Below, in pieces: positions 1 to 36,888 of a stretch of 36,888 nt of DNA. The stretch's first letter is position 1. Every line of letters begins with the position of its first letter. This stretch comes from Planctomycetales bacterium (lineage in GTDB: Bacteria; Planctomycetota; Planctomycetia; Pirellulales; Lacipirellulaceae), in NCBI GenBank assembly GCA_020427145.1, contig JAGQOU010000271.1:1-36888 (forward strand), in the 5' to 3' direction. The notes beneath the pieces are model-generated. The model saw only the letters and a program-made list of their open reading frames with translations, did no database searches and was not told the origin of the DNA. Made by a program: the position numbers and the translations under genes.

Positions 1-809
1 GGCGCGAAGTCGAGCGCCGACTCAATGACAATGCCGTTGACGGCGAGGTTCAGCGGACGCGGCGCTACGCCGTCGAGGGCGTAGCGAAACGTCAACTTGT
101 GGTTCGTCGTCTGCGCGGCGGTGACGTTCCACTCGATATAGCCATTCGTGGACATCACAAATTCGACGTACCCGCCGCCGTTGTAACCCGAACCAGAGGT
201 CGCCGCGACGACGCCTGAGAGGATCGCGTCCTCCGCCTGGAGGATGGCGGGCGGAGTCGCTGCATTGCTGACTTCGCTTTCGCCCCAGGCGCCGACGGCA
301 CTGACGACGTAGAAGTAGTCTTCGCTATCGGTCAGCCCTGTGTCGTTGAATGACGTTCCCGCGAGGCCCGTGGCGATCGTCGTGTACGGACCGCCGGCGT
401 CGGTCGCTCGTTTCACGTTGTAGCTGTCGGCGTCGGCCAGAGCATCCCAACTCAAATGAATCCACGGCGAACCGGTCGTGTAGCCGAAGCTGTGTGACCA
501 CACTTGTAGGTCGCCTCCGTCCACCACGCCGCTGCCGTCGCCGTCGGCACCGCTTTGCGGAGGCACGGCAGCGGTGAAACCTCGCTGCCAAAGCAGGAAA
601 TCTCCGCCATCTGCCGTACCGTCGCCGCTGTAGTCGCCGGGAAGCTGACTGACGTTTCCCCAGTCGGCATTCACGACGTTGCTCGTCGGCCATGTCGCGG
701 AAAGCACAATCCGCTGTTCGAGAGACTCGAAGCAAAGTCCGCGCTGCCGCCGCCTGTCGATTCGAGACGGATGCTTCGAGCCTGACGGGGCCAAGGCGAG
801 GAATCGCAT
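1..809 (-). CDS. LEPR-XLL secreted protein with N-terminal dockerin-like pair, Fn3 and CBM6/35-like domain (3' part off window)
   Basis: The reading frame is open from an ATG at 809 to the left edge; 269 residues are visible and the C-terminus is missing. Residues about 29-39 read SLEQRIVLSAT after an Arg-rich stretch, which matches the LEPR-XLL motif found at the N-terminus of many large planctomycete extracellular proteins. Two calcium-loop-like segments follow at about 59-71 (DYSGDGTADGGDF) and 89-101 (DGDGSGVVDGGDL), as in a type I dockerin. An Fn3-like domain lies at about 115-185 (WIHLSWDALADADSYNV). A new beta domain begins at about 188 (AILQAEDA), as CBM6/CBM35 modules do. The dockerin-like pair sits at the N-terminus, whereas the other three examples in this window are C-terminal. 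Any catalytic domain would lie beyond the left edge, so the activity is unknown. The reading frame is sure; the CBM family is inferred. Confidence 0.8.
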   Translation of the reverse strand, partial: MRFLALAPSGSKHPSRIDRRRQRGLCFESLEQRIVLSATWPTSNVVNADWGNVSQLPGDYSGDGTADGGDFLLWQRGFTAAVPPQSGADGDGSGVVDGGDLQVWSHSFGYTTGSPWIHLSWDALADADSYNVKRATDAGGPYTTIATGLAGTSFNDTGLTDSEDYFYVVSAVGAWGESEVSNAATPPAILQAEDAILSGVVAATSGSGYNGGGYVEFVMSTNGYIEWNVTAAQTTNHKLTFRYALDGVAPRPLNLAVNGIVIESALDFA

Positions 810-1339
810 ATGGCGGCGATTCGGCGAAGGGGATGCCATCAAATCTGCTCCGTGCGTCTCGCCTGGGACACGTGAACGCGCCCGTTACTTTGCCGACTAC
901 GCAATTGAATGCGATTTGGACATTCGATCCATTGTTCGGTCTGAGCCGTTGCGAAACGCCCCAAAAGTCCAACTGGCAATTGCGGAGCCTTCATCGTCGC
1001 GACGCGACAAGGCTATGTTTCAAAATGCGTGGCCGAGCGTGCGCTAACTCTCCCAAATGACCTCTAGCGCGTGCTCAACTGTGCCATCCCTATGGGTCCC
1101 CAGTCGGGTCGATGTATTGGCATCGATCATCGGGAAGTCAATCACGCTGTGACTCTTGGTTGAGCGACTGACTCACGATAGCAAGTGCGAATAGACGAAT
1201 AAAGACGGTGGCCTCGCTCTATTCTGGAGGCCCCCGTTCGACTGATTCATAAAGTGCTCGACATTCACACGCGCGCCGGCCCGCGATCGCCGCATCGCGC
1301 GGCGGAAAGCGCGTGCTCAGCGCAAAGCCTTCTTTCACG
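810..1339. other. Intergenic region, no gene seen
   Basis: These 530 bases separate two leftward genes and should hold the promoter of the truncated gene at 1-809. Codon use in the open frames here is unlike the neighbouring genes and none has a convincing start or ribosome binding site. A small inverted repeat, GGCCTC (about 1210-1215) with GAGGCC (about 1227-1232), is the only local structure noted, and it lacks a T-run. Nothing else is supported. Confidence 0.5.
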
Positions 1340-2035
1340 TTAGCCTTGTGGCTTGCGCCGTCGAGTCGCCAGCACGCCTAAACTCGACAAGCCAAACAGG
1401 GCAAGCGTCGAGGGCTCCGGAACGGGCCTCACTGTAATTTCAATCTCTGGCACCCGGCTGGTCTGGATGGCGCCAAAAGCAAACACGGCGGCCCCGTAGT
1501 CTGCGGCTGGCGGATTTGAGTCGATTCTTTGGTACGGATGGACCCCGCCCGAAGTCCCAAAGTTGTTTCGGGTGGTGTTATCGTCCCAAGTGAAATAGAC
1601 CAAACCCGAGCCGCCCAGAGCGCCATCGTTATCGGCCGTTACGGTGATGCCGGTGAATGTGTAAGTGATCTTGCTGGTGTCAGGGGTCGCCGTGTGGTCT
1701 ATGGCGTTGTCGGAGAAACCGAGATGCGAGCCAGACGTGTCCCCAGTGAAGCCTGCAAACGTTGAATCAAACACGGAGAGATAAACCGGCGTGTTGTTGG
1801 GAGTCGCTGCCGAATCACTCGCTTCCCAGATTGAGATCGACTCGATGGAATACGTTTGGCCGGCCACCAAGCTTGGAGACCATGCGTAGGTGGCGTCAAA
1901 GTCGACCACGAATCCACTTGTGTCGCCATACGGAAGACCATCGCCTCCGTCAGTGAGAGTCAATGTTGCCGCCGAGGCAGGGCCCGCCAACAACAATACG
2001 GCAAAGAGCGTTGCAATTCTCATGTGCATTCTCAT
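1340..2035 (-). CDS. Secreted PEP-CTERM protein of unknown function
   Basis: The frame is open from further upstream, but the signal peptide (MRMHMRIATLFAVLLLAGPA, ending ASA) places the start near 2035. GGAGG lies 10 bases before that ATG and only 1 base before the alternative ATG at 2044. The product is about 231 residues: signal peptide, then a Thr/Gly/Asp-rich beta-type domain with no catalytic motif that I recognise. It ends in VPEPSTLALFGLSSLGVLA followed by TRRRKPQG, a clear PEP-CTERM sorting signal. Such signals are known to be processed by exosortases, so surface retention or release is expected; no exosortase gene is in this window. Its signal peptide resembles that of the 1471-residue protein at 18904. 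The role is unknown; a surface or matrix protein is the best guess. Confidence 0.8.
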   Translation of the reverse strand: MRMHMRIATLFAVLLLAGPASAATLTLTDGGDGLPYGDTSGFVVDFDATYAWSPSLVAGQTYSIESISIWEASDSAATPNNTPVYLSVFDSTFAGFTGDTSGSHLGFSDNAIDHTATPDTSKITYTFTGITVTADNDGALGGSGLVYFTWDDNTTRNNFGTSGGVHPYQRIDSNPPAADYGAAVFAFGAIQTSRVPEIEITVRPVPEPSTLALFGLSSLGVLATRRRKPQG

Positions 2036-2500
2036 TAGTCGCATTCCTCCAATGAGCACTACTTGATAGTTCCACTTGGTTCCACTCAGAACTGAGTGGC
2101 CGCTGCTGACTGTAGCAGCGTAGACAGTCAAGAATCGGGGAAAAGGGAACAGGTGAAATCGCGGGAACCCGCCATCGACAGCATTAGATAGCCTTCGTTT
2201 CACCCTAATACGGCTGTGCAATTGTGACAACAAACGCCGGATTTGCAGCATGTTTCTGCGCAATGTCAGAACTAGGCAGCGACATCGTCCTGCGCGTACG
2301 AATGGAGACTATCCAAGGCGCGGTCCGCACCGGCGATGCTCCAGAAAACCTCGGAGTCGCAGCAAACTCGCTGTGGACCGCACGTCGCTTACACTTGCTT
2401 CTCCAGCACAAGCCGAAGCGTTGGCAGTTTCCGCCCTGAACGATAGTCGCCTGTGCCTTCTCAATCTCCTTACCCCAACTGCCGCGCGTCGCGTGGCTCG
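2036..2500. other. Divergent intergenic region, presumed promoters
   Basis: These 465 bases lie between the leftward PEP-CTERM gene and the rightward GH43 gene, so both promoters should be here. Open frames run into this stretch from both sides (from 2263 on the minus strand, from 2453 on the plus strand). In both cases the signal peptides start further in, so I treat these extensions as non-coding. No operator-like palindrome or terminator was recognised. Confidence 0.45.
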
Positions 2501-3859
2501 ATGAGCATGAATGCCAAATTATTCTGGACGGTCTCTCTCTTGGTTTTCGTGACGATCACAGGCGCCAAGGGCGATTATCCGGTCATGTCACATCGCTACC
2601 TGGCCGATCCGGCGTCGCTGGTCACTGAGGAGCGGGTGTACGTTTACTGCTCCAACGACGACGAGAGTCCCGTCGAAGGAAGCTACAACATACCCAATGT
2701 CGTCTGCATCTCGACCGAAGACATGAAGAACTGGACCGACCATGGTTCGGTCTTTCGCGCCAGCGATGATACGAAATGGGCGAAAAAGAGTTGGGCGCCA
2801 GCCGCGGTCGAACGGGACGGCAAGTTCTTCCTCTACTTTGGAAACGGCGGCGCTGATATTGGCGTCGTCGTCAGCGATAGCCCGACCGGTCCGTTTCGTG
2901 ATCCGCTCGGCAAGGCGCTCATCGACCACGGCACAACCGGGGTTCAACCCGCCGAGCACATGTGGCTGTTTGATCCCGGCGTGTTTATTGACGACGACGG
3001 TCAGGCCTATATCTATTTTGGCGGCAACGGAGACGACAACGTCCGCGTCGCCAAGCTGAACCGCGATATGATTTCGCTCGATGGCGACGTGATGAGAATG
3101 TCGGCCCCGGCGTTCTTCGAAGCCGCGTGGGTCCACAAACGCAATGGCGTGTACTACTTTTCTTATTCGACGCAGCCCCGCGCGGGGTTGCGGATCGACT
3201 ACATGACCGGCGACGACCCGATCGAGGGTTTCAAATACCGCGGCGTGGTTGCCGACCAGCCGCCGGCGAACTACGGCGACAATAATCATGCCGCAATATT
3301 CAAATTCAAAGATCGCTGGTACCACCTGTATCACAACCGCGTCGTGGCAAAGGCAGCGGGGATTCCCACTGGCTTTCGCAGGAATCTCGGCATCGAGCGG
3401 CTCCGCTACAATCCGGACGGAACGATCGCGAAGATCAAGTACACGGAAGACGGCGTCGAGCAGGTCGGTCGCGTCGATCCTTACGCCCGCGTTGAAGCCG
3501 AGACCTTCCAGGCGCAAAGCGGCGTCGAGACCGAGCCTTGCGACGCCGGGGGCCTGTGCTTGTCCAGCTTGGAAGACGGCGACTGGGTGAAGGTCGTCGG
3601 CGTGGATCTGGGCGCCGCCGGCGCCACGACGTTCGAGGCGAGCGTCGCGACGGAGGGCTGCGGGAAGATCGAACTGCGACTGGCGAACCCCGACGGCCCG
3701 CTCATCGGGACCTGCCTCGTTGAGAGTACTGGCGGCGGGCAACAGTGGCAGACTGTCTCATGCGAGCTGAATTCTGCAGTCGACGTCAAGGACCTTTGCC
3801 TCGTCTTCAAAGGAACCGAGGGTCCTCTCTTCAAAGTCGACCACTGGACCGTGAAGTAG
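2501..3859 (+). CDS. GH43 arabinofuranosidase/arabinoxylan hydrolase with C-terminal CBM6
   Basis: A secreted glycoside hydrolase of 452 residues from the ATG at 2501 (a GTG at 2453 is in frame but lies before the signal peptide). A signal peptide covers residues 1-24. The GH43 five-bladed propeller runs from about 26 to 325. Expected catalytic residues are visible: Asp36 in LADPASL (general base), Asp158 in FDPGVFIDDDG (pKa modulator) and Glu207 in FFEAAW (general acid); SWAPA and NNHAAIF match conserved blade motifs. A CBM6-like domain starts at about 328 (YARVEAETFQAQSG) and fills the rest. The GH43+CBM6 layout and the PVMSHRYLADP opening resemble arabinoxylan arabinofuranohydrolases, so removal of arabinose from xylan is likely. 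The exact GH43 subfamily cannot be fixed by eye. It is convergent with the BNR gene, with a 39-base gap. No clear Shine-Dalgarno is seen. Confidence 0.85.
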   Translation: MSMNAKLFWTVSLLVFVTITGAKGDYPVMSHRYLADPASLVTEERVYVYCSNDDESPVEGSYNIPNVVCISTEDMKNWTDHGSVFRASDDTKWAKKSWAPAAVERDGKFFLYFGNGGADIGVVVSDSPTGPFRDPLGKALIDHGTTGVQPAEHMWLFDPGVFIDDDGQAYIYFGGNGDDNVRVAKLNRDMISLDGDVMRMSAPAFFEAAWVHKRNGVYYFSYSTQPRAGLRIDYMTGDDPIEGFKYRGVVADQPPANYGDNNHAAIFKFKDRWYHLYHNRVVAKAAGIPTGFRRNLGIERLRYNPDGTIAKIKYTEDGVEQVGRVDPYARVEAETFQAQSGVETEPCDAGGLCLSSLEDGDWVKVVGVDLGAAGATTFEASVATEGCGKIELRLANPDGPLIGTCLVESTGGGQQWQTVSCELNSAVDVKDLCLVFKGTEGPLFKVDHWTVK

Positions 3860-3898
3860 CCAGCGACTGGGCCGGGCCGTGAGAAAACTGGCAGCCGG

Positions 3899-6745
3899 TT
3901 ATGCGGCGCCAAAGCGCAGCGATGCCGTGAAGACCGCGGTGCCAATGCCGACCGACAGCAACAGGGCCGCCGGGGGTTCGGGGACGACGGCACTGGTCGC
4001 TGACGAATTTGCGGATCCGAAATACGCCTGCCAGTCGGCGAGGTCGCCGACGTCGGGATCTCGCTGCCAAATCAAGAAGTCGTTCCCATCCACGTCGCCG
4101 TCGGCATCGAAGTCGCCCGGCAGCCCGCTGCTGACCAGTGCGTAGCCGACGCCGTCATACCAAGTGCGGGATGCGCTGCCGTTGGTCGTTTGCCAATCGT
4201 CAATGAACACGTCGATGTCATCCCCTCCGATCACCTCGGTGCGGCCCAGGTACGCCCGATACAATAGCAGGTCGTTGCTGTTGTCCGTGACGAGCTCGAT
4301 CGCGTCAAACTGGTCCGCCTCAGCGTGTTGCGAGCCGTAGCGGCGGAAGTCGACAAGATTGTCCGACTCGAGACCGGCGAGCAGTCGCCAGTCCTCGTCG
4401 TTGTCGCTCCAGAAATAGGCGAACACGTCGTACAGTCCGTCGTCCAAGTTGGCGAGCGTCGTCTTCAGCATCGGCGCGTCTTCTGTCCCTGATTCGTTCG
4501 AGGAAAGCACGCTTCCGCCGTTTCCAACCCCCGTTCGCAAGTGCCATTGGTCGTCGTCAGCGCCCGCAAACCCTGACGGCGCTGTGGTCGACAATTGTGC
4601 GTCATTGGCAAACGTCGTATTGTTCGCGTTGGCGTCTACGTAGCGACTGGCGCCGATGCTGCCGTTGCCCTCGACAATGCCGACGACCGCGGCGTTGATG
4701 TCGTGCGCCGTGTTGTAGTTGCCGCGGAACCAGAGGACCGTTCGCGGTCCGTTGCCGTGGTTGTCGGGCACAATCGGACGCAGGTTGTCGACGCCGGAAC
4801 TCTCGGTGATCGCGGTCCAGTTCCACTGCGAACCGTCGAACTCGCCCTTGTAGATTTCGCGGTTCGCGGTTTCGGTCACACCGGTCAAATCACGCGGATC
4901 GAACGCCGTCGAAATGTAGAGCGTGTCTTCGTCGCCTGGAACCAGCGCCCCGAGCCCCGTGTAATCTTCTTCCGGCTCGTACAGTCGCCCGCCCATCTTG
5001 GCGATTTCCTGGCAATCAAAGGATTGGGTCGTCGGATTCCAGCGCGCCATGTGGAGGCGGTGATCGATAGGATTGTTCGTACTGCCGTCGTTGGTTGAAC
5101 CGTCAATATTCCACCGCGAGGTGTACAGCGCCATCGGCAAGCCGTGTGAGTCGAGCGCCATGTCGGTCGTCCACAGCCGATTGTAGCCCTGCCCCAGCGG
5201 ATCGGCTGCCTGCACCTGCGTGAAATCGATGACGTCAGAGACAAATCCCGATCCGCCGGCGACGGTCCCGTTGTCGAAGATATCCGAGTCGATCACGTTG
5301 CCCAGCATGTCGAAGGTTTGTCCGTTTTCGATGTAACCCGCGTAGATGCTGTTGTTGAAATTGCGGGGATGGGTTTCCGTCGTAGTGAAATAAATGCGAT
5401 TGACGCCGTTGGATACGTACTTCGGATAGGCGGAATATCCCTGTGCCTGGCTTTCCAGCAACTGACCGCCCCACTCGACCGTGTTTGTGGCCATATCGTA
5501 TCGCATGATGTTCGGCATATTCTGCGACGCGCCATTGGTGGACAGCTGGCCGTGTGATCGCGAAATATTGTAGACTTGGTCCTCCGCCGAGAGATAGAAG
5601 AGGTTGTGATAGCTCACGTTGCCCGTTTCCGTGCTGCCCGTCTCGTTGGCGCCGGGCACTTCCTCGTGCCAATTGAAAAGTTGCTCCTCCGTCCACGAGG
5701 TGCTGTCGCCCGGTTTGATGGATCGACGCCAACGGCTCCATTCGTCGCCCAGGCCGCCGTTGTTTCCGTGGTTGGCGTACATGGCTAGATACCGTCCGTC
5801 CGGCAACACCAACAACGCCCCGACATTGTGGTCGTCGTTCTGGATCTGGGGGTTGCCAGTTTGATTGGAGAGCCGGGACCGCACGCGGCGACCGGTCGTT
5901 GGGTTGAAGTTGACCACGTCGACGTTGCCTGGATATCCCCCGCCCTGGACGGTCTCGTCAAATCCCACTGAATTCACCAGCACGTGACCATTGTTCGGAT
6001 CGACAATCGCGCGCTCGTCGGTATACCATGTCCAATTGCCATCACTGTCAAATTGAATCAGATTTCCGTGGACAATTCCGGTCGGCGTCTCCGGCGGCGG
6101 CGCCGGCTGGAGACTGGCGCTGATCGCGTCGAATGCGACGTTGCGGGCGCTCCCTGCGCCGCCGGGATTCAACTCGGAACCGATCGAGATGCGGAGCCTC
6201 GACGCGTTGGCAGGGACCAAGATCGACGCCGAATCGTCGACAAATCGCCAACCGCCGCTGGGCGCTTGTGCTTCAGCGCTATTGCCGCCGAGGTAGGAAT
6301 TGCCCGAATCGTAGAATTCGTAGCCGATCGACCCGAAATCGTTCCCGTCATTGACGTAGTAAGCGTAAGACAAGCCGAGGTAACGATCGCCTAGGCCAAT
6401 CTGCGAGCTGTAGGGGGACAGGTCGACGTCCTGATAAATCAGCGCGCTGTTAGCTGAACCTCCGATTAAGGAGTTCGCATTCGGCAAACCGGCGATTTCC
6501 CAACTCGCGGAGATGAATTGCGAGCCCTCGTATGCCAAGGACGGATTGGCCGAACCAATCGGCGAGTCGCCGATCCAATACGGGTTACTGCCGCCAGCAA
6601 CCGTCCATCCACTGGGAACGGTCGTTGCTGCACCCGTTTCGAAGCCGCCGTTGACGATCGGGAGATTGACTTGGCAGTTCGCCGTCGCCGGAGCGAGCAC
6701 GAGCCCGGCTAAGGCAAGCACAAGCGATGATGAGAAGCGAGACAT
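3899..6745 (-). CDS. Large secreted BNR_4-type beta-propeller protein with dockerin-like module and PEP-CTERM
   Basis: 948 residues from the ATG at 6745, where the signal peptide MSRFSSSLVLALAGLVLAPA begins; the frame stays open upstream to 6922 but without secretion features. Layout: a jelly-roll-like domain at about 28-215 (IVNGGFETG near its start); a BNR_4-type propeller at about 220-690 (NWTWYTDERA, DDHNVGALLVLPDG, HNLFYLS, RPIVPDNHG); a module at about 696-872 that ends in RTWYDGV and is shared with the protein at 18904; a dockerin-like loop (DFDADGDVDGNDFLIWQR) with a second half LADWQAYFG; and a PEP-CTERM tail starting at VPEPP. BNR_4 propellers are known from polysaccharide-active proteins, including some lyases, but no catalytic residues can be assigned here. 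The location next to xylan enzymes suggests a polysaccharide-active or -binding role; this is inference. Confidence 0.8.
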   Translation of the reverse strand: MSRFSSSLVLALAGLVLAPATANCQVNLPIVNGGFETGAATTVPSGWTVAGGSNPYWIGDSPIGSANPSLAYEGSQFISASWEIAGLPNANSLIGGSANSALIYQDVDLSPYSSQIGLGDRYLGLSYAYYVNDGNDFGSIGYEFYDSGNSYLGGNSAEAQAPSGGWRFVDDSASILVPANASRLRISIGSELNPGGAGSARNVAFDAISASLQPAPPPETPTGIVHGNLIQFDSDGNWTWYTDERAIVDPNNGHVLVNSVGFDETVQGGGYPGNVDVVNFNPTTGRRVRSRLSNQTGNPQIQNDDHNVGALLVLPDGRYLAMYANHGNNGGLGDEWSRWRRSIKPGDSTSWTEEQLFNWHEEVPGANETGSTETGNVSYHNLFYLSAEDQVYNISRSHGQLSTNGASQNMPNIMRYDMATNTVEWGGQLLESQAQGYSAYPKYVSNGVNRIYFTTTETHPRNFNNSIYAGYIENGQTFDMLGNVIDSDIFDNGTVAGGSGFVSDVIDFTQVQAADPLGQGYNRLWTTDMALDSHGLPMALYTSRWNIDGSTNDGSTNNPIDHRLHMARWNPTTQSFDCQEIAKMGGRLYEPEEDYTGLGALVPGDEDTLYISTAFDPRDLTGVTETANREIYKGEFDGSQWNWTAITESSGVDNLRPIVPDNHGNGPRTVLWFRGNYNTAHDINAAVVGIVEGNGSIGASRYVDANANNTTFANDAQLSTTAPSGFAGADDDQWHLRTGVGNGGSVLSSNESGTEDAPMLKTTLANLDDGLYDVFAYFWSDNDEDWRLLAGLESDNLVDFRRYGSQHAEADQFDAIELVTDNSNDLLLYRAYLGRTEVIGGDDIDVFIDDWQTTNGSASRTWYDGVGYALVSSGLPGDFDADGDVDGNDFLIWQRDPDVGDLADWQAYFGSANSSATSAVVPEPPAALLLSVGIGTAVFTASLRFGAA

Positions 6746-6946
6746 AGCTGCCAACTGCACTGGGAGTTTTTCGCGGAACGTCAATCTGGCGGGACTATTG
6801 AAATGTCGATTCCCGACTGCGATCGCGGAGACGGTTCCTGGGCCTCGCGTCGGTCTATGGGACGCATTCACGAGCCCGCCGCGAGGCCGTAGCGCTCCGG
6901 CGGAACTCTGGATGCTCCGCATCCTCAGTTAGCGACGGCATGCGTC

Positions 6947-7825
6947 TCAGATTGTCATGCTGGAGAAGCCCCCGTCGACAACAATATTCTGTCCGGTAAC
7001 GAAGGAGGAGGCCTTCGAGGAGGCCAGCCAGACAATCGCGCCGGCCAGTTCCTCCGCCGCCCCGAAGCGTTTCATCGGCGTATGCCCGATGATCTGGGCG
7101 CTGCGCTCTGTGGGCGAACCATCCTCGTTAAACAGCAACTTGCTGTTTTGCTCCGCAGGAAAGAAGCCCGGGCTGATGGCATTCACGCGAACGCCCCGCG
7201 CGGCCCACTCCAGCGCCAAATACTTTGTGAGGTTAATCACGGCGGCCTTGGCGGCCGAGTAGGCGCCGACCCGCGATACGGGGGTCATGCCTGCCATCGA
7301 GGCGATATTGACGATGCAGCCGCGACCGGCCGCGACCATCGCCTCGCCGAAGACGATTGAAGGCGCCAAGGCGCCGCCCAGAAGATTCAGATCGAACACG
7401 TCGCGCCACGCATCAAGCGGGATCTTGCACACGTCGCCCCCCGGTTTCAGCGTCGCATCCGGGTGATTGCCGCCGGCGGCGTTTACGAGCACTGTCGTTT
7501 CTCCCAATTCCTGCTGAATGGTTCGCATGGCTTCCAGCACGGAGTCGGCGCACATCGCGTCGATCCCCAGAAAAACTGAGATGCCGCCGGCGCGGTTGAT
7601 CTTTTCGGCGCGCGCTTGCCCCCGCTGTTTGTTCCGGCCCAGCACCACCACGGTTGCGCCAAACCGAGCCAGCGCCTCGGCCATCAGTCCTCCGAGGACG
7701 CCGGTTCCGCCAATCACCGCCGCGACCTCCCCGGTGAGATCGAACAAATCGCCCGGTACGTTGAGTGACGCATGGACCCGCGCGGCAGACGCGGCGTCGG
7801 CGGGAAGGGCAACGGATTTGGGCAT
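6947..7825 (-). CDS. SDR family oxidoreductase, probable D-mannonate oxidoreductase (fructuronate reductase)
   Basis: 292 residues from the ATG at 7825; an in-frame TTG at 7873 would add 16 residues, and neither has a good Shine-Dalgarno. A classical short-chain dehydrogenase: the nucleotide-binding GGTGVLGG is at 39-46, NAAGGN at 115-120, and catalytic Ser176, Tyr189 and Lys193 (YSAAK) are present. The insert GGNHPDATLKPGG and the PGFFPAEQNSKLL segment after VNAISP are typical of SDR-type mannonate oxidoreductases, which interconvert fructuronate and mannonate with NAD(P)H. It is unrelated in fold to the long-chain UxuB of E. coli, so no symbol is given. Support for the role is the mannonate dehydratase gene at 14929 and the alpha-glucuronidase at 27384. 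It is cytoplasmic and on the same strand as the XylR-type gene 223 bases upstream, which may control it. Confidence 0.8.
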   Translation of the reverse strand: MPKSVALPADAASAARVHASLNVPGDLFDLTGEVAAVIGGTGVLGGLMAEALARFGATVVVLGRNKQRGQARAEKINRAGGISVFLGIDAMCADSVLEAMRTIQQELGETTVLVNAAGGNHPDATLKPGGDVCKIPLDAWRDVFDLNLLGGALAPSIVFGEAMVAAGRGCIVNIASMAGMTPVSRVGAYSAAKAAVINLTKYLALEWAARGVRVNAISPGFFPAEQNSKLLFNEDGSPTERSAQIIGHTPMKRFGAAEELAGAIVWLASSKASSFVTGQNIVVDGGFSSMTI

Positions 7826-7984
7826 GAGCGGATTGGCGGAGCAGGTTTCAGATCGGCGCAAGCGATCGTACAATCGCGGCCGCGAGGAACGACGCTGCCG
7901 CGACGCCCGGGCAACAGGCGCCCGTCGCCGACGACATCCTCAAGTCCCGATTTTAGTTCTTAATGGGAAACCCGGCACGCAAAG

Positions 7985-8010
7985 AATTGCGCAAACAAAT
8001 TACGCGAATG
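7985..8010. promoter_or_regulatory. Weak tandem 13-bp direct repeat upstream of the SDR gene
   Basis: AATTGCGCAAACA (7985-7997) is followed directly by AATTACGCGAATG (7998-8010), agreeing at 9 of 13 positions. It lies in the gap between the XylR-type regulator and the SDR gene. AraC/XylR regulators are known to bind tandem half-sites, so this could be such a site. Chance is a real alternative, since the repeat is short and imperfect. Confidence 0.2.
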
Positions 8011-8048
8011 CGATTGCTCACGTCGCGTTTGTTGCTGCACGGCCGCAG

Positions 8049-9224
8049 TCAATGAGAGAGTTCCGACCGGAACTTGCCAGGCGTTTTGCCCACGCGTTGC
8101 TGAAAGAATTGGATGAAATATCCCACGGTGCCAAATCCAGCAAGCTTCGCGACGCGTGACACCGAATGGGGCGTTTCGAGCAACAATCGCTTGGAATGCT
8201 CAAGTTTGGCGAGCTGCACCTCTTCGAGTATGCTGCGGCCCAGGATTGCTCGAAATCGCTTTTCCAAGCTGCGGCGCGAGACCGCCAATTCATCGACAAT
8301 TCTCTCGACCGATACGTCCTTGCCTTGATTGCGATGAATCAGCTGCAGCGCTGCAGAGATATCGTCGTCGTCGACCGCAAAGATCTCGCTCGACCGACGG
8401 GCCACAACGCAAAGAGCCTCGACAGGCAACGACCGCGGCTCTCGAATGCGCCCCGACATAAGACCGTCCAGAAGCTGTGCGGCGCGGTAGCCCGCCGTTT
8501 CGATATTTAGCGAAACGCTGGACAACGGCGGATCGGCGAGATCGCAGAAGACTTCGTCATTGTCGACGCCAACGACCGCAACGTCTTCCGGCACCCTGCA
8601 TCCGGCGAGCGTACACGCTTCTAAGACCTCGCGACCGCGGTCGTCGTCGCAAGCGAACAGCCCAATCGGTTTGGGCAGATTGCGGATCCATTCGGCGAGA
8701 ACAGCTTGCTCGCGCTCCCAAGCCTGTTCGGTCTTCCTGGTTGGCGCCGGATAGACGTGCAGGTTGACATTGCGAGCGCTGAGGTAGTCTCGGAACGCCG
8801 ACTCCCGCCGGGAGGACCATCCGCGATCGTTGCTGCCAACATACGCCAAGCGGCGAAACCGCCGTTCGAGCAGGTGATCCGCAGCGAGACGCGACACCTC
8901 GGCCGCGTCAGAACTGACCTCAGACAGGTATTGCAAGGGGCTGTCCGCGGCCAGCTGTTCGTCGGTCAAGCCGATTGCGATCGTGGGAAGGCCCGCTTCC
9001 AGGATGCGTCGTGCGACCCGCTCGTTGGGGATCCGTGCGATGATGCCGGTGCCTCCCCACTGTTTCATTTTCGGGACGACCTGCTCGTAGTCGCCCGGAC
9101 TTATATGAAAGCTCCAGGGTCCGTACTCATGTGCGTACCGGGCGATCCCGCGAAGAAAATCCCGACCGAACACGCGGGACGTTTCGACAAGCAGGGCAAC
9201 GCGAGCTCTTGGCTGCTGGGACAT
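8049..9224 (-). CDS. xylR: XylR-type transcriptional regulator (LacI-like sensor domain, AraC DNA-binding domain)
   Basis: 391 residues from the ATG at 9224; a GTG at 9236 would add 4. The length and order match the XylR family. Residues about 8-275 form a periplasmic-binding-protein-like sensor (RVALLVETSRVFGRDFLRGI, then FACDDDRGREVLEAC and VAVVGVDNDEVFCDLADPPLSSV). The C-terminal 100 residues hold an AraC-type double helix-turn-helix (VERIVDELAVSRRSLEKRFR and VSRVAKLAGFGTVGYFIQFF, ending RVGKTPGKFR). In the family the sensor binds xylose or a related sugar and the protein activates catabolic genes. The gene is divergent from a LacI-type regulator, and the two share a 549-base intergenic region with a repeated operator-like site. 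The ligand here is not known; xylose or a uronate is plausible from context. Confidence 0.85.
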   Translation of the reverse strand: MSQQPRARVALLVETSRVFGRDFLRGIARYAHEYGPWSFHISPGDYEQVVPKMKQWGGTGIIARIPNERVARRILEAGLPTIAIGLTDEQLAADSPLQYLSEVSSDAAEVSRLAADHLLERRFRRLAYVGSNDRGWSSRRESAFRDYLSARNVNLHVYPAPTRKTEQAWEREQAVLAEWIRNLPKPIGLFACDDDRGREVLEACTLAGCRVPEDVAVVGVDNDEVFCDLADPPLSSVSLNIETAGYRAAQLLDGLMSGRIREPRSLPVEALCVVARRSSEIFAVDDDDISAALQLIHRNQGKDVSVERIVDELAVSRRSLEKRFRAILGRSILEEVQLAKLEHSKRLLLETPHSVSRVAKLAGFGTVGYFIQFFQQRVGKTPGKFRSELSH

Positions 9225-9505
9225 TGGCGAGTTCACACAGAGCGACGAGATGAGAAAAGGGAGAGTTGCTCCTACTGATTCGTCACAACCATCGTCTTCG
9301 TCGAAGGCGACCCCCGAGAACCACGGGCTCCGCCATGCCCGCGGCCCGACTCGTCATAAGGCGTGTCGCGATGACAGCAGCCGGGTCACTTCAATCAACC
9401 CGCTCGACGCCGACCAAAGTCGCCCGCCGTTTCGCGGCGCCATACTGCGCCGGGGAGATGCCAAGGCGAGCGCTTGTCATCCGCCGGTACGGCGAGCATT
9501 CTGCA

Positions 9506-9524
9506 CATTTCGCCAGCGCTGTCA
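9506..9524 (+). promoter_or_regulatory. Operator-like site, copy 1
   Basis: CATTTCGCCAGCGCTGTCA. The core CAGCGCTG is a perfect palindrome with a central CG step, as in many LacI-family operators, and TGNCAGCGCTGNCA symmetry nearly holds. The second copy at 9726-9744 matches on the opposite strand at 18 of 19 bases. It is inferred to bind the LacI-type protein encoded at 9774. Confidence 0.55.
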
Positions 9525-9725
9525 AATTTGCCTCGCGAATCCTGGACAGGTCGATGTTTTCCTCGATATAGTGGTGCGACAACCCCGAGATTTTGGCAGA
9601 GTTCATCGAACCACCCGGGCCATATCCCCACTTTCTTGAAGCGAATCTCTGGGTTTCGTGCGGATTGCGTCGGGCGGGGACTTCCGCGCCTCACTCAGCC
9701 TGCAAGCAGATTTAAGAAACCAGAG

Positions 9726-9744
9726 TGACAGCGCTGGCAAAATG
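9726..9744 (-). promoter_or_regulatory. Operator-like site, copy 2, just upstream of the LacI-type gene
   Basis: On the minus strand this reads CATTTTGCCAGCGCTGTCA, differing from copy 1 at a single base. It ends 29 bases before the GTG start of the LacI-type gene, a position suited to autorepression. Spacing between the two copies is about 220 bases, so DNA looping between the divergent promoters is possible; this is inference. Confidence 0.55.
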
Positions 9745-9773
9745 TACCGAGTGAACCTGACGAGGAGCCCGTC

Positions 9774-10772
9774 GTGCAGCCAACCATCGAGGAGATTGCG
9801 AAGCGCGCCGGAGTCTCGACCTCCACCGTCGCTCGCGCCTTGCGCGGCGACCTGAAAGGGGCGCAACGGCGCAGCGTGGAAAGGGCGCTGGAGATCCGCC
9901 GCATTTCAGAAGAGTTGGGCTATCGCCCCAGCTGGCGTGCGCGAGCGCTTTCGAAAGGCAAAACGCATTCTATCGGCCTCCTCTACTCCGACCCAATGTG
10001 GATCTTCGAAGATCCGATGAACGACATCGCAGTCGCGCTCACCGAGTCGTTACAAACGCTCAGGTACGACCTGCGCCTCATCCCCGTCACCAAGGATCAG
10101 CAGTGGAAAGAACTCGTCTACGGCGGTGCCGTGGACGCCGTGGTATTTCTCACCAGCGTCCCGGAAGCGACGCGGGAGGTGCTCGCAAGCCAAATTGTGC
10201 CTGTCGTCCTGGTCGGCGATAAGTCCGACGAGGTCCCCTCAATCGTTCCTGACGACGAAGCCGGAGGATATCTTGCCACGCGTCACTTACTGGGCCTCGG
10301 CCACGAACGAATCGTCTACTTCGTCAGCGACACGATCCGCCCGCACTACAGCATCGAAGAGCGACGCACTGGGTATGAGCGGGCGATGCGCGAGGCCGGA
10401 TTGAAAGGCCAGCTGATGGTCTGGAACTGCGGCATCGCCGAGGCGATGGGCAAGCTCCTGTCGCGCGACAGGCCGACCGCCATGATCGGATATTGTCATG
10501 TCGAGGCCTTGGGAATTACCCACGGGGCGTGGTCGCACGGCCTCTCCATTCCGACCGATTTGAGTTTGGTCACGTTCAATGACATGGCGATGACGCGGTA
10601 CATGACTCCGCCTTTGACGGTCATCAGCTACGATGCGGCCGAAATGGGGCGAATCGGCGCACAGATGCTGGCCGAAGCGATCGAAGCCAAATCGTCCGTC
10701 GAGGCCGTGAACGTGGTCTTGAGCGAAACGTTGATCGCGCGCGGGACGACCGCTCCGCCCGCATCGCGATAG
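9774..10772 (+). CDS. LacI-family transcriptional regulator
   Basis: 332 residues starting at a GTG preceded by GAGGAG with a 7-base spacer, which fixes the start. Residues 3-50 are the LacI helix-turn-helix (IEEIAKRAGVSTSTVARALR) with an unusually long stretch (GDLKGAQRRSVERALEIRRI) before the hinge-like LGYRPSWRARALSKGKT. The rest is a periplasmic-binding-like effector domain (HSIGLLYSDP, VDAVVFLTSV, IVPDDEAGGYLATRHLL, PTAMIGY, LSLVTFND). It probably represses its own gene and the symporter gene 27 bases downstream through the operator-like sites at 9506 and 9726. The effector is unknown, but a xylan-derived sugar or aldouronic acid would fit the neighbourhood. Confidence 0.85.
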   Translation: MQPTIEEIAKRAGVSTSTVARALRGDLKGAQRRSVERALEIRRISEELGYRPSWRARALSKGKTHSIGLLYSDPMWIFEDPMNDIAVALTESLQTLRYDLRLIPVTKDQQWKELVYGGAVDAVVFLTSVPEATREVLASQIVPVVLVGDKSDEVPSIVPDDEAGGYLATRHLLGLGHERIVYFVSDTIRPHYSIEERRTGYERAMREAGLKGQLMVWNCGIAEAMGKLLSRDRPTAMIGYCHVEALGITHGAWSHGLSIPTDLSLVTFNDMAMTRYMTPPLTVISYDAAEMGRIGAQMLAEAIEAKSSVEAVNVVLSETLIARGTTAPPASR

Positions 10773-10799
10773 ACAAACCAAGGATAAGGCAGGCGGACC

Positions 10800-12233
10800 T
10801 TGAATAGTCGCGAACCCAGTGCAGTCACCCCGGGCGGCAAGCTGTCTGTGACCGAGAAACTCGGCTACAGCCTCGGCGATTGCGCGGCAAACTTCGTGTT
10901 TCAGACGCAGCTCATATTTTTGATGAGCTTTTACACCGATGTGTTCGGCATCGCGGCGTCGACGGTCGGGACGATCTTCTTGGTCTCGCGACTCTTCGAT
11001 GCAATCAATGATCCCCTCATGGGCGCCCTTGCAGATCGCACCAGCACGCGGTGGGGCAAGTACCGTCCTTGGGTGCTGTTGACCGCCCTGCCTTTCGCGA
11101 TCTTCTTTGTTCTGACTTACACGACGCCTGCCTTGGGCGCAAACGGGAAGGTGATCTGGGCGTTCGTCACCTACAACCTGCTGATGATCGCCTACACGGC
11201 GAACAACATCCCGTATGCGGCGCTGACGGGAGTGATTACGGGCGATCCTGACGAGCGCACTTCGCTCGTTTCCTGGCGTTTCTTGCTGGCGATGACGGCC
11301 GCATTTCTCGTGCAGACTTTCACTCCCGATTTGGTCGACTGGTTCGGCGGCGGCGGCGATGGCGGCCAAATCGACCAAGCGCGGGGCTACCAATGGACGA
11401 TGGGCATGTGGGCGACGATTGCCGTCGTCTTTTTCGTGATCACTTTCATGACCACGCGAGAACGCGTCCAACCCGATCCTGCGCAGAAATCGTCTTTGCT
11501 ACAGGACGTGACGGACTTGCTAAAGAACCGCACCTGGCTCTCTCTTGGCATGGCGACGGTGCTTGTTTTCGTCTACCTGTCAATGCGCGGGAGCGTCACC
11601 CCGTACTACTTCAACTATTTCGTGGCGCAGCAAGAGCCGATTGGCTTCGGTCCGCTGCGGCTGCAGCCGATGGGGTGGTTCAACGGCCTCGGTCTGCTGG
11701 CCACCATGTTCGGCATCCTCTTTTCCAAAGCGCTGTCGATCCGCTTTGGCAAACGCAATACATTCAGCGCAGCGATCGGATTGACTGGACTGCTCACGGC
11801 GGCGTTCTGGATGCTTCCGCCCGACGCGTTGTCGGCGATGATCGCCCTGCAGATGTTGCTGCAGTTTGTGTACGGAATCAGCATCCCGCTGTTGTGGGCG
11901 ATGATGGCCGATGTCGCGGATTTCACGGAGTGGAAAACCGGCCGGCGGGCAACGGCGATGACCTTTGCGGCAACCGTGTTTGCGCTGAAGCTCGGCCTGT
12001 CAGTGGGAGGCGCCCTCACCGGTTGGTTGCTTGACCTGAACGGCTACGCGCCGAAGGCTGAGACCCAGTCCGCCGATGCGACGTCCGCGATTCGCATGAT
12101 GATGAGCATCGGACCGGCCGCGGCCTTCGGGCTCGCGGTTCTGACGCTGCGATTCTATAGCATCGGCCGCCGCGATGAGGTCCAGATGGGCGAGGAACTT
12201 CAAGCCCGCAGGCTAGCTTACGAGAACGAATAA
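10800..12233 (+). CDS. GPH-family sugar:cation symporter (MFS fold)
   Basis: 477 residues from a TTG at 10800; a GTG at 10848 is the other possible start, while the first ATG would remove the conserved first helix. The opening EKLGYSLGDCAANFVFQ and the segment FDAINDPLMGALADRTSTRWGKYRPW are hallmarks of glycoside-pentoside-hexuronide:cation symporters such as XylP, XynB/YicJ and GusB. About twelve hydrophobic segments are seen. It is an inner-membrane protein that would import xylosides, xylo-oligosaccharides or glucuronides with a cation. It is 27 bases downstream of the LacI-type gene and presumably in one operon with it. The substrate is inferred from the nearby GH3, uxuA and GH115 genes. 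Confidence 0.85.
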   Translation: MNSREPSAVTPGGKLSVTEKLGYSLGDCAANFVFQTQLIFLMSFYTDVFGIAASTVGTIFLVSRLFDAINDPLMGALADRTSTRWGKYRPWVLLTALPFAIFFVLTYTTPALGANGKVIWAFVTYNLLMIAYTANNIPYAALTGVITGDPDERTSLVSWRFLLAMTAAFLVQTFTPDLVDWFGGGGDGGQIDQARGYQWTMGMWATIAVVFFVITFMTTRERVQPDPAQKSSLLQDVTDLLKNRTWLSLGMATVLVFVYLSMRGSVTPYYFNYFVAQQEPIGFGPLRLQPMGWFNGLGLLATMFGILFSKALSIRFGKRNTFSAAIGLTGLLTAAFWMLPPDALSAMIALQMLLQFVYGISIPLLWAMMADVADFTEWKTGRRATAMTFAATVFALKLGLSVGGALTGWLLDLNGYAPKAETQSADATSAIRMMMSIGPAAAFGLAVLTLRFYSIGRRDEVQMGEELQARRLAYENE

Positions 12234-12237
12234 TTTC

Positions 12238-12259
12238 GCAGCCGCAAATTGCTGCTTTT
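12238..12259 (+). terminator. Possible weak terminator after the symporter gene
   Basis: A 5-bp stem, GCAGC (12238-12242) with GCTGC (12251-12255), around an 8-base loop, is followed by TTTT. It starts 4 bases after the symporter stop codon, in the gap between convergent genes. The stem is short, so this is tentative. Confidence 0.25.
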
Positions 12260-12359
12260 GCGCATGCTTGCGCTCACAGCGCGCTCGATTCGGCCCGGGG
12301 GCGCCGACGCCAAATCGCTTTGGTATCAGCTCGCGCGAGGCGCATGGAAATAGGCGTCA

Positions 12360-14678
12360 TCATGCGACGGTCAGACGAACCGTTTGCAGGTCGATCGAGC
12401 TGGGACCGACCATCACGGAAAAGTCGCCGGGTTCGACGACGTATTCTTTTCTGAGATTCCAGAACGCCAGACTATCGGAGGTGATGGGCAGGCTCACCGT
12501 CTGCGTCTCGTCGGGCTGAAGCGTAATTCGCTGGAAACCCTTGAGCTCTTTGACCGGGCGAGTCACCGAACTCACAAGATCGCGGATGTAGAGCTGGACG
12601 ACCTCGTCGCCTGTGACCTTTCCGGTATTGGTCACCGTGACCGAGACGCTCGTCGACCCGTCGACCGAGATGACCCGATCGGCCAAGATCGGCGCGCCGA
12701 TCTTGAACGTCGTGTAGCTGCGCCCGTAACCGAAAGGGTAGAGCGGCGTCACGTCGTCGAACAGGTATCCGCGACGGGCCGAGGGGCGATAGTTGTAGTA
12801 GGCCGGAACATGGCCCGCCGAGCGAGGAATGGTGATCGGCAGCTTGCCGCCCGGGGAGTAGTCGCCCACCAAGGCTTCGGCGACGGCCCGGCCGCCCTCT
12901 TGCCCCAGATACCAGCATTCGAGCAGGGCCGAAGATTCCTCGGCCAGGTCAGAAACCGCCAGCGGACGCCCGTTCGACAGGACGGACACCAGCGGTTTTC
13001 CGGTCGCGGCCAGCGCCGCGGCCAGTTCGTCCTGGCGGCCGACCATCTGCAGATTGACGCGATCTCCGAGATGGTTGCCCATCCAGGCTTCCCGCGAGGT
13101 CTGCTCGTTGCCCCCCACGACGAGCACGACCACGTCGGCCTTGTCGGCGATCTGAACCGCCTCGGCAATCATGCGGCGGTCCTCTTCCGGATCGCTGGGA
13201 ACGACCTCGTCCTCCCACCAGCTGCCGCCCTCGGTGATTTCGCAGCCCTTGTGGTACAGCACCTCGACGGCGTTGCCGAGGCGCTCGCGGAGGCCGGACA
13301 ACACCGTCGACGCCTGCACGGGCCTCCCGCTGTAGCCGCCCAGAAGCGGGCGATCGGCGTTCGGGCCGATCACGGCGATCGTCGATAGCCGGTCGATCGC
13401 AAGCGGCAACACGCCGTTGTTTTCCAACAGCGTCACCGTCTGCCGGGCCGCTTCCAAAGCGAGTTCGCAGTGCGACTCGCACGCGACCAACGACTCGGCC
13501 TCGCCGGGGTCGACGTACGGGTGCTCGAACAAGCCCAGCTCGAATTTCGTCGCCAGCATGGGCGCCACCAGCGCGTCCACTTCAGACTCGGCCAGCGAGC
13601 CGTCGGCAATCGCGGCCGGCAACTCGGTATAGCAATCGGGATCCGGCAGCTCGATGTTCACGCCCGCCCGGACGGCAAGGATGGCCGCGTCCTTGCCGTC
13701 TTCGGCCACGTGATGGCCGTACAATTCGGGGCGTTCAGCGAGTTCTCGGACTCCGTAGTAGTCCGAGACGACGTACCCGTCGAAGCCCCACTCGTCGCGC
13801 AGGACATCGCGCAGCAACCAAGTGCTCGCATGGGACGGCACGCCGTCGATTTCGTTGTACGAGGCCATGACGCTCCGCGCCCCGCCGTCGCGAATGGCCC
13901 GCCAAAACGGGTCGAGAAACGTCTCGCGCAGGTGCCGTTCACTGACGCTGACAGGAGCGCAATTCGTCCCCGACTCGGGTTGCCCATGCGCGGCAAAATG
14001 CTTTAGCGTCGCGATCATACCGAGTCCGTCGGGAATGCCGTCCTGCGTGCCGAGGACCGCGGCCGTGCCCAAGACAGCGGCCAAATGGGGGTCCTCGCCA
14101 AAGGTTTCTTCCACCCGTCCCCAACGCGGATCGCGCGCCACGTCGACCACCGGTCCCAAAGCCTGGTGGATGCCGCGCGAGCGAGCCTCAGCCGCGGTCA
14201 TCTCATACAGCCGCTTGACGAGTTGGGGATTGAATGTGGAGCCCAAGCCAATGGGCTGCGGGAAGCTGGTGGCGCCAACCGCCACGTGCCCGTGCAGGCA
14301 TTCGTCGTGAAACAGCACGGGAATGCCGAGGCGGCTATTCTCGATAAACCAGCGTTGCATCGCGTTAACAAGTTCGGCCGAAGCGCGCGGGTCCTTGCCA
14401 GGTTTGGCTCCGCCTTCGGCGTCGCTGGGCCGGCCGATTTGCCCGACGCCATTGCCATGACCGAAGTGCCGCCTAGCGATCTTTGGGTCGAAGTTGCCTG
14501 ACGCGTCGAGTAGTCTCTCGTTCTTGCTATTCCACAAGCAGGTCATTTGAGCGATTTTTTCCGCCACCGTCATCCGCCCGAGCAAGTCGGCGACTCGCTG
14601 GGCGACAGGCAGTTGCGGATCGCGATACGGAAGACCGTGGCGCGACGATTCCGCGACATGAAGATCAACAGAAGACAT
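12360..14678 (-). CDS. GH3 glycosidase, probable beta-xylosidase/beta-glucosidase
   Basis: 772 residues from the ATG at 14678; the frame is open up to 14900 but that extension has no ATG near a hydrophobic leader, so I take the enzyme to be cytoplasmic. The GH3 N-terminal barrel covers about 25-340: LGPVVDVARDPRWGR (174-188), KHFAAHG (226-232), and the nucleophile Asp306 in GYVVSDYYG. The alpha/beta sandwich follows (TIAVIGPNA, VVLVVGGNEQTSREAWMG). An Fn3-like domain lies at the C-terminus (VSVTVTNTGKVTGDEVVQLYIRDL). The length is normal for three-domain GH3 enzymes of the BglX/XylA type. It is expected to release xylose or glucose from imported oligosaccharides. It is divergent from uxuA over 250 bases, which suggests joint control. 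Confidence 0.85.
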   Translation of the reverse strand: MSSVDLHVAESSRHGLPYRDPQLPVAQRVADLLGRMTVAEKIAQMTCLWNSKNERLLDASGNFDPKIARRHFGHGNGVGQIGRPSDAEGGAKPGKDPRASAELVNAMQRWFIENSRLGIPVLFHDECLHGHVAVGATSFPQPIGLGSTFNPQLVKRLYEMTAAEARSRGIHQALGPVVDVARDPRWGRVEETFGEDPHLAAVLGTAAVLGTQDGIPDGLGMIATLKHFAAHGQPESGTNCAPVSVSERHLRETFLDPFWRAIRDGGARSVMASYNEIDGVPSHASTWLLRDVLRDEWGFDGYVVSDYYGVRELAERPELYGHHVAEDGKDAAILAVRAGVNIELPDPDCYTELPAAIADGSLAESEVDALVAPMLATKFELGLFEHPYVDPGEAESLVACESHCELALEAARQTVTLLENNGVLPLAIDRLSTIAVIGPNADRPLLGGYSGRPVQASTVLSGLRERLGNAVEVLYHKGCEITEGGSWWEDEVVPSDPEEDRRMIAEAVQIADKADVVVLVVGGNEQTSREAWMGNHLGDRVNLQMVGRQDELAAALAATGKPLVSVLSNGRPLAVSDLAEESSALLECWYLGQEGGRAVAEALVGDYSPGGKLPITIPRSAGHVPAYYNYRPSARRGYLFDDVTPLYPFGYGRSYTTFKIGAPILADRVISVDGSTSVSVTVTNTGKVTGDEVVQLYIRDLVSSVTRPVKELKGFQRITLQPDETQTVSLPITSDSLAFWNLRKEYVVEPGDFSVMVGPSSIDLQTVRLTVA

Positions 14679-14928
14679 AAGCGGAAGCACCACCGAACAA
14701 GACAGGACGAGCGGAACGAAACAGCCGGCGCCAGAACACCAATCCTGAAGTCTACGGACTCGGAATTCAATGCCGACTGCGCGATTGCGTAGAAATATGC
14801 CGCAATTGCGGACGGAACATAACCACCGGTTGTCTGAGCTTCGACGGCGAAGAACAATGTGAGTACGCACGGAGTCGACGGCGAATTCACCGCGACGCAT
14901 CTTTGCGCGCTGAAGGGCTCTCTTGCTG
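14679..14928. promoter_or_regulatory. Divergent promoter region of GH3 and uxuA
   Basis: 250 bases between divergently read genes of the same pathway; both promoters must be here. The 19-bp operator-like sequence found at 9506 and 9726 is not present. No other clear palindrome was found. Confidence 0.4.
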
Positions 14929-15990
14929 ATGAAACTCGGCCTTGGACTTTACCGTCACTTGCTGACGCCGGCAAACTTTCGATTCGCGCGGCAGTGTGGC
15001 GCCACGCATTTGGTCGCGCATCTCGTGGACTATTTTCGCGGCGCTCCCGATAATCCGCCGGGCGACCAGCCCACGGGCGGCGACCACGGCTGGGGCTTGG
15101 CGGGCGACTCGCGCCGGCTGTGGACCGTCGACGAGATCGTTGCCGTTCGAGATGCGGCGCGGGCCGAAGGACTCCAGCTCGAGGCCATCGAGAACCTCGA
15201 TCCAGCTCATTGGCACGACGTCTTGCTCGACGGCCCTCGCCGTGACGAGCACATCGAGAACGTCAAGACGACACTACTTCGACTTGGCGAGGCTGAAGTG
15301 CCGATTCTTGGGTACAACTTCAGCATTGCAGGCGTGTGCGGCCGCATCGCAGGTCCCTTCGCCCGCGGAGGCGCCGTGGCAATCGGCATGGACGGACCCT
15401 ATGACGCACCCATGCCGCTCGGCATGGCATGGAATATGGTTGTCAATCCGCACGCACAAGCCGGCGACGTCCCGCCGGCGACGCACGAACAGCTCTGGGA
15501 TCGGCTCGCCCGGTTTCTCGACGCGGTGCTCCCGGTAGCGGAGAAGTCCGGCGTACGCATTGCACTCCACCCGGACGATCCGCCGATGGAGTCCATGCGC
15601 GGCCAACCAAGGTTGGTCTACCGCCCCGAGCTGTACCAGCGGGTGATCGACCTGGCCGCCAGCCCATCGAACCAGCTTGAATTCTGCATCGGAACGATTG
15701 CCGAAATGCAGGACGCCGACGTCTACGAGGCGACCCGACGGTTTGCCGACCAGGGTCGAATCGGGTACGTCCACTTGCGAAACGTTCGCGGCCGCGTACC
15801 GCATTATCGCGAGACCTTTATCGACGATGGCGACGTTGACGTCCCGCGAGTCCTGCAGATTCTCCACGAGAACGGATTCGAGGGCGTCATCATTCCCGAT
15901 CACGCTCCACGAATGACGTGCGACGCCCCCTGGCATGCCGGAATGGCTCACGCGATGGGGTACCTGCGCGCGGCGATCGACGCGACGTGA
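14929..15990 (+). CDS. uxuA: Mannonate dehydratase
   Basis: 353 residues from the ATG at 14929; a TTG at 14923 with GAAGGG 5 bases upstream is an equally possible start adding 2 residues. It converts D-mannonate to 2-keto-3-deoxy-D-gluconate in the cytoplasm, a step of hexuronate breakdown. Family signatures are seen along the length: GDHGWGL, LEAIENLDPAHWHDVLLDGPRRDEHIENVK, LGYNFSIAGVCGR, RIALHPDDPP, EFCIGTIAEM, VHLRNVRGRVPHYRETFIDDGDVD and IIPDHAPRM. These include the His, Cys and Asp metal ligands typical of the family. The length matches the short UxuA type of about 350-360 residues. Together with the SDR at 6947 it forms the fructuronate-mannonate-KDG route for glucuronate freed by the GH115 enzyme. 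Confidence 0.93.
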   Translation: MKLGLGLYRHLLTPANFRFARQCGATHLVAHLVDYFRGAPDNPPGDQPTGGDHGWGLAGDSRRLWTVDEIVAVRDAARAEGLQLEAIENLDPAHWHDVLLDGPRRDEHIENVKTTLLRLGEAEVPILGYNFSIAGVCGRIAGPFARGGAVAIGMDGPYDAPMPLGMAWNMVVNPHAQAGDVPPATHEQLWDRLARFLDAVLPVAEKSGVRIALHPDDPPMESMRGQPRLVYRPELYQRVIDLAASPSNQLEFCIGTIAEMQDADVYEATRRFADQGRIGYVHLRNVRGRVPHYRETFIDDGDVDVPRVLQILHENGFEGVIIPDHAPRMTCDAPWHAGMAHAMGYLRAAIDAT

Positions 15991-16105
15991 CTCGAAGTTT
16001 CCAGGACCGACCTGGTTCTCGCGACGCTGTACGGTCGACCTGAGGACGCCAACGACTCATTTCATTCCCTCGACGTGATCGAGCGCCCCCTGAAGGATAG
16101 CCGTC

Positions 16106-18118
16106 ATGACGATCCCTCGACGCGCCGCAGTTCGTCGTGCATTTGCCTGCGGCGCGCTGGCGTTCTTCATCATCGCCCAGCGCGACGCTTTTTGCCTGAC
16201 TCTCTCGGCCAGCAGTCTGTCGCACAGGTCGGCAGGGACGCCCGACGGGCAATCGGTCACGCTCAACGAGAACGGCTACCTGGGGACCTATTTCACGTTG
16301 GACCAGGCAGGTCCGGTGACGGTCAGGGCCAACGCTTCGGGGACGACAGCCGATGCAATGGCGCCGCGCATGGGGATTGCGATTGCCGATACCCTGGTCA
16401 ATTTCAACGTCACCCCGGGCGGCAGCGGCGATTACTCGCACGCCTACGACTTGCCGGCAGGAACCTATTTCGTCCGAACCCAACTGGACAACGCCGGTCC
16501 GGGGGCCGGTCGCAGCCTGACCCTAAACTCCCTGGAGATTGACGGCGCCTCGTCGATCAGCAATGTCGGCACGCGTTCGGTGAACGAGGCGAACGCCCTC
16601 GCCGCGGCGGATTCGTACATCGAGCATTTCCGCCAAGGCTCGGCCACTCTGGACTTTTCCGGCTTCAGCCCCGGCACTCCGGTCGAGGTGCGGATGCGTC
16701 GCAACGAATTCAACTTCGGCGCCTACGTCACGGGCTTTAACGCCGATACGTGGCTGGCGTCCGTGAGTCCGGGCAGCACGTCGAACCGCGCCCGCTACCA
16801 GGATTTCGTAACGCGGCACTTCAACATGCTCGTGCCCTCAAATATGGGTAAGTGGCAGCCCACTGAGAACACGCAGGGCGTGCCGACGATGGGTCAGGTT
16901 GACACGATCCGCGAGTTTGCGGAATCGCATAACATGTCCTTCCGGCAGCACAATTTGGCGTGGGGACATCAACAGCCGGCGTGGGTCAACGATCTCATCG
17001 ACGACGCGCTGTCTGGAAACGCCCTGGCCAAAACCGCCCTCCGTCAGGCCGTCATCGACCGGATCGAGTATTACGTTGGCGACGGCGACGAAGATCAAAA
17101 CGACGGCGACCGGGCTCGGAGCTACGTGGAGCTTGACGTCATCAACGAGATCCTTCGTGAGAAAACCTACTACCGGATCTTCGGAGACGCTGGGATCGCC
17201 GAGATCTACAAGTTGACGAAGGACGCCGTCGAGTCCGCTGGCGCAGAGACTCGCCTGATGACCAATGAGTACAACGTCTTCAACTGGGCGGGCGACCCGT
17301 TCACCGGCGCTTCCGACAACTACGCCAATTGGTATCGGCAGCACGTCGAGACCCTCAACAACGCCGGATACGGCACGGTTGTCACCGGCATCGGAATTCA
17401 ATATATCGTCAACCCGGTGGCTGACAGTTCGCCCACCGGCGGGCAGAACCATAACACCGCCCGCATCAATCAGGTGCTGCAGAATATGGCCGTCACCGGC
17501 CTGCCCGTCACGCTTACCGAGTTCTCAGTCCCGTCCGAGGCATTCGGCGAGACCACAACCGCAGAGCGCGCCGCCGAGATCTACGACGAGACGCTCCGCA
17601 TGATGTACGGCTCGCCGCTCGCGACTTCGATGCTGATCTGGGAGCCGTGGCCCGACCTTGCCACGGACGTCACCACGATTGTCGACGCCAACTGGAACCT
17701 CACCCCGGCCGGACAGGCGTTCGTCGCACTGATGGACCAATGGACGACGCCGACGCAATTCCTCACGGTCGGCCAAGATGGCGACGTGGAATTTGCGGGG
17801 TACTACGGCGAGTACGAGGTGGTCATCAACAACGAAGTCTTCCTGCTTGACCACAATAAGCAGAGCGCGGTCCATTCGTTGGTCAGCCAGTTGCACCTCC
17901 CCGGCGACTTCACCTTTGACGGCAAGGTCGACGGCGCCGACTTCTTAGCGTGGCAGCGCAATGCCGCGCTTGGCGAGCTGGCGGATTGGCAGACCAACTT
18001 TGGCTTCGTCACCGGCGGCGGTCGCAGTTCCTCCGTGCCCGAGCCAAGCGGAATCGCGTTGGCGGTCGCCGCGGTTTGGGCTGTTGCCAAAGCGGGCCTT
18101 TCGACCCGTCAGCGTTAG
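16106..18118 (+). CDS. Secreted GH10 endo-xylanase-like protein with N-terminal beta domain, dockerin-like module and PEP-CTERM
   Basis: 670 residues; the ATG at 16106 follows AAGGA with a 9-base spacer. Signal peptide 1-30; a beta-rich, probably carbohydrate-binding domain at about 32-150; GH10 barrel at about 165-560. GH10 motifs are present in divergent form: SNMGKW (245-250), RQHNLAWGHQQPAW (280-293), acid/base Glu348 in LDVINE in place of WDVVNE, NEYN (387-390), and nucleophile Glu472 in TLTEFS in place of ITELD. A Fn3-free linker with FLTVGQDGDVEFAGYYGEYEV follows. A dockerin-like loop (DFTFDGKVDGADFLAWQR) with LADWQTNFG comes next, and the tail is a VPEPS PEP-CTERM signal. Both catalytic acids are kept, so xylanase activity is likely, though fine specificity may differ from ordinary GH10. 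Confidence 0.87.
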   Translation: MTIPRRAAVRRAFACGALAFFIIAQRDAFCLTLSASSLSHRSAGTPDGQSVTLNENGYLGTYFTLDQAGPVTVRANASGTTADAMAPRMGIAIADTLVNFNVTPGGSGDYSHAYDLPAGTYFVRTQLDNAGPGAGRSLTLNSLEIDGASSISNVGTRSVNEANALAAADSYIEHFRQGSATLDFSGFSPGTPVEVRMRRNEFNFGAYVTGFNADTWLASVSPGSTSNRARYQDFVTRHFNMLVPSNMGKWQPTENTQGVPTMGQVDTIREFAESHNMSFRQHNLAWGHQQPAWVNDLIDDALSGNALAKTALRQAVIDRIEYYVGDGDEDQNDGDRARSYVELDVINEILREKTYYRIFGDAGIAEIYKLTKDAVESAGAETRLMTNEYNVFNWAGDPFTGASDNYANWYRQHVETLNNAGYGTVVTGIGIQYIVNPVADSSPTGGQNHNTARINQVLQNMAVTGLPVTLTEFSVPSEAFGETTTAERAAEIYDETLRMMYGSPLATSMLIWEPWPDLATDVTTIVDANWNLTPAGQAFVALMDQWTTPTQFLTVGQDGDVEFAGYYGEYEVVINNEVFLLDHNKQSAVHSLVSQLHLPGDFTFDGKVDGADFLAWQRNAALGELADWQTNFGFVTGGGRSSSVPEPSGIALAVAAVWAVAKAGLSTRQR

Positions 18119-18903
18119 CCGGACAGACGGGCTCCAAGCGCGGAGTCAGCTTGAAATCGGGCGCTGGTCCTGACTTCGCGTCGTGTCGCCGTCAAAGCGC
18201 TGCGGTCTGCCTGGCGGTCTCGCTGGCCTGTCTGGTGACGCGAGGCTGTCTCCAGAGACGCCGAAACTTGACGGCGAGGGTGACGGATTGGAATAACTTT
18301 TTTGCGTATTCGCGCACAAGTACTCCGGCAAGAATCGACTAGAATGCGATTCGTTAGTCGACAGCAGCTTGAAGCCAGGGCTCGCCAATCGGCGGGTTGC
18401 CAGCGCGACGCGGCTGTCACCGACTGCGGCATGAGACGACGACAAGCATCGCTGACCGTCGCTATTGAGTCGACGGTTGATGCGACTAGCCGGGCAGGGC
18501 TTGTCGTTGTGCAGACCTCCTTGTTACTGCTTGTCACTAGATTTCGACTCGGATCGGTTTTGAAGCGGCAATCGTTTGCTTCACCAACCGCGTTCGTCTG
18601 ATGCTGCGTCGTTTCCCGTGCTAGGGATCTCGTCGCCGCCGGACGTCGTAGATTGTGTCGCGTGTTGGGAGTAATTGATCCTTGGATCACAAGGAGGCTC
18701 CTTTGTCAAAGCCGGCAAAGATCAGTACGCCGAGGAAGCCGCTGGACTCAATCACGGCGTGCCTAGCTCGGCCTGAGGAAGCACTCAACCTCCTGACATG
18801 ACTTTTCCCCGCTGCAACGAACGGCTCGGCGCTTCACCACGTCCTGAATCGCGCTGAACTTCAAGCAGGACCTATCCACTTCTGCGATGAGGAATAACAA
18901 CTG
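18119..18903. other. Long intergenic region before the giant beta-repeat gene
   Basis: 785 bases without a convincing large gene. The lower-GC stretch near 18290-18350 may hold promoter elements. The one notable item is a short open frame behind a palindromic ribosome-binding-like sequence at 18691-18801, listed separately. Longer open frames on the minus strand (for example 18115-18690) have no start context or recognisable family and are not called. Confidence 0.45.
18703..18801 (+). CDS. Possible 32-residue small ORF or leader peptide
   Basis: TTG start at 18703, preceded by AAGGAGG (18691-18697) with a 5-base spacer, then 32 codons ending in TGA at 18799. The product begins MSKPAKISTPRKPLDSITAC and ends EEALNLLT; it is basic at the start, with no signal peptide and no family I know. 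The AAGGAGGCTCCTT at 18691-18703 is a 13-base palindrome that overlaps the start codon, so translation could be self-occluding. It ends 102 bases before the giant beta-repeat gene. It could be a leader peptide, a real small protein, or chance. Confidence 0.3.
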   Translation: MSKPAKISTPRKPLDSITACLARPEEALNLLT

Positions 18904-21900
18904 ATGAAGACTGCATTCGCGGCGATCCTTGGGCTTTTGTTGATTGCTGGCCCGGCGTCAGCTGTCGTCATCGTGAGCGGTACAGGTACAGGCGCGTTGG
19001 ATACCACCGGTCTCAGCGCCGGCTTCACCTACGACCTTCAGGGGGGCGGCAATACGCTCGTATTCGGCACCTACGTCGACAATAACTATACGGCATCCAA
19101 CATCCTGTTCGACGGCGCCGCTCCGAGCGGGACGATCCAGAACGGCCGGAGCTTTCTGGCTTACTACTACAACCCGGATTCGTCCGTCAACATTTCATTC
19201 GACACGAGCGCCGGCAACGCGAACGGCGGGTACTTTCTCTACGAGTTGAACTACGTCGATACGACGCTCGCCGCGGATCTCGGGACCGACGCTTCAATTA
19301 CAACGACGTCAGCAGACCGATTCGTCGTTGACTACATGGGCATTAATTTCGCCGATGGCGCCGGCTCGACGCCTGCCGTCGGTTCAATCATTTCTTCGTC
19401 CACCATTACCAACTTCAACGGTGCAATTGGCGGCGGCGCCCTCGCTTCCGGCACCGGTTTCGCAGGCGCTGCGGGCGTCCAAACGCTGGGCTGGACGCTC
19501 AACGGCTCCGGCACCGGCGAGATCTCGGCCGCGTTCGCTCCCGCGGCGGGCGGGCCGACGCCCTGGAACGTCAACGGCGGCGGCAGCTTCAACGTTGGCG
19601 CCAATTGGGTGGGCGGCAACGTTCCCGTCAGCAACCCGTTTTTTGGCGCAGCGCACGCCACCAACACGACGGCCAATATCACCTTGGACTCGCCGGTGAG
19701 CGTCAGTTCAATGACCATCAGCAACTCGAACCGCTACAACCTCACGGGACCCAGCGCGCTTACGTTGACGGGGGCCGCTGAGATCCTGGTCGGCGAAGGA
19801 ACTCACGAAATCAGCGCAGTCATCGCCGGTAGCGCGGGGCTCACGAAGTCCGGCGGCGGCAATCTGGCGCTCACCGGCGCAAACACCTACGCCGGGACGA
19901 CCAATGTGCAGGGCGGGTCGCTGCAGTTGCCCGCGCCGGGCAGCGTCAACGGCGCCGTGAATGTCGCGGCGGCCGGCCAACTGAACTTTACCGCCGGCTA
20001 CAATGGCGCCTTCTCCGGCGACATCTCCGGCGACGGCAACGTCCTGCTGGACGCGTCACGGACCACGGAAATTGTTACCTTCAGCGGCGCCAAAACATTC
20101 GCCGGGACGATTGACGTCAACGGCGGTACGCTTGCCATCAGCAACTCCAGTGCATTGGGAGCAGGAGACGGCACCCCCGCGACCCAAACCCGCGTCAATG
20201 AATTTGGCGGGCAGGGCACGGGCAAGCTGGCTCTCAGCGGGAACATCAACGTCGCGAACGAGTTGTTGATTCTTGGGCCCCGACGGGGCGAGGGAGTCGC
20301 CGACTTGGTTCACCTGACCAGCGCCGGCAACAACACCTGGGGCGGCAACATCAAAGGCGACGCCAATGGCGACAACTACAACTTTGAATCAACGTCCGGC
20401 ACGCTGACCCTCAGCGGGACGATGTCGGCGCCAGACGGAAACGACGGCGTTCGCAACTTTGTTTTCTCGGGCGCTGGCAACTTCAACGTAACTGGCAAGA
20501 TCATCGATTTCGAGACGAATGACAACGGCGTAAAAGACGTGGCGTCCCTCGACACGCAAGTCAACGTCTACGTCAACAAGCAGGGCTCCGGCACGCTGAC
20601 GATTCGCACCGCCACCGCTCAGGAGGACGACTTCTGGCGCGGCGGCACTGTCGTCGAAGGCGGTACGCTCGAGGTGATTTCCAATGGCGCCAACGCCGGG
20701 GAACTCTGGGGCCCTATCGAGGTTCGCAGCGGCGCGACCCTCGACGTCGACCACTTCGGAACCTACTCCCTGCAGGTCGGCCAAAGCCTGTCCGGCGGCG
20801 GAACGATTCAGGCGACGGGCAAGACCGTGGCAATCTTCGATGACAACTCGATCAGCCCTGGCGACGGCGTCGGCACGCTGACGATCAATGGCAACGCAAC
20901 GCTCAGCGACGTTGGCGGCGGCGGCGGCGTTCTGAGCTTCGAACTGGGAAACGATCCGAACACTGTGGGGGGAACGGAAAACGACTTGATTCAGATCAAC
21001 GGCTCGCTTAGCACGAGCGGCGCGCCGAACATGACTGTAAGCGTCACAGCGGCCGAAGGCCAAGTTACCGCCGGCAAATACCGCTTGATTTCACACGCCG
21101 GCGGCGCCGTGAACGTCACCGGGTTGACCGCGCAATTCCTGGATGAACTGGGCAATCCGCTCACCGCTCGCCAAACCCTTGGCGTGAGTTCTGCCGCGGG
21201 ACAAGTGAATCTCGACGTAACGGGCTCCTCGAAGAGTCTCACCTGGACCGGCGCCAACAGTATGGCCTGGGATAAGAACACGACCGCGAACTGGAACGAC
21301 GGTTCTGGAGCGGATGTCTTCTACGACGTCGACCAGGTCACGTTCAACGACTCGGCCGGAGCGAACACGACGGTCGATATTTCCGGCGCCGACGTGTATC
21401 CGTCGTTGGCCGCGTTCGACAGCGCCACGGGGAACACTTACACAATCACCGGCTCCAACGGCTTCGGCGGCACGACGCCAATCAACTTGACCGGCGATGT
21501 CACCGTGGCTCTGCAGAACACAAACAACTTGCAGGGTAACGTCAACATCGGGGCGGACGCCACGCTCGAACTCGGCGGCGGCTCCGTTGTGTCGGGCAAC
21601 ATCGCCGGCGCCGGCTCGCTGGTCATTAACGGCGGGGCTACGCTTGCCAGCGCCAATTCGCTTACCGGCCCGATTACAATCAGTTCCCAGGTGTTCCCGC
21701 AGAATGGCGGGGCCCTTGGAGCCGCCGCCGCGGGAACAACGCTCTTACCGGGCGCTAACCTGTGGTACAACTTCCAAAATCTCGCCGTCGCCGAGCCTTT
21801 CACCTTCGCCGGCGGCCAGATCAACGTGGCAGGCAATGCGGATTCCGCGCTGGCCTTGAGCGGTTTGATCACTGTGGATGCGGCCGGCGGAACGATTCTG

Positions 21901-23319
21901 GTTAACGGCGGTCTGGGCGACGACGGCCTGAGCATCAGCAATAACATCACCGGCGCCGCCGACGGTGCGCTCACCGCGAACGTCGGTCCCGATTCGCTCA
22001 TGACCGTCACCGGCAACATCACCAACAACGGCTCGTTGACGAAGTTCGGGTCCGGAACGCTCGCCCTTGGGGCGGCCACGGTCGTCACTTCCCCGGAACT
22101 CGTAGTCAATGGCGGTTCGCTCGACGTCACAGCCCAGGCCGCGCTCCCGCTCGGCAGCGGTCAGACGCTCTCGGGCAGCTTTGGCACAGTGACTGGTAAT
22201 GTGAATGCGCTAAGCGGCTCGACAGTCCGCGTGGGGCAGACGGGGCTGCCGTCTGGCACGATCTACACCTACACGGACGCAAACTGGACTGCAGGTGGGA
22301 ATACCGTCGTGGCAAGCGATGATAGTACGCCCACGGTAGCCGCCAATAACACGCAGCCTTCGGCACTCTGGTCTCCGCGAACTCCCTTCGCAAACGGCGG
22401 CTCCGTTCTTCAGGGTCGACTTGACGCGAATGCAGACCAAGCCCCGACGCTCAAGACGACCATCAGCGGGCTTACCCCCAATCAGGAGTATGAAGTACTG
22501 GTTGATTATTGGAACGATGGATCGGGCTGGCATATTCTTGCGGGAGATTCAGCGGGCAGTCTGACCCTCTTTGATCCCGGAAACAGCATCGTCACGACCG
22601 GGTTAACCTATGGCTCGGCGGTTCTGACGACCGAAGGTAATCGCACCATGTGGGGAGCGCCGCTCACGCTCACCGCAAACGGATCCGGAGAAATTGAGGT
22701 GTTCATCGACGAGATGAGCGCCACGCCCAACCCTCGCACTTGGTATGACGGCGTCAGCATCGCCGCTGAGACCGTTATTGGCCAAACCTTTACGATCGAC
22801 GGTGATTTGACGCTGAACTCCGGTTCAACGCTGGCGCTGGACATCGCCACGCCGGCGGCATCGGATTTGCTAACGATTACCGGCAGCTTCGCGGCCGGGG
22901 GCGCCTTGGACGTTACGCTCGACGCGGCAGCGCCCGCTCCTTCGCTGGGCGACGTGTTCACCATTCTTGATTTCGCCAGCGCCAGCGGCGCTTTCAATTC
23001 GCTTGTCCTGCCGGCGCTGGGCGCAGGCCTGGGCTGGGACACGAGTAGTCTTCTGACCACTGGCGAGTTGAGCGTTGTGGAGTTTGCCGGCCTGCCTGGC
23101 GACTTCAACAATGACACCAAGGTCAACGGAGCCGACTTCCTGGCGTGGCAGCGCGGCTACCCCGCGACTTACGACGCAGCGGATCTGGCGGATTGGCAGT
23201 CCAACTACGGAACAACGGCGTCGTTCGCAACGAGTGGCGCGGTTCCTGAGCCGACTGGCTTGGCGCTGGCGGCCTGTCTGGCAGCGCTCGCCGCGGCAGG
23301 GCTGCGCCGCGGTCGTTGA
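18904..23319 (+). CDS. Giant autotransporter-associated beta-strand-repeat surface protein with dockerin-like module and PEP-CTERM
   Basis: 1471 residues. The ATG at 18904 has GAGG about 11 bases upstream and starts a clear signal peptide (MKTAFAAILGLLLIAGPASA). About 20-215 is a PEP-CTERM-type beta domain. From about 220 to 1110 there are PATR-type repeats, e.g. LTKSGGGNLALTGANTYAGT, GAKTFAGTIDVNGGTLAI, GSGTLTIRT, and GSLTKFGSGTLALGA, which predict a long parallel beta-helix. Residues about 1117-1290 are the module ending PRTWYDGV shared with the BNR protein at 3899. Another beta segment, a dockerin-like loop (DFNNDTKVNGADFLAWQR with LADWQSNYG) and a VPEPT PEP-CTERM tail complete it. No outer-membrane autotransporter barrel is present, so anchoring must depend on the PEP-CTERM route. 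It is likely a surface adhesin or matrix protein; no catalytic motif is seen. Confidence 0.85.
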   Translation: MKTAFAAILGLLLIAGPASAVVIVSGTGTGALDTTGLSAGFTYDLQGGGNTLVFGTYVDNNYTASNILFDGAAPSGTIQNGRSFLAYYYNPDSSVNISFDTSAGNANGGYFLYELNYVDTTLAADLGTDASITTTSADRFVVDYMGINFADGAGSTPAVGSIISSSTITNFNGAIGGGALASGTGFAGAAGVQTLGWTLNGSGTGEISAAFAPAAGGPTPWNVNGGGSFNVGANWVGGNVPVSNPFFGAAHATNTTANITLDSPVSVSSMTISNSNRYNLTGPSALTLTGAAEILVGEGTHEISAVIAGSAGLTKSGGGNLALTGANTYAGTTNVQGGSLQLPAPGSVNGAVNVAAAGQLNFTAGYNGAFSGDISGDGNVLLDASRTTEIVTFSGAKTFAGTIDVNGGTLAISNSSALGAGDGTPATQTRVNEFGGQGTGKLALSGNINVANELLILGPRRGEGVADLVHLTSAGNNTWGGNIKGDANGDNYNFESTSGTLTLSGTMSAPDGNDGVRNFVFSGAGNFNVTGKIIDFETNDNGVKDVASLDTQVNVYVNKQGSGTLTIRTATAQEDDFWRGGTVVEGGTLEVISNGANAGELWGPIEVRSGATLDVDHFGTYSLQVGQSLSGGGTIQATGKTVAIFDDNSISPGDGVGTLTINGNATLSDVGGGGGVLSFELGNDPNTVGGTENDLIQINGSLSTSGAPNMTVSVTAAEGQVTAGKYRLISHAGGAVNVTGLTAQFLDELGNPLTARQTLGVSSAAGQVNLDVTGSSKSLTWTGANSMAWDKNTTANWNDGSGADVFYDVDQVTFNDSAGANTTVDISGADVYPSLAAFDSATGNTYTITGSNGFGGTTPINLTGDVTVALQNTNNLQGNVNIGADATLELGGGSVVSGNIAGAGSLVINGGATLASANSLTGPITISSQVFPQNGGALGAAAAGTTLLPGANLWYNFQNLAVAEPFTFAGGQINVAGNADSALALSGLITVDAAGGTILVNGGLGDDGLSISNNITGAADGALTANVGPDSLMTVTGNITNNGSLTKFGSGTLALGAATVVTSPELVVNGGSLDVTAQAALPLGSGQTLSGSFGTVTGNVNALSGSTVRVGQTGLPSGTIYTYTDANWTAGGNTVVASDDSTPTVAANNTQPSALWSPRTPFANGGSVLQGRLDANADQAPTLKTTISGLTPNQEYEVLVDYWNDGSGWHILAGDSAGSLTLFDPGNSIVTTGLTYGSAVLTTEGNRTMWGAPLTLTANGSGEIEVFIDEMSATPNPRTWYDGVSIAAETVIGQTFTIDGDLTLNSGSTLALDIATPAASDLLTITGSFAAGGALDVTLDAAAPAPSLGDVFTILDFASASGAFNSLVLPALGAGLGWDTSSLLTTGELSVVEFAGLPGDFNNDTKVNGADFLAWQRGYPATYDAADLADWQSNYGTTASFATSGAVPEPTGLALAACLAALAAAGLRRGR

Positions 23320-23655
23320 CGGCCCGGGAATCCAACTTGAGAGAACGGGGTGAAGGTGGCGGTCGCGGACGTCAAGGGCGCCCGCGGCCGCGCCGATTTG
23401 GTCAGTTGGTTTTGCCGGTAAGCGTCAAACGCCTCGCTTGTTTTTCGTCGACTGGGCGGCAACTGGAATTCTTGAGGTCGTTCGCTGCTAGATCCTTTCC
23501 GACCGTCCGATCATTGCTAGGGCTGACTCGTCACCCAGACGTCGTTGTTCCCGAAAGCTCGAATCGACTCCGCGAATTTGTTTCGCGGAGTCGGTGTCGA
23601 AATTTGAAATACTCACTACGAATCTTTTCGTAAGACCCGAAAAGGATTTTCTATC
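23320..23655. other. Intergenic region with a strong hairpin
   Basis: 336 bases between the giant beta-repeat gene and the DUF1559 gene. Its main feature is the 12-bp hairpin at 23565-23593. No gene is recognised here. Confidence 0.5.
23565..23593 (+). terminator. Perfect 12-bp hairpin, terminator or 5' leader structure
   Basis: CGACTCCGCGAA (23565-23576) pairs perfectly with TTCGCGGAGTCG (23582-23593) around a 5-base loop. No long T-run follows, only GTGTCGAAATTTG, so it is either a T-poor terminator of the upstream gene or a structure in the leader of the DUF1559 gene, whose start is 62 bases further on. The stem itself is certain; its role is not. Confidence 0.5.
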
Positions 23656-24753
23656 ATGCACTCGCAATTCCCTCGACTCGCCACGGAGCATCGTCGTTCC
23701 GGCTTCACACTGGTCGAATTGTTGGTGGTGATCGCCATTATTGGCGTCCTGGTGGCCTTGCTGCTTCCCGCCGTCCAGGCGGCCAGAGAAGCAGCGCGTC
23801 GCATGCAATGCACCAACAATCTCAAGCAGATCGGCGTTGCGGTCCACAACTACGAGGGAGCTTTCGGCGAGGCGCCCGGCGGATCGTCTTATCCGAATTA
23901 TTTCACTGGCCAAAACTATTGGAAGAACGGCGACCGCGTGGAATGGAACTGGATCACGGCACTCATGCCGTATATGGAGCAGCAGGCGCTGAAGGATTCG
24001 TTCAGCATGACATACGGCGCAAGCAGCGGCACTTGGCCGGGAGACGGCGCCGCGACGACTCCCGGCACCAACAACGCCCGCTGCGCGGAAGCGCGGATTC
24101 CCAGCATGTTGTGCCCCAGCGATCCCTTTTCAACGCTCGGCCTCAAGCCGCCGGGAGAACTCAAGAAATACTGGATTGAGAATCCTGATAGTGCTCAAGG
24201 GAATTCTTACATGGGTTCTCTTGGTCCAACGGCCCAGGACATTTGTCCGTTCGACGACGCCGCTGACGTCTGCATGGGGACTTCCTGGGGGACGCAACCA
24301 GCGACTGGCTTTGGGGCTGCTCCATGCTACAGCAATGGAGATAGTTGCCCACAAAGCGGGAAATGCGTTGGCATGATTTGCCGAAGCCCGGATGGGGTTC
24401 CTTTCCGCTCGGTCACGGATGGACTTTCAAACACCTATTTGGCCGGCGAGACGTTGGCGGACGACAGCAATCGCAACTGCATCGTGTGTACCAACAGCCC
24501 GCTGGCGACTACGCAGATTCCTCTCAACACGCAATACAGTTGGAGGATTGATCCCGATGCGTATTACATATTCAACGGGTTCAAAAGCGACCACCCCGGC
24601 GGCGCCAACATGGTGCTTGCCGACGGTTCGGTGAACTTCGTCCAAGAGGATATTGACTACAGGATGTGGAACCATTTTGGGACCACCGCCGGAGCGGACG
24701 GCGAATGGTCCAAGCAACAGACTGGTAGCGGAGGAGGAGGAACCGGTCGATGA
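23656..24753 (+). CDS. DUF1559 prepilin-like protein with H-X9-DG C-terminal motif
   Basis: 365 residues; the ATG at 23656 follows AAGGA with a 9-base spacer. The type IV prepilin-type N-terminus is clear: cleavage at Gly16-Phe17, then FTLVELLVVIAIIGVLVALL, then PAVQAAREAARRMQCTNNLKQIG. Near the C-terminus HPGGANMVLADG has the histidine, nine residues, then DG of the planctomycete H-X9-DG processing-associated domain. Such proteins occur in dozens per genome in Planctomycetes and are thought to build pseudopilin-like or envelope structures; the role is not established. Several Cys pairs (CPFDDAADVC, CIVC) suggest disulfides. It overlaps the lipoprotein gene by the ATGA at 24750-24753, so the two are co-translated. 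Confidence 0.9.
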   Translation: MHSQFPRLATEHRRSGFTLVELLVVIAIIGVLVALLLPAVQAAREAARRMQCTNNLKQIGVAVHNYEGAFGEAPGGSSYPNYFTGQNYWKNGDRVEWNWITALMPYMEQQALKDSFSMTYGASSGTWPGDGAATTPGTNNARCAEARIPSMLCPSDPFSTLGLKPPGELKKYWIENPDSAQGNSYMGSLGPTAQDICPFDDAADVCMGTSWGTQPATGFGAAPCYSNGDSCPQSGKCVGMICRSPDGVPFRSVTDGLSNTYLAGETLADDSNRNCIVCTNSPLATTQIPLNTQYSWRIDPDAYYIFNGFKSDHPGGANMVLADGSVNFVQEDIDYRMWNHFGTTAGADGEWSKQQTGSGGGGTGR

Positions 24754-25193
24754 CTCGAGCACAACGAGCGGCTGCTTGCGCTTACGCGACGATTGCGTGT
24801 TTGCTGGCCGTCGGATGCAGCGGCTCAGACATGCCGTTGACCAAAGTTGCAGGGCGAGTCACTTTCAACGGAAGTCCGCCGCCGAGGTCCGGGAGCGTGA
24901 TGTTCCGCTTGGTCAAGGGCACGGGGGCCGAAGGACTTCCCTATCGCCCCGGAACCGCCGCCTTCGGAACCGACGGCGAGTTTACGGCAACCTCGTTCAA
25001 AGACGGGGACGGGTTGCTTCCGGGCACCTACCAGGTGCGCGTGATTTGCCTTTCGGCGCCTCCGGCGGGCGTTCCCCTGGATTCGGTGAGCCTTGTGCCG
25101 CTCGACTGGGCTCCGGAAGATCTTGTGGTCAAGGGTGACGAGGGCGAGATCTCCGTGGAGTACGACATACCTCCGAAGAAGCCAAAGAGATGA
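24750..25193 (+). CDS. Small lipoprotein with carboxypeptidase-regulatory-like beta domain
   Basis: 147 residues; the start overlaps the preceding stop (ATGA) and has GGAGGAGG about 9 bases upstream. A lipobox, LAVGC with Cys23, marks a lipoprotein signal peptide. The mature part begins with VAGRVTFNGSPPPRSGSVMF, the usual opening of the small beta-sandwich lipoproteins that follow DUF1559 genes in planctomycetes, and ends in a basic PPKKPKR tail. It is expected to be anchored in a membrane with the domain outside, working with the upstream pseudopilin-like protein. No enzyme motif is seen. Confidence 0.85.
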   Translation: MTRAQRAAACAYATIACLLAVGCSGSDMPLTKVAGRVTFNGSPPPRSGSVMFRLVKGTGAEGLPYRPGTAAFGTDGEFTATSFKDGDGLLPGTYQVRVICLSAPPAGVPLDSVSLVPLDWAPEDLVVKGDEGEISVEYDIPPKKPKR

Positions 25194-25372
25194 TCGAGGG
25201 CGAGAGATGTTCGGCGCGTTGCCGCGGGCCAATCGATCTTGCCGAATTCCACTTGGCCGAAGCCTAGCTGCATTGTGCTGCACGGTGGGCCTCGCTGGCC
25301 GCGCGTGCGGCGGCAAAATTGTTTTTTGAACTGGTTCGCCTCGCTTTTCTATGCAACCTACCGCGCAGATCC

Positions 25373-26314
25373 ATGCATCATTTACCGCTAGGCGCCGACG
25401 CCTCGTCCGCCCGAGCCGCTTGTCGAACGGGCGTTTGGACCGCAAGAACAGCTGCCGTTAGATTGGCCTTGCTTTCGACGACGGCGCTGGCGATCGCGTG
25501 TCACGGGGCGTGGCGCCAAACCGCGGCTGCCGGAGAGCGAGCGAATAACACATCGATCGCGCCCGAATTTGCCGAGGCGCGCCGCACGCACAAACCGATT
25601 CAGCGGACCGACCCGGTCTCAGTCACCGTCCACGAGCAGTTGGTCGCCAAGACGAAGCAAGGCCAGATCGACGTCTATTTTGAAGGCGACTCGATTACCA
25701 GACGCTGGGGAGCCACGGATTATCCGGACTACTTGGCGCATTGGAAGAAAAACTTTCTCGGGTGGAACGCCGCCAACTTCGCGTGGGGCGGCGATAACAC
25801 GCACAACATTCTCTGGCGGCTCCGCAACGGCGAACTCGACGGCGTGCATCCCAAGGTGATTGTCCTGCAAGCGGGAACGAACAACCTGCCCTGGGTCGGC
25901 CCAGCCAAGGAAACGACGGTTGAAGACGTCGTCACGGGCGTCAAAGCGATCATTTTTGAATTCCGCAGTCGCGTCCCCGACGCAACGATCATCTTGACCG
26001 GCGTGTTCTCCCGCCCGCAGAATCCTGCCCTCGCGCCGGCGATCCGGGAGATCAACAAGCGGCTGGCGGCTCTCGCCGACGGCGAGGCGATCCGATTCAT
26101 CAACATCAATGAGAGCCTGGTCGACGCAGACGAGAAGGCTCGACCGGGCGTATTCTCCGACGAAGGCCTTCATCTGGCCGTGGCCGGCTACGAGGCGTGG
26201 GCTAAAGCCTTAAAGCCCCTGCTGCAGGAACTGCTGGGCCCGCCGGCCAAGCAAGACACTGCGCCGCCGCCAACCGGTATCCCCAAGAAGAAACACGCAG
26301 CGTCTCAGACTTAG
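25373..26314 (+). CDS. Secreted SGNH/GDSL hydrolase, probable acetyl esterase
   Basis: 313 residues from the ATG at 25373; an in-frame TTG at 25319 would add 18 residues before the leader. The signal sequence (AVRLALLSTTALAIACHG) may be a lipoprotein type, as LAIAC is present. All SGNH blocks are seen: GDSIT with Ser107, WGGDN with Gly140, GTNN with Asn170, and DEGLH with Asp263 and His267. SGNH enzymes hydrolyse ester bonds; in this setting removal of acetyl groups from xylan is the likely role, but the family is too broad to be sure. The C-terminal tail (PPAKQDTAPPPTGIPKKKHA) is low complexity. It heads a run of same-strand carbohydrate genes reaching 35.9 kb. Confidence 0.85.
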   Translation: MHHLPLGADASSARAACRTGVWTARTAAVRLALLSTTALAIACHGAWRQTAAAGERANNTSIAPEFAEARRTHKPIQRTDPVSVTVHEQLVAKTKQGQIDVYFEGDSITRRWGATDYPDYLAHWKKNFLGWNAANFAWGGDNTHNILWRLRNGELDGVHPKVIVLQAGTNNLPWVGPAKETTVEDVVTGVKAIIFEFRSRVPDATIILTGVFSRPQNPALAPAIREINKRLAALADGEAIRFININESLVDADEKARPGVFSDEGLHLAVAGYEAWAKALKPLLQELLGPPAKQDTAPPPTGIPKKKHAASQT

Positions 26315-26525
26315 CGTACGAAGAGTCAATTCGCGACGCCGTGACCACTGTTTGTCATAATGACTGGCTGCTCTCGTTTCGCGGCAAGGAGCTCGTTTTC
26401 TGCGACGGCCACGCGTACGTCTCGCAAACGTCCGTCGAAGCGATCAACACCAACGGCGTCCTATCAACTAACAAGCGGGGTGATGAGCAACGACACCGTA
26501 GCGCCTTCGCCTCGTCCAAGTGTTC

Positions 26526-27356
26526 ATGAACCCTACACCCAAGACCGTCCTCCGCCCGGCATTTGCAAGGTCGATTCGTCGGCTCTTTCGGCAATACTTC
26601 TTGACAACGCTGCAGGCCGCCCGCTTCTTGGTATTGGCGATGTTGCTGGTGGGCGGCGAATCCAAAGGGTTTGCCCAGGGCGCCCGGGAGCGGATCTCGA
26701 TTCACGCAGGATGGCGGTTCAGCCTGGGCGATCCGGCGGGTACAAACTCGGAAGAGTTGCTCTACGACGCGCGTCCGACCGATGAGCGCGAAGACGAGTC
26801 CCAGCGGCGTGCGGAGGATACCGCCGCGGCGCGCGAGGTCGGCCCGGTAACCTATCGGGTGCTCAAGCCGTGGATCTTGCCGACGGCCAACCGCTTCATC
26901 CACGACGCCGCCCAACGTCACGCTCGCCCCGCGGGCGATACAGGGTCAAATTTGCCATACGTGCAGCTGGACTTTGACGACAGTGGCTGGACGCCGGTCA
27001 CGCTGCCGCACGACTGGGCGATCAGCGGTCCCATCAATTCGGACGGCACGGGCGGAGGGATGGGCCGGCTGCCAAACCCAGGGATTGGCTGGTATCGCCG
27101 AAGGCTTGAAGTCCCGGCAGAGGATGCGGGCAGATTCTTCTTTCTCGATGTCGACGGAGCAATGTCCTACTCCGCCGCTTTCCCCGCCGCTGATCGCAAG
27201 GCGTTCGGCGGTCTCGCGCTGGCGATCATCCGCGCTATTCCGGGCGCGCCCGGGGCCATCACCGTCACAGGTCAATCAGACGGGCTGGAGGACGGGCGGA
27301 TCGAGATCCACAGCGAACGGACGCCGCGGACTGCGGACGATTTGACACGAAAGTAA
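26526..27356 (+). pseudogene. Internally deleted GH2 beta-galactosidase-like gene (catalytic barrel missing)
   Basis: The frame from the ATG at 26526 (GTG at 26520 also possible) gives 276 residues, against about 800-950 for related GH2 enzymes. After a signal peptide (LAMLLVGGESKGFAQG) comes a GH2 N-terminal sugar-binding domain: RISIHAGWRFSLGD, VTLPHDWAISGP, GIGWYRRRLEVP, FFFLDVDGAMSYSA. Where VWLNG and then the immunoglobulin-like and barrel domains should follow, the sequence jumps to AADRKAFGGLALAIIRAIPGA and ITVTGQSDGLEDGRIEI, which resembles the extreme C-terminal domain of these enzymes. An 8-base direct repeat CCGCCGCT (27172-27179 and 27184-27191) sits at the junction. The reading frame is kept. 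No catalytic glutamates remain, so it is either a dead gene, a small binding protein, or an assembly artefact. Confidence 0.7.
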
Positions 27357-27383
27357 ACCCATAGGTCGCCATCGCGTCTCGCC

Positions 27384-30341
27384 ATGAACAATATCGCTCG
27401 CAATCTGACGGCCGCGTCGGCAAGAATGCGCCTTCTGTCCGTCCATCGGCGGAACGACTGGGCGTGGGCCTTCGTCACGGTACTGCTTTGGTCGGCGTCG
27501 ACCGCGGAGGCAATCAGCCCGCCGTCGCAGCCGCCGATGATCTCCACAAGCGTATCAGAAAATGCTTTTCCGCTGGCCCGCGCCGGTCGACCCGCTGCAC
27601 TGATCGTCGACTCCGCGGACTGGCCAGGCGTCCTACGGGTGGCGACGCTGCTACAGGCCGATCTTTCCGCAGTCGTTGGCGCCGAACCGCAACTGCTGCC
27701 AATTCAAGGCGTCGACGAGATCCCGCCCGGCCAGCCGGTGGTTCTGGTCGGGACGCTGGGTCGAAGCGCCATCGTCGACGCCCTGGTCGACGCGGGCGCC
27801 TTCGACCCCACGGGGCTCCGCGACAAGAAGGAAAAGTTTATCATCGAGTCGGTCGTCCATCCTCTGCCGGGCGTCGACCGCGCGCTAGTCGTCGCCGGCA
27901 GCGACAAGCGCGGGACGATCTTCGGCCTGTTTGAATTGGCCGCCCAGGCCGGCGTTTCGCCCTGGCATTGGTGGGCTGACGTCCCCGTGACCCGACAGGA
28001 GAATCTCTCTGTGCTGCCCGGACGGCACACGCTGGGCGAACCGGCCGTTGAGTTTCGCGGCATCTTCATCAATGACGAGGCCCCTGCGCTGGCGGGTTGG
28101 GCGCACGAGAAGTTCGGCGGGTGTAACAGCAAATTCTACGAGCATGTGTTTCAGCTCATTCTGCGACTGCGCGGCAACTATCTGTGGCCGGCGATGTGGG
28201 GCCGCTCGCTGTTCGACGACGACCCGGCGAGCCAGCAACTCGCCGACGAATACGGGGTGGTCATCGGCACGTCGCACCATGAACCGATGATGCGAGCGCA
28301 CGTTGAGTGGGAGCGGTACGGCGAGGGACCTTGGAACTATGAAAAGAACCAAGCCGTCCTGCGCAATTTCTGGGCGGAGGGAATTCGCCGCATGGGCGAC
28401 TGCGAGTCGGTGGTCACCATTGGCATGCGCGGCGACGGCGACGAACCGATGGCCGAGCAGGCGAACATCGCCCTGCTGGAGCGCATCGTCGCCGACCAGC
28501 GCGCGATGATCGCCGAGGTTACGAACAAGCCGGCCCCGGAAACCCCTCAGTGTTGGGCTCTCTATAAAGAAGTCCAGGAGTATTACGATCGAGGCATGCG
28601 AGTTCCCGACGACGTGATGTTGTTGCTCTGTGACGACAACTGGGGGAATATTCGCAAGCTGCCGGCACTGGACTCCGCGCGGCGGCCCGGCGGCTACGGC
28701 ATCTACTATCACTTCGATTACGTGGGCGGGCCGCGCAACTACAAATGGCTCAACACCAATCCGCTGCCACGAATCTGGGAGCAGATGCATCTGGCCGATG
28801 CCTACGGCGCCCGCCGACTGTGGATCGTTAACGTGGGCGACATCAAGCCCATGGAGTTTCCGATCAGCTTCTTTCTCGACTACGCCTGGAACCCCGCCGC
28901 CTGGTCGCACGAGCACCTTGGCGACTACGCGCGCAGCTGGGCGGCGCAACAATTTGGACCGGAGCAGGCGGAAGAAATTGCCGACTTGTTGACCAAATAC
29001 GCCAAGTACAACTCCCGCCGAAAGCCCGAGTTAATTGCGCCCGAGACGTACTCGCTGGTCAATTTCGGAGAAGCTGATCGCGTCGTCGCCGAGTGGCGCG
29101 CGCTCGCCGAACGGGCTCGACGAGTCGCCGGGCAACTGCCGGCTGATCTCGCCGACGCTTACTTCCAACTCGTGCTCCACCCGATCGAGGCGTGCGCGAA
29201 TCTCAACGAACTCTACGTCACCGTGGCAAAGAACCGGCTTTACGCCGCTCAGGGGCGCACCGAAACCAACGCACTGGCCGACCGCGCGGCAGAGCTGTTT
29301 GCACGCGACGCCGAGATTTCTCGGCAATACAACGAAGAGATCGCCGCCGGCAAGTGGCGGCACATGATGGATCAAACGCACATCGGTTACACGTCGTGGC
29401 AGGAACCTCCACGGAACGTCATGCCGCAGGTGGAACGTCTGGACGGTCCGCCAGACGGTCCCGCCTGGGGGATTGCCGTCGAAGGGAGTCGCCAATGGCA
29501 CGCTCCGGACGACGCGCCGGCGTCGCTGCCGCCGCTCAATCAGTTCGGCGCCGCTCGGCGGTGGATCGACGTGTTCGCCCGCGGTTCCGCCGAAGTATCC
29601 TTCACTGCAACGACGTCGCAGCCCTGGCTGTCAGTCTCGCCAAACAACGGGACGACCGGCAGAACCAAACGATTGCAGGTTGCCGTCGACTGGGCCCAAG
29701 CGCCGACCGGCGACGCAACGGCCCGCATTCAGATCAGCGCGAACGGCGCAATCGCGACCGTGAACGTCACCGCCCTTCGCCCGCCTGCTCCGCCCGAAGG
29801 ATTTGTCGGCTTTCTCGAAGCCGACGGGTTTGTTTCGATCAACGCGGCGGACGCGACGGAGTTTCAGCCCGGCGCTCAAGCGGTGTGGACCGTGATCGAG
29901 GACCTGGGTCGTACGGGGTCGGCCGTGAGCCCGCTCCCGGCAAATGTTCCCCAACAGTTGCCTGGCGACGGGGCGCCCTGCCTTCAGTACAGCTTGCTGC
30001 TAGCCGAGTCCGGACCGGTCGACGTACACATATACGCCTCGCCGACGCAGGATTTCACATTCACCAACGGGCTGGAATTCGCTGTTTCATTCGACGACCA
30101 ACCACCGCGCCGCGTCAACCTGCAAACCGACCCGTCGGCGTCAAATTGGAACGAACAAGTCGCTAACAATGCTAATCGGATGGCGGTCCGCCTCGATCCC
30201 GGCGCCGCAGGACGGCACGTGTTGAAAGTCTGGATGGTCGATCCCGGCGTGGTCGTTCAGAAGCTCGTTGTCGCGCGAGGGCCGCTGCCCGAAAGTTATC
30301 TTGGTCCGCCGCCGAGCGCACGCTTCAGCCCCAATGATTGA
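27384..30341 (+). CDS. GH115 xylan alpha-1,2-glucuronidase
   Basis: 985 residues from the ATG at 27384, 27 bases after the GH2 remnant; no clear Shine-Dalgarno. A signal peptide covers about 1-44 (WAFVTVLLWSASTAEA). A small alpha/beta domain follows, then the GH115 barrel from about 215: FRGIFINDEAP, LRGNYLWPAMWG, VIGTSHHEPMMRAH, VTIGMRGDGDEPM, LLLCDDNWGN, YYHFDYVGGPRNYKWLNT, RRLWIVNVGDIKPMEFP and FFLDYAWNP. The four-helix region (PETYSLVNFGEADRV) and the C-terminal domain (PEGFVGFLEADGFVSI) complete the normal family layout. GH115 enzymes remove (4-O-methyl-)glucuronic acid from xylan chains. The released acid would feed the SDR and UxuA steps encoded on the left. The full set of family motifs makes this call firm. 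Confidence 0.95.
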   Translation: MNNIARNLTAASARMRLLSVHRRNDWAWAFVTVLLWSASTAEAISPPSQPPMISTSVSENAFPLARAGRPAALIVDSADWPGVLRVATLLQADLSAVVGAEPQLLPIQGVDEIPPGQPVVLVGTLGRSAIVDALVDAGAFDPTGLRDKKEKFIIESVVHPLPGVDRALVVAGSDKRGTIFGLFELAAQAGVSPWHWWADVPVTRQENLSVLPGRHTLGEPAVEFRGIFINDEAPALAGWAHEKFGGCNSKFYEHVFQLILRLRGNYLWPAMWGRSLFDDDPASQQLADEYGVVIGTSHHEPMMRAHVEWERYGEGPWNYEKNQAVLRNFWAEGIRRMGDCESVVTIGMRGDGDEPMAEQANIALLERIVADQRAMIAEVTNKPAPETPQCWALYKEVQEYYDRGMRVPDDVMLLLCDDNWGNIRKLPALDSARRPGGYGIYYHFDYVGGPRNYKWLNTNPLPRIWEQMHLADAYGARRLWIVNVGDIKPMEFPISFFLDYAWNPAAWSHEHLGDYARSWAAQQFGPEQAEEIADLLTKYAKYNSRRKPELIAPETYSLVNFGEADRVVAEWRALAERARRVAGQLPADLADAYFQLVLHPIEACANLNELYVTVAKNRLYAAQGRTETNALADRAAELFARDAEISRQYNEEIAAGKWRHMMDQTHIGYTSWQEPPRNVMPQVERLDGPPDGPAWGIAVEGSRQWHAPDDAPASLPPLNQFGAARRWIDVFARGSAEVSFTATTSQPWLSVSPNNGTTGRTKRLQVAVDWAQAPTGDATARIQISANGAIATVNVTALRPPAPPEGFVGFLEADGFVSINAADATEFQPGAQAVWTVIEDLGRTGSAVSPLPANVPQQLPGDGAPCLQYSLLLAESGPVDVHIYASPTQDFTFTNGLEFAVSFDDQPPRRVNLQTDPSASNWNEQVANNANRMAVRLDPGAAGRHVLKVWMVDPGVVVQKLVVARGPLPESYLGPPPSARFSPND

Positions 30342-30513
30342 ACGGTTGATCCCTGAGCCGCTACGCAACACGGGTGTGACAATCCACCGGCTGCACGTCG
30401 CGGGGCGTTGCAGCGCACTCAATCGAGACCGCAGAATTGCAGACCGCAGCGTTGTCGAGACGCCAGAAGTCGTTATCCACGACACAAGAACCCCGTTGAT
30501 TGGAGTTAGTTGA

Positions 30514-33321
30514 ATGGCCGCCCAACGATTGCCGTTGATTCTTATTCTCGCCTTCTCAGGCGCAGCGATGACGGCTTCGGCACGCGCCGACTCGCCAGCC
30601 GCGGCCGACGACTTTCAGCCGTCGGCGATCAACCAACCGGGCCGGGAATATCCGCAGGTCAACTCCGAAGGACGAGTCCGCGCCCGTATCGTCGCACCGG
30701 AGGCGAACGCGGTGCTGTTGGACATTGGCGGCGTAAAGTATCCGATGACGAGAGATGAAGGCGGCGCCTGGACTGGAGACTCAGAGCCGCAGGACGAAGG
30801 GTTTCACTACTACCAATTGGTAGTCGACGGCGCCCAGGTTCCAGATCCCGGTACGACCTATTTCTACGGCGCCGGCCGCTGGGGCAGCGGCGTCGAAGTG
30901 CCCGCGGCGGACCAGGACTTCTACGCATTGAAGGACGTCCCGCACGGCGTGATTCGCGAGCACTATTACTACTCCCAGGCCGACGACAGCATGCGGCATT
31001 GCTTCGTGTACGCCCCGCCCGGGTACGATGCGGACGCGACGAAACGATACCCGGTGCTCTATTTGCAGCACGGCGGCGGCGAAAATGAATACAGCTGGCC
31101 TCATCAGGGCCTGGTCAATTTGATCATGGACAACTTGATTGCCAAGGGGGAAGCCGTCCCATTTCTCATCGTGATGGACAACGGAACATGGAAGGCGCCC
31201 AATGGCGCACGTCGGGGAGGGGCATGGCCGCCTGCTGGTTGGTCTGACGGATTCAAAAAGACCTTGCTTGAAGGCGTCATCCCGATGATCGACGCCAACT
31301 ACCGAACGCTCGCCGACCAGCCTAATCGGGCGATGGCGGGGCTCTCCATGGGCGGCATGCAGACCAACGCCATTGCGATGGAGAACCTGGACGTGTTCTC
31401 GCACATCGGCATCTTCAGCGGCGGGACGGTCGGCGATCCGGCCTCGGCCCACGGCGGCGTGATGTCCGACGCCGAGGAGTTCAACGCGAAGGTGAAGTTG
31501 ATCTTTCAAAGTTGCGGGTCGAAGGAGCGCCCGGAAGCCTTGCGAGCCAATCATCAACAGCTCAGAGCCGCCGGTCTTAACAGCGTCTGTTACATCTCGC
31601 CAAACACGGCCCACGAATGGCAGACGTGGCGGCGCAGCTTGAAGGAGTTCGCGCAACTGCTGTTCCAGGACGAGCCGCTTGAAAACGCGGCTCCGTCTCC
31701 GCAGCCAAAGCCAACAGGATCTGATCAAGCTGCGGAAGCGCTACGGATCAACGCCGGCGCCTACCAGCCGTTCGCGGACTCGGCCGGCGTCGTTTGGCTG
31801 GCGGAGGAGGGATTTGACGGTGGTGCGACAATCGACCGCAATCCGTCCACGAAGATCGAGGGATCGGAAAAACCACAGCTATATCGATCCGAGCACTACG
31901 CGATGAACTCCTTTTCCGTGAAGATCCCAAACGGCAGGTATGTGGCGACCCTTCATTTTGCGGAAACCTTCGAGGGGATCCACGGTCCGGGCGAGCGAGT
32001 GTTCTCCTTCAACGTGCAAGGGCGCGTGTTTAAGGACTTTGACATTTGGGTCAAAGCGGGCGGCCCCAATCGGGCCTACGTCGAAACAACGCCGGTGGAC
32101 GTCACCGATGGCCAGTTCCGCATTGACTTTGCGAGTCAGGTGGAGAATCCAGCGATTAATGCAATTGAACTCGTTCGCGAAGACGCCTCCGTGTCTCAAG
32201 AAGCAGATTCCGTGCTCAAGGACGCCTACGCGGGGGATTTTCTCATCGGGGTCGCCATCAACCGGACCATCGCGACCGATACGGCTGTTCGGGCGGACAA
32301 CGTCAACCGAACGCTAGATCAAGTTCGCGGCGACACAGTCCTTGTGCTGAAGCAATTCAATTCCGTTTCGCCCGAGAATGACTTGAAATGGGCGCTGATT
32401 CATCCGCACCCGGGGCCGGACGGCTACGACTGGGCGCCTGCCGACGCCTTCGTCGAGTTCGGGAATCGACACAATATGTACGTTGTCGGCCACACGCTGG
32501 TTTGGCACAGTCAGACGCCCGACTGGGTTTTTGCCGGGACGATCCCGCCGCCGGAGCCGGCCGTGGCCGCGGCCGACTCGTTCCGCCGCCGATTCGGCTA
32601 CCAGGGACCCCGCGCGTCGCGCGACGAATTGCTCCAGCGGATGCACGATCATATCCACGCCGTCGTTGGCCGCTACAAAGGAAAGGTCCAAGCTTGGGAC
32701 GTGGTCAACGAGGCAATTTCAGACGGCGGCGACGAAGTGCTGCGCAATTCGCTGTGGAAGCAGATCGTCGGCGACGATTTTATCGCCAAAGCGTTTCAGT
32801 TCGCGCACGAGGCGGACCCCGACGCCCTGCTGCGCTACAACGACTACGGTCTGGAGAATCCGGCCAAGCGCGCGAAGCTGATCAAGCTGATCAAATCCCT
32901 GCAGGAGCAGGACGTGCCGGTGATGGCCATCGGCACGCAGACCCATATCAGCGCCTCCTCGCCGACCTATGAAGAAATGGACCAAGCGTTGACGGAGCTC
33001 GCGTCCCTTGGTCTGCCCATCCACGTGACCGAACTGGACGTCAACACGGCCCAAGAGGGACAGCGTCGCACGACCGCCGACCTGTCGGAGGACGTGTCGG
33101 GCGGGGGCTTGGTCGACCGCGCCTTGGAGCGCCAGGCACAGCAGTACGCCAATGTCTTCAAGACGTTTCTGTCCCACAAGGACTCGGTCAAGCTCGTCAC
33201 CTTCTGGGGCGCCAATGACGGAGTCTCCTGGCGCGCCAACGGCAAGCCGCTGCTGTTCGACCGAGAGAACCAGCCCAAGCCGGCGTTTGAGGCGGTGATC
33301 AGGGTCGCCGAAGAGCGGTAG
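30514..33321 (+). CDS. Three-module xylan enzyme: CE1-like esterase, malectin domain, GH10 xylanase
   Basis: 935 residues; the ATG at 30514 follows GGAG with an 8-base spacer. Signal peptide 1-25. An early-set beta domain covers about 30-130. An alpha/beta-hydrolase esterase covers about 145-385, with nucleophile Ser278 in GLSMGG, oxyanion segment YLQHGGGENE (183-192) and catalytic His367 in NTAHEW; this is the feruloyl/acetyl-xylan esterase type. A Pro-rich linker at about 391-404 leads to a malectin-like domain at about 410-555 (RINAGAYQPF, FDGGATIDRN, YVATLHFAETFEG). A GH10 barrel covers about 570-930 with acid/base Glu733 (WDVVNE) and nucleophile Glu840 (HVTELD). It would cut the xylan backbone and remove ester groups in one chain. 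No PEP-CTERM or dockerin-like tail is present, so it is probably free in the periplasm or outside. Confidence 0.93.
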   Translation: MAAQRLPLILILAFSGAAMTASARADSPAAADDFQPSAINQPGREYPQVNSEGRVRARIVAPEANAVLLDIGGVKYPMTRDEGGAWTGDSEPQDEGFHYYQLVVDGAQVPDPGTTYFYGAGRWGSGVEVPAADQDFYALKDVPHGVIREHYYYSQADDSMRHCFVYAPPGYDADATKRYPVLYLQHGGGENEYSWPHQGLVNLIMDNLIAKGEAVPFLIVMDNGTWKAPNGARRGGAWPPAGWSDGFKKTLLEGVIPMIDANYRTLADQPNRAMAGLSMGGMQTNAIAMENLDVFSHIGIFSGGTVGDPASAHGGVMSDAEEFNAKVKLIFQSCGSKERPEALRANHQQLRAAGLNSVCYISPNTAHEWQTWRRSLKEFAQLLFQDEPLENAAPSPQPKPTGSDQAAEALRINAGAYQPFADSAGVVWLAEEGFDGGATIDRNPSTKIEGSEKPQLYRSEHYAMNSFSVKIPNGRYVATLHFAETFEGIHGPGERVFSFNVQGRVFKDFDIWVKAGGPNRAYVETTPVDVTDGQFRIDFASQVENPAINAIELVREDASVSQEADSVLKDAYAGDFLIGVAINRTIATDTAVRADNVNRTLDQVRGDTVLVLKQFNSVSPENDLKWALIHPHPGPDGYDWAPADAFVEFGNRHNMYVVGHTLVWHSQTPDWVFAGTIPPPEPAVAAADSFRRRFGYQGPRASRDELLQRMHDHIHAVVGRYKGKVQAWDVVNEAISDGGDEVLRNSLWKQIVGDDFIAKAFQFAHEADPDALLRYNDYGLENPAKRAKLIKLIKSLQEQDVPVMAIGTQTHISASSPTYEEMDQALTELASLGLPIHVTELDVNTAQEGQRRTTADLSEDVSGGGLVDRALERQAQQYANVFKTFLSHKDSVKLVTFWGANDGVSWRANGKPLLFDRENQPKPAFEAVIRVAEER

Positions 33322-33379
33322 TCGTAAACGTCGCAGTTCGTCGGCGCTGCGCCTGTCTTACGGGGAGTTGAAGAAACGG

Positions 33380-34234
33380 ATGAATCGCCGCCTCGTTGTT
33401 TGCGTACTCGGAGCTGTGCTCGTCGCCTCAGGCGATGTCGCCGCACAAGACCCCGACTTCTACGTCTTCTTGTGCTTCGGGCAGTCCAATATGGAGGGCT
33501 TTCCGGGCATTGTCGACGAAGATCGAGGTCCCGTCGACGACCGCTTCCAACTGCTCGCGGCGGTCGACTTTCCCGAATTGCGGCGAAAGCAAGGCGGCTG
33601 GAGCCAGGCGGTTCCGCCGTTGTGCCGACCAGAAGCAGGACTGTGCCCCGCCGATTATTTCGGCAGAACGCTGGTCGAGCGACTTCCCCCAAAGATTCGC
33701 GTCGGCGTGGTGAACGTATCGGTGGGCGGCTGTAAGATCGAACTGTTCGACAAGACTGGTTACGAATCCCACGCCTCGCAGGCCCCTGCCTGGATGGTCT
33801 CGACCATCAACGCCTACGGCGGCAATCCCTACGGACGGCTCGTCGAGATGGCCCGTGTTGCGCAGAAGCGAGGCGTCGTGAAGGGCATCCTGTTGCATCA
33901 AGGGGAGTCGAATACGAACGACAAGCAATGGCCGGCCAAAGTCAAAGGGGTTTACCAGAATCTCCTGAACGATTTGGATCTCAACGCTGCAGAGGTTCCG
34001 CTGATCGTGGGCGAGTTGGTCTCCGCCGAAGCGGGAGGCGCCTGCGCAAGCATGAACGCAATGATTCGGCAGCTGCCGAGAACGATCCCCACGGCCCGCG
34101 TCGTTTCCTCGGAGGATTGTGACGGTCTGCCCGACCACCTGCACTTTACGCCCCGCGGTTACCGAGAATTAGGCAAGCGGTACGCTGACGTCATGCTTCC
34201 CCTGCTGACGCCGAACATCAAGAACCCCCAGTAG
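33380..34234 (+). CDS. CE6-like acetyl xylan esterase (SASA family)
   Basis: 284 residues from the ATG at 33380; a TTG at 33368 is in frame but gives a less typical leader. A signal peptide covers 1-22 (VVCVLGAVLVASGDVAAQ). The SASA/DUF303 signatures are all present: FGQSNMEG with nucleophile Ser36, VNVSVGGCKIELF, LLHQGESNT, and PDHLHFTPRGYRELGKRYA carrying the catalytic Asp-x-x-His. These enzymes remove acetyl groups from xylan or sialate; CE6 acetyl xylan esterase fits the setting. It lies 58 bases after the trimodular GH10 gene on the same strand, so probably in one transcript with it. Confidence 0.9.
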   Translation: MNRRLVVCVLGAVLVASGDVAAQDPDFYVFLCFGQSNMEGFPGIVDEDRGPVDDRFQLLAAVDFPELRRKQGGWSQAVPPLCRPEAGLCPADYFGRTLVERLPPKIRVGVVNVSVGGCKIELFDKTGYESHASQAPAWMVSTINAYGGNPYGRLVEMARVAQKRGVVKGILLHQGESNTNDKQWPAKVKGVYQNLLNDLDLNAAEVPLIVGELVSAEAGGACASMNAMIRQLPRTIPTARVVSSEDCDGLPDHLHFTPRGYRELGKRYADVMLPLLTPNIKNPQ

Positions 34235-34467
34235 TTTTGGACGGAAGAAGTTCGGCGGATGGGACGGTTCGAAGGTCCGCCGGCAAAAAGCCCCGGGAGG
34301 AAGAGACCAAGAAGCTCAACTCGCTGGCGGTCGGTCTTAGCCTCGGTGGGCAAAGATCCTGCCGGACGTCGTACCAAGGAGTCGCGGAGCAATGCTCGTC
34401 GCCGCCAACGGTTCCACGAAGCCCAAGATCGCCACTGGCGGCCGGATCAAATCGATTGCCAAGACTT

Positions 34468-35898
34468 ATGAAACAACTCGCAATTCTGACTTTCGTCCTC
34501 TGCCTGCTCACAGACTATCCTGCTCGCGCCGAGACGTCGCAATCGAATCAGCGACTCATTGTGTTGACGGACATCGAGGCGGACCCCGATGACACGCAGT
34601 CGTTGGTCCGGCTGTTGCTGTACTCGAACTCGATCGACGTCGAAGGCCTGATTGCCACCACGTCGGTGTGGCAGAAGACGCGCGTAGCGCCTGAGTCAAT
34701 CCGGCGCGTCATTGGAGCCTATGGCGAGGTGCAGCCGAACCTCTGCCTGCATGAAGCGGGCTACCCGGACGCTGACTCGCTGCTGGCGGTGGTGTCCGAA
34801 GGACCGACCGTTTACGGCATGAAAGGAGTCGGGGAGGGCAAAGACTCTCCCGGCTCAGAACGCATCATCGAACTATTGGAGAAGGACGACCTCCGCCCCC
34901 TGTGGATTTCCGTCTGGGGAGGCGTAAACACCCTCGCGCAGGCGCTGCACAAAATCAATACCAGCAAACCGAAAGCGGAGGCCAGGAGTCTCATCAGCAA
35001 GCTACGGGTCTACGCGATCTCCGACCAGGATGACAGCGGCATTTGGATCAGGAACAACTTCCCGGAGCTATTCTACATCGTGAGTCCCGGAGATCATTAC
35101 GGCAGCGCGACCTGGTCCGCGATCAACACCGTGGTCGATGGCATCGACAACCACCGAATCAGCAACTCCTGGTTGGCGCAGCGTATCCAGCAGGGCCATG
35201 GTCCCCTGGGGGCTGCGTACCCGGACGTGACGTGGGGCATGGAGGGAGACACTCCGGCCTTCTTGTCCCTGATACCCAACGGCCTCAATGCGCCGGAACG
35301 CCCCGACTGGGGCGGTTGGGGAGGCCGCTACGAACTCGAGAAGCCGGCGTTCGACGCCGCCCGCAAGGGCAGCTCGGGCGTCCCTCATCAGCCGGAAACG
35401 CGAGAGATATGGACCGACGCCTCGGACAATTACACGCCGTTCGTCGCGTCCGAATTCGGCCTAGCGATGCAGCCCGGCAAAGACTCGTTCTCCGGCAACA
35501 AAGTGACGCTCTGGCGCTGGCGCAATGACTTCCAGAACGACTTCGCCGCTCGGATGAACTGGTGCATCGCCACTTATGAAGCGGCAAACCACCCCCCGGT
35601 TCCCCTGTTAAGTCATTCCGACGACCTCACCGTCGAGTCAGGCGGCGGCTTGAGCCTCGACGGCAGCGGGAGCGTCGACCCGGATGGAGACTCTCTCAGC
35701 TATCAGTGGTTCAATTATCCCGAGGCGGGATCGCTCGAAGACCCAATTAGCCCGCCAAGGAACAGACCTTCCGTTTGGTTGAAGATGCCCAAAGTGGAAG
35801 AAACCGAAACCGCCCATTTCATTCTTCGCGTCACCGACAAAGGTTCGCCTCCGCTGTCGAGATACAAGCGAGTTGTCGTGAAGATCGTGCCCCGGTAG
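34468..35898 (+). CDS. Secreted DUF1593 / Sde182-type nucleoside-hydrolase-like protein
   Basis: 476 residues from the ATG at 34468, where a signal peptide (MKQLAILTFVLCLLTDYPAR) begins; the frame is open back to 34237 with no secretion feature. The N-terminal domain, about 28-320, has the metal-site-like opening LTDIEADPDDTQSLVRLLLY (Asp35, Asp39, Asp41, Asp42) of nucleoside-hydrolase-fold proteins, with WISVWGGVNTLAQAL and VTWGMEGDTPAFL also typical. The C-terminal part (VESGGGLSLDGSGSVDPDGDSLSYQW) is the Sde182 Ig-like domain, named from a cellulose-binding Saccharophagus protein. The chemical activity of this family is not established; proximity to xylan enzymes suggests sugar or glycoside processing outside the cell. 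Confidence 0.85.
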   Translation: MKQLAILTFVLCLLTDYPARAETSQSNQRLIVLTDIEADPDDTQSLVRLLLYSNSIDVEGLIATTSVWQKTRVAPESIRRVIGAYGEVQPNLCLHEAGYPDADSLLAVVSEGPTVYGMKGVGEGKDSPGSERIIELLEKDDLRPLWISVWGGVNTLAQALHKINTSKPKAEARSLISKLRVYAISDQDDSGIWIRNNFPELFYIVSPGDHYGSATWSAINTVVDGIDNHRISNSWLAQRIQQGHGPLGAAYPDVTWGMEGDTPAFLSLIPNGLNAPERPDWGGWGGRYELEKPAFDAARKGSSGVPHQPETREIWTDASDNYTPFVASEFGLAMQPGKDSFSGNKVTLWRWRNDFQNDFAARMNWCIATYEAANHPPVPLLSHSDDLTVESGGGLSLDGSGSVDPDGDSLSYQWFNYPEAGSLEDPISPPRNRPSVWLKMPKVEETETAHFILRVTDKGSPPLSRYKRVVVKIVPR

Positions 35899-36061
35899 CA
35901 CGGCGCGATTGCGTTTAGCTTGTGTCGCAACAATGGCGTCCTGTACAAGAACGGCGCCAATACCAAGATGCGGCCGCCACTCAAGTTAGAGCCTGGGCCA
36001 GCGCGCGATCTAGGTAACTTAGGGTAACGCGGCAGTTATTTCCATGCAAAATTCTTTCGCG

Positions 36062-36888
36062 TCACATTCCTCGGCGCGAGAGGTTTTTCGATGCTAGCGA
36101 TCGGCGAGCCGGATTGATCACGCCGTCGCAGTTCGAGGTGCGAGGCGGGCGGACCACGACTGGCTGCGCCGGGTCGGTCGTCACCTCGCACTGCTCTCGA
36201 AACACCCGTTCCAGCAGGACGAAGGAGACCAACTCCGCGGCGTCGCCGAGGCGGAATTGCTGGATCAGCGCATGCACGTCGAGGGCGGCCTCCGGCAGCC
36301 GGCGCTTCGATTCGCTCGGTCGGGTGTTGGCAAAGCAGCCGTCTCCTTGTCGCTCGACGTATTTCCGCAGCATCTCGGCGTCAACCTCCGCGTAGCGGTC
36401 GGGATGCGTGCGCCGCAGCTCCCGCAGGAACTTGCTGGTCGCCTCGACCAGAATCCCCAGCCGCGTCAGGCCGCGAATGGCCGACTTCACGGTCGTCGAA
36501 TCGAGCCGCTGCCGGCTCGTGTCAATGCCGACGCGAGCGATCAATTGGTCGGTGAGCGTCCGAAACAGGACTTCGTCGAGCCCCAAGTCCAGGATCCGAC
36601 GCCGGTAGTTCCGCAGCGTCCGTTCGCACAGGTAAGCGTCGGACTCGTACTGAATGTCCAGGGCGTAATGCCAGCCGATGTTCAGCGCAACCGCTTCTGC
36701 CGTCTGCTGGTCGGTCAGGTCGTGGAGCTGTTGCAGAATCAACGCCCCCAGCGCCGCGTACAAGTCCTTGCTCGGCCGACCCACTTCTTCTCGAAATCCA
36801 CTCGCCAATTCCTTGACCGTCAACTGCGTCAGCAAGTAATCGCGAAACACGCCCGCCCAACTTCTTTTCAACAGCTTCCGCCGTTGCG
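36062..36888 (-). pseudogene. Truncated IS1182-like transposase (5' end off window)
   Basis: The frame is open through the right edge, so the true start lies beyond 36888. The visible 275 or so residues match the N-terminal half of IS1182-type transposases: FRDYLLTQLTVKELASGFREEVG, DLYAALGALILQQLHDLTDQ, ERTLRNYRRRI, and the conserved DSTTVKSAIRGLTRLGIL with the first catalytic Asp. At VVVRPPRTSNCDGVINPA, about position 36107, the match stops and the frame ends in RRSLASKNLSRRGM. The rest of the DDE domain is missing, so the element is dead and its left end has been lost. It marks the right border of the carbohydrate region. Confidence 0.75.

What the first reader, a model, noticed from the sequence alone, without database searches (positions are those of the whole stretch)
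4130..4660. Undescribed-looking module shared by the BNR protein and the giant beta-repeat protein
About 175 residues before the dockerin-like module of the BNR protein align by eye with residues about 1117-1290 of the protein at 18904 (22255-22775). Shared points in order: YVDANANN/YTDANWTA, GNGGSVL/ANGGSVL, APMLKTTLANL/APTLKTTISGL, YDVFAYFWSD..DWRLLAG/YEVLVDYWNDG.GWHILAG, IDVFIDDWQ/IEVFIDEMS and RTWYDGV in both. I do not recognise it as a named domain. It looks like a jelly-roll, possibly sugar-binding, mobile between unrelated architectures.
Basis: seen in the sequence. Interest (0 to 1): 0.6.

Follow-up and report, generated by a model that had tools for sequence, protein, structure and literature searches.

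The report
New sugar-binding-like module in PVC bacteria

Summary
Window 4130-4657 (minus strand) and 22255-22773 (plus strand) encode the same domain: BLASTP E = 4e-16, and a profile built only from other organisms finds both (E 7.6e-47 and 3e-39) and nothing else in the window. The domain matches no Pfam or NCBIfam family and has only a local fibronectin-like resemblance in PDB sequences. It forms a patchy family in Planctomycetota, Verrucomicrobiota (including Akkermansia) and KSB1, with four copies in this genome. It is attached to BNR_4 propellers (most often), PATR beta-repeat proteins, CotH/LTD and LamG proteins, or stands alone before a PEP-CTERM. AlphaFold2 (pLDDT 91) gives a beta-sandwich closest to CBM6/35/36/61-type and xanthan-binding modules (Z 9-10), but profile-profile comparison with CBM6 and CBM35 equals shuffled controls. 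The window is a glucuronoxylan-utilisation locus. The BNR_4 partner folds as a GH145/PL42/PL25 propeller with an invariant His-His-Tyr-Arg spacing like the lyases. Best reading: an undescribed CBM-like family that ties a uronate-acting propeller enzyme and a fibrous surface protein to polysaccharide. Binding and ligand are inferred, not shown.

The parts
4130..4657 (-). Module copy A, in the BNR_4 protein (residues about 756-931 of the 1007-aa ORF)
   Evidence: Independent profile hit E = 7.6e-47, model positions 4-183 of 184; AlphaFold2 model of 4127-4660 pLDDT 91.3
22255..22773 (+). Module copy B, in the PATR beta-repeat protein (residues about 1118-1290)
   Evidence: Independent profile hit E = 3e-39, model positions 4-182 of 184; BLASTP to copy A E = 4e-16
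3899..6922 (-). ORF of the BNR_4 protein carrying copy A, 1007 aa as an ORF; a more likely start is the ATG at 6745 (residue 60), just before a signal-peptide-like stretch (inferred)
   Evidence: BNR_4 E = 3.2e-12 at residues 359-604
4667..6073 (-). Seven-bladed beta-propeller domain (BNR_4) directly before the module, predicted GH145/PL42/PL25-like
   Evidence: AlphaFold2 of propeller plus module pLDDT 80.9, pTM 0.87; Z 31.3 to 5mum, 30.0 to BT3686, 28.1 to FoRham1, 27.5 to PLSV_3936
4008..4123 (-). Dockerin-like GDFDADGDVDGNDFLIWQR stretch
   Evidence: Sequence; no cohesin found in the genome
3899..3988 (-). PEP-CTERM-like tail (VVPEP, hydrophobic stretch, R)
   Evidence: Sequence; three exosortase genes in the genome
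18904..23319 (+). PATR beta-repeat protein carrying copy B, 1471 aa
   Evidence: PATR E = 1e-11, four stretches, no autotransporter barrel; TIGR02601 E = 1.6e-9
23092..23211 (+). Dockerin-like stretch of the PATR protein
   Evidence: Weak, sub-threshold Dockerin_1 hit at residues 1398-1415; sequence
23239..23316 (+). PEP-CTERM-like tail of the PATR protein
   Evidence: Sequence
23656..24753 (+). DUF1559/SBP_bac_10 pseudopilin-like gene, conserved next to the PATR gene
   Evidence: E = 5.7e-47 plus N-methylation motif; synteny in L065, L066, L067
24750..25193 (+). 147-aa predicted lipoprotein, conserved in the same cassette
   Evidence: Sequence with lipobox-like LLAVGC; synteny

Best explanation
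The segment is a mobile domain of about 175 residues with a CBM6/CBM35-like beta-sandwich fold, and it most likely works as a carbohydrate-binding module. Shown: the shared domain, its family, its predicted fold and its gene context. Inferred: that it binds polysaccharide. In the BNR_4 protein it would hold a beta-propeller enzyme, probably acting at uronic acids, on glucuronoxylan or a similar acidic glycan. In the PATR protein it would sit near the tip of a beta-helical or fibrous surface protein anchored through a PEP-CTERM, and so fix the cell or its surface layer to the same polymer. Both proteins are exported; the dockerin-like stretch is probably a calcium-binding spacer and not a cellulosome part, since no cohesin was found.
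For: Homology of the two copies. Family in 27 loci of other genomes, in 14 of 58 other related genomes with up to 9 copies each. Model pLDDT 91.3; top Foldseek match is the xanthan-binding MiXBM 7ehg, E = 8e-5 (identity of MiXBM from PMC10881899); best VIA-align Z 10.1 is the C-terminal module of Paenibacillus xanthan lyase 6f2p, then CBM35, CBM36 and CBM61 at Z 8.8-9.9 over 120-130 residues. Window genes: GH43-CBM6, XylR and LacI regulators, MFS_2 sugar transporter, GH3, UxuA, GH10, GDSL esterase, GH115, esterase-malectin-GH10, SASA, Sde182. BNR_4+module, PATR+module, DUF1559 and lipoprotein genes stay together in relatives, with GH43, GDSL or GH10 homologues (GH2 and GH43 neighbours in L069). 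BNR_4 found in 11 of 29 other module proteins scanned, ten above cut-off.
Against: Z near 10 is only moderately above the 7-8 typical of unrelated beta-folds, and the same fold occurs in non-sugar domains (Cry toxins, Eph receptors, MAM domains are in the same list). Profile comparison with CBM6 and CBM35 shows no sequence relationship. Several paralogous cassettes outside this locus have no xylan enzymes beside them in the stretches read, so the ligand need not be xylan in all members.
Confidence: 0.66

Rival explanations
1. The module is a structural or assembly domain of surface fibres: a beta-sandwich spacer or protein-protein interaction domain that docks partner proteins in a cassette, with no glycan binding.
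For: It sits directly before dockerin-like and PEP-CTERM tails in most Planctomycetota members, recurs with PATR fibres and next to DUF1559 pseudopilins, and occurs with CotH/LTD surface proteins. The two-domain model has pTM 0.87, which suggests a fixed packing on the propeller.
Against: In Verrucomicrobiota it is often N-terminal, right after the signal peptide, and its closest folds are carbohydrate-binding. It is repeatedly joined to a carbohydrate-active propeller fold.
Confidence: 0.22
2. A very diverged member of CBM35, CBM6 or another existing CAZy CBM family, missed by the profiles on hand.
For: Same fold and same order of first and last strands (model residues 3-176 align to nearly whole CBM35 chains, Z about 9).
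Against: hhalign probability below 1% against CBM35 and CBM6 profiles made from related genomes, equal to shuffled and reversed controls; no hit to any CBM model in Pfam for any of 48 members at E <= 1. CAZy families without a Pfam model could not be searched.
Confidence: 0.1
3. A part of the catalytic unit: the module helps form the active site of the propeller enzyme and was carried to other proteins as a degenerate copy.
For: Frequent partnership with BNR_4 and predicted rigid packing.
Against: Stand-alone and PATR-linked copies keep the same conserved residues, and in several proteins the module is N-terminal or about 150 residues away from the propeller.
Confidence: 0.04

Closest known systems
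Xanthan-binding modules: MiXBM of Microbacterium xanthan lyase (PDB 7ehg) and the C-terminal module of Paenibacillus xanthan lyase (6f2p residues 900-1040)
   Same: Best Foldseek match (E 8e-5) and best VIA-align match (Z 10.1, rmsd 3.7, 130 residues); both attached to polysaccharide lyases
   Different: 12-15% sequence identity; xanthan is not the substrate suggested by this locus; no profile-level relationship was shown
CBM35, CBM6, CBM36 and CBM61 beta-sandwich families
   Same: Fold over 118-130 residues, Z 8.4-9.9; attached to secreted carbohydrate-active enzymes; first and last strands correspond
   Different: No sequence relationship by hhalign to CBM35 or CBM6; about 45 residues longer; own motif set YVDA...NTT...WxxR...NGG...LxTTxxGLxxGxYxVxxxFW...W...AG...R...LG...G.I.V.IDD...RTWYDGVGY
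GH145 / PL42 / PL25 / PL24 seven-bladed propellers (partner domain only)
   Same: Fold Z 27-31; invariant His, His 20 residues later, Tyr and Arg as in PL25 PLSV_3936 and PL42 FoRham1
   Different: 12-14% identity; no sequence-level hit in PDB; found in a glucuronoxylan locus and not an ulvan or gum arabic one
Fibronectin type III
   Same: A stretch of about 25 residues, TTITGLTPGxxYxVYV
   Different: No member passes the Pfam threshold; match is local, and the domain is almost twice as long

Membership tests
CBM35 (PF16990) | Profile match to the family | tested here: not met
   0 of 48 members hit at E <= 1; hhalign probability 0.9% against a CBM35 alignment from relatives, shuffled controls up to 0.7%
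CBM35 (PF16990) | Beta-sandwich CBM fold | tested here: met
   Z 9.2 to 2w1w, 124 residues, rmsd 3.4, on a predicted model
CBM35 (PF16990) | Calcium-assisted binding of uronic acid or related sugars | not testable with these tools
   No coordinates or binding data
CBM6 (PF03422) | Profile match to the family | tested here: not met
   No Pfam hit; hhalign probability 0.4%, same as shuffled
Carbohydrate-binding modules as a class | Discrete module of 40-200 residues joined to carbohydrate-active enzymes | tested here: met
   About 175 residues; joined to BNR_4 propellers of GH145/PL42/PL25 fold and inside a xylan locus
Carbohydrate-binding modules as a class | Demonstrated glycan binding | not testable with these tools
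   Needs protein
Fibronectin type III (PF00041) | Pfam gathering score | tested here: not met
   Best E among 48 isolated members 0.018; one whole protein reaches 24.1 against 25 bits
Cellulosomal dockerin (neighbouring stretch) | Matching cohesin in the genome | tested here: not met
   No PF00963 match at E <= 0.01 in a 72% complete genome; incompleteness leaves some doubt
PEP-CTERM/exosortase substrates (both window proteins) | PEP motif, hydrophobic stretch, basic end, and an exosortase in the genome | tested here: met
   Tails read; three exosortases. The window tails themselves did not reach the PF07589 threshold
PL25/PL42/PL24/GH145 (partner propeller) | Seven-bladed propeller fold | tested here: met
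   Z 27.5-31.3, lectin propellers next at 24.6
PL25/PL42 (partner propeller) | Catalytic His, Tyr and Arg in the active site | tested here: inconclusive
   Invariant residues with matching spacing (against residues); positions not superposed

The most novel reading that the evidence does not exclude
The module founds a new CBM family specific to PVC and allied bacteria, and its partner is a new beta-propeller lyase or hydrolase family acting on the uronic acid side chains of glucuronoxylan; together with the PATR fibre, pseudopilin and lipoprotein they form a surface apparatus that captures xylan.
Probability: 0.3. Interest if true: 0.7.

Novelty: new variant of a known kind. Interest (0 to 1): 0.5.

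Why it matters
Planctomycetota and Verrucomicrobiota degrade many complex polysaccharides with large secreted proteins that are mostly unannotated. A recognisable module shared by enzymes and surface fibres gives a handle on how these bacteria attach to their substrates, lets dozens of hypothetical proteins be annotated (including proteins in Akkermansia-labelled genomes), and points to an untested propeller enzyme subfamily in a xylan locus.

Tried and rejected
Fibronectin III and T-box hits in the PDB sequence search: local motif matches only. CBM6 and CBM35 membership by profile-profile comparison: no better than shuffled controls. Cellulosome reading of the dockerin-like stretch: no cohesin. 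Spread on viruses or plasmids: none of six pattern matches in viral contigs encodes a relative, no plasmid match. Xanthan specificity from the top fold hits: not pressed, since fold does not give ligand and the locus is for xylan. PDB sequence search with the propeller profile found only weak sialidase-repeat matches. Literature: no paper prints the RTWYDG motif; searches on PEP-CTERM and Planctomycetes gave no description of the module, but only open-licence papers were searched. Architecture labels used for the tree were assigned by crude motif rules, so counts of shuffling events are rough.

Full report
WHAT WAS CLAIMED AND WHAT IS THERE. This holds. The minus-strand segment 4127-4660 and the plus-strand segment 22255-22775 align over their length by BLASTP with 33% identity and E = 4e-16. 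A profile made from 46 homologous rows of other organisms, with both window sequences left out, finds exactly two significant places in six frames of the window: 4130-4657 (-), E = 7.6e-47, and 22255-22773 (+), E = 3e-39. The reversed-sequence control gives none.

THE TWO HOST PROTEINS. The first (3899-6922 minus, 1007 aa as an ORF; probable start at residue 60, inferred from the signal-peptide-like stretch) has a BNR_4 domain (E = 3.2e-12, residues 359-604), then the module, a dockerin-like GDFDADGDVDGNDF stretch and a PEP-CTERM-like tail. The second (18904-23319 plus, 1471 aa) has PATR beta-strand repeats (E = 1e-11; TIGR02601 E = 1.6e-9) but no autotransporter barrel, then the module, a linker, a dockerin-like stretch and a PEP-CTERM-like tail. 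The genome has three exosortase genes and no detectable cohesin, so the tails point to exosortase-type surface sorting, and the dockerin-like stretch is probably not a cellulosome part.

A FAMILY NOT IN THE LIBRARIES. None of 48 aligned members hits a Pfam family above cut-off or any NCBIfam family at E <= 0.01. Against PDB sequences only a local fibronectin-like stretch scores. The family is real and patchy: four copies in the window's genome; 27 loci in other species genomes from Planctomycetota, Verrucomicrobiota, Akkermansia-labelled MAGs and a KSB1 MAG, found through a single motif and therefore a lower bound; 14 of 58 other related genomes, but only 7 of 291 other sampled Planctomycetota and 4 of 145 sampled Verrucomicrobiota, one of which was the chosen centre. 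The most conserved positions, in copy A numbering, are Y7 D9 A10 N14 T15 W39 R42 L65 T67 L72 G75 Y77 W84 W91 G139 R165 T166 W167 Y168 D169 G170 Y173.

ARCHITECTURES. Pfam scans of 29 other module proteins show BNR_4 in eleven (ten above cut-off), and PATR, CotH with lamin-tail domains, LamG, Ig, or nothing else in the rest. The KSB1 member ends in a type IX secretion tail (Por_Secre_tail) where planctomycete members end in PEP-CTERM. The module may be C-terminal, N-terminal just after the signal peptide, double, or alone before a PEP-CTERM. In a tree of 84 modules the BNR-linked and the PATR-linked copies each cluster more than chance but neither is a single clade, and phyla intermix (architecture labels there are crude).

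FOLD. AlphaFold2 with the 48-row alignment gives mean pLDDT 91.3 and pTM 0.88, with eleven strands of three or more residues and one short helix. Foldseek's best match is the xanthan-binding module MiXBM (7ehg, E = 8e-5; from Microbacterium xanthan lyase, PMC10881899). VIA-align's best are the C-terminal module of Paenibacillus xanthan lyase (Z 10.1), then CBM35, CBM36 and CBM61 chains at Z 8.8 to 9.9, each over about 120-130 residues. These Z values are modest and the list also holds non-sugar jelly rolls, so the fold class is clear while the family is not. Comparison of the 48-row profile with CBM35 and CBM6 alignments taken from related genomes gives hhalign probabilities below 1%, like shuffled columns. 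So the domain is filed under the CBM-like beta-sandwich fold and not under CBM6 or CBM35. That D9 in the first strand and D169 in the last could form the structural calcium site known from CBM6-type modules is inference and was not tested.

THE PARTNER ENZYME. The BNR_4 domains joined to the module share 40 invariant positions in 14 sequences, including DDH, a second His exactly 20 residues on, a Tyr, an Arg 17 residues after it, and HPR. PL25 PLSV_3936 has His123, His143, Tyr188 and Arg204, and PL42 FoRham1 has His85, His105, Tyr150 and Arg166 (PMC13193363; PMC8377490). The two-domain model (pLDDT 80.9, pTM 0.87) matches GH145 (Z 31.3 to 5mum, 30.0 to BT3686), PL42 (28.1) and PL25 (27.5), with lectin propellers next at 24.6; PL24 is among the top Foldseek matches. 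The partner is therefore most likely a carbohydrate-active propeller acting at a uronic acid. Whether it is a lyase was not tested.

GENE CONTEXT. Reading outward, the window holds a CBM35-like fragment, a PEP-CTERM protein, GH43-CBM6, the BNR_4-module gene, a short-chain dehydrogenase, a XylR-type AraC regulator, a LacI regulator, an MFS_2 sugar transporter, GH3, UxuA, GH10, the PATR-module gene, a DUF1559 pseudopilin-like gene, a 147-aa lipoprotein, a GDSL esterase, a short ORF with a GH2 C-terminal domain, GH115, esterase-malectin-GH10, a SASA acetylesterase and Sde182. From established roles of GH10, GH43, GH115, acetyl esterases and UxuA this is a glucuronoxylan-utilisation locus. In related genomes the BNR_4-module and PATR-module genes lie within one 20-kb stretch, with DUF1559 and the lipoprotein next to the PATR gene and GH43 or GDSL homologues nearby (L065, L066, L067). 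A further locus, L069, has the BNR_4-module gene (65% identity) with GH10, GH2 and GH43 neighbours. DUF1559 genes are common (58-109 per genome), about one per 60-90 kb, yet 13 of 15 20-kb stretches around module genes hold one where about four would be expected; the stretches are not independent. Other cassettes with diverged BNR_4-module genes (37-39% identity) lack xylan enzymes in the stretches read, so other members may have other ligands.

MECHANISM, WITH STATUS OF EACH STEP. (1) Two secreted proteins share one domain: shown. (2) The domain has a CBM-like beta-sandwich fold: predicted with high confidence. (3) It binds polysaccharide: inferred from fold, partners and locus. (4) In this locus the ligand is glucuronoxylan or a part of it: weaker inference. 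(5) In the BNR_4 protein it targets a uronate-acting propeller to substrate; in the PATR protein it puts a binding head near the end of a surface fibre: inferred. The main rival is a purely structural or docking role.

VERDICT. A correct and well-spotted observation; a new domain family of a known structural kind. It is useful and annotatable, and not a new class of system.

Noticed in passing
   Followed up: partly
window 18904-25193 (+): PATR-module gene, DUF1559 pseudopilin-like gene and a 147-aa lipoprotein form a cassette conserved in related genomes (L065, L066, L067).
   Followed up: partly
window 3-35898: The window is nearly all one glucuronoxylan-utilisation locus (GH43, GH3, two GH10, GH115, acetyl esterases, XylR, LacI, MFS_2, UxuA, Sde182).
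   Followed up: yes
L003/L080 (G000:C506): An 1153-aa open frame runs from a BNR protein with its own dockerin and PEP-CTERM straight into a second signal-peptide-like stretch, module, dockerin and PEP-CTERM without a stop; a true fusion or an assembly error.
   Followed up: no
L066 about 6231-13787 and L067 about 6632-14941: Between the PATR and BNR_4 genes of two relatives lies an open frame of about 2860-2910 aa with several CBM6/CBM35-like repeats, related to the CBM35-like fragment at window 3-842.
   Followed up: no
L074, L075 and others: Paralogous cassettes (LamG protein, PEP-CTERM jelly-roll protein, diverged BNR_4-module, in L074 also PATR-module, and DUF1559) occur away from xylan genes; they may be parallel systems for other glycans.
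   Followed up: partly
L031, L032, L033: Akkermansia-labelled and related gut MAGs carry an N-terminal module joined to BNR_4, about 95% similar among themselves and on a long branch.
   Followed up: no
window 26520-27356 (+): A 278-aa ORF matches only the C-terminal end of GH2 C5 domains, while a relative (L069:1274-4153) has a full GH2 in a similar place; perhaps a decayed GH2.
   Followed up: no
window 36062-36871 (-): Transposase-domain (DUF772) gene at the contig end.
   Followed up: no
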